DNA of 64,000 nucleotides, taken from positions 21,034,840 to 21,098,839 of the forward strand of contig CM075767.1 of NCBI GenBank assembly GCA_037974665.1, read 5' to 3'. Below the pieces are notes generated by a model. It saw nothing but the letters and a program-made list of their open reading frames with translations, was not told where the DNA came from and did not search any database. A program made the position numbers and the translations under genes. Every line of letters starts with the position of its first letter. Position 1 is the first letter of the stretch. The stretch is from Ehretia macrophylla. Lineage: Eukaryota > Streptophyta > Magnoliopsida > Boraginales > Ehretiaceae. Shown here piece after piece: positions 1-64,000 of the stretch.

Positions 1-547
1 ACAACTTTGCCATTCAGTCACAATTTAAGTGTATAATGATAGTCCAACACGCATCACAAAGACAGAAATTATTTAAACTAGCATTTTATTTAGAAATGGT
101 CAAAGGAGTGCTGGACAAAGGGCTGAGAGCATAGGCATGCAACATGCAGAGTTTAATTCGTTCCGGAAATCCGGGCTTCTTAGGTGCGCACTTCCAATGG
201 CAGCAAAGATAACATAGAACTATTCTATTTTCACATTTCTTTAATTTGTTCATCTCTTTTCATTGTCCCTGCCTTACATTATGCTTCTGAGTCCGGAAAA
301 GTGAGAAGTACGTTCAAGTTTTATAAGGGCTATCTCATAAAGAGGTAGCAGGACAAGTTTGTATAAAGAAAAAATATTAGGCAAAGGAAGGTATTTACTG
401 ATAGCTTCGTACATGGAAACTAATCTTACATCAAGTTGATCCAACAAGGAGAATATTAGAATATGGTTGCATTTAACCATGAGAAGATGAATAATTTCAG
501 TGATTTGTTGGGTCTAGGAAACCAATCCTTCACAACACATTATATAC
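1..547 (-). other. Intron of the helicase gene running off the left edge
   Basis: The donor is at 541-547, just after the exon ending at 548. No further helicase-like exon is visible to position 1, so the next splice acceptor lies outside the window. The stretch is AT-rich with no recognised repeat. Confidence 0.6.
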
Positions 548-3500
548 CTGGTTCTGCGTAATAGCACATAATATTGCATCCTTCTCCTTGTAAGCAGGGA
601 GAGTAGTACGAAATTCTAGCATCTTCCTTCCTTCTGGAGATTCCTGTATAATAAGATTATCATTATTAATAAAATAGTAATTCATACTTCCCCCAATCAA
701 AGGATTGAACAAATGATTGAGACTTCCAAGGACCTCAGATGATGAAAATCACACTCTGATATTTAAAATATAGAGTCAATGATATATTATGAGAAGTAGA
801 TTAAAAAAAAAAGCATACAGAACAGAATTATAGTAGTTTATGAACTTTAGGTCACTTACAAAGATTTCTAAGGATTTCATCAGCCCCAATAGTAAAAACA
901 AGCAACATTGGTCTAGCATACAACATGAAAATGAAAATAGACAAAAAAGACTTTCAAAAAGAACTGTAGAAAGAATTGAGAAAGAAGCAAGAAGTATAAC
1001 CATCAGTTGATACTACATGAAGTGAGACATGCTATTTTCAATCAGTATATCTGGAAAGCATGACTTTTAAATACCTCATCCTATTAAGGCAAAGCCATAG
1101 AACACACAGGAAGGGACATCAAGATTTTGAGGAATAAGGTAGACAAACTTAGAACTGTCTTTATTCACAAGGCACAGCAACAAAAGCACTAACACAAAAG
1201 CAATGAAGAACTTCAACATTCGGTACAATAATCCTATGGTTGTAAAAGAGGTCTTGATTCCTACCTGCTGATGAAAAGAGAGCAACGTAAGCAGCTCATT
1301 TGCCTAGTGGAGAACCTATTTGAACCAATTTGTCAGGTGCCTAATGCAGAGAAACCTAGTATAGAAATTCCTATAAACATTAGCAGCAGCAAAACCACAT
1401 GTGGACATAGATACAACCCTTATCTCATCTCAGCGTGATCAGTTAAAAAATATCCCTCGCCACAGTCTCCAATATCCCAGCCCCAAAAGACAAGGTAAAA
1501 AGATAGCAAGAGATACCTTAAAGTCCAACTAGATGTGCCTGTTATTTTTTTTTAACAATTAATATGCATCTAAGATGGCCAACCATAGAGTCTAAATAAT
1601 GATGCAGTGAAGCTGCAAAAATCTGTTTGACACTGTACATATGGCAGAAGCCAAGCAACTACTCAATTTTTTATGATCTGTTAAAAGATACAATGACAAA
1701 AAAGGTAACATTTCAAAATTGAAAGAGGTAAATGAACCTGCCATGTTTGTTGTTCACTGCGCATATGCAAACTTCTACGCCGAAGAATGTTCTCCATTGC
1801 AGCCTTACTTTGGGGGAGAGGATCTGGCTGCTCAAAAAGCCCTTCATCAGTAGCAATACTAGTATTACTGCTTGATCTTGAAAACACATCCATGCTCCTA
1901 GGCTTTTGGGACATGTAGTCCTCTAGATAAGCATCCACCCGTCTTTGCAACCCAGGAGGCAAGATTACCTGTCAATTTTTAGCACCATGATAATGAAGAA
2001 GAAGAAGTAGCAGTTGAAGAGAATAGGAAACAATAGGAATTGTGAATTGTAGGGGCAATCATTTAAATCCACAAGGTTCACAGACTTGGCCCCTTGGTAA
2101 TAGAAGTCTTGATTAAGCCCAAAAAAGAATGAAAGCATAAGGGATAACCTGTGGAATTTAAGAAGTGCCAGAGTATTTCCCTGATACTAGATTTTAGGTT
2201 CTAGGTTCTAGGTTAAAGAGTGCCTTTATGGCAAGCATACCTCTCTCTGTGGACGCTTATCATCCAGATCAAACCTGTAGTTTGGCAGCGGAAACTTGCT
2301 GACAACGACGACTTTTGCATATAAATGGCTGCAAAAGATAATGTTCTCAAAACCCTAGGACTTAAAAGACGAGAACAATTTCTTCTTCTCATTAAGAAAG
2401 ACACCTATACTCCTGTATAGAGTTGAATGTACCTATACAAACCCATTTTGCTTGCTAAAGCTGCTATTTGCTCATAATCACGTCTGTCCTTTTTCTCCCT
2501 GGAGATTAATTCTTGCTTATCCCTGCTCCGTAAAAGAGTGGTTAACTTCCATCTCCAAGCATCAATGTTATCAGAGATTGATGCACCCTGAGATTTGTAC
2601 CGAGCATTAGACAAGAATACATAAAGAAATATTGTGTATAGCAAAAGAACAAGTGACTGTTTCTAGCTTGTCTTTTAGAAGCATGGATAGAGTTGGAGGG
2701 ACATGAAACTATAAGAAATAGCCATATTTGGACATATTTTGCATTTCACTATAAATTTTTTGCACTGAAACAGGAACATAACTAATAAAGAGTATTTTAT
2801 ACGAATATACATGCAATGCTCTGGTCTATACTTAATCATATGTGTGTATATAAAATCACATTTCATGCCGCATGTTTTGAGGGCCCTGTTTACTGAGATA
2901 TATCCAATTGCTATTGCAAAACACCAGAAAGCAGAAAAAAAAAATGCAGCAATTTATAGTAATAAGGATGATTCAATTGAAATTATGTGCTATTATTAGG
3001 TTTTGAGATAATATTATTTAAGAGTAAATTTTTTACTAACTATATCCTTGGTTATAGCTATTGACTGCATTATCGTAACGTGTGCTAAAGACAATGTGTT
3101 AACTAGTTACAAGATGACTAGAAATGGCTCACAGGAGAAATGAATGCTTAAGGAAGACAAAAATGTAACAAGTCTTTCTGCTGAATATTGTAATACTCTG
3201 TAACTACATGAACAATCTCCAGCAAGCAAATGATATGTGGCTTAAATTTGATCTATCAACAGTCTAAGCCAGATATCTTGATTGGACAGAAAAGGAACAT
3301 GCCTTAGCAGACTATATATTATCTCATCCTCGTACTTAGAAATGCAGCACAAAAGGTCTTTCATCTACAGGAGCCACAATACTCTCCTGTATGTTTGCTT
3401 CTGTGCCTGCAACTGGATTTTGGTGAATTGGGACTAGAGAAAGGACTTTAATTCTTTTTTAAAGAAATTTATATTTCAATCACCTTTAAAGTTTAAAATC

Positions 3501-5707
3501 TATAGAATTGAGAATCCTTTATCCCGATGACAAGAGGATTTAGTTGAGGATTTGAAATTCACAAGTTGTAGATGATATAAAGAATTATAAGTACGTTGAC
3601 TAGGCGAGAGTTAAAAGAACACCAATTGACTTTTTTTTTTTTTTTGAGCTAAACTAACACTAATAACAGTGGAAATTTATTCAAACGAGTTAAAAATTAG
3701 AATGATTTGAAATTATAACTCATAGTTTTCAAACAAATACAAAGAATTTGAGTATGCATTTGAATTCACAATGACTCAAATCACCCATTCCAAAACGTGT
3801 CCTTGTTTATGGAGTTTGATGCTCATCGGCAGGCTGCCAATATAAAAGTCAAGGAATTACTTATACATATTATTCAGAATTCATACTCAGTCACTTAAAT
3901 GCCCTGTATGTCACAATCTATAAACTGTTGATTAAGTTGCTGTCATGTACATAGCTGTAGAATAGAATTTAATTGACTTTCCTAATTCTGATCATTTCTC
4001 TTAAGTTCGAAGTAAATACAGAATATGCATGTTCTTCTCGAGTTTGAATTCTTTTGCCACTCAACGCTTGCCTTCTTGCCTGTATGCAACACTTAACAAC
4101 CAACTCTAAACAAAGACAACCAGCGGAGCAATTAAACAACTCCCCGCTATTATCAATGCACTAAACTGATATCAATGGGGCAAGAAAACTTGTTAACTAC
4201 CCCGTGGCTGAAGCATAGGAATAAAAAGTGCTCTCCTCCGCCCCCCACAACCCCCCTCTTTCTCTTTCTTCTTCCCTTCCAGACAGTGCTATAACTAAGA
4301 CGTTCTCAACTTTATAACAGCTCTGCATTTCATACGCACCACAACATTAAAATCATACTTTCCCATTCTTCTTCATTTTGAGAAATACGAACTTCAACCA
4401 TATATCAACATAACTCTCAGCCGCCTAAAAAGATGTGTCTAGAAAAATACATGCACACGCTTATAAATGTGTATATGTATCCTATTACACCTCTCGCCTA
4501 TCGAGTTTTGTCGAAAAATCTCATCCGAGAACTTGTATAGAGGTCCAATCATTGCAATAGTATGTTTGTTACGCTTATAAATGTGTATATGTATCCTATT
4601 ACCCACTGGCGGAGGCACATTAGAACGAGTGGGGGCTACAGCCCCCACTGACCCATAAAAATCGTTAAAATTTCAATATATTTTAAAAAAAAAATTAGAT
4701 ATCTATGTATTTTTAGTTAAAAAAAATTAATTAGCCCCCACTGAAAAATAAAAGTACTCGTATAGTTCAAAAATCATAGATTTTAGCCCCCACTGGCTCA
4801 TAAAAATGTTAAAATTTCTACATATTTTTTGAAAAAAATTAGATATCTATGTATTTTTAGTTAAAAAAAATTAATTAGCCCCCACTAAAAAATAAAAATG
4901 CTCGTATAATTAAAAAATTATGAATTTTTGCCCCTACTGACGCATAAAAATGTTGAAATTTATATGTATTTTTTGAAAAAAAATTAAATATCTATGTATT
5001 TTTAATTAAAAAAATTAATTAGCCCCACTGAAAAAAAAAAATATTCATATAATTCAAAAATTATGAATTTTAGCCCCCACTGATAATAATTCCTAGCTCC
5101 GCCCCTGCTATTACCTTATCTATCTATATACATACATGCATACATATAAACACCCGCACATACACCACGTAAAAGATGTATCCATACAAATACATGCGCA
5201 CACACATATAAATTTGCAAATGTATGTATGTATGTATGCATCTATCTATCTATCATGTACATACAAATACACGCGCGAGTGCGTGGACACACACAGATAA
5301 TATATATTATATATTGCAGAATTCAACAACTAGAAGATCAAATTTTTATTCGCAACAAAAATAATGCAACTCAATTAAACAAAAACTAGAAAAAGACCAA
5401 ATTAAATACAATATAAAAGCATGTTGATATTACATACGTGATGCGGTGGAAGCTCAAATTCACGATCAGAACCTTCGTCGGAGACCTCATCGACCCGCGC
5501 AGTCTTCTTCTGCGGAGTCAAGTAAGGGTAAGGATTGTTAGCTTTGGAGGTAGCAAACGATCTCCGATTGGAATCCGAAGACGGCGGCGGCAGTGCAGTG
5601 GAGTTGGTGGTGGAGTCGGTGGAAGAGGAGCGGGTGATGACGGAACGGAGGCGTTGGTGCGGAGGGACGTAAACGGCGCCGTTTGATGACGGCGACCAGT
5701 CTTTCAT
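548..5707 (-). CDS. DExH3: DExH-box ATP-dependent RNA helicase, DExH3/DHX36 type, N-terminal part (5' partial gene, five coding exons)
   Basis: Five GT-AG exons on the minus strand join in frame: 5438-5707, 2433-2587, 2241-2328, 1738-1968 and 548-643, giving 280 residues. The protein opens with [20 protein letters not shown], then an acidic stretch ([15 protein letters not shown], residues 72-86), the NIDAWRWKL block, [52 protein letters not shown] and [10 protein letters not shown]...[10 protein letters not shown]. These blocks are the ones I know from the N-terminus of plant DExH3/DExH5 helicases, relatives of animal DHX36, which unwind RNA with ATP. The next family segment is the Walker A block (SGETGCGKT); it is not in the window, so the catalytic core lies beyond position 1. 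An in-frame ATG at 5770 would add 21 residues; 5707 is preferred because family members start MKD. Intron 1 is 2.85 kb and holds a MITE. Confidence 0.88.
4457..4603. repeat. 32-bp direct duplication beside the MITE
   Basis: A 32-bp segment beginning ACGCTTATAAATGTGTATAT occurs at 4457-4488 and again at 4571-4602, ending exactly where the hAT MITE begins. The two copies are about 114 bp apart. Confidence 0.7.
4604..5107. mobile_element. hAT-type MITE (504 bp) in helicase intron 1
   Basis: The ends are short inverted repeats: CACTGGCGGAG on the left and the complement of CAGGGGCGGAG on the right. Both sides carry the same 8-bp flank, CTATTACC (4596-4603 and 5108-5115), the target-site length of hAT transposons. 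Inside are about three imperfect direct repeats of roughly 145 bp, each starting TAGCCCCCACTG and followed by an AT-rich run. There is no coding capacity. Confidence 0.75.
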
Positions 5708-8480
5708 TTTGACTAGGGTTTTGGAGTAGGTGAAGAATTGGAGAGAGGAAAGGTTAATGTTTAGGCTCATGCACTGGAGGTTTTAGTGTGTGTACGTTTT
5801 GAAAGGGGAACTGTTCGGTTACGGTTGGTGCAGTTCGTAGGCGATGAGTTACTACTATACTTGCAGAGGAGAAGAGTTGGGAGTGGTGGTTTCGTTGACC
5901 AAGTTTTTTGAAGATTGACGTGCACGTGGGAGCATTAGAATGAAATTTAGGCACGAGTTAGTGAAGATTTTGCCTTGTTTGGATCTGTTTTTTTAGCAGC
6001 GGAGCCAAGAATTTAGAATAAGTGGGTATTAATTTATTTTTAATAATATTATATAAATTTTTTTAATGATATTATATAGACTTTAAAAATATATATATAT
6101 TGGGGGTCTCTGTTCCGACTTAGCTCTGTCTCTGTTATTTTTTAAAATAAATTTTTTCTAAAAAAATAGTTTTATACTTTTAGAAAAAAAAATGTTTCGT
6201 ATGGATATTTTTGTGATTGTTTTCAAAAAAAAATTAAAAAATATGTTTTCAACAATAAGAAAATGAAAATATATAAGTGCTGTAAAATGGTTTAAACCTT
6301 CTTTACATAGAAATATATATAAAAAAAATATAGAACACATCTTAATAAAATAAAATGTAACCTTGTTACCTTTTTCCATCCTTCCTTCCTCTACAGCCCC
6401 AACTCCCCATGCTCCCCAAGACATTTTGATTTGTTTAGTAATTAATAAAAAAATTAATTAATACATATAAATCAATGAATTAATTAAAATCATTTAATAA
6501 CATATTAATTCAATAAACACAATTTAGTTAGATACATTGTTCATATAATTTTAAGTGCATCTTCATTTTAAAAACTTGTCCAATAAACAATTATGCTCAA
6601 ACAAATTTTACGTTCTTTTGCTCTTAAAAATAATTTTTTAAAACTATTCTACATAATAAAAAAAACAAAACGCTTCCAAATAGGTTTTATGTTTCTAATA
6701 ATTCTTAGTTGTAACGAACAACAAGATTTCACATTTCTAATAATTCTTAGTAGGGACCAACAACAAATTATAATATGGTCAAGTTATTTCGGTTAGTCTC
6801 TATTTATGTATGTCCTCAAACAAGACAGCTGATAAATCATTGGCCAAGTAATTTTTTATAATTATAAAATTGACCTTTAAATTTAACATATTATGTTCAT
6901 TTTATATCTCTTCATATGAACAAACTCACCACCCTTCTTCACTTTACTCCCTATTTAACCCAACAAACACGTAGCTTCCACCGTCACCTTTTATTCTTCC
7001 TTCACCCACACGCTTTATCCTACCATTACATTAATCACTTTCACCTCTACTGTGGAAACGGTTCTTTTGTGTAGCTACATTTGCAATCTAAGTTGATTTT
7101 CCTCTACTTTTATTTGATTTATACATTTAGAACAACAATAAAAAAAAATCTAAAAGAACTATTTTTGGGGTTTAAGACGGAAAGATAACTGTGTGGAATT
7201 TGGTGGAGGAGTGGTCAAGGAATGAGCAGTCAAAATAGTGGATGAAAGAGAAGACATTTATAGAGTAAAGAAAAGAGTAGTTGCCAAGAAGGTAGGGAAG
7301 GCAAGAATTTTACAAGCTTCTTCAAGTTATTCTTTGTCTTCAACTTTGGTTTGAATCTTGCTTGCATCTCTTTTCTACATCTCTTCCTTACTTGTCATTG
7401 TAATGGCTAGGATTTCCCTTGCTAAACAGGCCTAGAAGGGGGGTTGTAATGGACTAGAGGCTTTCTTCGTGGCTCACTAGGGTCGTGGTCCACGAAGTAA
7501 AAAGGATCTGCAAGCGTAGGGCTCTTAAATCTCCTCAGACAACGACCATTAGTTGCCTTAGGGAAAGGAATCAGGGAAAACGTGATTGGAGGAGGACAAA
7601 TGAGTGACAAAAAAGGAAGGGGCTATATCAGCCCTGAATTGGTGGGTTTCACCTATTACTTAAAGAGGGGAAAGAGTTCTCGAGGGACACAATATCTACA
7701 CCCTAAACACTTCTACTATACCCTTTAGAATTTACATATGTGAATCCCTTGTTGACCTCTACTACCATTCAGTTACCAGGGCCCAACATCAACGAAAGGG
7801 ACTTAGGCTCTCTTAGGTCTTAATTGTAGATTCTGATGGTCTACAGTCATAGACAAAAATTGGATTTAAGTCATGATGATCTTTTGATATTGCTTCTACC
7901 TTATTCTTTAAACTTTTGACAAAGGTATAGAACTTATAATATATATGTCATCAAGAAATTTTCTAGTCATGGGGCCTTTATGATTTGTTAAATTATAGGG
8001 ATAGTTTTGCAATTATTAGAAATAAATTTTATTCACATAGCAAAAATAATAATTTTTTAAAATTATAAATGAAGCCACTGTCTCAGTTTTGACAAGAATT
8101 TGTTGTGACTAATGCATCACCAAGTGTTATTTGTTGGAAATATGTTCATCAAGTCAAGCATTTTGTGTAAAATAATAAGGGACAACTTGTAATCAATAAC
8201 TCTGTATAAACAATTTTAATAATAGAATAGTATCATATAACATTTTTTTTCATTTTCATGGCATTCATCACACATGTACAGTAAAATGATAATCCCATGG
8301 AATCACTCTATCAAGGGTTGAACTATAAAAGTTATAGTTAATGAGAATCGATACCAGAGATATTTCTAAAATGTTATAGGTCATAAAATTCATCAAGATT
8401 GAGCATTGATAGATCCATCAAGACTTATATGCAATTAGACCTACTCAATGAAGGAATTTGTAACTTTGATTGATCTCATT
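5708..8480. other. Region upstream of the helicase; no gene recognised
   Basis: Positions 5708 to about 5950 should contain the helicase 5' UTR and promoter, but I cannot place a TATA box with confidence. Around 5996-6135 there is a possible small hAT relic: a CAGCGGAGCCAAG-like left end and a CTTAGCTCTGTCTCTG right end, without a convincing target duplication. The rest is AT-rich with no open frame resembling a known protein. Confidence 0.4.
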
Positions 8481-8868
8481 TGTGAAGCCCTGCACGAAAC
8501 TCCATATGCATATCATATAATTTAATATGTATTTATATCGATTTACGTGCATTTAAATAGTTTCACGTGCATTTGCATCGTTTTACGTGCAATTATATTC
8601 ACTTACGTGTATTTAAGTATTTTAGATGTCGTAGGCATTAGTTAAACTTTATTAAATTAAGAATAGCAACTAAGTTAGTCAAGACACAACTAAAATGGCA
8701 AACTAGAAATATAGATTTAGTTAGAGGGGCACTCTTGTCATTTGGCAAACAAACAAAATATCCTACCAACTAATTGTGTCTTCCAAAGCAAGACAATACA
8801 TACATACACTAGGGCCAGCCAAGAGAAAAGAGAAAGGAAGAGAGGAAGGAAGAGAGAAAGGAAGAGGA

Positions 8869-8895
8869 AGAAGAAGAAGAAGAAGAAGAAGAAGG
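8869..8895 (+). repeat. GAA microsatellite
   Basis: A run of AAG/GAA triplets within a longer GA-rich purine tract (8821-8895), inside the LTR-like element. The related LTR has a purine tract at the same relative place (40595-40665). Confidence 0.7.
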
Positions 8896-9533
8896 TGAAT
8901 GAAAGAGAACCAAGCTAGTGCAAGCATTTTCAAGTCTTGTTCTTGCTCCTACAAGCTTTGTTAGCATTTTTCTTGCATTCAAACTCTTGGCTAAGGTGAG
9001 GGATTCTTTCAAAAGCTTTTCTTAAAGCTTATCCAAGGTTACATGATGTATATATGTTGATCTTCTTGCTCATGGTGCATAAACTAAGAGTTTAGTGTAT
9101 GATTTGTGTTGTATGGATTGTTGAGCTAGGGCTTTATCTTATTTTTGCCTTGATGATCTTGATGGGCTTAAGGGACACAATATGTGCTAGATGGTGTATT
9201 ATTCACGTGTTAAAGGTTATGAAAGTGGTATACAAGAAGGGATGAAGTAAATCAAACATATTAGGATTTAGATGATGTCTTGATTGTTCTTGAGTTGTTG
9301 GTTGATTATGAGTGTTGTGTCATTGTTCTTGAGTTTGAATATGTTGTCTTGCAAACCTTTGTGAGTGTACTAGGTGCTTAGTTAATGATAGAAGCAAGAC
9401 AATGAGATAAAGGGCAAAGATGGTAAAATTTCACGTTTTGTGCAGTTCCCGATTGACCAGGGAAGAGGCTCAATCGATCGGGCACTGTTCATACCAAACT
9501 TGCTTTCTACCCGATCGATCAGCTACCTTGCCC

Positions 9534-9745
9534 GATCGATCGGACATAGTTCTTATGTTATTTTCATAGCACCTGATCGATCGAGAATCTTCATCGATCT
9601 ATTGGACCGAGTTTTGATGTTATTTTCATGGCACATGATCGATCGGAAATCTTTACCGATCGATCGGACAAAGTTCTGATCTTATTTTCATGCCACCCAA
9701 TCAATCGGGGATCTTCACCAATCGATCGGGGATCTCTTTTCTTCA
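9534..9745. repeat. 62-bp minisatellite with CGATCGATCG palindromes
   Basis: Three 62-bp units start at 9534, 9596 and 9658, with a partial fourth at 9720. Each contains two (C)GATCGATCG-type palindromes separated by a TTATTTTCAT-containing spacer. Further palindromes at 9460-9530 look like older degenerate units. The array lies inside the LTR-like element. Confidence 0.8.
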
Positions 9746-10965
9746 TCCTAACTTATCCAACTTTCCCCTCCCTTTTGTGCATTTAACCCACTTTGCATTG
9801 GATTATGGCATGGTTCTAATGCCTAGTTTGCTAGCATGATTAATGAACATTATCAAGGTTATTTGTGGCATGATAAAGGTGCATATAAATGTTGAACTTG
9901 TATTGCACATAAAGTATTATTTGATTGGGAATTGCTTGATGAAATATTGAACCTACTACGAACTTGCTTGACATCATTGCGTGAAATATGCTTGTTTGAT
10001 GGAGGCAACCTACTTTGTTGCCCTCCAAATGTGTTCCTATTTTGTTAAAGTGTTATATCTCGCTTGGTGTGTTTCCTTGGAGAGTTGGGACATACTTGTT
10101 CAAATGACAATTGATTCATCAAGCTAGTAAACTCCATGGTAGAAGTTTCGTACCTCCTAGGCAACATCGGGCTTGTCAGAACGGCTCGGCTACCTTGGTA
10201 AATGGGTTGTCTCCGGATTGCCCTCTTGTTTGGCGTTTGGGGTTGATATTGACAAAGAAGCTTGAGACTGGCCATCTCCAACAAAGTTTGTGAAATTGTA
10301 TCATTTGTTATATGGTTTCTACTCTCACTTGGTCCCACGAGGTCCTCAAAGAGTAGAGTTGCTTGCTTGTTATTACGATTATTCTATTCATGTTATTCTT
10401 GATTAAATGCTGTATATGCATAGCACAGTTTTCGAAATGGTTGCGAAATGATAAAATGATTGCGAAAATCCCTTTCCCTCTCATCCCTCACTGAGGTAGG
10501 TGTAGCTCATCCATTTTCTTGACAATTATAGGTGAAGCTGAGCGCGAGCCAACTGTACAGGTTGTGGGTGAAGTCGCTCTATGTGATGAGACACATTTCT
10601 GTCTAACGTGACCTTCATGCTTGTGTGTTCTGGATGTAGCTTGATAACCGAGACTTATAATGTATACATTGAACAACTCTTTGGACTGTGATATTCTTTT
10701 AGACTTGAATATGTAACTAAGCTAGACTAACATTCTTTTGAGGCCTAGATGTTATTATTTTGGGACATGTATTATGGTTGGGTTAGTAGTTCTAGGCCTT
10801 GTATATATGTAACAGGTTGCTGTGGCTTTGTAATGTTAGTGCCTCGGGCAGTCTTTTGAAGTTGCTTGTGGTTGATAATAGATGTTTAGGTTATGAAATG
10901 ACGATCTTACAGGTATTGACTACTCGAGCTTCATTTTTACTACTTTTAGCTAGGGTTAAACGTTA

Positions 10966-13769
10966 AAGAATGAGAAAGAGATATTAGATCATTAGTATAT
11001 TAGGCTTTTAAAGTTAAAAGGTTAAAGAGATTGGGCTGACATTAATAAAGAAATGTTGGATTTTTTCTTAGTTATTATTTTTAAAATGGTAATATTGGGT
11101 TTAGCCCAAATCTTTTAAAAAATATAATCTATTTTTATTAATGTAATTTTAGATATTAAGACATTTGGTTATAGCATAAAAATTATTTTTATATTTTTTG
11201 TCAACTTTAAATATTATATAATATATATAAATATATACATATATATTATATAATAAATTATTAATCGGGTTTCGATTTTTTTTAACATAAAAAATCAAAA
11301 CCTATCAGTTTACCCATCAGTTTCCCTTTATAAAATCCAAACCCTAACGAATTCACCATTAATTTTTGTTATTAGATTTTTATCAGACGATTACCCGTCA
11401 GTTTCGGGATAGCGGATACCTATTGCCATCCCTACACAGGGGGGTCCCGTGCTATTTACCCAAAAAGTTATACAAAATAATTAGAGAAAGTAATTTGTAG
11501 CTCCATCCATTAACCAAGTTTTTCTAAAATTCATGCTAGCTAAAAGCATCCTGAATCACCTTAAAAATACATATACATAGATATATAATGTTTTCAAACA
11601 TATTCGTATATTCCAAAAAAGTTTAAAATTTGTGTATTTATAATAAATCTACAAATATCTAAATTTATTATACCATGTTACTATGCACCACATACATAGA
11701 AAAAAAAATTCAAACAAAAGGGCAACTCAACTTTAACAAGTTGATTTGTAGGCATCTAGATTGAAAAATAGACATCGATGTTATAACCTAAATGTAATAG
11801 AAAATAGGTATATCTTATGTTCAATGGCTTCAGAAGCAAATTTTTGAAATATGAATTGGGATAAGAGTGATGATTATAAGTATAATGAAAGAACTTGTTG
11901 CATGATCAAAACACATATAGCAAAAGGAATTTAAATTTTTTCACATTCTTATCAAAAGAGACATCTAATTGATACATTAAATCTATCAAAACAACAATAC
12001 AATCATACAAGCGAAAAGGTTACCTTTGCTAGTATTTTATGAACTTAGCTCATAGTTTTTAGTTTGCCTTATCTAATACTCAAAATAGGATACCAGCTCT
12101 ACTTCACACCCTCAATGCAAAGTAGTTGGAACCCTCTTTAATCACCAAAGAAAGAGGATGAAGATTGAGCGTAAGAGGAGCGAAAGAGAACGAGTAGAAT
12201 AGGGAGAAAAGGCGTCATTTTCAAGATGGTGTAGTAGGGCTTATAATGTGACTTTTATAGCTAACTAAGAATTGTCCTAGCCCATTCCTCAACTTTTGGA
12301 TAATTCTCAATGAACCCCAAATTTTATTAAGTTTGACTTCTCAACATTAATATATCTCTTGTACACATTTCTCCAAACTATGCTTCATGGTAAATTGCAA
12401 GAACACTTATATACTAGCGCAAGCTTAATTGTTTGTATGTGATCTTGTTGGTTCAAGAACCAAGCCAGTAGTAGTTATGAATAAACATCGAAAAATCTAT
12501 CTTTTCTAGAACTCCTTTTAGTTGCCATTGATCGAGCTTGATGTTTAGCACTATTCCCTGATCATCACATTGCATAAATACTTTAGCGAAGCATAAAACC
12601 ACCAGAAACCTTGGATCACTATTTACTATGTAATTCATTCCTTTCACTAGATGTCTCAGACAAACCCTAGGGTACATAATCAATGTCAAAACAATGTTGT
12701 TGTTTCTATATTTTTATAAGCCTATATGCCGACCCTTTTATGATCTCATCATACTGCCTTGGTCATAGGCTTCATGGTCAATATATCTATAAGGCAACAT
12801 AGGACATACTCATTTTTTCCCATTTAGGTAACAAATCATCAACTAATACACAAGCTTTGCAAGTACTTGCTTATATAGAATTTCATTTTTTAGCAAGCTT
12901 ATTCTCATGCTTTTTATCCAAAGTCAAAGTACAATAAATTGATTGCAAGCTACCATGGCACCCTCAATTATGAGGAGCACTTTGCACAACTCTTACTTGA
13001 AACCAACCCAATAACTTAGTATATGGAGCCTATATTAGGTGATCTCAATGGATTGATTCGGTGTACTCATCCCTATACGCACATAAGCTCGTCCTTTACT
13101 TCTTTAACGTCAGGTGCTCTAATCTCACTTTATCTTCAAGCTTCAGCCTCAACAGCGGAGAACAACCTCGTGCATTATTTATTTATTTATTTTTAGTTGA
13201 TTTCGTTTCTTGGTATTGTATTGTATAGTGTTTCTTGATTTTTTTACTCCTGATCTTAGTGATTTGTTTTTAAATGAAAGTTTCATTATTAAAGCTTTGA
13301 TTTTGTGGTGGTTAATTGTGTTGCTCATGGCTGAAATATGAATGAATCTCATCCGGTAAAATTGAAAATATGAACTATCATCTTTTGTATTAATATATTG
13401 TAATTTTAGATGAATGTTGACTTTGAGTTAGCTCATATTTTGTGTTCAAAGCTGTTCTTTTTTTTTTGGTAAATCACATATTCTTTGTGGTCAAACTTTT
13501 TTTTTGTATTAATATATTACTATTTTTTTGTATTAATTTTTTTTACTACTTTTAGAGTGATTTTTTATTTAATTTTTTTTTAAGTTAGCGGTTTCGGTTT
13601 CAGTTACCTGCAGTTTTTTTTATTATTTGTCAGTTTTGGATAATGATTTTTAAAACCGTTGGATTTCGGTTTCGGGTTTAGGTTATACTAATCGGTTTTG
13701 ATTTCGATTTTTTCAAAAACTGTGGTTAACCGACCTGCTGCCATTCCTATCCCTGTGCTTTTATTCATG
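10966..13769. other. AT-rich intergenic DNA, no gene recognised
   Basis: No open frame resembles a known protein. The end at about 11400-11440 (ATTGCCATCCCTAC) and a stretch at 13570-13760 resemble the edges of old plant hAT elements by wording only; I could not pair their ends or find target duplications. Confidence 0.35.
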
Positions 13770-14857
13770 TGCAAGTTTCCCTTCTGTACTTTATAAAGTA
13801 CAAATTACCCCTTTGTGGTTTTTAAAAACGTGCACATAGCCCCCAAATGCTAATATCTGTTAATTTTTTAACAGTAGTAGATGAAATGACATATTTGCAT
13901 TTTCAATATTAAAAAAAAAACTAATCCCAAAAAATAAAAAATAAAAACTAATCCAACGAAAAAAAACCCATACCATCACCATTGCAGGCTCCCTACCTTA
14001 AACCCCCCTTAAAAAAAAAAAGGGAAAAAAGAAACAACCATCCTATACCCCCACCCCCACTATCATTACTACCTCCCACCATCCCCACCTCCACCTACAT
14101 CAAAATTACCCAAAAAAAAAGAAAAAATTCTCTACCCCACCCATCTACCTCCCTCCATCGCCACCGCCATCCCCATTAGCCTCATCCCCTAAACAACACA
14201 TAGTCTCACCCCCACGAACATCCCCACCACATACCTCCACCATGCAGCACTAACGAACACACACACACACACACATACACACACACACACACACATATAT
14301 ATACATACAAGATTTTTTTTTTTTTTAAATAAAAGATAGTTTGGGGTGTGTGGCGCAAGGGGGAGAAAAATGTGGGTTGGGGCTGACGGGGTAGCGAGTG
14401 GGGTAGTGTTGGGGGGTGGGGTAGGAGGGGTTGATGGTGGTGACGGGGTGGTAGTTTTGGGGGGTGGGGGTGGGGGTGGGGGTGGTGGGTAGTGGGTGGA
14501 TAGGGTGGGACTGGGGGGTAGGGTGGGGTACGGGCGTGAGGGGTGGAGTATGATAGTGGGGGATGGGGGATTTGGGAAAATGGTTTCAGTTTGTTTTTTA
14601 ATTATTTTTTATTATCTTTTTTTTTTTAAAAAGAGGTGGAATAAAAGGAACAAAAGGACTAAAATATCTAAATAAGAGTATTTTGGTCCAGTAAAATAAT
14701 TTTTTAAAGTAAATCATCGCAAAGTCGCATATCCCGCGCGTGTAGTACAAATGCCGTTAAGTTGGACGAATTTTTTAACATATGGGGTATTATGCACTAT
14801 TTTATCAAACCACAAGGGGGTAATTTGCACTTTATAAAGTACTGAGGAAAACTTGCA
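13770..14857. mobile_element. Long-TIR Mutator-like non-autonomous element with C-rich and G-rich halves
   Basis: The left end TGCAAGTTTCCCTTCTGTAC, continuing through TTTATAAAGTACAAATTACC, is matched by the complement of the right end ending GTACTGAGGAAAACTTGCA; the terminal repeats extend about 60 bp. The core is strand-asymmetric: C-runs on the plus strand at about 13990-14240, a CA microsatellite at 14259-14294, then G-runs at about 14340-14570. No clear target duplication was found. It is related in end sequence to the element at 44148-44932. Confidence 0.55.
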
Positions 14858-15388
14858 TAATCAACTACTAAATAAATAATGGTATAGAATGCAATATTCA
14901 TTCTTTTAACTAGACTTCAAGCTCTTGTGTCTTGCATTTCCCTAGCCCCTTGGCAAGGATGCATTGGTAATTGCTATGAACTTTGTATTTGTGCAATGTT
15001 CTTATTTCAACATACGTCCAAAATAAAGAATTTGTTCTTATTTCAACATACTTCCAAACTAAAAAAATTAAGTCACATTTATCCTACTTTATAAGGTTGC
15101 CAAAATAATGGAGATTTTATATTTATAAAATCTAGACTATTCTTTCACCTTTTTGGGACTTTATGGTCAAACAAATTGTCCTTACTACAATACGTAAATC
15201 TTTTCATTAGACTTTTGGTTGGACTTTTCTCTCAAGATCTTATAATTTTTCCCAGTCTAGATTAGTTTGCCATGGTTCTCTCAAAAAAAATTCATAGAGT
15301 GAATGGTTAATATCTTTTAAATCTAATTCACTTTGAGATCTTATTATTGAGAGCCCACCATGTGAATATAGAAAGAATTTTTAAAATT

Positions 15389-15776
15389 GGAAATATGGCG
15401 CAGATGGTCCCTATTATTTTCCTAAAATTTTAAATTCGTCTCAATTATTCAAAATTATCCAATTAGTCCCTATTGTTTTTTAAAAAAAATTTAAATTCAT
15501 CCATTATGTTCAAAATTAGCCAATTTAGTTCATATTATTTTCTAAAAATTTAAAGTTTGTCCCTATTATTTTGATAAAAAATTCAAATTAGTTCTTAATG
15601 TAAAAAAATGGTGACTAAATTGATTTTTTTATAAAAAAATAACAGGGATTAAATTGGTTAATTTTGAACCATATAGACGAATTTGAAAATTTTGAAAAAT
15701 AAATGGATTAAATTTGAACAATAGAGATAAATTTAAAATTTTAGAGAAACAATAGGGACCATTTGTGCAGTTTTCC
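15389..15776. mobile_element. AT-rich MITE with long imperfect TIRs, member 1
   Basis: The left end GGAAATATGGCGCAGATGGT, followed by CCCTATTATTTT, pairs with the complement of the right end AATAGGGACCATTTGTGCAG followed by TTTTCC. The two halves fold along most of their length, with repeated TTAGTCCCTATT and TTAAATT blocks. No coding capacity. Confidence 0.6.
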
Positions 15777-16620
15777 TATTCAAAATTATTTATCACAATA
15801 TCAAAATTGGATATAAAATTGGATATTTGCATAAATATTTTTTCTCTGGCCTCGAATTGTTGCTATGTGTAGTGTTGTTCTCTAACTTCAAACTGTTAAA
15901 ACAACCTCTACTATTCTTTAACTTGAAACTATTGTGATTACTACTGCAACGACTTGCTTTTCATCTTCCTATTCTAGCCTTTCTCATAAATTTGGATCGA
16001 AGCCTGTTTGCCTCATCTTTCATGCTTATCATTCTTCTTATCACACTTCACTTATTTTATTTTCAACTTCATTTGATCTAATAAAGATAGGTACGTTTAA
16101 TTTTTAAACATTTTCCTTTTCCTATCTTTGTCAAAGGGGAATGGATAAAAAGAAAGAAAATGATAAAATCATAAAGGAAAGGAAGAGGAAAACAACCTTG
16201 TCTGAATTGAATAAAATTATAAAGAAAATATTTTGAAAATGATTTATCTATTTTTTCTATTTGGGTTTAAAAAACTAAAACGAAGAGATAAAATTTTACA
16301 GATAAATTGACGAACTTACCCTAACACAAATTTTGATTTATATTGTAGTATTTTGAAATTATGTAAATAGTCAAAATAAGTATCACATAAAAATTAGAAA
16401 TTTTTTCTCTTTTTGATTCTAAATTGAGAGGGTTATGCTTCGTATCAGGTAGAGGATTATGCAAACCTCTCCTTATATTTTCAATTACTAACTCTTTTAA
16501 AACAAACAAATGTAAGCATTCCCTTTCTCTTATTTCACAAGTGAAACATAATGTAAGACAAGAGTACATGATTTTTCTAGTATTTGAGTCTTCTCATTTT
16601 CCATCAACTTATTTACCTAT

Positions 16621-17522
16621 CATGCCTTATGCTCAGAACTCCATGTCCACAAGTGTGATTGACATTGTAGATATAAAAAATAATTACTTAGGCTTTTTTT
16701 CTACTGGCCTAAAATGGTTAACTTAAGTTATTCCTTATACCCACAATACCCACTAATTAACTACTCAAATACACTATCTTCCATTGATGTATATATTATA
16801 TACACCCTCTGTTAAATACATAACGTCCTTTTTAGGGACACACATACCCAAAACTACCCAGGCGGTATAGGATTCTAGAAGTGGCTTCTACGGATTTAAA
16901 AGGTAGCTCCTACTACCTTCTCAGTTTGACATTTTGTCCCGCAAAGCACTTAGTTTCCGCATTGGCTAGTGATCAGTTTTGAATACCATTTTGTCATGCT
17001 TCGTGCCTAAAACCCCATGCTTGTAAGCGTGACTAGCGTTGTATGCATAAGAAATAAGTACTTAGCCCTATGGGCTAGGGTTCTAGGCATGAGACGTGAT
17101 AAAATGGTGTTCAAAGTCGGTTATTATCTGATGTGGGAGTTAAGTGCTATGTGGGATAAAACGTTGCACCAAACAAGTGGTGTGAACCACCTCTTAAACC
17201 CGTATAAACTACCTCTAGAATTCTATACCTCCTAGTTGGTCTTGGGTGTGTATACCCTTCAATTGCCTGGTTTTGTCTGGTTGGTCCTGGGTGTGTGTGC
17301 CCCTGATGAGAACTTTAGGTTTTTAACTAGGGATGTGTGTAATATCCTATATCGGTAAGATATAGTGTTTGCGATTGGTTTATAAGTGGATGTTGTTGGT
17401 ATAAAGAGATAACTTAGGTTAACCATTTCGAGCCAGTAGAAAAAATGTTCAAATAGTTATTTCTTATACATAAACGTTAGTCACGCTTATAGGTCTGGAG
17501 TTTTGGGCACGGGACCTGACAT
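16621..17522. mobile_element. Fold-back element with nested inverted repeats
   Basis: The left arm (about 16621-16860) pairs with the complement of the right arm (about 17280-17522); both contain CTACTGGC...AAATGGTTAAC and end in a GTGACTA/GTGATTG motif. Inside, about 16840-17060 pairs with about 17000-17265, sharing GGTATAG(A/G)ATTCTAGA. The block TAAGCGTGACTA or its relatives occurs three times. No protein is encoded. Confidence 0.6.
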
Positions 17523-18300
17523 TACCTTTCTTACTTGAATTTGAAGTTGTAATTATACACTTATTGTCTTGCCCATGAGAATGATAATGCTTTAGAAAGG
17601 ATTCCTGCTCTATAAAACATGAGCCTCTATCGAACTTTTAAGAGAATTAAGAGTTTGAATTGAGATGACTCTTAAATAACAACAGGATCCTTAATGATTG
17701 ATGTTCAGGAGTTAATGAACAGGAAAGTGTTTAAATCAAACTTGCCTGAAAACTCTCCAAGTATGCCTAAATCTTATTTTGAATAGAAAAAATGTAGCTA
17801 AACTGGCAAAAATTAGACTTACTCATGACATTGAATTCTTGATGCCCACTATGACAAGAAGTAAATGATCAAAGATCAAGCAATTTAGAGTACCTAAAGG
17901 AATACCATTTTATCTACATATGAGTTTCCGAAGTCTGAAAAAGAATAAATGTGAATGATCCTAATATGTTATTCATAGGGTTCTATGGACTGCAAGCCTA
18001 CAGATCTGCAATTCCTTTTTAGGATGGATTCCTACGACTATCTCAATTCGAGGATCCAGAGGACAGTTATTGGGGACTGTTTCCTAAGTTGGTTATGTGA
18101 ATGAGTGCCTAGGCTGAGATGTCCTCCTTAGAACATTCTTAAGACTCCTTATAGGTTTAGTTTGCTATATGTGGTAGCAAGATTTCAGGAAGATATTTTA
18201 GTAGTCGTTACTTGCGATGCGATTGTTCTGACTTTCTTGACCCTATGCAAATTTTGTGCTGTTTGGCAATTTCCTTTGATACTTTAGCCTTGATTGGGAA
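17523..18300. other. Intergenic DNA, nothing recognised
   Basis: No gene, RNA or paired repeat seen. Moderately AT-rich. Confidence 0.3.
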
Positions 18301-18795
18301 CGTCAAACTTAACTAATTGACTAACCTTGACTAATTTGGTCAGGCGTACCTTGGGTTGTACCAGTCCAAGTGTGTCTTGGTTGACTCGGAGAGGTGTGAC
18401 ATGGGCCAAACTAACCAAGCAGGGCCTCGGCCAACTCGACCAATTTTGGGTTTTGCTGAGTTGGCCAAACATGATCTTTGTCGAAACAACCAAGTTTAGG
18501 CTAGGCCGATTCCGTTAAGCATGGGCTTGGCAGGCTATGGCTGAGTTGACCGAGTTTTGCCTTTAGCTGAAGTGGCCTAGGGGGTTTGGGCCCAATCAGC
18601 GAAGCGGGGCCTTGCTCGAGTCCGCCAAGTTTGGGCTTGTTTGAATAGGAAAAGTGTAGTTTCAACCAAGTTGGCTAGGTCGATCTGGTCAAATGTTGGC
18701 CGAGTAGGCCAAGCAAATTCTTGGTTGAATTGGCCAAGTATGGGTTTTGACCAAATTTTTTGGACTGGACCCAGATTTCGCCTAGTCCATTGGGT
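18300..18795. repeat. Degenerate GC-richer minisatellite with GTTGGCCAAG core
   Basis: A core close to (GA)GTTGGCCAAGTTTGGG recurs about every 35-45 bp with many substitutions, giving a block distinctly more GC-rich than its surroundings. Because the core is near-palindromic (TTGGCCAA), open frames appear on both strands; none resembles a protein. Confidence 0.6.
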
Positions 18796-19965
18796 GTCAG
18801 TTAAGAACAAATTTTGGCTATTACATAGATTTTCTAATAATAAACACTAATTCAGCATGTATTTAAAATGATTTTTATATTTGAAAGAAAAAAGGAAACC
18901 AACTACAAATCTATTTGGACAAATTGTCATTAAATATGTATAAATGAGGTCGAAAGAAAGAAAGGATAAACATAATCTATTGAGAAGATTAATCCCATTT
19001 ATAGATGAATCAAAATGTGAATTTGTTTATCTATTAGAAAGAGGGGCAAAAGCCTTGTCAAAGCACAGGCCAAGCCAAGAGTCTTAATCTTTACTTCATA
19101 ATCTTATGTAAGATCTAGGCTATTCGATTAAATGAACCTGGATTAGATTCACTTTAATGAAATAATCCTGATTGTCTATTTAAAATCAAAATTTCCAACC
19201 CTAATCTCTTCTTATATTTATTCTCTCTTTTCCTCCCTTTTATATCTACTATTCTCTATCTCTTTATGCAAATCTTCGGCAGAATCTTAGCCGTCGTTCC
19301 TTCCCTCACTATCTACAACTGGTTTGTCTCTATCTTTCCTCTTTTTCCTTTTTTTCCCTATTGATTTGCTCTCTTTTTGTGGTGCGTATTAGTAGTTTTT
19401 TAGTCCTCAACAGACTTTGGCATTCGCTTGGCCTCAATCGGTGATTCTCTCACCATTTCACATTCGATCACTTTGTTGGTCGGTAAGACAAATCTATAAA
19501 TTTTTAAAAATACTTTGAACTCTTCCTCATAAATTCTTTTCTAAATAAAACTTAATTGCACTCTCATTCATTTGGGGGAGTTTTTAATTTTTGGAAATGA
19601 AAATGATGGATAGATTCGATTTTGTGTACACTGCTAGAACAATCTTTTAGAGATGCATGAATAATCTCTCTATCCCGTATATGTATTAGGCCAGAAAGGA
19701 AGGATTTTTAGGAAGTGCATAAATAAGTACATGGACTTATAAACGATCTTTTACTTCCTTAATCCTTGACCTTGTTTGCAACTTAAGCATTATCTTTGGC
19801 ATTTTGAGGACAACCAACATCCAAAATGTGAAAAACTCATCATCGACCACGGCTGCATTGCATAATTAATGCATTTCATGTCAATCAAAATGTTATATAT
19901 TTTATTAGAAAAGAGTTCATTCTAAGGTAATTCTTCATCTCAAATTTGTCAGTATTTAAATTTTA
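18796..19965. other. Intergenic DNA, nothing recognised
   Basis: AT-rich, with a pyrimidine-rich patch at about 19200-19380. No gene-like frame or clear element boundary. Confidence 0.3.
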
Positions 19966-20347
19966 GAAAAATTGCACAAATGGTCTTTATAGTTTTTCCA
20001 AAATTTTAAATTTGTTCCTATTGTTCAAAATTAGTCATTTTGATCTCTATTATTTTTCAAAAGTTTCAAATTTATCCATATTGTCAAAATTAGTCATTTT
20101 AGTCCTATTATTTTTCAAAAAAGTTTAATTTAGTCACAATTTTTTCTTAAACATTGAGGACTAATTTTGAATTTGATATAAATTAATTTTTTTTTGAGAA
20201 ATAATAGGTACTAAATTGGTTAATTTTGAACAATGTGAACGAAATTTTTTTTTTTATAGAAAATAATAGGAACTAAATTGACTAATTTTAAATATTATAA
20301 GGATAATTTTAAAATTTTGTGAAAAAAGATTATTTGCGTCATTTTTC
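19966..20347. mobile_element. AT-rich MITE with long imperfect TIRs, member 2
   Basis: The left end GAAAAATTGCACAAATGGTC matches the complement of the right end (GATTATTTGCGTCATTTTTC). The interior repeats the TTAGTC...CTATTATTT and ACTAAATTGGTTAATTTTGA blocks of member 1. Flanks AAATTTTAG and AAATTTTCA match at 7 of 9 positions, consistent with a Mutator-type 9-bp target duplication, but this is tentative in AT-rich DNA. Confidence 0.55.
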
Positions 20348-20666
20348 AAATTTTCACAGAATAAAACTAATTAAGTTTACCTTCAAAAGATGAAAATTCA
20401 TTTGATACTTCAACCAAATAATATTAGCCACATGGATTGTAGCTTCAATTAGTTTCATTTTATGCATAATCATGTTTTATTTACTATCTTCAAGAAATAA
20501 AAAAAATAAATGGGTTTGACTGCCACATTTGGAACCTTTTATGTTGAATATCATTTTTAAAATAAACAACTTCGTATATAATTTAAGTCGTTCTATCGCG
20601 GATAACAATAATATAATTTGTAACTTAATTTTGATATAGTCATTTGTTTTTATGATTAAATTTGGG

Positions 20667-21022
20667 GTAAATTCCACACTTAGTCCTTATTGTTTATATA
20701 TATTTTTAAGTTGGTTCTTAATATTTTAAAAAAATTATATTAATCTCTAATATTTACAAAGAGAGTCAAAGTGGTCTTTATTGTTTAAAACTAATCAATT
20801 TAACTCCTATTGTTTCCCATAAAATCTATTTTAGTCCCTAAATAGGGTCACGTGCAAGGATTGAATTGAATTTATTTAAGAAATAATAAGGACTAGATTG
20901 AATTTTTTAAAAAATAATAAGAACTAAATTGACTAAGTTTGAACAATGATAACTATTTTGAATAACTTTTATAAATATTAGAGACTACTATGAATCTTTT
21001 AAAATATTAAGAACTACTTAAA
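20667..21022. mobile_element. AT-rich MITE, diverged member 3
   Basis: An inverted-repeat segment with the same TTAGTCC(T/C)TATTGTTT and AATAAGGACTAGATTGA block types as the two MITEs at 15.4 and 20.0 kb. Its ends are less clear. Confidence 0.4.
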
Positions 21023-21954
21023 GGTCTCCACACTCCTTATTGTGATCAAATGCTTGAATGAACTGAAACATATATTGAGGTATACTCGTATGTTTGCTAG
21101 TTGGTAATTAGACCCCATTAAAAAAATTGTTGATCGAGCTCCACCCACATCAACAACAAAAAAAAAAAGCACTCCTTAACATGGTTTCAACATATAATTG
21201 GAACCAAAATCATCATCAATTGAGCAAATAACATAGTGTTTGGAGACACTTATGTTATGAAATTTATTTCATTTATAAATAAATTATGCAAGAATTTATA
21301 TTTATAAATGAATTATTTTGTTTGAAACTGTAAAACAATATTAAATCAATTATGTCATTTAAAATTATAAATTGTGTTTGGAACATATAGAAAATTAAAA
21401 TTAACAGTTATATTTTACTTAAATATCATTTTTTTATTTAATTAAAATTAAATTATTATATAAGTGTCGTCTTTTTATTCTACTATTGACTACTATACTA
21501 TCATAAAATTGTTCAAAACAAAATTTAAAAAATAAAAAATAAAAAACAAGGAAAAATTGTCAAAAGAATTAAAGGCTTAGCCATGGCAAAACTTGTTAAT
21601 ACTCAGTTTCATGGAATCGATGTGTAAAAAAACAGGGATCAATTTTAAAAGAACAAACAAGCGAAAAAAAAAAAAAAAAAGCAAGAAAAAGAAGTAAAAC
21701 TCCAAATGGGTCAGACACGTCAGCTGCATTGGACAGTGGACACCAAATACTAAACCAAACCCTACCAGCTTCGTCTTCATCTTCATCACCTGAAAACACA
21801 CACACAAACAAATCCATCACACAACCCAAACCCTAACCTCTCACACCAATATGGTCCTCTAAAATTACCACATTGCCCCTCCACCTATACACACATATAC
21901 ACAAACACACCTCTATCTTTCTCTAAAATTCTCATTTCTTTCTCTCTCTAGATA
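21023..21954 (+). promoter_or_regulatory. Region upstream of the oxygenase gene, including probable 5' UTR
   Basis: From about 21840 to the ATG at 21955 the sequence is CT/CA-rich, ending with a TTTCTCTCTCTAGATA leader, typical of plant 5' UTRs. No TATA box is assigned with confidence. Further upstream is AT-rich spacer with no recognised element. Confidence 0.35.
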
Positions 21955-24900
21955 ATGTCTGTCGATGGGGCAGCAACACAAGATCGGAACAACAACAACC
22001 CCCGACAACAGCAACAGGACCAACAACAACAACAGCCGCTGATGACGCAAGCACAGCCGACGCTGACGTCAGCAGCAGGAGGAGGAGCAGCAGCAGGTGG
22101 AGGAGGAGGCGGCAATCAAGGTGGTGGCGGTGGCGCGAACACGCATGGGAATGGGAATGGGAACGGGAACGGGAACGGCGTCGTATCTCCTTCTCCAGTG
22201 GGGCCGGCTTATACGATGCTGACGACAACGCATCGGTTGAGGTTGAACCCTAACGCCGAGCATAAGCCGGATAGCTACGAGGACTTGGAAATGCAATTGG
22301 AGTTTAGTCCGTTGGTGTTTAGTGCCCTCGAGAGGTATCTGCCGCCGAGTTTACTGAACGTCTCGAGGGACTCCAAGGTTCACTACATGCGCCAAATCCT
22401 CCTCCGTTACTCGCCTGAAGGCGAACGCACTCGGGTAAGCTTATCTTTATCTATACATGGAATGATTGTGTTTTGTGTATGTTGTAGGGTTTAGTAATTA
22501 CGCATGTCTTGGTTAGAGCTTATCTTTATCTATATGTGATATGATTGTGGTTTATATTATGGTGTCGCATTGTTAAGTAGTAACTCGTGTTAATTATTGT
22601 GGGATTAGTTGATATTTTGGCCAAGAATCTGGTATGTGGTGCGGAGTTCTTGGACTGGGGCATGATAATATATAGTTGTATGTGGGTTTGTATCTCTGTA
22701 CATGCAAGGATATGGTGTTGTACATTTGTATCTTGCGGTTCGGCTTTTGAATTATTGTTATTTTGGTCGTTGTTAAATTTTGTAAAAAAATAATAATTTT
22801 GTAAAATTATAAAATCAAATTTTATTTAGTTAATTGATTCTTTGTTTTTCGTGTGTGTCGGACTTGTATGTGGAAAGTGAAAAATTAGCTTAAATTAAGC
22901 AAGCATTGCGGGTTGCGGCTTTATGGGTGTTTCAGGAGAGGGGAAGGGGGATTTGTTATGGTGAATGTGGATTGTGATGGGTGTAAGGGACAGATTGAGG
23001 GGTGTGTGAGTGTGCAGGAGCATATGTACATGCAAGCACATGGTGTTCTACATTTGTAATATTTAAGTTTGTGGGAATATGTCTGGTTGTGCTATGGTTG
23101 GGGTTTCGAATTACTGTTGATTTATTTGTTTTTGCACTAATATAAATTATTTTTCATTTTCTATATTCAGAAATAAAATTTAATTTCTTTTTTCTTACCG
23201 TGTTGGATTGGTCCGAGAAAAGTGAAAAGTGAAAAATTAGCTTAATTAAGTGAACATGCGTCTGCGAGTTGCTGCTTTATGGGCATTTGGTAAAAGGGGA
23301 AGGCGAATTTGTTTTGGGTGTGAATTTTTTACTATCTGCAGATGTAATTATGTGTATGCGTGTGTACATGCAGGGATATGATGTCGTACATTTGTAATCT
23401 TTGATTTTTGTGGAGATTTTGCTTTTGAATTTTATGTGGAAATATGTGTTTGTGATGTTGAAACTGAAAGATTGCCTTAACATGGTTCTGCTTGCGCATT
23501 GCACGGGGCGGACAGTGAGGGGGAAGTGTTTTAGTGACTTGCGGTTGTGTGTTGTGAGACTCAAGGGTAGATTGGAGGGTGGATGGATAATTTGGGGCTG
23601 CATATGGGAGAAGTGAGAGGATGAACATTATTTATCTGAAACACTCAAGTATTATTGCGTCTTTTTTACATAGGTGTTGTTTCTGTCATTTTTGGCACCA
23701 GATTTTTATTTAGGTGATGGGTGTGGTGATTTAGATTTTAGAGTGGTACTAGAAATTTGGTTAATTATGATTATGGGTAGGCTCTTTTTTACTCTTGGTA
23801 CTTCTGGTAGAGTTTGGTTCGGTAACCATGTGACTAGGCAACTATAAATTTGGAGTTCTGTGCTTCTGTTTTTCCTTCTTTTGTCTTTTGGTTGGTGGGA
23901 AGTGAAGAAGACTGAAGATCATAGTTTTATATCTGAAATTATATTTTCAAGTACTGTAATGCTGGGAATGATCAATCCAATTATCCAAAAAATTCCAGGC
24001 TTTATGTTCTACAAACAGTGGTAGTGAGCTTTGAGCTTTCCGTTTCGATTCTACCAGCCTGTTAAATAATGTATCATATAACCTTAGTGTTGAGGCCCTG
24101 ATACGGGTTCTTAGGGCTGAGAAGTGAGACAAGATCAAAACCAAGTCAAAGTTGTTTGTTGCTTTGTAGAGAATGAAAAATGCTACCTTAAATATTTAAC
24201 TTGTCATTTTTTAAATTGCTGATCAATGCTGGTAGCAGTTCTCACCCTCTAATGAAAGGAGTTTTTAGTATCAATTTAATAATACAAGTTACTGGAAGAA
24301 AAATTACATCTGGGAGTGGGTTGGGGGGGTTATTGCAATTATTCAGAGGGAACTGTTAACTTGTTAGTGCAAAACTTGTATTTCAGAGTTCTAATTGATC
24401 AAATAAGGGTGCTTGACTAGTGGTTACTTTATAGCTTTAGTTTTTTAACTTTGTAGATTGCTACTAACAAAGTGTATTGAAAGTGGAGTTTGACAGTACT
24501 AGTGAACCTGTACTTCTGACTGAAAAGATGGAACATTCCTTGTAAGCTTTTGAGGTTTTGTAGTTTCAATTTGGCTGCAAGATGCTGGAGATGGCAGGGA
24601 GAATTCAATGAGATCTTAGATGTGCTTTACTCTTCAGTTTCCAGTTCCTGCAACTGGTTTGGTGCTGCTCTGGTATTGGAATGGAAGTTATGGTTGTTGC
24701 TTGAGAGTGAAATATTTGGCTCAGATGACTGAAATACTTCACTCTTTAGTATATTTTCTTTTTCGCCCTTTGATAATAAAAGAACAAAAAGAAACCTTTA
24801 TGACACGTGTAAGAGGAGGACGGGAACTTCCCCGATAGACTGAAGTGCATAAAATGGAAAGGGAACCACATCTCTGTATGAAAGATCAGGTAAACAGTGC

Positions 24901-27900
24901 TGTTCAATCTATTCTAGCAGAATAGCAAGTTTGCTATCCATTTATCTTCAGCAAGGATATCCTTCCCGATGAGAAATGAGGAGGAAGATATTAATCAAGG
25001 CAAATTCTTGCTGTCTAGTGCATCAAAACGTGTTTTCTTCAGTCATGGGCTTCCTTTCTTTCTGATGTGCTCTCTCTCTCTGTCAACATGCAATCCTCCT
25101 GTCCTGCATTTTGAATGAAGTAATCAAGTCTTTGCATGTTTTGCATTTGCTTATGACATGGCATGTGACCTATTAGATATACTTTTATGATTTATGAGAT
25201 AATTTCTCCGACTCCTTTTTCAGAATTTCTTCCGTACTGTATTTTACTGGCCGAACAACTGTTGACATTTCTCTACTGCTTCTTGTAACAGCTCCAGAAG
25301 CATAGAGAATACAGGCAGAAGATTATATCAAACTATCAGGTATTTGTGGTGAACTGATATTAATTTTATTAGCTGTTTGCCTCTTCACTATTAGTTGTTT
25401 GATAGCCTTTTCAATTCAACTCTCTTAAGCAATCAGGTGTTCCTGTGGTAAGTCGGTGCTTGAGAACTGATATATTACTTTTGAGCCTACTACAATTTTG
25501 TCAAAATGCGGTTTAGCAGGCTCTCAGCATCCAACTGAAAGAGTAGTGGAAATGTTTTGGCTTGAAAATCAAGTCAGTCGAATATTTGGAGATATTTGAC
25601 CAAGGAAGCAGCTTATGAGCAATTCAAAACTTTTTAGTCCACTATAAATGTTGATGTATTTCCACCATTCTTTATCTGTTAACTTGTTCTGCTGTCAAAG
25701 CTAGTAGTTAAACTAATGGGAAAGTGAAGAGCCATTTGTTCGTCCACATCAGTGAAGTTGGAAGGAATAGTTAAGTGATAGGACCTCAGGCTTCCTCAAA
25801 AAGCAGTTAACCGCTGCATGGAAAAAGACCTTAGACCTGAGAAAACATCCATTCATGGACAACTGTCTCTATGCATAGATAGGTTGAGTACTAACTTTGA
25901 TGTTAAGAAGGTAAAACAGAGTGGAATTGGATACTGATTCCTCCTCGTTCATAAGGGTTTTAAAAGAACAAAATTCCTTGCAATAATATTTCTCTAGGAG
26001 TTGCAAAAATTGAAGTATGAGATGTTCATACTATGTTCATACTTCCTGGGTGCAGCTAATGCAAAAATGCTGAATGCTAGTATGATTTTCTTCCTCATAA
26101 TTAGCTTTGTTTTCTTTTCAGCCTCTTCATAGGGAGCTATACTCTATGCATGCTGCAAATTTCTTTGTTCCTTCATTTCTGAAAGCAATCAGTGAGAACA
26201 CAGAGGAGAGTTTCAGAAGTATAATGTCTGAACCTTCACCAGGAATCCTTGCCTTTGAAATGTTACAGCCGCGTTTCTGTGAGATGTTACTGGCTGAGGT
26301 ACCACTTTACTTTGCTATACTTCTTATGCATGCTAACTCGAGTCTTCCCTGTAGTTTAGCTTTTATGTTTCCTTATCAGGTTCTGATTGCTTAGGTAGAA
26401 AATTTTGAACGGTGGGTCCATGAGACGAGATTCAGAATCATGCGGCCTAATACAATGAATAAATTTGGTGCTGTGCTTGATGATTTTGGTCTGGAAACCA
26501 TGCTTGACAAGTTGATGGAAGATTTCGTACGCCCGATATCAAGAGGTACAGATTTCTGCTCATAACTAGTATGTGAAGAGAAGAAAGTAGTCCAGCTAAG
26601 CACTGCAAGTTCTTCAATTTAATCTTAGGGTTTCAAAATCTTGTGCAGTTTTCTTTCCTGAAGTTGGCGGGTCCACTCTAGATACTCATCATGGTTTTGT
26701 GGTTGAATATGGGACAGATAGAGATGGTGGCTTAGGTAGGTAACCTATTCAAGTTTTGACCTGTCCAAAGCTAAGTCATTCAACTTTGCCGATGAAGTTG
26801 CATTTCAATATATAATTTGGTCATTTCCTTTGTGTTGTCTCCAGTTTTAAATCTTTCTACCGGTGAAGCTAGGTTTGGTAATATGATTCTCGCTTAGGGT
26901 GCGAGAGGTCCGGAGTTCAATTCTCTGAATGCCCCTTTACATTTTTTATGTCATTGTTGTAGATAGTATTCAAGAATGTATAGATAATTTATGGTGCTGA
27001 TGTAAATAGCTTTTGGGCTGCAACCCCTAAGTGCATATTACTAGAATTTATTAACTTAAAAACAAGAAAAATCATCTTATGTCTTTTGATCGTTTCAATG
27101 AGTGTGGTATAACATGTCATCAATTTTTCTCTGGATAATAAATTCTTAAAATTGCTGGTGACGTGTTTTCCTCGAAATGTTAAAATTTTTTGTTAACCTT
27201 TTAATGTGTTAGGGGCTTCAGAACTTCCCTTTAGGACGATTGACTGTAGTTCTAGGAATCTCAATAGCTTTGCATTTGTGTAGGTTTCCATGTTGATGAT
27301 TCAGAAGTTACTCTGAATGTATGTTTGGGTAAGCAATTTACTGGCGGAGAGCTGTACTTCCGTGGTGTGCGATGTGAGAAACATGTAAATACAGAAGCTC
27401 AAGCAGAGGTAAATGGATCTTTAGTCCCATTAGCTCAATTAATTTTAAAGAAAGGTCTTGATGACCATGAACAGTTAAGGTGTAGCTCGATTTCTGCAAT
27501 GTGAGAAATATCTTTGCAGATTATATTAGTGATTGGAGACTCATATGGAACTTGAAATGCTACCTTCACAGGAGATCGTGGATTACTCGCATGTTCCAGG
27601 GCGTGCAATTCTTCATCGTGGTCGGCATCGACATGGTGCTCGGGCCACAATAGGTGGACATAGGATTAACTTATTGTTATGGTGCAGAAGGTAATTGAGA
27701 TCCTCTCTTATTACTCTGTATATGTTTGAGACATTACTTGTGCAAATCCATTATTACATCTGAATTAGTAAACACTTATGAAAGTTGTCTCCTGTGCGTT
27801 ATATATTGCTGCATCAAATCTATCATCTGAAAATCATTGGAATATCTCCTTACTTGGAAGAGTTTGTGAATGAACATCTTAGACTTTCTGTTAAATTGAA

Positions 27901-28411
27901 GTATTCTTCAGAGATTGGTCGGAGCAGAAATCAGCAGCAGGATTTTAATCATAATCTTTTGAAACTCTCTTTAATCTGCGGACTGAAATCTGTATCAGTG
28001 GTCTTGTCATCATGTCAATGTACATCCTCGTGCAGCAAGATCTTTCCAAAGGGCCATTAGATCATGATGGCCAAACTGTCTGTTCTTGTCTTTATTGATG
28101 AATATTTCTTCCTGTTAGAAATCTCTTCTCCATTCTACTCAAATCCTGTTCTTTTGTTTTCTCAGTTCTGTGTTCAGAGAGCTGAGGAAATATCAAAAGG
28201 ACTTCTCTAGCTGGTGTGCAGAATGCCAGCGTGAGAAGAAGGAAAGGCTGCGCCAGTCTGTTGAAGCAACTAAATTGGTATTTTCCTCGTACTTCAAATG
28301 TCTCCATTATGTTGTAAGATACACCATACATATAAAAATAAAACCTAATTTTTTTTTGTTTCTAATACTTTTGTCCAGGAACTACTGAAAAGAGAAGAAG
28401 CTGCTTCATAA
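21955..28411 (+). CDS. 2-oxoglutarate/Fe(II)-dependent oxygenase, plant PKHD-type hydroxylase (At1g22950/At3g18210 group), nine exons
   Basis: Exons 21955-22434, 25292-25339, 26122-26298, 26395-26545, 26649-26735, 27284-27408, 27572-27690, 28166-28277 and 28379-28411 all have GT-AG borders and join in frame to 443 residues plus TAA. The N-terminus (about 1-88) is low complexity: Gln runs, Gly runs and NG repeats. The conserved body begins RLRLNPNAEHKPDSYEDLEM and runs through FFVPSFLKAISENTEESFR, RPNTMNKFGAVLDDFGLE and FFPEVGG. The double-stranded beta-helix is visible: HVD (H317, D319) would hold iron with a distal His, probably H377 in RGRHRHGAR, and R387 is placed to bind 2-oxoglutarate. 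The family hydroxylates protein or small-molecule substrates; the substrate is not shown here. A Cys/Lys-rich tail follows. Intron 1 (2.86 kb) contains a triplicated 330-bp segment and intron 5 a tRNA relic. Confidence 0.93.
22698..23700 (+). repeat. Three imperfect tandem copies of a 328-338-bp segment in oxygenase intron 1
   Basis: The motif GTACATGCARG..ATGRTGT.GTACATTTGTA starts at 22698, 23026 and 23364. Copies 1 and 2 also share AAAGTGAAAAATTAGCTTAA followed by a GGGTTGC(G)GCTTTATGGG-like block. Copy 3 is partial and more diverged, so its right end is approximate. Confidence 0.65.
26862..26935 (+). pseudogene. tRNA-Pro(AGG) pseudogene in oxygenase intron 5
   Basis: The anticodon arm is intact: CTCGC-TTAGGGT-GCGAG with anticodon AGG at 26896-26898. 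The T arm (CGGAG-TTCAATT-CTCTG) and the 3' acceptor strand GAATGCCCC are also present. The 5' half is degenerate: the acceptor strand should pair with ATGCCCC but reads GGTGAAG, and the D arm has insertions around CTAG and TGGT. It is probably a dead tRNA copy; a tRNA-derived retroposon is the alternative. Confidence 0.65.
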
Positions 28412-29823
28412 TCTGTTACTTATGTTTTGCTCAAGTTAGGTATGTAATATAGCAGAAGACCATCCTTGACAATATTTATCCTGTGGTAATATGGAGGGTG
28501 AAGGTGTTGTCTGTTTATGCTGTTCCTCAAAATAGTTGTACATTCGAATGACATAGGTGCGGTGTTGTTCACCTTTTCGGCTGACTTGAACATTGATCAC
28601 CATCAATGATGGCGCAATCATTCTTTGTAGTTATATTCTGCTTATAGTGAATGGAGCATTGCCTTATCAAATGCACATTTTATTATGCTCTCTTTTGTCG
28701 AACTTCGTCCGTATGTCCTTTTCTACCTTCTAAATTGAGGAACTCCTGCAGATGTAGAACAAAATGCTGTATTTGATTTGTAGTAATTATGCTTCAGAGA
28801 TTGCTTTTTAATTCTGATGTAGTTTTTTTTTTTTAAAAACTTGATGCTTGAAATTAGTATTGCTGCAACTGTGAGTAATCATGCTTCAGAAATTGCCTTT
28901 TGCTGGATATGATATCTATGTCCAGCTTATACAAGGTCAATATCCTGGTGCCACACACACTTACAAGTCAGACTATTACACTCATATGAATCACGCGTTG
29001 GCACGCAGGATCTTGTCAAGGAGGTTCTTTTGTGATTAGCTTCTACTAGTAAGAGGTTGTTCCCAAGCCAGATTTCTTTGATGATCCACGTGTAAGCCAC
29101 ACAATGGTGAATTTGTCACAGGCTTTCTCCACACCACCTGTCACACTATGGGAGCTGGTTATGCTTAAAGTCGGTGTCAGCTACAAGGAGGGGGATGCTG
29201 AATGCAGTCGAAAGATGCGTCCACCCCCGACTAGGCAGACTTCCAACATGAGGACAATCCGTGCAGGCGGAGGATACTATGTCAGGTGCTATCAATGATT
29301 CTTGGACAGAGCCTTTCTGCACTAACACATCATCTCTTAGCAATAAAGTGAAATCTATATCCATGTTGGTTGCTGGTGAAATCGTCTGTGGCGTTTTGCA
29401 ATTGATGAAAGTAAGTACAGATTCTTTCAATTTGCTTGATGGAAAAGTATGTCTTTCTTGCACTTCTTACAGAATCAAAGAATATCAAGAATCAAAGCCT
29501 AAATCTTTATGGAGCATTGCTGCTGCAACTAGCAACGTTTAGAACTAATGAAGCCTTCGAGAATGCTTTCTACATACAAATATAGAGAAGTCCAACTCCG
29601 ATATCATGTTCTCCTTTAAACCCCATGATTTGTCAATTAAATTTGTCAAATAAACCAAGCAACAAATAAATTCATAGATGAGAAACTAATATACACAATA
29701 CAAGCAGGCATCATCCTGTGTGTCTTGCACATAACGCACTAGTCATCATCTGAACTAAACTAAGTCTTATTCTCGTTAAGTGTTATCAGGGCTTAAATTT
29801 TCCTTCACCGTACATTCTTCTCC
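28412..29823. other. Intergenic region between convergent genes, no gene assigned
   Basis: It holds the oxygenase 3' UTR and the 3' side of the membrane-protein gene. A roughly 85-bp imperfect tandem duplication (AATTATGCTTCAGAGATTGC and AATCATGCTTCAGAAATTGC) lies at about 28785-28900. From 28930 to 29540 base composition is more gene-like and short open frames exist (for example 29261-29542 plus), but none resembles a known protein and no splice model is supported. Confidence 0.35.
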
Positions 29824-30879
29824 TTACATTTGTTTAGCTTTGTGAACTCTGGATAAAGGAACACGAGTTTTCCACATCTTCTCTTCCAGACTTCGCCAAT
29901 TGCACATAACACTCGTCCGTGCACGAGGATACCTCAAAGATACCGATTTCAACTTGTGCTGCAAATGCACGAGGAAGACACAACCACCAAGAGCAACCCA
30001 GGTGAATTTTCCGAGCCCGAAGAGACTTATTGCACAATCCAAAATCGCACCAATGAAGAAGTGAAAAACCCCAAAATCAGTACGAGGTTGTATCACGGCG
30101 AGGTTTCCAAGCCAAGAAACGGCTAACGACGACAGCATCACCAAAAGAGAAACCGACTTTTTCTGAATACAATACTGAGATAGGATATAACCCATCCACC
30201 CAAGAGGGATTTCGATCATTTTCATGTTTACAACTTCATATAACCTAAGTCGTGACACATAATGTTGTCTTAGACAAAATGTAACGAGGAAGAATGCAAA
30301 TATGACACAAGAACCAAACAAGTGAGCAATGTTTAGAACAATTTCAATAGGTTTACACGGGTCCGAACAAGAACTTATGCAAGCAACTGAGAAAAGCGAA
30401 GCTGTTAGCAAAGCACAGCAAAGAGTATGACAAGGGTACATTAAAAAAGGCCCTGCAAATCCAGTCAAAAACATTCCCATCTCTTTACACTTTCTATAGC
30501 GTATAAGAACGGAGTAAACAACAGGAGGTAACAGTACAAGAATAAGCAATGGCAAGCAAACTTGGACGAAGATGGTCAATCGCTGGTACCTTAAAAACCA
30601 CATAGGATAAACGGGTAGTAATAAAACCAACAGCAGATTGTTTAAGAAGTGAGCGAGGTAATTTATGATTCTTCCATTGGTTAGATCAGGCTCCATTAGA
30701 GGACGAACGAAGAAGGCATAGATAGATGAAAGGTATGAGGGGAAATATATTAGACCCTTATAATCATCTGGGATGAAGTTAAGCAGACTGGCTTCATCTG
30801 AAGCAACAAGTGCAATTGTTAGAGTTATTTGACTGATGATGGACCAAAATGAGTTGTACCAAACTGATGAGAATTCCAT
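29824..30879 (-). CDS. Multi-pass membrane protein of unrecognised plant family, intact copy
   Basis: A single uninterrupted frame of 351 residues starting MEFSSVWYNSFW. I do not recognise the family. About nine hydrophobic segments are visible, roughly at 11-26, 43-59, 74-96, 103-126, 135-170 (perhaps two), 179-202, 222-237, 241-262 and 270-308. Basic stretches lie between them (RYRKCKEM at 127-134) and the C-terminus is basic. Distinct motifs are GPFLMYPCHT (143-152), GWMGYILSQ (227-235) and a conserved block SWLGNLAVIQPRTDFG (255-270). The same motifs recur in two broken copies at 37.9-38.9 and 49.0-49.7 kb, so this is a local gene family. There is no evident cleavable signal peptide. It is intronless and faces the oxygenase tail to tail. 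Transporter or enzyme activity cannot be inferred. Confidence 0.75.
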   Translation of the reverse strand: MEFSSVWYNSFWSIISQITLTIALVASDEASLLNFIPDDYKGLIYFPSYLSSIYAFFVRPLMEPDLTNGRIINYLAHFLNNLLLVLLLPVYPMWFLRYQRLTIFVQVCLPLLILVLLPPVVYSVLIRYRKCKEMGMFLTGFAGPFLMYPCHTLCCALLTASLFSVACISSCSDPCKPIEIVLNIAHLFGSCVIFAFFLVTFCLRQHYVSRLRLYEVVNMKMIEIPLGWMGYILSQYCIQKKSVSLLVMLSSLAVSWLGNLAVIQPRTDFGVFHFFIGAILDCAISLFGLGKFTWVALGGCVFLVHLQHKLKSVSLRYPRARTSVMCNWRSLEEKMWKTRVPLSRVHKAKQM

Positions 30880-31209
30880 GTGCTTGATTTTAGGAAGAAT
30901 GGAAGAGAGTGAAGCAAAACTTTGACTAAAAATGGAGGTGATGAAGGAGGTGGTGTTGATTTATCATTTGTCCACCCAAATGACCTTATTATTTGGACGA
31001 TAATGCCCTCTACATCACTTTATAGCACGAGAAGCCACAAAATACACCTAAACCAAGCTCCTTTGTGCGAGCTAATTCAACGTTAGAGGTGAGCCGTATA
31101 CACGAATATCATCACAATTATTCTTAAAAGTATGATTTGTGGATTTTTTGCGGGTGGGCCATCTATACAAAAAATCTCTAATTTTTGTTTTGAATTCTTA
31201 AAAGCTTAT
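30880..31209 (-). promoter_or_regulatory. Upstream region of the intact membrane-protein gene
   Basis: Directly upstream of the ATG on the minus strand is a pyrimidine-rich leader (TTCACTCTCTTCCATTCTTCC). No TATA box is assigned. The upstream DNA soon meets the nested TRIM and Mutator-like element at 31210. Confidence 0.3.
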
Positions 31210-31217
31210 TGTTAGAA

Positions 31218-31711
31218 GGGAGAATAGTTTCGTGGTCAAGTAAAATTAAATATAATTTTTATGTGGTCTAAAAAATATAGTTGAATTTTTCTGTGGTTTA
31301 TTCGTTGATGTACACTACCCTCTTCGTCAAATTTTCTATCAAAATTGACGGAAAGTGTACCACACGCGCGTAAATTGTTATTTTTATTGATTTTTAACGT
31401 ATTTAATAATAAAATAATATTAGTAATTAAAAAAATTTAATTTTTTCTTTTTTCTTTTCATTTTCACCTATTTTTTTTTATTACTAAATTAAAAAAAATA
31501 TTATTTTATTACTAAATACGTTAAAAACTAATAAAATTCGCATTTTACGCGTGTGTGTTATACTTTCCATCAGTTTTGATAGAAAATTTGACGGAAGAGG
31601 GTGGTGTGCATCAACGGGTGGACCACAGGGGGGTCCGACTATATTTTTTGGACCACAAGGGGATTATAGTTAGTTTCGCTTGATCACAGGAGGGTCTGGG
31701 GCTATTCACCC
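31218..31711. mobile_element. Mutator-like MITE, 494 bp, with perfect 9-bp target duplication
   Basis: TTGTTAGAA lies on both sides (31209-31217 and 31712-31720). The ends GGGAGAATAG and the complement of CTATTCACCC begin terminal inverted repeats that extend about 200 bp with gaps, including GACGGAA and TTTTAACGTATTTA. The 9-bp duplication and long TIRs are the Mutator superfamily signature. No open frame. Confidence 0.8.
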
Positions 31712-31833
31712 TTGTTAGAATATATATTTATTTCACATCAAAAATTCAGAAACTCTAAAATTACTTTATAAGATTTTGGGCTATTCCACTTGACACTAAT
31801 TGGTTTTAAGATGAAATTTCAGTTATTTTAACA

Positions 31834-31848
31834 TGGTATCAGAGCTGG
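31834..31848 (+). promoter_or_regulatory. Primer-binding site (tRNA-iMet) of the TRIM
   Basis: TGGTATCAGAGCTGG directly follows an LTR ending in AACA. TGGTATCAGAGC complements the 3' end of initiator tRNA-Met. Confidence 0.7.
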
Positions 31849-32025
31849 ATTTTTGGTCTAATTATACTCATTCGCGTGCGACCCATCCCAAATCATGTCC
31901 ACTTGTGTCCAATCTTTCGTGTGTATCATGTTTTACGCGTGTTCAATCTTTCACGTATGACCTCCTCTCAAATTATCTTTCACGTGTGCATATTAATTTT
32001 AAGATGTAACTCAGTTATCTTAGCA

Positions 32026-33506
32026 CTTATGATTTTATAATCTCGAACTTTGAATTGCATGAGATTATATGTTTCTTGTATAAATATAAGGTTATTATCC
32101 TATTATGCCTTTATACTATTACTTTCATTATATATAGTTTCACAGAATTTATAGTAGGAATTTGGAGCATCCCATACTGATTTGCACTGCTAAAAAAAGA
32201 GAAAACTTGACAATGTAATTGAAGGATCAATATTAGAGTCGTCGAGATAGACAAACCTACGAGCAACTTGTCTTACCACACAAGGGAAAATCATGGTTTC
32301 TTTAAGTGGTATGACCTTAAAAAGCAACCTGAAAATCAAGTGCACTTTCTATTATTCTACTTGGATATATTAGTAGAATATAAGAGGATGAGGAAGACGA
32401 TGAAGAGAGGTTATGTACCCTATGAAGGAAAAAGTGCCAAGATGTTGATGTTGAGATGATGATGATCAGAATGCACCTTATAAGCTGTTGTATTTTGTGC
32501 TTGTTGATGCTTATAATTATTGTTGTTTTGATTTGAAGTCAGATAGAGAAAATGTAGTTTTCAGTCTATTTGTGGATAAAATGATATGGCTAATGGGACC
32601 CCTTCGAATATTGCAAATGCATCACAACACCTTCTTTGATACTTTAAATATTACAGCGTATTATTATCCACACTCATATGGTAAATTTTGTTAGGTCACG
32701 GAGTTCAATTTTGAGAGGGATAATAAATTGACCATGCAAAATAATACCTTTGCGGAATAAATACAAGTGAAATAATCAGAGTAGGAAAGAAGAAGAATTT
32801 GCACAGATGATTTATCCTAGTTCACAACATTCCTAGGCGTTGCTAAGTTACATTCATAAGGTACTCTCTTGGCTTTACAACACTTTCGCACTGATAAAAC
32901 AACAATTATTACAACAAGCGGTTGACAACAACATAAACTTTAGAATAAAAATTCTAAGTCAACTCACCGAGAGTTAACAATATGCAATCGTTTCTTGCTT
33001 ATTAAAATCTAACACTCAAAGCTTCTCAACTAGGAAAATATTACAGTTATGCTTATTTATTGTAATTCAAATAGAATGTGGATATTTAATCAAAAAAAAA
33101 AATATTATCCAAACAAGTAATAACATTGAATACGTCAATTCAGCAAAAAAACAAGAAAAAAAAACATTCAATACCTCAATGAAATCACTTATACGTACAC
33201 AAAAGCTTTTGGAACTTGGAGCTTGAAATATATCCAACAATAATTATCTCGACTCTTTGATTTGTCTAAGTGTGTTTTCTTTGTATGTGTGAGTTGCAAA
33301 TTTTTTGTGAAGGTTTTGGGTATATATATAGCCAAAAACTTTAAGAATAACTATTGCTATATTCCTGCTACAATAACCTCCAATGTTCTGAAATGCTATA
33401 GTACAGCTACAGTACCTCCGTCGGTATTGCTCTAGTGACGCTACAATACTCCGATAATCAAATTTGCTCACACTACCATTACAATGACTTTAACGGTATT
33501 TGCATA
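32026..33506. other. Intergenic DNA, no gene recognised
   Basis: AT-rich with small open frames that resemble nothing known. No paired repeat boundaries seen before the CACTA MITE at 33507. Confidence 0.3.
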
Positions 33507-33686
33507 CACTACAAAAAACTGAAAGCATATTTTTCATGGCGCTATGTAGTGAAAGCGCCGTTATTTCTCTGTAATAGCAGCGTTTTGTATGAAAACGCTA
33601 CTAAATTCTTAGTGCTTATTTTCATAGGCGGCATCTATCACACACGCCGCCAAAAGTTCGCTCACAGCTTCCCATTTCTTGTAGTG
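33507..33686. mobile_element. CACTA (En/Spm) MITE, 180 bp
   Basis: It begins CACTACAAAAAACTG and ends CCATTTCTTGTAGTG, i.e. inverted CACTACAA ends, and is flanked by the 3-bp duplication ATA (33504-33506 and 33687-33689). Subterminal GGCGCT/AGCGCC and GCGGC/GCCGC motifs are typical of the group. No coding capacity. Confidence 0.85.
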
Positions 33687-33930
33687 ATACTGTATGACTA
33701 CAACTCTGTTGCTACAGTTTTAGCATTTATACAAAAACTTCATTTTATTTTTGCTTTCAGCATGATATTTTTCTTTAATGCAATACTAAACAAAATCATA
33801 GTAATTCACTTGTTTATTATCATAAAAACTAAGACTATTGAGAAATAATTGAGTCCAATAATCCTAACAAATTTTGCAACTATGCTAATCTAATAATGAC
33901 AGTGTAACAAAATATACCCTCCTGTAACGT

Positions 33931-34207
33931 AATAGTCGTCTCGTTGGCAATAGGGTTGCAACCGAAGATCAAATTGTGGCAAAAATCGATGAAGATGTTA
34001 GGATGAAAATGCTTTGGGGGAAACAATTCACAGGAAACAATAACAATAGAACCATTTGTAACCATTGAAACATTAGTGCTATACTTAGATAGTTTTGAGT
34101 TTTTGCTATACATATATGTCCTTTTCATTTCCATTGTAAATGTTCTTGTTGTTCTTGAAGTTGAATGAAAATCTTCTTACTGGCTTAGCCAAAAAAAAAA
34201 AAAAAAT
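33931..34207 (+). mobile_element. Poly(A)-tailed retroposon fragment with 16-bp target duplication
   Basis: The flanks TACCCTCCTGTAACGT (33915-33930) and TACCCTCCTGTAATGT (34208-34223) differ at one base. The insert ends CTTAGCC followed by about 16 A residues. Its 3' part resembles a LINE 3' UTR (CATTTCCATTGTAAATGTTC) but no reverse-transcriptase motif is left. A 5'-truncated LINE is most likely. Confidence 0.7.
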
Positions 34208-34223
34208 TACCCTCCTGTAATGT

Positions 34224-35045
34224 GGTTAATGGAACAAAATATCCCTATTGCTGTAAACACCAATCATAATCAAGCTGTAGTGAGTAACAACCTCTATTCC
34301 AATTATTAAAATATACAACACAATCAAGTTGTAATAAGCAACAACCATACATTCCAATGATTCATTAAAGTTTACAATAAAACTTGATAAGTATATCTAA
34401 CTTCCAACTTAATATAGTAATATCTCTAACAATAGTTGGCAATCTCCAGAAACTGATTGACCAAAATTTTAATGTGTAGAACTAATTTGGTTGCATTTGG
34501 AAAATATTGGAGGTTGATTTGCACTTTTTTAACCATTGGAGACTAGTTTGAAAAATAATGGCAACATTGGGATTAACTATATAATTAACTCTTTTAATTA
34601 GTATATATAGTTATATATGTTTATATATACACTTTATAAGTATATGCACTTATTATATGTAATTATTTATGCTAATAATAATAGTGTATTATTAAATAGG
34701 TATACGATCTTTTTTTCACTTAGGTGGTGATTTGTATGTAGGAATAAATTGGAAGTGGATAGTATTCTCAGTTTTATTCCGATTCTCATGCTTCGTATAA
34801 AGGATGAACTTGAGAATTCTATTTCCTCGTTAATCCCATTCTCATGAATTTGGTAATACCCATTCCCAACAATACACATGGAATACCCTTAAAATACATA
34901 TTACCCACTATATAAATAATGTTATTATTATTATTATAATAATTATTGTTATTGTATATCATTTTTATTTATTAGTATTGTTTATTATTAAAAACATTAA
35001 CATTAATATAAACAATATCACAAAATAAAATTAAATAATATAGTA
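34224..35045. other. AT-rich DNA, no gene recognised
   Basis: Very AT-rich. A segment at about 34715-34885 and one at 35405-35560 share GGAATGAA/GAGAATG wording typical of plant MITEs, but I could not define ends. Confidence 0.3.
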
Positions 35046-37277
35046 ATAATGAATATGAATAAAACTAATTATTACAAACAGTGTATATAAAACAATGAAA
35101 TGAATATAATAAAAACATTAGTAAACAATATAAATTTAAATAATTATAATATAAATATAAATATGAATATAAGATAATAATACAATAATTATATAATAGA
35201 GATAAATAAAAATAAATAAAAATTACAATAATAATAATATACCTCAAATTAACCATTATGATATATATGATGTTTATTTTTATTCTTAAGACAATAAAAT
35301 ATCTATAGTAACAAAGGGCATTCTAGTCATTTTGTATAAATCATTCCTATTACTGCTCTAGTGTATTGACTACTAAACATAAACTTGGAATCAATATATT
35401 CTATTCATTTTTATCTTAGGTAGCGGTTGGTATACTGGAATGAATTTGGGCAGGAATGGAATGAGCCAAGGAAAGGAATGAAATTGGGAATGAAATGAAC
35501 TTGAGAATGAGAATGACATGTTTGATATGCTATACGAATTAAGAATAGTTATGTGAATGACTTGTATAATATATATAATAGAATTTTCCTTTTATTATTA
35601 TAGTATTAAAAATAAGAATAGATATAAACATAACCGTAAACAATATAAACATAAATAATAATAGCATGACTTATCTTTTTTCAATGTTATTTTATTCCTC
35701 AACTCATTAATTACATTTAAATCTAAAATCATTCAAAAATATCAATTGCTGCCTTATTAATTTGTTATCATTCCTAATCCAAGTGATTGAAATTTTTGTT
35801 CGTAGGAGAAGTATAATAAATTTCTCCAAGAACGCGAGGTCAAGATCTAAGTAGATCTGCTAGCACAGTGTTATTTATGTAATTAATGATTATTCATTTT
35901 ATATAAATATTTTGTACAATTAGTGTTAGTATTAATGATATGATTAACTATTTTGTACAATTACTTTTAGTTATTTGTGCAATAATTTTTGTGTAATATA
36001 TATATATTTATTTATTTATTTATTTATGTATTTGTATAATAGATTCCTGTTCTTTTTCTTGCTATTTAATAATATTTTTCCATTTGAAATAAATAAGTTT
36101 ACATAGGATTTTGCCAAAGATTAGCCCCAGGCTACTCCCGTAATGAATAGCGATGGAAGTGGCGACAGATCTCGTTCCATCACTAGTTGCAACAGACATT
36201 ATTTCAGCTCAAACAACAATATACATTCTTCTGTCATCGTTTATGCGATAGATTTGGTGTCGTACTTATTTCTGTCGCCATTTTGCGGCAGATTTTGCAA
36301 TTGACTTTTTCTGTCTCTAAAGGCAACATAGATTAGCAGCCTAAATGCTATTTTATGATGCCCGCTCTTATGACCATCTTTGTGCAATGTATTTTTTGTG
36401 GCTAACTAAGTTTGCGACGGAAATTTTCCAAAAGTCGCATTAGTTTTTCTCATAGTGAAATTTAGGCGATAGCTACTCTCTAGTGAATTGTTTGCTGTTG
36501 TTACATTTTTGCGCTCTTTTTTTTTTTTCTCCTAATTCTATTTGTTATGTTTGTATCATAACAAACACTTAGATATCTTTATGGTTCTTTTTCTCTCTAT
36601 AAAGTAGGTAAAAAACTTTTTGAAAATGGTAGACATGGTGCTTTTTTTGGATGAGTGTATATTTTTGTCTTTTGTTAACTCAAGTTAACAAACTGTAATA
36701 GAAGTCAATATTGTGGCAAGTGAGTAACATCTGAGATACCACGGGATTTCATGCAACTTTTTAGAGCACAAAGTTTTATAAACACAGGCGTATATTGCGC
36801 ATTTTTCTCCTTCAAACAATAAAAGTAGATATATCATTGCGGAATTGGTTTAGCATGTATGGATTAAAAAAAAAGAGATACTTTGTCAGCAAAAATATTA
36901 GCACTGTTTTCAAAAGCTGGTCTTCTTGAAATATTTCAAAAATTAGTCAAAAATTGTGTTTAAAAAATTTAATTCGACTAGATAAGTGAAATGGTGATAA
37001 TTGAAGTGGAAAAAAAATGCTTTCTATTAACATCAAGGTATTGCATAGCTTCTAAATGTTTTCAATTAACATCAAGGTTATTACATAGCTTCTAAATGCG
37101 ACACGATTACAACCAAAAAGATTTAGTGGCAGAAAACTCAATAAACATAAACGAATCGGACAAGTCCAATGAGTTTGGTCTAGAGAAAATTATTAGGTTC
37201 AACTGGCGAGACTTGATCTATGACACTCAGGTGGAATTTACAAGAGATCCGTTTGGGTCCGCATCCAAGAACTTTCC

Positions 37278-37765
37278 TTTTTTTTTTTTTTGCTAAGTCA
37301 TCAAAGAGATTCATTGATTGAACAAAAAAACGTACAAAAATAATTACAATAAGAAAATGGATGTTCTATCTATAAACCATCCATGAATTACATATAGCTC
37401 TATTTAAAAGTATGTTTCTAACTTTCTTTATCATGTACAATTTAGTTTTAACGTCAAAACTAATAGAGTCCAAGATTTGTTCCTCAGTCTGCGCTATATT
37501 CGCAAAGATCCTCCTGTTCCGCTCCTTGTAAATGTGATAGACAAAAGCGTTCCATAAAATTTTTAGAAAAGTGATCTGAAAGTTATTATCGGGACAATTT
37601 TGTATGAGCCAGACACTAAAATCATTCCAGTTCCGAAGATTTTTCGGGCCTCTAGAATTCCTCTATCATGCCCTCCAAATCTTTTTAGAAAATGAGCAAT
37701 CAAAGAAAAGGTGATCCAAGAATTTTCCGTTGTCCAGCCATAAAAGCACGTACCATGCGGAGAAA
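37278..37765 (-). mobile_element. 5'-truncated L1-type LINE, 3' end
   Basis: On the minus strand, frames encode DNGKFLDHLFFDCSFSKKIW, the zinc-finger domain that follows LINE reverse transcriptases, then a shifted frame with FVYHIYKERNRRIFANIAQT, the usual LINE C-terminus. A poly(A) tail is seen as T at 37278-37291. It is absent from the duplicate locus at about 48640, which dates it after the duplication. Stops and frameshifts show it is dead. The 5' limit is approximate. Confidence 0.75.
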
Positions 37766-37878
37766 TGAAAAGAAAAAAAGCACTTCTTTGACACTGATAA
37801 CTTCTATAATACATAATGGGAAGAAAAGCTATATATAAGCAAACCTGCTTGCTAGCATGCTGCACGGAGAGTTCTGCA

Positions 37879-38939
37879 TTACACCGGTGGATCAAGAAGA
37901 GTATGGATTCTTGTGTCATACTTTAGCTGCTCCAAACGCTTCCAATCTCTTATAACACTCTCTAGCGCCCAAGAATGCCGCACTCTAACAAGATCCAGCT
38001 TCAAGCGCAGAAGAATCAAGAGAATACAAGCACCACAAATGAGCCATGTATAAATGCGTAGCCCAAAAAGACTCGTTGCACAATCCACAGTAGCACCAAT
38101 AAAAAAGTTGAAAATTCCAAAATCAGTCGAAGGCTGCGCTATAGCCAGGTTCCCCAGCCAAGAGATGGTAAACGACAGAAGCGCCCAGAGAAGTGCTAGA
38201 GATTTTTCTTGAAAGATTTGGTCAAGTAGTATATAACCCAACATCCCAACTATAATTTCAATTGTTTTTCTGTTCTCATATATATAACGAACCACATATG
38301 ATCTGCTTAGATATGGTTCATAATCAATTAAAGCCAGATACATCATAAGAAGATGTGCAAATGATAGAGCCAATGGAGTAAAAGATTGTAATGGGAATAG
38401 GATCTCTTCTTGATGTGGACCTGCGGGGATGCATCCAACTATAAGGAAAACAAACATGAATAAGAGCCAGCTTATAGTTTGACAAGGATACATAGCTAGA
38501 GGACCTATCCCAGCTGTTAAAGCAATCTGACCTATTGACATTGACAGTGAATTTCGTAATTCCCTTAAGTTTTTCATGATCCAGCTCTGAGTTTTATACC
38601 AAAACACACCCTTTAAAAGAAATTCCACCACTATCGTTGTCCATCGCCGAGAGAGCGCCGTCATGTAAAGGACATGTACAAACCGTTGAAGCAGAAGTAA
38701 TATTGTTGAAGTTCATGCCACAGATTTATGTTGATTTGCTCGTGCTCTAGGGGAGGACGCAAAAGAAAAGCGTAAGAACAAAATAAGAATGCAGAGAAAG
38801 TTACGAAAACCTTAAATAGATTTGCAATAGTTGTGGGAACCGTTAGGCTGGTTCTCTCCAATACAAGAAATCCAATTGTTACGAAAATCAGCCTAGTAAG
38901 AGACCAGAACCTTCAATACCAAGTTCATGAGAACCACAT
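37879..38939 (-). pseudogene. Membrane-protein family pseudogene, copy 2
   Basis: It aligns with the intact copy at 29824-30879 from start to end. The start region reads MWFS-stop-TWY-stop-RFWSL against MEFSSVWYNSFWSI, so two in-frame stops lie within the first nine codons (start ATG at 38937-38939). A frameshift follows near NLWHEL (about 38710), after which a 261-residue frame (37879-38664) remains open through MYPCQTISW, GMLGYILLDQ and SWLGNLAIAQPSTDFG to its own stop. Because the C-terminal 260 residues are intact, a shorter protein from an internal ATG at 38664 is conceivable, but it would lack the first four hydrophobic segments. Decay is the simpler reading. Confidence 0.75.
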
Positions 38940-39283
38940 TAGGAAGTTGTAGACCAGTGTGAAATTTTCTGAAATGAAAATGTGTACTTGGAAGAGCTAG
39001 TAGCATGCAATGTTTATTCTGGTGCTTTAGGCTGCAGCAAGAGTTCTTGGTATTTTAAAAGTAGGTATTCGCTTTGGGAGTTTGCTTGGAGGAAGTAAGG
39101 CATTCGAATCACAGGATCCATCGCCATAACTGCATTTTACTAGGTAAAAGAAGCAATCCTAAAATAATGAATGCAATAGTTAAAAATAATTTGATAGATA
39201 ATGCGTATTAGGAAAGGCATTCATGCCATAGGACAGAAAATTTCTTTACCACAAGCCATCAGCCCAAAACAATTTCTCTAACA

Positions 39284-39332
39284 TTTCTTGAGAATTTTTT
39301 TTTTTTTTTTGGTCAAACGTTTCTTGAGAATT
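39284..39332 (-). mobile_element. Micro-retroinsertion: TTTGACC plus poly(A), 13-bp target duplication
   Basis: TTTCTTGAGAATT occurs at 39284-39296 and 39320-39332. Between them is only a T run and GGTCAAACG; on the minus strand this reads CGTTTGACC followed by about 14 A. It looks like a LINE insertion truncated to its last few bases. A near-identical case lies at 58760-58807. Confidence 0.7.
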
Positions 39333-39413
39333 GAGGTCATGAAAATAGGATAAGAATACGCGTTTGAAAATAATATTGGAAGGAGAAGCGAAGGGAGGAG
39401 GGAGAGGTAGAAA

Positions 39414-39433
39414 GAGAGAGAGAGAGAGAGAGA
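39414..39433 (+). repeat. GA microsatellite
   Basis: About ten uninterrupted GA dinucleotides. Confidence 0.8.
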
Positions 39434-40158
39434 TTTAGAAGTATAAATAAAGAATATGTAACAGATTTTTCTCAATGTGGTAAAAGTACTGAAGAATAAG
39501 CTCAGAGAAATGCAATTGGCAATCTATTTTTGACATCCCACACTCCGTCTTTAGTTTTATATAAATGAAGTGACTAGAAATCTTTTTAAGTATTAGAACG
39601 TCTATATTCGTAAAGAGTTATCGCGCCTAATTGTCATACCAACTAGATAAATATATTTTATTTCTCTCTCTTCATTTATTAATTAACTTTATTAATTTTC
39701 TCCCTCTCTTTGATTAACGTTTCCTATATTCTCTCTCTTTCTCTTCTATTTTATCCTACCATACATCAATAATTTTTTCTTCTTCAAAATCACATAATTG
39801 GCTATTGTCCTCCAAAATTATTCAAGCACTTTTGTCATCTCCTTTTTTTCTCTTTTTGATGTAGTGACCACGAATATTAATAATATAAATACTATGTTTA
39901 GATCTTTAATTTACTTCATGACTCACTATGTCACTTCAATTAATGTGCCAATAAATTCATTTTTTCTGTTTTTTTTTTCTTTAAATAATATGTTGGATTC
40001 CAACTTAAAATCCAACCTTAGACTTATATTTTCTTAAGAAATATTAGCTCATCTCCAAGCTTCCATCCTTAGACTTTACTTATTTTCTTCAATCTCATTC
40101 ATATTTTTCATATTTTCATTTTATGTAATTCTTTCTAGAACTAAAAGAAGATTAAACA

Positions 40159-42737
40159 TGTGAGACCCCGTATAGAGCCCATATGCATTTTATAGCATAT
40201 CATACATTTTTAGCATCGTTTAATATGCATTTACATCAATTAATGTGTGATTGCATTGTTTTATGTGCATTTACATCGTTTAACGTGCATTCATCTCGTA
40301 TTACGTGCATTATATTTATTATGTATATTTATGCGTTTGGAATATCATACGAGTTAATTAAATTTCATCGCATTATACTAACTAACTAAAATAATTAAAC
40401 TAGAACTACATGATAAACTAGAGGTAATTCATTAGTTGGAGGGGCAATTTGGTCCATTGGCATTATAAGAAATATCCTAACTACCTAAACAATACACACA
40501 CATATACATATATTTTAAAACAAAACAAAACACATAAACACACACACACCCACACGTTTGATACACAGAAAACACACACTCACTCACACTGCTGGGAGAG
40601 GAAGAGAGAAAAGAAGAAGAAAGGAGGAAGAAAAGAAGAAGAAGAAAAGGAGAAGAAGGAAGATTAAGCACTTTCAAGCTATATTCTTGCATGTTCTAGC
40701 TAGTTTTATCATTTCTCTTGTTTCTTTTGCTTCTCAAACTCAAGAACAAGGCGAGGGAAGTTTTCTAAATATTTTACAAAGACTTATAAGGCATGATTGA
40801 TGAGTTATATATGTGTATTGAGCATGATGAGAGTATATGCAAGCTTATTTTATGAATTTGAGCTTGGTATGTTCAATTTAGGGCTTCAAATGTTGTGTTA
40901 ATGTTATCTTTGGTTTGGACTTGTCTTTTATAGCCTTTGATGATCTTGAAGAGTTTTGTATGAGTTACATGAAGTATTATATGTGCTAAGTAGGTTTAAT
41001 TTGGTTGCAAAGATAAGAAATGAAAGTTGAGTCTTGAACATTTGTGCTAAGTTGAATGTTGGTAAAAGATGGTGTTGTTCTTGAGTTGTGTGATATTAGG
41101 AGCTAGAAAACTTGTGGTTTAATTTTGTTCAAGGTTGGATTAAGTTGCCTACTTGGTTTGAGCTTGAAAGAATAAGTTTGGAGCAAGAAAACAAGTCAAA
41201 TTGTTGGTTTTGTGCATGATCCGGTCGAGGCACACGCTGATGCCTTGTCCGGATGGGTGAATCCAATTTGGATGGTAGGCAATGATTCTGCCATTGGTCC
41301 GGTTGAGGGAGTCTGGGAGAGGGCCTCATCCGGATACCTCAATCGGATCCCTTAAAGACGTGCCCGTTTTCACATTTTCGTGTCGTTTTGAGTGGTTTTA
41401 AGGTGCTGTTACACCCTCCTTTCGTATATGGCTTTGTTGTGCTCTTCTAAATGATATTAATATGCTCAAGTATGATGGGTATGGGTTTCATGATTGTCTA
41501 AACGGTGCACTTACAACTACATGCTCGCATGATATCACTACATGATTAGATGCTTGCGTAATAGAGCAATTTTCCTTGTTGTCTCCCACATTGTGTCTTA
41601 TGAATTCTAGATGCAAATGGGGCTGAGTTGTCTTGTTATAGATGTTGGTAAATACAAGATGTTATACATGTCTACTTGGTTACATGTTAAATGTATATGA
41701 TCATGCTCTATCAAGCTCACAATATTCGAGTATGTCTTGAATCTTCCTCATGCTTGTTCATTGTTATCTTTTACGGTTGCAACCAATCTAGTTCGTATGG
41801 TATAAAGGAGGAAGTATTGTATGGAAAAAAGCACAGAATAGAGCACTCCACTACTGTGATGGTGGGAGTGACCTCTTGCATCCGTATGAGCACCTCTCGA
41901 GCCCTATACTATTCTTTTCAGCCTTGTGGGTAGGAGCGAAACACTATGCGGAACGAAGCACTGCACTACTATGATAATGGGAATGACCTCTTGCACTCGT
42001 ATGAGTCGCCACTCGAATCTTGCACCACTCTATTGATCATTGTTATATGTTATCACTCTTGCTTGGTTTTCTTCCTTGGAGAGTTGGTAGAATACTATAG
42101 TATATATGATATGTTCCTGTTATGTTCTATCGAAATAATATTGTATGTGTTCAGTTGTAAGATATGTTCTTATATGCATAGCACAATTATTTTGAAAAGG
42201 GTTTATGAAATGATGAACCATTTGTGAAAACCCTTTCTGTATCCTCACTCGCTGAGCCTTGGTGGTAGATAAACTTACCCTTCTTTTGACAATTTCAGGT
42301 GAGGATTAGCTGAACAGACCCTCTTGTGGATGGAAAGCTTTATTGACGTGATGAGTCGAATTTATGCTTATGTGATCTACGTGCTTGCCTGTGGAAGATG
42401 TACTTCTTGATGTATAAAGAATGATTTCGTACAATTGTACTACTTAATCTGTTGTAATATTCTTTTGGTAGATTAGATGCCTAGTTAAGATTGAATATTA
42501 TTCTCAAGAAACCTAGGTTGGAATGTTGAACAGGTGGATCCAGGTTTTGTAAATATGTAACAAGGAGATATAATCCTTTAAGGCCAACGACTTGGGAGAA
42601 TTTTAGAAGTCTTTTAGAACTTCTTGTGGTGTATTAATAAATGTTCAAGTTGCTACTTATTGATCTTGCAGGGGTTAAGTATCAACACATCATGTTTCAG
42701 CCTTAGCCTAGCGATAGGTCGGGGTCAGGGCATGACA
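40159..42737. mobile_element. Solo LTR (2579 bp), Ty3/gypsy-type, family member 2
   Basis: It starts TGTGAGACCCCGTATAG and ends GGTCGGGGTCAGGGCATGACA, terminal TG...CA with ACCCCG and GGGGTC motifs common in large plant gypsy LTRs. The flanks AAACA (40154-40158) and CAACA (42738-42742) match at 4 of 5 positions. Internal landmarks are TACGTGCATT repeats, CA- and GAA-rich tracts (40495-40665), a CCGGAT/CCGGTCGAGG-containing block (41220-41345) and a transcript-end-like TTGCAGGGG. It encodes no protein and no internal domain adjoins it. Confidence 0.6.
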
Positions 42738-43126
42738 CAACATACTAATTTGACTATATTTTTGTTTATTACTTTTTATGTGCAACGTATAATTATTCTT
42801 CTTTTTGGTACTAGTTTATGATCATGATAAGGCAGGTGAAAAAAGTTATAGTTATTAGAAGTCAAAGCTAAAAACGGAGGAAACTTTAATTAAGAGGGAG
42901 AAAAAAGGAAACAACAAGGAGAGAGAAAATTAATAAACAAAGAGAGAGAAATTAAATAAAGTTATAATAAATGAAGAGAGAGAAACAAAATAAATTTATT
43001 TAATTGGCATAACAACTAGGCATACCAACTAAGATGTAATAATTGGATGACAAAAAGATGGTGATGTCTAACATTACTCATTTGTAAATTTGACATATCT
43101 TCTCATATTTGGTTTTGTCAGTTATA
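42738..43126. other. AT-rich spacer, nothing recognised
   Basis: Purine-rich, AT-rich DNA between the solo LTR and the second TRIM. No gene or repeat boundary seen. Confidence 0.3.
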
Positions 43127-43605
43127 TGTATTCAGTTCATAATGACTTGTATTCACTATTACTGTTAATATGGGTTTAAAAATTTTGAACCAGTTGATTA
43201 AGGTCAATATATTCGTAGGCTAGTAATTGGGCTTGGGTCATTATAGATGGTATCAAAAAGACTATTAGGTAAAATTGTGGACTCTCTCTATTACCTGATG
43301 GTCCTGAATTGTAATCCTATTCTATTTGGCGTGACATGAATGTCGCACCTGTTTGGCACAATCAGGATTCGCATATTTAAGAAGGGTTAAGACTTTGGTT
43401 CTATTAAGTTTGGTCATTGTGCATTCAAAAGAGGGAGTCTCTAGCATTCCATCCAAAATTAATATTGGTTTTATAAGAGATAAATGTTGAATTTTTAATG
43501 ACTTTGATTTACTACTATAATCAACACAAGTTTATATATTTATTTTGGACCAATAAATTAGGCTCAATGTGTTGACATGCCAATAGTTAAGCCTAGATCA
43601 TTACA
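43127..43605 (+). mobile_element. TRIM-like element with two 120-bp LTRs
   Basis: LTR1 (43127-43245) and LTR2 (43485-43605) are diverged copies sharing TAATGACTT, ACTATTACTGTTAATA/ACTATAATCAACAC, GACCAATAAATTAGGCTCAA-like and GGGTCATTATA/AGATCATTACA blocks. LTR2 has TG...CA ends. LTR1 is followed by ATGGTATCAAAAAG, a decayed iMet-type primer site. No target duplication is recognisable. Confidence 0.5.
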
Positions 43606-44147
43606 ACTAATAACACCATGATATAGTTATACATTCTCACAAGAAATTAGTTATGGGTAATGATGTAATTTATTAGTAGTGTAACGATTTACTCTTTGAT
43701 ATATATATTTTTTAAATCACTAATTCTTCTTTTTGTATTGATCATTAGAAATGGCACTGGAAGCATTGTGATGCACGGGTGTTATATAGATAATTTATCA
43801 GTGTATTTAAATAATTTAAAAATGTGTAATTTGAAATCTATTCATTCAACTTTCTAAACACACTATTGAAAGATTATAATATGTAGCTACTCTAAATACT
43901 ATACTATGACATAGATAAACCAAATAAAATAAACACCTATTTTCTAAAAAATTTGACAATACGTGCCATTTTACAAAGATCATGTCTTTCAAAAGACACA
44001 TGTATCTCATTTTTTCATGATGTTGTTTTTGCAAAATACATGATACCTTCGTCTTAGTTTGGCGTCATACTTACTCCTTGCATACGTGATCTGCTTGCAA
44101 ATCATTTTCTACCATCATAAATTTAAAATATTCAATAGTTAATCTTA
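43606..44147. other. AT-rich intergenic DNA, nothing recognised
   Basis: No gene-like frame or paired repeat between the TRIM and the next element. Confidence 0.3.
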
Positions 44148-44668
44148 CGGGTAAAGTCACCAAACACCCTGGGGCTTGCCGAAAGTGTACAATATCCCCT
44201 ATGGTTCAAAAATTCCCTGCACACTATCATGTGATTTGCCGAAAATACACAACAAACCCTACTGTAAAAAATCTGTCATATTTAAAGAAGTGCATAGAAC
44301 ATGCACGTTAAGTGAGACTTTTATTTGTTACTAACAAATTTGAGAATAAAATAATTATAATAGTTAACCAAATTACCCTTTTACAAAAAGAAAACATTAA
44401 AAAAAACAAAAAAAGAAAACAGTCATCTTTCCTACCACCCCCTGTCACCCGCTTACCTTTACCCAGCTCGTCACCTCCACCCCCACCCCCACCCCCACCC
44501 CCACCCATCCCCATCAGCACCCCCAAACCCTCCAGTTTATCACCTCCCCCCTATTGAACCCCATCAATCCTACCCCATCCCCCAGCTTGTCAGCCCCCAG
44601 TCATATATACATATATATGTGTGTGTGTGTATGTGTGTGTGTGTGTGTATGTGTGTGTATGTATGTGT

Positions 44669-44737
<69 letters not shown>

Positions 44738-44932
44738 CTAATTTTTGTGTGGTAAATATCTATATGTGTGTATATTTTTTGTTTTTTGTGTAGAAAGGGA
44801 AAATGACAAAAGAGGGAAATGAATAAAGATTGAGGGTATTTATGTCTTTTTATGAAGTCTGTTAACTTTTTTGACGGTAGGGATATTGTGCATTTTTGAT
44901 AAATCACTGGGGGGGACTGGTACACTTCACCT
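44148..44932. mobile_element. Mutator-like non-autonomous element carrying C-rich and microsatellite core
   Basis: The left end GGGTAAAGTCACCAAACACC pairs imperfectly with the complement of the right end (GGTACACTTCACCT). Subterminal GTGTACAATATCCCCT pairs with GGGATATTGTGCATTTT. Flanks TTAATCTTA and TTAATTTTG match at 7 of 9. The core has C-runs (44430-44590), a GT tract (44619-44670) and an AT tract (about 44677-44737). Confidence 0.5.
44677..44737. repeat. AT microsatellite of about 60 bp with adjacent GT tract
   Basis: About 30 TA repeats directly after a (GT)n/(GTAT)n tract at 44619-44670. It generates open frames of Ile-Tyr repeats that are not genes. Confidence 0.9.
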
Positions 44933-46799
44933 TTAATTTTGCTATAGTACGTATGTTTCTCAACAAAAGATGTTAGAATACTCAATATTATACAAATTAT
45001 TATTTCACCATGAATAACATAAATAGATATACTCTAAAATGTATGGACCACCTACCAACTTATCGCTGGCAACTTTGTAATGAGTCAGAACTGACACAAA
45101 TTTTTAGCACATACTTGTACTTTGATGTTGTATCTATAAAAATATTATAAAAAAATAGAAGAGAATCAAAACAACTTTTATGAATAAAAAATTAATAAAT
45201 TCACATTTCAAATTGAAAGTGAATATTAATGACCTTTTGAATAACAAACACGAGTCATATAATTCACAATATAACATCCAATAGTCAGGGTATACAATGT
45301 TAAACTACTTTTTACATGAGATAAAAAGTCAATTTTCACTCCTCAAAATATGCTCAATAGTAAAAGTGACACATATGATATCTTATAAATTGATAGCAAA
45401 AAGATCTAAGCATATAAATAGTACACAAGTGGCAATACTTGAATGAGAAACAATGAAAAGAGAAAAAAAATTGCAGCTCATATAAATACAAAGTACAGCT
45501 ATTTGATCTATCTGGTTCCTTAAATAAGTGTACATCCCTAAGATAGATAGGATACAAATAAAAAAATTAATTTGATAATTGTTTTAATAAATCTCATAGT
45601 GCGCATCGAATAGGTTCTATCAAATATATTCAAAATAGTGAAATAGAAATTTTTTACATATAACTTACTAAAAGACAACATTTTGTTGTAAGATTTGTTT
45701 ATTTTCTTATACATGGCAAAACGACTGTTACCTTATAATAGTAATAGATTCTAAAAATGAAAAAAGGATAAAAAAAGCCAAAAAATGTCTTTAATTAGTT
45801 TATACTTTTATGGTACATTTTAATTCCTTTTTGAATTCATGAATTCACTTATATGATTTCTTAATCTCAATTTTGTAGAATGCAAATTTGCCTTAAATTC
45901 GAATTGGAATTTTTTTCTTCTTCTCTTTTCATTTTTTTTTTTATCATGAGGAATTCATCTTAGGTAGGTACACATTGGATATCTTCCCCAAGACTATAAA
46001 CTCTATAGTATAGCAACATACTCAGCCCAATGAATGTCTTTGTTAGTTAAAGGCTAAAAGATATTTAGGAGGATATAAGCTTAAATTCATTTTTTTTCCT
46101 TGAAATGTACAAGTACACAAAATAATACAATTAGCTTTAGCATTAATCACGCCATCCGTGACAAATTAATTTTTTTCTCTAAATTTGATGGTTGATCCTC
46201 CATTAAAGATGTACAATGTCATATATATTATTTTTGAAACTACTGGTGTTGGATGATTGTTGTGTTTTTGATAAAATATAATTCCAATGTTTATGACAAA
46301 CCCCTCCCCCCCAAAAAAAAATGAATTTTACCTTTAGAGAAGCTTGCTAAAAAATATCTTTCTTTTTTATTTAACAAACTATATTTTAGTCCATATCTAT
46401 GAGACTTGAGACAATAATTGAGGGACCTTGCCACACATAATTGATCTTTTGGTCAAAATCTTTCAATCCCATATTTGATATAAACACAATCATTAGTAAT
46501 TTAGGCGAACTACCATACCAAATCAACTTTCCCCCATCCATACATTGTAAAGTTTCGAGTTGTGCTAGGTTTAGAATTTGTCATTAGTTTATTTTTACTT
46601 TTCTCCTTAATTGATCACAATTCAATTTTCAATCACTTTCATTTAATTTTCCAGTTTTTGAATTCTTTGTGACAATCTCAATTTTCTGAACCACCCTTGC
46701 ATAGCCATTCGTGTTGTTAAAGAGGACTTTAACTTCACTGTGGTTGCTTTATTTTTATAACTTATTATTTTTCGTACAACAACACGGTCAATATAAAAA
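44933..46799. other. AT-rich intergenic DNA, nothing recognised
   Basis: No gene-like frame, paired repeat or RNA seen over about 1.9 kb. Confidence 0.3.
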
Positions 46800-46935
46800 A
46801 AAATAGTTATTATAGACAGTGTATATGAAATAATGAAATAAATATAAGAAAAATTAGTAATATATAATATAAATTTAAATAATAATTATATAAATATGAA
46901 TATAAAATAGTAATACAATATTTAAATATAAATAA

Positions 46936-46937
<2 letters not shown>

Positions 46938-46999
<62 letters not shown>
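46938..46999 (+). repeat. TAA microsatellite (about 20 units)
   Basis: An uninterrupted run of about twenty TAA/ATA triplets. The duplicate locus at about 35225 has only a few units. Confidence 0.85.
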
Positions 47000-48830
47000 T
47001 CCAATTAACCATTATGATATATATGATGCTTATTTTCATTATTAAGACAATAATATATCTATAGCAATAAAAGGGCATTCTAGTCATTTTCTATAAGCAA
47101 TTCTCATACTGTTTTATGGTACTGACTATCAATCATGGACTTGAAATCAATATATCAATTTCTATCTTTATTTCTAGACTTTATCAATCGTGACATACCA
47201 TTTCTCAAGTTCATTCAATTTTTAGGATTATTTCATTTCTTAACTCATTAATTCTATTCATGTCTAAAATCATTAAGAGATAGAAATCACCACCTTATTG
47301 ATTTGATATCATTCTTAATCCAAGTAGTTTGAAATTTTTGTTCGTAGGAGAAGTATAATAAATTTGTGCAAGATGCGAGGCCTATATCCAAGCAGATCTG
47401 CTAGCATAGTGTTATTTCTGTAATTAATGATTATTTATATTCTATAAATATTTTGTACAATTAGTTTTTTTATGATGATATGATTAACTGCATTGTACAA
47501 TTATTTTCAGTTATATGTGAAATAATTTTTGTGTAATATATATATTTTGTATTTATATATTTGTATTATAAATTATTTTAATTCTCTTGCTATTCAAAAT
47601 TAATTTTTCCATTTGAAATAAATAAGGCACATCTCTAGTTACAATAGACATAATTTCAGAGCGCAAACAGCAACATACATTCTTTCGCCTTCATTTTGTG
47701 ACAGATTTAGTGATGGACTTATTTCTGTCAACATTTTGCAGCGAATTTGGAAATGGACTTCTATCCATCTCTAAAGATGAAATGGATTAGCAACCTAAAT
47801 GCTATCTTGCGACGCCCGCTCTTGTTACCATCTTTTTAGCAGTGGATTTTCATGGGTAATTAAGTTTGCAACGGAAATTTTCTAGAACCCGCATTAATTT
47901 TGTTACATTTTTGCTCTCTCTCTCTCTTTCTCTTTTTCTTTATTTTTCATAATTCTTTTTGTTATGTTTGTATCATAACAAACACTAAGATCTCTTTATG
48001 GTTCTCTGCCTCTCCTTAAAGTAGGTGAAAAAAACTTTTTGAAAATGTTAAAAATGGTGTCTGTTTTTTGACGAGGGTATATTTTTGTCTTTTGTTATGT
48101 TTAACTCATTTGACAGATTGTAACGGAAGTCAATATTGTTGCAAGTTAGTAACATCCGAGATACCACTGGGTTTCATTGAACTTTTTAAACACAAAATTT
48201 TATAAACAACTTCGCTAGAACACAAGTGTATATTGCTCATTTTTCTCCTGCAAACAATAAAAGTAGATTAATCATCGCAGAATTGGTGTAGCATGTATAG
48301 ATTCAAAAAAAAAAAAGACATACTTTGTCAGCAAGAATATTAGTATTGTTTTCAAAAGCTAGTCTTCTTGAAATATTTCAAAAATTAGTCAAAAATGATG
48401 TGTTTAAAAATTTTAATTCCACTGGATAATTCAAATGGTGATCATAATTGAAGTGGAACAGAGGGAGTATTTTTGTTATGTTTCAACTATAATTTCATTG
48501 AGAAAAAGGTAAGATCGATAACACATGGTGGTTAAGTTGAGTGGCACAAGTGGAATGGAAAAAATGCTTGCTATTAACATCAAGGTATTGCATAGCTTCC
48601 AAATGCGATACAATTAGTACCAAAAAGATGTAGTGGTGAAAAAAAAAAAAATCACTTCTTTTAACCAAACATAAGAAATCGGAATTATCAAACTTTCTTA
48701 GACATTGGTTTCTTCTATATACAATGGGAAGAAAAGCTATAATTAGCAACCTGCTTGCTAGCATGCTGGACGGAGAGTTCTGCATTATACCGCTAGATCA
48801 AGGAGACTATGGATTCTTGAGTCATAACTT

Positions 48831-48973
48831 AAGTTTTGGTTCACGTACAGCCATTAGGTCAGGTGAGGGGACGTTTGCGTGTCCCATTCGTAGGTGCGGT
48901 TAATCCAGTTATGTCTCGTGGGCTTATTGAGTAGGGATATTTCCCAAAAGTACCAAAAAAAAAAAAAAAAAAA
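48831..48973 (+). mobile_element. Short poly(A)-tailed insertion (SINE-like)
   Basis: About 120 bp beginning near AGTTTTGGTTCACGTACAGC and ending AAAAGTACC followed by about 20 A. It splits a sequence that is continuous in copy A (37908-37925), so it inserted after the duplication. A GGTTAATCC could be a decayed pol III B box, but an A box is not clear. The flanking target duplication is at most about 5 bp (CTTA). Confidence 0.5.
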
Positions 48974-48977
48974 CCTT

Positions 48978-49743
48978 AGCTGCTCCAAACGCTTCTAATT
49001 AAAAAGCGCCCACAAATGCCGCACTCGAACAAAATCCAGCTTTGAGTGGAAAAGAATCAAGAGAATACAAGCACCACAAATGAGCCATGTATAAATGCGT
49101 GGCCCAAAAAGACTCGTTGCACAATCCACAATAGCGCCAATAAAAAGGTTGAAAATTCCAAAATCAGTCGAAGGTTGCGCTTTTGCCAAATTCCCTAGCC
49201 AAGATGGCAAACGACAGAAGCGCCCACAGAATTGCTAGAGATTTTTCTTGAAAGATTTGTTGCAGTACAATATAACCCAACATCCCAACTATGATTGCAA
49301 TTGTTTTTCTATTCTCATATATATAACGAACCACAAATGATCTCCTTAGAATATACTTCATAATCAATTAAAGCCAGATACATCATCAGAAGATGTGCAA
49401 ATGATAGTGCCAATGGAGTATAAAGTTGTAATGGAAATAGGATCCAATCTTGATGTGGACCTCCTGGGAAGCATCCAGCTTATAGTGTGACGAGGGTACA
49501 TCGCTAAAGGACCTATCCCAGCTGTTAAAGCAATCTGACCTCTTGAAACTGTCGTGGAATTTCGCATTATCGTCAAGTTTTTCATGAGCCTTAACTGACT
49601 TTGATAGACGAAACCATCACCCAAAAAAACAACTAAAAAGAAAAAGAAAAAGGAAAACATTAAAATATGATTAAATTGAACACCTTGCGCCAACAAGACA
49701 AGCCCTTGGTGTCTCTGAAATTTATGGGGATGTTGGTGGATGG
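48978..49743 (-). pseudogene. Membrane-protein family pseudogene, copy 3 (5' truncated)
   Basis: Three shifted frames carry family motifs in order: VYQSQLRLMKNL and GIGPLAMYPRHTISWM (up to 49696), then SFVVRYIYENRKT and GMLGYIVLQQI (49164-49367), then SWLGNLAKAQPSTDFG and DCATSLFG (48995-49210). Relative to copy 2 it has an out-of-frame deletion after TISWM, a frameshift before SWLGN and loss of about seven residues before KRLEQL. Everything corresponding to the first third of the intact protein is missing, and the copia LTR starts at 49744. Confidence 0.75.
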
Positions 49744-51263
49744 TGTTAGTAAATATACATGATAATTAAAATTAATTACGCAGCAAAAAATAATTATGTA
49801 TTCGTTCATATTTAATTACGTAGATTTAAATCAGATAATAATTTAATCTAATTAAATTAAATCTGCAATAGTTTAGGATTACCTATTGAAACGTAGATCG
49901 ATGTAGAATTTGAATCAAGCTCCCAACGTGTGAAGCCTCCAAGATTGATCCACACAGAATCCGCACTTGCTAACTGGATTTTTCCCCTACTAGTTTTCTA
50001 GAGAAATTCTATATATTTTCTAACTGATGGAACGCATATGACTTAGGGCCATATGTGGACTGGACTAAAATAACCAGTCTTGGGCTACATTATATCAGAT
50101 CACTATCTAATTACTACGAGCCAGATTAAATTAATATTTAGGACTATTCTAAATTTAATTTAATATTTTTTCTCTAATCTAATTAATCTGCAAATTCCAT
50201 TTGTGTGTGACTTCTCGGGTTCATAATTAATCTGTAGCGAATAATTAATTCTACTAATTAATTAAAGTAGAACTACTTCTAATCAATTCGCAAATCGCGA
50301 GTGATACCTAGCAGTATATCATGATTACCCAATTAAAGATAAAGTGCAAGAATGCAAACCCAAATAGTAATTTATATGTAATCAAATTCTACTGTGTCAA
50401 TTATCCTGATCGAGCCAGAGTCATGGATTGGGTCGCCAAACTCTCGTACTCGACCATATGTCAAAACCTAATTAATTAGTAATTAATGAATAATCCGTGA
50501 AATGACTTCCACTATTACATCTTGGCCACAGATTTCTAGTTACTTAATTAATTGGATCGTATAGGATTCCCAATTGACAGTTTCTGTATCTACACGCACA
50601 TTTCTCTATGACGGAATAAATCACAATCATTGAATACATTGTCTAATCCATGATTATGACTCGTTTAATTACACCAGCAAACCATGATTTCCTAATCATG
50701 AGATAATTGTAGTGTCTCAGGTCTGATGATTAATTGCATGATTACATGATATAATGAATTATTGACATTTCATGTAATTCATTGTATTGGTGGTCAAGTC
50801 CAATTACTTATTCGTAATAAGTATTTATACATCTATTACAACGATATGAGACAAATCGCCCCAAACTAATATCTCATATAATTTGGTTAGTATACTGTAA
50901 TCCGATCTATCCGAACAAACTAACGCCCAATTAGTTTATCCTATAATCGGGGATAACTTTTAGAATATATTAGTAATATAGATAAAGTTGCCAGAGTACG
51001 ATTAACCTCTTGATTTGAAATCACTGCTTATATACCTGGTATTGGCCATAATTTACAAGAACATTATGTAGTCTTTCCATCATTCATATCATTACTCCTA
51101 AGGATGGAATCTGCAAATAATATTCTAAGGACTTTATTTATTCAATTGAAACATTTATAATAAATAAATAAACTGCCCATACTAAAAGAATTAATAAATT
51201 AAATAACACATTATCCATAATTTCAAAAATACAATTTATTGGCTTTTGGGTATTATTCTAACA
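49744..51263 (-). repeat. 3' LTR of the copia element (1520 bp)
   Basis: Plus-strand ends are TGTTAGTAAATATACATG and TTATTCTAACA. Substitutions and indels against the other LTR indicate an old insertion. Confidence 0.9.
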
Positions 51264-51276
51264 ATCCCCCACTTGT
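51264..51276 (-). promoter_or_regulatory. Polypurine tract of the copia element
   Basis: On the minus strand AAGTGGGGGAT directly precedes the 3' LTR (TGTTAGAATAA). Confidence 0.8.
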
Positions 51277-51399
51277 ACTAAAGGTAATTTGAATGGTATC
51301 TCATACCCATCCCCTCTAAGTGTTGATCCAAAGACTGCTTAGACAGAGCCTTGGTCAATGGATCAACAGTGTTATCTGCTGAAGCTACTTTCTGCATCA

Positions 51400-52080
51400 C
51401 TATATCACCTCTTCCCACAATTTCTCGGTAATGTGGTAACGTTTCTCTACATGTTTGGATTTCTGGTGAGACCTTGGTTTCTTAGCTTGCACTATTGCTC
51501 CATTATTATCACAATGTAAAGGCACTACGACCTCAATGGAAGGAACCACTCCGAGTTTCGAGACGAACTTCTTGATCCAAATTGCCTCTTTTGCTGCATT
51601 TGATGTTGCGATGTATTTGGCTTCCGTAGTGAAATCCACAGTCGTATTCTGTTTGGAACTCTTCCAACTGATCGCTCATCCATTACAAACGAAAATGAAT
51701 CCAGATGTGGATTTACGATTATCCATATTAGACTGAAAATCTGAGTCAGTGAAACCCCCGATTTTTAATTCCCCTCCTCCATATACCAAGACCACATCCT
51801 TAGTCCTATTTAGGTACTTCAGGATATTCTTGATAGCTATCCAGTGTTCCTCACCTAGATCTGATTGATATCTGCTAGTGACACTTACAGCATGACAGAT
51901 ATCAGTCCTACTACATAGCAAAGCAAAAATAAGGCTTCCAATTGCTGAAGCATATGGAATCCTATTCATTCTCTCTCTTTCTTCAGCTGTCCTAGGACTC
52001 GTAGCCCTGGAGAGATGTATGCCATGTCTAAAAGGTAACATTCCCTTTTTAGAATCCTGCGTGTTAAACCTTTTTAACAC
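51400..52080 (-). pseudogene. copia RNase H remnant
   Basis: HWIAIKNILKYLNRTKD, GFTDSDFQSNMDNRKSTSGF and, after a stop, TEAKYIATSNAAKEAIWIKK with LHCDNNGAIVQAK and KHVEKRYH are the conserved copia RNase H blocks in order. Confidence 0.85.
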
Positions 52081-52116
52081 CTTATCTATGTATGTACTTT
52101 GGGAGAGACCTATTAA

Positions 52117-52790
52117 TCATTTCGATCTATCTCTATAGATTCGAATTCCTAGGATATAGGTTGCTTCTCCCAAGTCCTTCATGGAGAATGTTCCTGATAA
52201 CCAGACCTTAATAGATGACATCATGCCTATGTCATTCCCAATCAGTAGTATGTCATCTACACACAAGATGAGGAACGTAACTGCTTTATTGCTGACTTTC
52301 TTGTAAACACAAGGTTCGTCTTCATTCTTAATGAAGCCGAAGGTTTTGACAACCTCATCAAAACGCTTGTTCCAACTCCTTGAGGCTTGTTTGAGTCCAT
52401 AGATTGATCTCTTTAGCTTACACACTTTGTGACTTTCACTCATGGATTCAAAACCCTTTGGTTGTTCCATATAAATGTCTTCTTCAATGAAGGCATTAAG
52501 AAAAGCCGTTTTGACATTCATCTATCGTATCTCATAATCGTAGTGTACAACTATAGTCAATAAGATCCTAATGGATTTGAGCATTGTTACTAGCGAGAAG
52601 GTTTCCTCATAGTCAACTCATTGTCTCTGACGATAACCTTTCGTTACTAACCTTGCCTTGAAGGTCTCGACCTTCCTATCTGCACCCCTCTTTCTCTTAT
52701 AAACCCATTTACATCTTATAGGTACAATACCTTCAGGTAGGTCTCTAAGATTTTAGACTTGATTGGTGTGCATCGAATCTATTTCAGATT
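52117..52790 (-). pseudogene. copia reverse transcriptase remnant
   Basis: The 52117-52521 frame has VKTAFLNAFIEEDIYMEQPK, KRSIYGLKQASRSWNKRFD and the catalytic box LCVDDILLIGND. Upstream, a frame with stops reads KARLVTKGYRQRQ and DYEETFSLVTMLKSIRILL. Confidence 0.85.
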
Positions 52791-53252
52791 TCATGGCATC
52801 AAGCCATTTTCCTGAGTCCCTATCAAAAATAGCTTCCTCATAGATTAGGGGATCATCAATATGATCACCATCATCCAATGTGAACAACTCTTGTCCTTGG
52901 CTATCAAGGTAGCTATATCTTATGGGGGACGAATAGTCCTTAAAGATTTGCGTATCTATGGTGAAACAATGGATTCTTCTTGAATAGTTTCATCCTGAAT
53001 CAAATCCCGGGTTTCATTCTAGTCAATTAGTTGCTCAATGTTTCCCTCTTTGAGCTCCACGTTTCTTCCCAAACCACCTTCTTGGATGAACTATTCCTCC
53101 AAGAATATGGCATGTTTGTTGACGAAGACTCTCTGGTCAATATGAAATAAAAGTTGTATTCCAACGAATCCTTGGGATAACCAATAAATCTGACTTTATT
53201 AGACCTTGCTTCCAACTTCTCAGTTTAAGCCTTTAATATAAGCAGGACAACC

Positions 53253-53924
53253 TCATACTCTAATGTGATTAAAGATGCGTTTCTTATTTATCCAGATCTC
53301 ATAAAGAATGCTTACAACTAATTTGAAAGTGACCCTATTCAAGATGTATGCCGCAGTGAGAAGAGCATGACCCCAAAGGCCAATGGGTAAATCGATATAA
53401 CTCATCATTGACCCAACCATGTCCAACAAAGTCCTATTTCTCCTTTTTGGTACACCATTAAGCTCTGGTGTTCCAGGTGGAGTCAATGATACAATTATAC
53501 CAATTTCTTTGAGATACTCCTGGAATTCAGTATTAAGGTATTCTCCTCCTCAATTAGACCGAAGAGCCTTAATCATTTTCTCAGTTTGGTTTTCCACTTC
53601 AGCTCTGTATTCTTTGAACCTTTCAAAGGATTCAAATTTGTGTTTCATAAGATACACATACCCATACCGAGACACATCGTTAGTAAAGGGAATGAAAGAG
53701 GCAAAAGCACCTCGGGACAATTCACCAAAAGACCCATACACATCAGTGTGTATTAACTCTAGAATGTTTGTAGCTCTTTGCCTTTGTCCCACAAATGGTA
53801 ATTTGGTCATCTTACCAAGGATGTAAGACTCATATGCTGGGAATGGACTCGGGCCACAAGGGCTTATAAGCCATTCTTTCTCCAACTTCATTATTCTAGC
53901 TTCCCCTATGTGACCTAATCTCAA
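53253..53924 (-). pseudogene. copia integrase remnant with pre-integrase segment
   Basis: RLGHIGEARIMKLEKEWLI is the pre-integrase segment. ELIHTDVYGSFGELSRGA supplies the first catalytic Asp region, and after a stop GTPELNGVPKRRNRTLLDMV matches the region of the final Glu, here changed in PELNGVPKRRN. A stop at about 53550 and other changes break the frame. Confidence 0.8.
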
Positions 53925-54141
53925 GTGCCATATAATTTAGAGCTAAGGGTATCTCTAGACCTTTTAAAGGTCTGAACATTCATCAATTGCTCATTTGTTT
54001 TGTCATCTTTCTTTATGTCAAGTATATAAAGACCACCTACTAATTTGCCAGATTTATTTCACAAATAAATAAAACATCCATTATCCATAAATTTAAATTC
54101 AGAATCATTTTGAACTAAAATAAAAACGAAAATGATGTTTC

Positions 54142-54396
54142 TCAAAGCACAGGGCAAGAACAACAATTGTCCAAAATTAGAATAAATCCATATGACAAAG
54201 TAAGACAACATGTCCCTTCAGTTAATGCAGCAACTGTTGCTCCATTTCCTACCTTCAGGACCACTTCGCCTTCTCCCAAAACTCTACTTCTCCTCAACTC
54301 TTGTACATATTTATATATATGAGGAGTGGCACCAGAGTCTAGCATCCATGTAGTAGAGTCATGATTAATCGAAAGACTAATCTTAAACATGAGCAA
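54142..54396 (-). pseudogene. copia protease remnant
   Basis: TTWMLDSGATPHI holds the aspartic-protease DSGA motif, followed by VVLKVGNGATVAA. Upstream and downstream frames are broken. Confidence 0.75.
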
Positions 54397-54419
54397 TCAA
54401 GACATACTTGCAGAGGCTT

Positions 54420-55100
54420 TGCCATTTCCCTTCAGACTCTTGAGGTACTCTAAACAATTCATCTTCTAATGTTCTTTGTTCTCGTAGTAGAAACAATTTC
54501 CTTGCTTTGCTCCTTTCCCTTGCCCTTGATATATAACCAATATATCCAAGAGTTGAGTAAGGTGCGCTCGATGTCATTCATTTGAAAATTGACAATAAAT
54601 GGATGCAAGGATTTGGGAAGAGTTTGAAGTATCAAGTCAGTTTGCAAGTTCGAAACCATCGAGAAATTCAAGGATTCAAGACGCCCGATCAAACCGATTA
54701 TCTTAAGAACATGCGTATTGACATCTGATCCCTCACTCATCCTCAATCGGAACAATTCCCTAGATATCTCATATCTAGCTACCTTGTTTTCACACCGTAC
54801 AACTCTTGTAAATGTGTGATGATTGCAGTGACATCTTCCATGTCCTCGTGTTGTCGTTGAAGTTCATTTGACATTGAAGCCAAAACATAGCTCCTGACCT
54901 TCAACGTATCATCACGTCATTTCTTAATGGTTTCCAGTTCCTCCTCAGTTGCCTCCTCAAGCAGCGCTTCAGGAAGTAGACCATCAATCGCATACTCAAT
55001 CTTTTCAGTATAATTTTCAAGTTGCGATACTAGTCAACAAAGTTTGGTCGGTCAAACAGTTCTTATCTAAGATAGTTGCAAGAGGATTCATTTTTGACAT
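54420..55100 (-). pseudogene. copia gag remnant
   Basis: The start ATG at 55100 gives MSKMNPLATILDKNCLTDQT, the usual copia gag opening, soon broken by stops. The later frame (54459-54755) has GSDVNTHVLKIIGLIGRLES and LQTDLILQTLPKSL, also typical. A decayed zinc knuckle reads CFYYENKEH-stop-KMNC at about 54440-54490. Confidence 0.75.
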
Positions 55101-57183
55101 ATAATTGCAGAAAATAATTAATTGAAATTAGATAATGCATTATTAACTATTTGATTTGGGTCTTTAAATCAAACAATGCCCCTACTAAAATTTTTGAATC
55201 CCACACTTCCCTAGTAGAAAACGGAAAAACAAAATAAGTTTTTCTTAGTGGATTGGGGGCCCACTAATCTTTGTTTCATCTCACATGATAGATTCTTGGT
55301 GATATAAAGACTAATGAGTGAATAACACTTTATTCAATGTATCACATACAAATCTCAATTTTCTTGCCTACAATTCCTTTGACCTCACATTATAGATTAT
55401 TGGCCTTCACGAATTGTTTATGTTAAACCCATCATCCTAGGAAATTTAGATCAATGCAATTCTGACACCTCACATAATAGATTCTTGGCAACCAGTAAGA
55501 ATCCAAATTCTCCTACATCTCATGTTTAATAGACTTAATTTACATATTAATACAAATAAATAACTCATATGTGTCCATAGTCAGCAACTTACTTGCTTAA
55601 CACATAAATTAATCTATGACAATGGAAGAAAATAATATAATCTACTCTAGACTATATCATTATTAACTTAATATTTGTCGTGGGAAGATTTGTCAGTCTT
55701 TAATTAAGGTCTCACTTTTCACATGCTTCTGATTTCAATTTATCTCATAAACTAAAATAAAAACATCCACGCATTTAGTATATATATATCGCATAATAAA
55801 TAAATGCATGTAAAAAAATAAAATGATCATGGACTAAAAGCACTATCAATTTAAGCCACTGGGTTGAATTCCTAAAATAAAATTAGGGCCCAATAGTTGG
55901 GCTACTCCTTGTTGGGCTTCACAAAACTCCATATGCGAACTGGGTCCATCAACTCCTTGATGCATCTTGCTTGATCTTCTAGTTACATTTATGTATATAG
56001 ATTCCTAATTTAGTGGGATACATAAATGGGAATAGGGGTTTTACATTATCAAAATGGGTAAGAGACATGCAAGCCCCATTTAAATAATTACATAAAATCC
56101 AAATGAATAAATAAATAAATAAATATACATACATCTAGACATTCATCCATTCATTTATTCTAGTCCATGATCATCCATTCACACAATCATAATAGGTAAT
56201 CCACGAGTATGGCATAATTAATTATATAATCTCATTATATTAATTTTGCCTATCTAATAAACCATTTATCAAATAAGCAAAATATTCAATAAATAAAACC
56301 CCTTTTATTTATTTAATTTAATAAACTATTTATTAAATAAAATCTCAAAATATTATTTAGGCTAAAATAAATAAGTTTGGGTTAAAATAGAGTTGTGTTT
56401 AAATTAAATAAAACAAATTCTATTTAAAACATTTAGCCCAATAACCTTTAAAACCTCCATTTTTTAAAAACAACCCAATATGCCCAAATAACCCAATCAG
56501 AAAAGAAAAATGCCCAAGTTCAAAACCCATCAACCCAAACCCTTTTCAGTTTTGGGTTTCAAACCTGGACCCAAATCCAAAATGGATCTGGGTTTGGTCA
56601 GAAACCCTAACCCTAAAATTAATCAAAATAATATTTTTTTTCTTTCTTTCTTCTCCCTTAGTCGCCGTCCCTCCTTATTCCCTTTTTTTTTTGTTTTTGT
56701 TTCAGCAGCGGCGCCGCCACTGCCTAGCTTGCAGCGGGGCCGCTCCCTTCCTGCTTGTGGCGCTGCTGCGCCCTTGTAGCAGCGCCACTACGCAAGCAGC
56801 GTTACTGCTCTACTTTACAGGGCGACTGCGCTACTGCACTGCCCAGCAGTACAGCGTGACAGCACTGCTGGCAATATAACTGCGTTGCTGACAGCAACTC
56901 CTTGTTGTCGGTAAATGGGAAGTGGGGCCGTAATTTTAAAAAAAAAACTGTTTCTCAAAATAATTTAATATTCTGGAAAAATAAATAAAAACAAAAATAT
57001 AAAATTTTACAGAAAACTCTTTTAATGAAAAATCAAAAACATGTAAAACATCTTTTACATAAACTGAGGATGAATTACGGGCTAATCATCTTGGCATAAT
57101 AGATTAAACAACTTTAATCAATAATATAAAAGATAGTCATAATTGTGCCATAAACATAAAATCGCGTAATAAGTATGAACGGT
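55101..57183 (-). other. Long untranslated leader of the copia element with a GC-rich core
   Basis: About 2.1 kb between primer-binding site and gag without conserved coding sequence. Positions 56700-56890 are strikingly GC-rich with GCAGCG/GCGCTGCTGC repeats, flanked by AT-rich DNA. Confidence 0.5.
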
Positions 57184-57196
57184 GGCTCTGATACCA
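57184..57196 (-). promoter_or_regulatory. Primer-binding site of the copia element
   Basis: On the minus strand TGGTATCAGAGCC lies one base after the end of the 5' LTR, complementary to initiator tRNA-Met. Confidence 0.9.
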
Positions 57197-57197
57197 T

Positions 57198-58672
57198 TGT
57201 TGGTAAATATACATGATAATTAAAATTAATTATCCAGCGAAAAATAATTATGTATCTGTTCATATTTAATTACACAAATTTAAATTAGATAATAATTTAA
57301 TATAATTAAATTAAATCTACAAACAGTTTAAGATTACATCTTGAAACGTAGATCGATGTAGAATCTGAATCAAGCTTCTCAGATGTGAAGCCTCCAAGAT
57401 TGATCCACATAGAATCTGCGCTTGTTAACTGGATTTTTCCCCCACTAGTTTTCTAGAGAAAACCTATATATTTTCTGACTGATGAAAATTGTGCTAGCTA
57501 TTATATGTCAGGACACAATAATATATAAGAGATACATATGACCTAGGGCCATAGGTGGACTGGACTAAAATAACCAGTCTTGGGCTACATTATAATTAGA
57601 TCACTATCTAATTACTACGAGTCCGATTAAATTAATATTTAGGACTATCCTAAATTTAATTTAATCTTTTCTCTAATCCAATTTATTTACAAATTTCATT
57701 TGTGTGTAATCTCTCAGATTCATAATTAATTGGTAGCAAATAATTAATTCTACTAATTAATTAAATTAGAACCCCTTCTAATCAATTCGTAAATAGCGAG
57801 TAACACCTAGCAGTATATCGCGACTACCCAATTCAAGATGAATGTGCAAGAATGTGAACCCAATTAGTAATTTATATGGAATCAAATCCTACTGTCTCAA
57901 TTATTCCGATCAAGCTAGAGTAATGAATTGGGTCGTCAAACTCTCGTATTCGACCATATGCCAAAACCCAATTAATTAGTAATTAATGAATAATCTGTGA
58001 AACGACTTCCACTATTCCACTTTGGCTAAGGATTTCTAGTTACTTAATTAATTGGATCGCATAGGATTCCCAATTGACAGTTCCTGTATCTACACGCACA
58101 TTTTTCTATGACGGAATAAATCACAATCATTGAATACATTGTCTAATCCATGATTAAGACTAGTTTAATTGTACCAACAAACCATGATATTCCTAATCAT
58201 GAGATAATCAAAGTATCTCAGGTCTGAGGATTAATTGCATGATTACATGATACAATGAATTATTGACATTCCATTTAATTCGTTGTATTGGTGGTCAAGT
58301 CCAGTTACTTATTCGTAATAAGTATTTATATATCTAATACAACGATATGAGACAAATCGCCCAAACTAATATCTCATATAATTTGGTTAGTAAACTGTAA
58401 TCCGATCTATCCGAATAAACTAACGCCTAATTTGTTTATCATATGATCGGAGACAACTTTTAGAATATATTAGTAATATAGATTCCGTCACTTATATCTT
58501 TACTCCTAAGGATGAAATCTAAAAATAATATTCTAAAGAATTTATTTATTTAATTGAAACATTTATAATGAATAAATAAACTGCCTATATTAAATGAATT
58601 AATAAATTAAATAACATATTATCTATAATTTTAAAAATACAATTTATTGATTTTTGGACATTATTTCTAACA
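57198..58672 (-). repeat. 5' LTR of the copia element (1475 bp)
   Basis: Plus-strand ends are TGTTGGTAAATATACATG and TTATTTCTAACA. It aligns over its length with 49744-51263, apart from a 50-bp segment unique to it (about 57486-57537) and a deletion near 58490. Confidence 0.9.
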
Positions 58673-58759
58673 GATAGAACTCTAAATGTGCCTTTCATAT
58701 TTATGAAGCTTCTCCGCCAAAAAATAAATACATAAATCAAAATCGTATGAGTCTAAACT

Positions 58760-58807
58760 AGCTTATCAAGATTTTTTTTTTTTTTTGGTCAAAAGCTTAT
58801 CAAGATT
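58760..58807 (-). mobile_element. Micro-retroinsertion: TTTGACC plus poly(A), 14-bp target duplication
   Basis: AGCTTATCAAGATT occurs at 58760-58773 and 58794-58807. Only a T run and GGTCAAA lie between, reading TTTGACC plus about 13 A on the minus strand. Same structure as 39284-39332. Confidence 0.7.
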
Positions 58808-58879
58808 AGCTACAGGACTACTGAATAAGCCTGAGGAAGTTCAAATTGATAGACAGTCTCAATGTTAATTCTGATTGGA

Positions 58880-59404
58880 TAATTGGCAACCTTTGGGACC
58901 ACTTTGCGCTAGATTTTCATATGATACGATGTTCTTAAAATGTTTGCGAGCATCTATCATCACTGACGGTTTATGGAACTGGCCCAATGGTAGAAGGCTA
59001 ACAGTTGTTGTTCGGCAACTAATGCATGCGCAACCCCGCATTGTATGTTAAACAACACTGATATTCATGACACGATCCAATATGAGTCGTCCCAGCTTCA
59101 AAGTTCACGGTGTCATCAGTTTGGAATCAGATCAGGGAAAGAGGTGCAATGGTTACATGTTCAAAACTTGTATGGTTTGAAGGTAGAATCCCAAAATGCG
59201 CATTTATCGTCTGCTGGTTATGCCATCAGAGGGTTAGAACCACAGAAAGAACGATTGATTGGGGCTTAGCGTGTGATCTTTTATGCGCGCACTCTGTTAT
59301 GCTTCAAACGAATCAAAATCAGTCACTTATTTTTTGGCAACAAAGTCTTGAGATGCTTTAATATCTCCTAAAGTTGACAAAGAAGTGGAATGAACTTGAT
59401 GGGC
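58880..59404 (+). mobile_element. L1-type LINE remnant, region after the reverse transcriptase (first part)
   Basis: A long frame with few breaks encodes WQPLGPLCARFSYDTMF..., then SVWNQIRERGAMVTCSKLVW and FEGRIPKCAF...TTERTIDWGLACDLLC, which is the zinc-finger domain following plant LINE reverse transcriptases. Stops show decay. The C-terminal part resumes at about 60367. Confidence 0.7.
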
Positions 59405-60345
59405 TTACTAAACGAAAAATTGGCGTGGCTGACGGATTTTAACGACGATATATATATTTTTTTGTTGCTATTTACTGACGAAAAAGCAATCAAAAATATT
59501 TGGTCACTAATTAACTACAGTCAGGGGTGGAGTCAGGCACTCGATGTCAGAGTAGACACTAAAACGTGAACCCAGTAACTAATGGTTGGGATGCTCATTT
59601 ATGAATAATATTTTTTTATAAATTATAAAAGAAATGTTGACTTTATGTCTAAAATGATTTTTTTCTTGATAACATATCATAATATGTTATCACTAAAGAA
59701 TACTTAATTTAAGCATAATATACCACAAGTGAAGTTTTCAAGACATATCTTCCTTCATAAAATACATTTTATAGCAATTGTAAAAGTGTAACTGGTAATG
59801 CATATGTAGAGATTTTAAAGTAGGAATCCACTCAATATAGGTGTGACATAACATACCAAAAGAAAAAAAAAAAAAAAAAACTATAGTCCTTATAAATAGA
59901 AAAAATCTCTTTAATTAGACATAGAGAAATATTGTTGCTTAGAAATTTACAAAATTTATTCATGTCCTAACTCGACTACTCAAGATGTGCACAAGATGAC
60001 AATTTAAAATTTTATTTCAAAAAATTTAATGCTAAAAAAAAAAACTCCCCAACTCAGGGTGTGACGTCGCACACCCGAAGCTACATGTAGCTCCACCGGT
60101 GACTACGGCTAAGCGACGGAATTACGATGTAAAAAATTATTACTACATTTTGTTACAAATTCGTCTCTAAATAGTTACGAATTAGTGATGACGAATAGAT
60201 TTACGACGGAATAACGACAATCATATAAATTTTTATCGCTAAATTTGTTACCCTTTTAGTGACAGACTTTGAAGTTCCGTCACTAAATCATCTTCCATGG
60301 CTAATATGTTACTAAATAGTACAGAAATTGGGTACGAGTACTCGT
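59405..60345. mobile_element. CACTA-like element inserted in the LINE, itself interrupted
   Basis: The sequence outside the inner hAT element (59405-59513 and 60110-60345) has repeated CGACGGAAT, TGACGGA and CGTCACTAAAT motifs typical of CACTA subterminal repeats. The left end TTACTAAACGAAAAATTGGC resembles a decayed CACTACAA start; the right end is not clear. Confidence 0.4.
59522..60101. mobile_element. hAT-type MITE (580 bp), nested
   Basis: The ends CAGGGGTGGAG and the complement of CTCCACCGGTG pair imperfectly. Flanks ACTACAGT (59514-59521) and ACTACGGC (60102-60109) match at 6 of 8. The terminal sequence resembles the MITE at 4604-5107. No coding capacity. Confidence 0.6.
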
Positions 60346-60366
60346 TAACCATCTTAATGGGGACCA

Positions 60367-60613
60367 TTTCCAAACAAGAGTACTGAAATTGGCACTTTTA
60401 GTCACAATCTATTACCTTTGGCAAGAATGAAACTTTAGAGTGTTCAAAGGTCAGAGAAAACCTGGTGAACTTATTATTAAGGACATCAAAATTTTGATAA
60501 AAGAGAAAGCTAATTTGTGGAAAAATATCAGTTTGAAAGTTTGTCTTACTGTGAGTTTGTAATTACTGAAATTTTCTTTCAATAAAATGCATTTATTTAC
60601 CCAAAAAAAAAAA
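60367..60613 (+). mobile_element. L1-type LINE remnant, C-terminus and poly(A) tail (second part)
   Basis: Frames encode VLKLALLVTIYYLWQE and then, after a shift, FRVFKGQRKPGELIIKDIK and KANLWKNISLKV, the usual LINE end, followed by TTTACCC and about 13 A. Probably the continuation of 58880-59404. Confidence 0.65.
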
Positions 60614-63600
60614 ATTGTCGGCCTCATAAATTTTATGCAACGTCAGGTGGCAAGTCCTGGTTAATTAAATATTATGCAAGACCCAGATATTGTAAAGTGC
60701 GTTCTTAATTGGTACTATAAAGTTTTTAAAATTTTATTCGAGTATCACCCCACTCTGATTGAAAGCGTGAGATTCTATTTTAAAATCAATTGGTGTTAAG
60801 TAGAATAGTTTAAAATCTTATATGGTGGTCTCGAAAATCCTTAAAGTTCTAATTTAGTCATGCAAGACAATTAGATAGTCCAATACTTTTTCATTCACGT
60901 GTGACCCTTGATTAACTAATTGACGTGGATGAAGATGAATGACGTGACACAAGAGTAGTGAATTTAAAAACTGCATTCCAAAGTCTACGCCTAAAACACG
61001 AACAAATTACACGTAGATAGATAATATAAGAGCAAAACCGAACTCTGATACTATGATAATCAAATTTAAATTATATTCTAAAACTAATTAGTACTGAAAG
61101 TTTGATTTATCGATCTAAAACAATTGAATACTCCAACATACTTCATAGAATAAGATCAAATTTGATTTAATTTAATTTAATTTTACCGAATATTAGGCTA
61201 AAGATCTTATACGGTGCGATGATTAACGAAAGGGCCCGAAGAGACGTGTAATACCTGATACTAGAATACCAGCCACTCCCCCTTGATCGCACAGTTGACG
61301 CGGTTAGGTCAATACTTGCATGTCATCTTCCAAGTCTCAATCGTTGCCATTTCTAGTGTCATTCTTATCATGATCATGACTCAAACTTCATCTCGATTGT
61401 TCTAAAGATCTATGACTTTTAAACGTAACAACTCACCATATTAAAAAAAAAAAAAAAAAAAAAAGTGCCTAAATTTTAAGTTGTAAAGTGGAAATAGAAA
61501 GTGACTTAAATAATATAGAAAATTTATTGGTTATCTGTGCAGGCCACCTATGCAACAAGCTTCTGAACAATATTCTTACATCTATATGTTTGTTTAATTT
61601 CCTCTTTCCTTCATTGGCTTGTTGATCTCACTTGCTATGCTGTGTAAAGCATCTTAGGAGTTTCTAGAGATCCTGTATAGTCGTCGATCGAAAGCAACTG
61701 GTATATATGCTGGTCTTATACGGCTATTATCTGTACCTAACTCTGAATTTAGGTACTAAACTGTGCAAGAGTAGGATATTTATAATGGCGGATCCATTTA
61801 ATAGCGAGTGGAGACATGCAGCTTCTTCTCATCCCGAAATTAATTTGAAAATATGTATATTTTTACGGTAATTTTAATTTGAAAATCGATTTAATCCTCC
61901 TGAAAAATACTTATCACATATATATGTGTGTGTGAGATATATTATGTATTTTGGTCCTCCCATAAAACAAGAATCAAGAATCAATCCCTGCCTATATCTA
62001 CTGTCAAGGAAAACCTTCAAGTTGACTATCCGATCGTAACACATATAATGAGTTTCATGTACTTGTGAGATCCACCATTGAATTGCTAGACAGCCAGTAA
62101 AATTCTTTCATACTATCATAGTTAAAAGGAATTATCTGTGTCATAGCATGACAATAATTGGGATGACTACATAATTAAAAGAAATATAGTAAAGATATAT
62201 GTCGTACAATGTAGACCAAAGAGGTAGAGTTGGCACAAAAGAAACAAAGCATGGCAAAGGTGGCACCATGGCCCCGAAAAAGAGATTAGAACAAATTTTC
62301 ACAAATTGAGGTTTTCTATAGGCCATTGAGAGCGTGGTCGGTGGATATGCAAATCTTGGTAGGCCGCGTGTCGATTGTGCATGGTGATATTATTGAGATT
62401 CCACGCTTGTGTTGACCAAAAAAAAAAAATTCGACTGAGTTTTAGTCATTTGTTACGAAATTATCAAAATGACTATTGAATCCCATGTTCGATTAAACTT
62501 TATACTACAAGTCTAAACTAGTCCAATGATAAATAACTTCTTTCTATAAAATAGATCTTCTATATTGAAAAAGTTGCATCAAAGTCAAAAGAAAATCAAT
62601 AGAATTTCATCTTTTTATTAATTTCCTAACACTAATCCATTTTTTACAACTTGGTCATGCTGCTAAAATGATACAAAATATATGAGAATAATGTTCCTCG
62701 ACTACTGAACTACGTTTTTCATTGTACTATAATTATTTATATATGTCGCGAAACAAAAAATTATTAATCATATATGTATGTTGTAGATATTATTATTTAG
62801 ATGTATAAATATTAATATTCTTTTATTGAATTTCTCTTTTCACTAATTCTAAAAACTTTTAAAAAATCGCAAAATTTTACCAAACAAAATTCATGAGAAG
62901 AAAATTGCGACTATAAGAGAGAGAAAAATTTAAGTATGATGTAATTTCTTAATTTCTTGTATGTTGCGTCTATAACAAAGGTGAATAGTTTATTGAATTG
63001 AAGAGTCTCTTTCCCATAAAGACCATATGTTTTATTGTTTGTAAAAGCATGAAGAACATTAACAATAAAGTGATTTTATCAAAGTGTTTCCCAAATAGAC
63101 ACAAGATGAAGAACATTAACAATAAAATGATTTTATCGAAGTGTATCCCAAATAGACACTAAATAGATTAATTTACATATTGCTTTCTTTCATACTAAAA
63201 CTTAATAGGGTCATCATAAAATATTTAAAAATATTACCTTTTCCATTTAAAGAAAATATAAAATAAAAATTGATGGAGTTCCTAAAACTAACTATAGAGT
63301 GCAATAAAGCTATCCTTTTGCGTTGTCCGTTAAAACTTTTTATAATTAATCAAGAATTGAATGAAATAATTAAATAATAATTTATAAATTTTCAATTTGA
63401 AATACAACTTAATTTCACCGTTCTTTAAAAAAATAAAATTCTAATCCTCCTCTTAATCTAAGTTGACCTAATTTGTGTTAAATTAATGAAGCAAGTTGTC
63501 GAAGATCGCGGCAAATCTTTCCTGTCAGATGGTCTCTGTCCAAATAGCCTAATGATCCACCGGCCTTGCACGTTTTCTGACTTGATATTCATTGTTTATT

Positions 63601-64000
63601 AACCAAAAAAAGACCAGTGCAACTTTTGTTATTCAAACAAGTCAATGCTTCAGAATTAGTGGGCAAATCATTGCTTCCAATTTTTTTTTAACTACCTTAT
63701 CATGTTATAAGCATCCATCATCATCCATTTTCAAACATGCTTAGCTAAAGATAGAGCCCCGGATGCTTCCAAATAAGAAAAAGAAAACAAACACTAGTTA
63801 CAATGAAAAAAAAAATTAGTTGGAGTAAGAAAGTGGATGAAGATTCTCATCATTTATCATTTTTTAATGTGAATTTCACATTATATTGATGATACAAAAT
63901 AAAATTGTAGCAACTAGCATTAGATTAATATTCTGAGAAAGATAAAAAGCTTAATCCTATACATCTTAATCTCTGCCAATTCATAATGAATTTTTTTTCA
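60614..64000. other. AT-rich right end of the window, no gene recognised
   Basis: At 61040-61053 the minus strand reads ATAGTATCAGAGTT, close to an iMet primer-binding site, and 60760-60835 (minus) resembles the TRIM LTR at 31.8 kb (TATTCTACTTAACACCAATT), so a decayed minus-strand TRIM is possible. A 13-A run after GTTGACC (about 62411-62430) may be another LINE tail. No protein-like frame. Confidence 0.35.
63049..63162 (+). repeat. 57-bp tandem duplication
   Basis: ATGAAGAACATTAACAATAA starts at 63049 and 63106; both copies continue to CCCAAATAGACAC with a few differences. Confidence 0.8.

What the first reader, a model, noticed from the sequence alone, without database searches (positions are those of the whole stretch)
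29824..30879. Intact orphan multi-pass membrane protein with two local dead relatives
A 351-residue intronless frame with about nine hydrophobic segments and clear motifs (GPFLMYPCHT, SWLGNLA, QPxTDFG) that I cannot assign to any family. Two broken relatives nearby prove it is a real evolving family rather than a chance frame: the conserved block near residues 255-295 is kept in all three. It may be lineage-specific.
Basis: partly seen in the sequence, partly recalled or inferred. Interest (0 to 1): 0.7.

Follow-up and report, generated by a model that had tools for sequence, protein, structure and literature searches.

The report
Fast-evolving plant membrane protein family
The membrane-protein gene in this window is real and kept by selection, and it belongs to an unnamed plant gene family with about 150 further copies or pieces, nearly all in one 3.2-million-base cluster elsewhere in the genome, where parts of the proteins change faster than neutral drift allows, as recognition proteins do.

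Summary
In detail: an intact 351-codon frame (minus strand, 30879-29824) with nine or ten hydrophobic helices, and two broken relatives (B: two stops, one frameshift; C: three frameshifts). No Pfam, NCBIfam, PHROGs or PDB match. Many frames are intact (309-432 aa, mostly about 350, or 497-732 aa with a charged tail). In 28 cluster sequences maximum-likelihood dN/dS is 1.15; pairwise medians are 1.2-1.5 at dS 0.1-0.6, 0.9 beyond; site model M2a beats M1a by 2dlnL 288, a quarter of codons at omega about 3. Nearly gap-free subsets agree, one weakly. A tandem glycosyltransferase cluster of the same genome gives 0.54. Variable codons lie mainly in helices 3-4, helix 6 with the next loop, and loop 1. 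The window's copy is the exception: 0.42 on its branch. Best reading: a receptor-like recognition repertoire kept by birth-and-death, the window gene a constrained paralogue. Function is inferred; expression, ligand and distribution among plants could not be tested.

The parts
29824..30879 (-). Copy A: intact 351-codon frame (helical part only, no long charged tail)
   Evidence: no relic of the long members' tail 3' of it
31019..31024 (-). TATA-like box 145 nt upstream of the ATG; a consensus match only
30751..30771 (-). Variable loop 1 (residues 37-43; 6 of these 7 have P(omega>1)>0.95)
30502..30654 (-). Variable module 1 (residues 76-126, helices 3-4 and the loop between)
30340..30477 (-). 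Conserved block (residues 135-180, with GPFLMYPCHT)
30244..30324 (-). Variable module 2 (residues 186-212, helix 6 and loop 6)
29980..30219 (-). Conserved core (residues 221-300, with SWLGNLA and QPRTDFG)
37906..38939 (-). Copy B: relative of A over residues 1-340, broken by stops at codons 5 and 9 and a frameshift near 38708; a 261-codon 3' frame (38664-37879) is still open
49016..49612 (-). Copy C: relative without the N-terminal third, with three frameshifts, sister of B
35052..38598 (.). Block holding B, duplicated with the block holding C (76-91% identity in pieces)
46790..49606 (.). Block holding C, the other copy of that duplication

Best explanation
The gene encodes a roughly ten-helix membrane protein of a plant family that no searched library describes. 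The family has expanded, by tandem and segmental duplication with birth and death, into a 3.2-Mb cluster on contig C20. There it behaves as a recognition repertoire. A conserved helical core (helices 1, 5, 7-10 and the loops after helices 4 and 5) carries two variable modules (helices 3-4 with their loop; helix 6 with the following loop) and a variable first loop. These are driven to differ between copies, most simply because they contact a variable partner such as a ligand, an opponent's protein or a partner membrane protein. Long members add a charged, probably cytoplasmic tail that could pass a signal on; short members lack it. Copy A in this window is a dispersed short member held by purifying selection, so it probably has a fixed role (constant partner, co-receptor or transport). 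SHOWN by computation: family, cluster, intact frames, dN/dS pattern, constraint on A. INFERRED: topology, receptor-like recognition, signalling tail, the role of A, the mode of duplication.
For: Cluster: two protein searches give 150 places on C20 (148 within 18.69-21.90 Mb) besides A, B and C on C4. 76 of the 115 C20 matches have no internal stop, as do 54 of the 76 matches longer than 985 bp (stops only, frameshifts not counted). Frames are kept: under neutral change 0 of 800 simulated frames stay open at d=0.2 and 15 of 800 at d=0.1. Diversification: median pairwise omega 1.48 (60 pairs, dS 0.1-0.3) and 1.20 (280 pairs, dS 0.3-0.6); estimator medians close to the true value in simulation; 28 cluster sequences: M0 omega 1.15 (2dlnL vs 1 = 7.2), M2a over M1a 287.6; 12 sequences on 335 of 348 columns free of gaps: M0 1.50 (12.7), M2a over M1a 73.0, most variable codons in the same segments. 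Control UGT cluster: 28 pairs, median 0.54, maximum 0.62; no site above 0.95. A's branch: omega 0.42, 2dlnL 23.3 against omega 1.
Against: No ligand, expression or localisation data. Many variable codons lie in predicted helices rather than in loops, which fits a membrane pocket, a transported substrate or helix-helix contact as well as an outside ligand. Omega falls to 0.91 at dS 0.6-1.0 (93 pairs) and 0.68 at 1.0-1.5 (4 pairs), and NG86 counting gives a gene-wide ratio of 1.14 in 88 close pairs but 0.91 in 333 mid-distance pairs. With A included M0 is not different from 1 (1.07, 2dlnL 1.8), and A with L002, L003 and L010 gives M0 0.78. The clade L024-58 alone is weak (M0 1.22, 2dlnL vs 1 = 0.9; M2a over M1a 6.6). 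Pairs are not independent, gene conversion can inflate site tests, and the codon models are my own implementation. The sequences are mostly the best matches to A, not a random sample. The structure model of A is poor (pLDDT 52, pTM 0.30).
Confidence: 0.45

Rival explanations
1. Specialised transporter or membrane enzyme family: the variable helices line a substrate pathway, and copies diverge to handle many natural products, as tandem P450 or UGT clusters do (recalled analogy).
For: 22 of the 47 sites with P>0.95 lie in predicted helices 3, 4 and 6. The protein is a compact helical bundle without a large soluble ectodomain.
Against: The one tandem UGT cluster tested in the same genome shows median omega 0.54 and no site above 0.95, while here omega is about 1 or above gene-wide. 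No transporter or enzyme family matches in Pfam.
Confidence: 0.2
2. Reproductive recognition, such as self-incompatibility or pollen-pistil discrimination, using an atypical multi-pass receptor comparable with PrpS or the Ipomoea SE proteins.
For: Multi-pass proteins restricted to their plant family serve, or are proposed, as S-determinants in Papaver and Ipomoea (PMC13033167, passages). A single cluster with diversifying selection fits.
Against: 0 of 50 matches to the SPH family PF05938 (PrsS type) lie in the cluster; the one on C20 is at 45.53 Mb. About 150 places are far more than an S-locus receptor needs. In the 50 kb of cluster read, no small secreted partner stood out by eye among frames of at least 90 codons, but no signal-peptide or Pfam scan was run on them and shorter or spliced genes would be missed. 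S-RNase and DUF247 searches did not complete.
Confidence: 0.15
3. Selfish amplification: the cluster is a genetic-conflict locus (killer/antidote or drive type) whose copies diverge through an arms race within the genome.
For: Matches at 18.694, 18.790, 18.886 and 19.001 Mb with identical scores suggest large repeated blocks; many dead copies, rapid change, one locus.
Against: No killing or drive phenotype is known here, and the constrained copy A on another contig suggests an ordinary function.
Confidence: 0.1
4. Relaxed constraint: the cluster is a field of decaying duplicates, and omega near 1 only reflects neutrality.
For: 39 of 115 C20 matches hold stops. M0 omega for all 29 sequences is not different from 1 (1.07, 2dlnL 1.8). 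In clade L018-27 the low class of sites is at omega 0.95.
Against: Frames of about 340-590 codons stay open at dS where 0 of 800 neutral simulations do. Strong site heterogeneity, about a quarter of sites near omega 0.3 and a quarter near 3. M0 above 1 in the 12-sequence subset (1.50, 2dlnL 12.7) and in the 28 without A.
Confidence: 0.07
5. A family already present in plant databases as uncharacterised protein, without a Pfam model (this concerns description and can hold together with any mechanism above).
For: No plant proteome was searchable here, so this cannot be excluded. Unnamed plant families are common (general knowledge).
Against: None of the libraries searched contains it.
Confidence: 0.5

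Closest known systems
PrpS of Papaver rhoeas (pollen S receptor)
   Same: Multi-pass membrane protein of no known family, without homologues outside its plant family, that recognises a variable partner without classical receptor domains (PMC13033167, passages).
   Different: About 20 kDa and linked to its SPH-type ligand gene. Here mostly 350-590 aa, about ten helices, a cluster of about 150 places, and no SPH match in it.
SE1/SE2/SEA of Ipomoea trifida
   Same: Homologous, polymorphic, family-specific multi-pass proteins at one locus (PMC13033167, passages).
   Different: Four predicted transmembrane domains and three genes.
Animal olfactory-receptor type clusters (recalled)
   Same: Large tandem clusters of intronless multi-pass genes with birth and death and variability in a subset of helices.
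   Different: Different helix number, plant host, function unknown. Recalled, not tested.
Tandem UGT cluster of the same genome (C14)
   Same: Tandem, single-frame, recently duplicated.
   Different: Purifying selection (median omega 0.54) against diversifying selection here.

Membership tests
Any Pfam, NCBIfam or PHROGs family | Profile match above curated cut-off, or of low E-value | tested here: not met
   A and B: Pfam nothing at E<=1; at E<=10 A none and B one chance match, 8.3 bits vs cut-off 23.3. NCBIfam none at E<=10. PHROGs: A 0.23 and 5.9, B none. Five C20 members: best 12.9 bits vs cut-off 26.3.
Protein of solved structure | Sequence or fold match in the PDB | tested here: not met
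   phmmer with A: 0 matches at E<=10; 19-sequence profile: one, E 0.25. The Foldseek search gave 0 of 100 matches at E<=0.001, but with a poor model it means little.
Transposon-encoded protein | TE domains, terminal repeats or retrocopy marks around the gene | tested here: not met
   No Pfam match for A; no repeat between its two flanks at E<=0.05 and no A run longer than 4 within 500 nt 3'. Copia domains found nearby show the Pfam scan works.
Diversifying recognition family (works-like claim) | dN/dS above 1 at a subset of sites, with a conserved core and open frames | tested here: met
   with controls; weak in one five-sequence clade
Diversifying recognition family (works-like claim) | Binding to a variable partner | not testable with these tools
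   needs experiment
Papaver-type self-incompatibility locus | SPH (PF05938) gene linked to the receptor gene | tested here: not met
   0 of 50 PF05938 matches lie in C20:18.69-21.90 Mb
S-RNase or DUF247 type S-locus | PF00445 or PF03140 gene in the cluster | not tested
   searches unanswered
Lineage-specific (orphan) family | Absent from other plant lineages | not testable with these tools
   no plant collection; plasmid, phage, viral-contig and prokaryote collections gave no relative

The most novel reading that the evidence does not exclude
Plants have an undescribed class of ten-helix membrane receptors that acts as a large, single-cluster, rapidly diversifying recognition repertoire, an intramembrane-pocket counterpart of NLR or olfactory-receptor clusters, with a constrained paralogue outside the cluster as a constant partner or ancestor.
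Probability: 0.25. Interest if true: 0.92.

Novelty: new variant of a known kind. Interest (0 to 1): 0.72.

Why it matters
Maximum-likelihood dN/dS at or above 1 across a plant membrane-protein cluster of about 150 places is unusual, and points to a continuing conflict or recognition role in a family that no searched library describes. It gives a defined, testable locus (C20:18.69-21.90 Mb), precise variable modules to probe, and a constrained reference copy in this window. If it is a receptor repertoire, it adds to the few proposed plant receptors without kinase or LRR domains. If it is instead a transporter family or a conflict locus, the pattern still needs explaining.

Tried and rejected
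Led nowhere: searches of plasmids, phages, viral contigs and prokaryote genomes; Rfam and tRNA scans; exact motif strings in papers, 0 papers; paper searches for orphan or tandem membrane families (0 papers; listings only); searches on OGFOD2/At1g22950, PrpS-like proteins and the Ipomoea S-locus (listings; of these only PMC13033167 was opened, passages only); fold search with a poor model. Internal duplication of A: rejected, 455 of 500 shuffles score as high. Codon-position asymmetry: uninformative, 35 of 164 controls as high. DNA alignment of the A and B flanks: no contrast between genes and flanks. Retrogene or TE origin of A: no poly(A), no flanking repeats. Relic of the long tail beside A, B or C: none, all matches E>1. 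The branch test had not converged and is not used; one search replaces it. The M0 value (0.951) was likewise not converged; one search gives 1.07.

Considered and rejected: wax-synthase-like and DUF4220/DUF594-like families (recalled, similar gene style), because Pfam shows no match.

Selection of sequences: of the loci fetched, L001-L030 and L049-L062 (44) were considered. L012 and L014 were dropped (no family frame of at least 230 aa), L026 and L030 also (frame ends early), leaving 40; at the 97% identity limit 31 remain. L061 and L062 (truncated) were left out of the site models, leaving 29. Members are mostly the best matches to A plus hand-picked distinct ones, not a random sample of the 150 places. 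The UGT control used 8 of 86 matches, chosen for long open frames in one cluster.

Full report
WHAT IS THERE. The frame is real but lies on the minus strand: ATG at 30879, stop ending at 29824, 351 codons. In 60 order-4 Markov copies of the window the longest frame never exceeded 176 aa. It has nine hydrophobic segments by the octanol scale; family averages and a low-confidence model point to about ten helices. A TATA-like box lies 145 nt before an AAGCACATGG start, only a consensus match.

LOCAL RELATIVES. B aligns with A over residues 1-340 (126 of 330 identical) and carries two stops near its start and one frameshift. C lacks the N-terminal third and has three frameshifts. B and C lie in duplicated blocks about 11 kb apart and differ at dS 0.25, omega 0.47 (2dlnL 7.35 against 1). 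Between A and B dS is saturated; the omega profile reaches the 95% limit near 0.1, is flat to about 0.2, and omega 1 is worse by 44.6.

THE FAMILY IN THE GENOME. Searching the window's own genome with A gave 116 matches: A itself and 115 on contig C20. Searching with B gave 147 rows: the three C4 copies (four rows) and 143 on C20. The union is 150 C20 places, 148 between 18.69 and 21.90 Mb and two at 26.98 and 27.12 Mb. Only the best candidates are scored, so more may exist; some places may be pieces of one copy. Of the 115, 98 are on the plus strand, 76 have no stop inside, and the median gap is 19.8 kb. The complete frames read run from 309 to 432 aa (mostly about 350, like A) or from 497 to 732 aa with a charged tail (B's and L026's shorter frames set aside). 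Five of them have no Pfam match near cut-off, and the flanks of A, B and C show no relic of the tail.

SELECTION. On 31 representative frames, pairwise maximum-likelihood omega over the helical part has a median of 1.19 (28 pairs, dS below 0.1), 1.48 (60 pairs, 0.1-0.3), 1.20 (280 pairs, 0.3-0.6), 0.91 (93 pairs, 0.6-1.0) and 0.68 (4 pairs, 1.0-1.5). In simulations the estimator's medians are close to the true value, with wide scatter for close pairs. Eight tandem UGT genes of the same genome give 28 pairs with a median of 0.54 and a maximum of 0.62. NG86 counting by region in 88 close pairs gives ratios of 0.33 (residues 1-24), 2.14 (25-60), 1.12 (61-97), 1.41 (98-134), 0.74 (135-163), 1.79 (164-220) and 0.69 (221-340); gene-wide 1.14, but 0.91 in 333 mid-distance pairs. 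On 29 sequences and 334 codons M0 omega is 1.07 (not different from 1) and M2a beats M1a by 2dlnL 266.8, with 24% of sites at omega 3.0 and 31% at 0.32; without A, M0 is 1.15 (2dlnL 7.2 against 1) and the gain 287.6. Subsets free of gaps: seven sequences, M0 1.54, gain 48.4; five sequences, M0 1.22, gain 6.6; the twelve together, M0 1.50 (12.7 against 1), gain 73.0; A with L002, L003 and L010, M0 0.78, gain 48.2; UGT control, M0 0.46, gain 4.5, no site above 0.95. The sites picked in the twelve fall mostly in the same segments. Neutral simulations leave 15 of 800 frames open at d=0.1 and none of 800 at d=0.2, so open frames at these distances mean selection keeps them.

COPY A IS DIFFERENT. 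On the same tree A's terminal branch has omega 0.42 against 1.16 elsewhere (2dlnL 29.1 against one ratio, 23.3 against 1). Five other single branches tested, L002, L003, L056, L057 and L060, lie between 0.81 and 1.25 and do not differ from the rest (2dlnL 0.2-1.5). Its twelve nearest pairs give 0.47-0.79.

ANATOMY. Of 47 sites with P>0.95, 22 lie in helices 3, 4 and 6, 14 in loops 1, 3 and 6, five in the C-terminal part, and six in helices 1, 2 and 10 and loops 2 and 8. Helices 5, 7, 8 and 9 and loops 4, 5, 7 and 9 have none. The positive C-terminal part suggests a cytoplasmic end. This topology is inference.

WHAT IT PROBABLY DOES. A conserved core with a few strongly driven segments, many copies in one cluster, and kept frames are the usual marks of a recognition repertoire. 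Because many driven sites are in helices, the partner may be met within or at the membrane. Transport of diverse compounds is the main rival; the one UGT cluster tested shows what ordinary metabolic diversification looks like in this genome. Self-incompatibility is a subset reading: passages of a review (PMC13033167) describe PrpS and SE proteins as multi-pass proteins restricted to their plant families that act, or are proposed to act, as receptors. No SPH match lies in the cluster (0 of 50); S-RNase and DUF247 could not be checked. In 50 kb of the cluster, six family stretches were found; by eye the longest other frames are Copia-type, a 107-codon frame recurs upstream of two members, and the remaining frames of at least 90 codons were neither assigned nor searched.

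NOVELTY. No searched library describes the family, and the paper searches found nothing on it (listings). Since no plant database was available, the family may exist there as an unnamed protein; the cluster and its selection pattern are the new points.

Noticed in passing
window 31232-31687: Foldback (MITE-like) element just upstream of A: arms of 97 nt, 88% complementary, 75 nt apart.
   Followed up: no
window 49744-58672: LTR retroelement with Copia pol and gag pieces on the minus strand (RVT_2, E 3.5e-34); its two LTRs, 49744-51263 and 57198-58672, are 87-88% identical. It lies beside the 5' end of copy C.
   Followed up: partly
window 37290-37790: Possible LINE 3' end with a poly(A) run directly 3' of copy B (by eye). 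No Pfam match above cut-off; a frame at 37566-37922 - matches DUF7703 below cut-off (21.3 vs 27 bits, E 0.00022). A zf-RVT frame lies at 59086-59358 +.
   Followed up: no
window 26101-26391 +: OGFOD2-like domain of a plus-strand gene that may run from about 21955 to 29300 and converge with A; the extent and the likeness to At1g22950 are recalled or judged by eye.
   Followed up: no
C20:18.694, 18.790, 18.886 and 19.001 Mb: Four matches with identical scores about 96-115 kb apart: recent large segmental duplications, or an assembly artefact.
   Followed up: no
C20:21063381-21063701 and 21094833-21095153: A repeated 107-codon stop-free frame about 840 bp upstream of two family members; may be part of the duplicated unit.
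   Followed up: no
C19:24.49-25.16 Mb and C14:16.48-17.11 Mb: Large clusters of UGT (PF00201) matches in the same genome.
   Followed up: partly
window 44401-44793: Long simple repeat seen as IYIYIY and HTHTHT frames on both strands.
   Followed up: no
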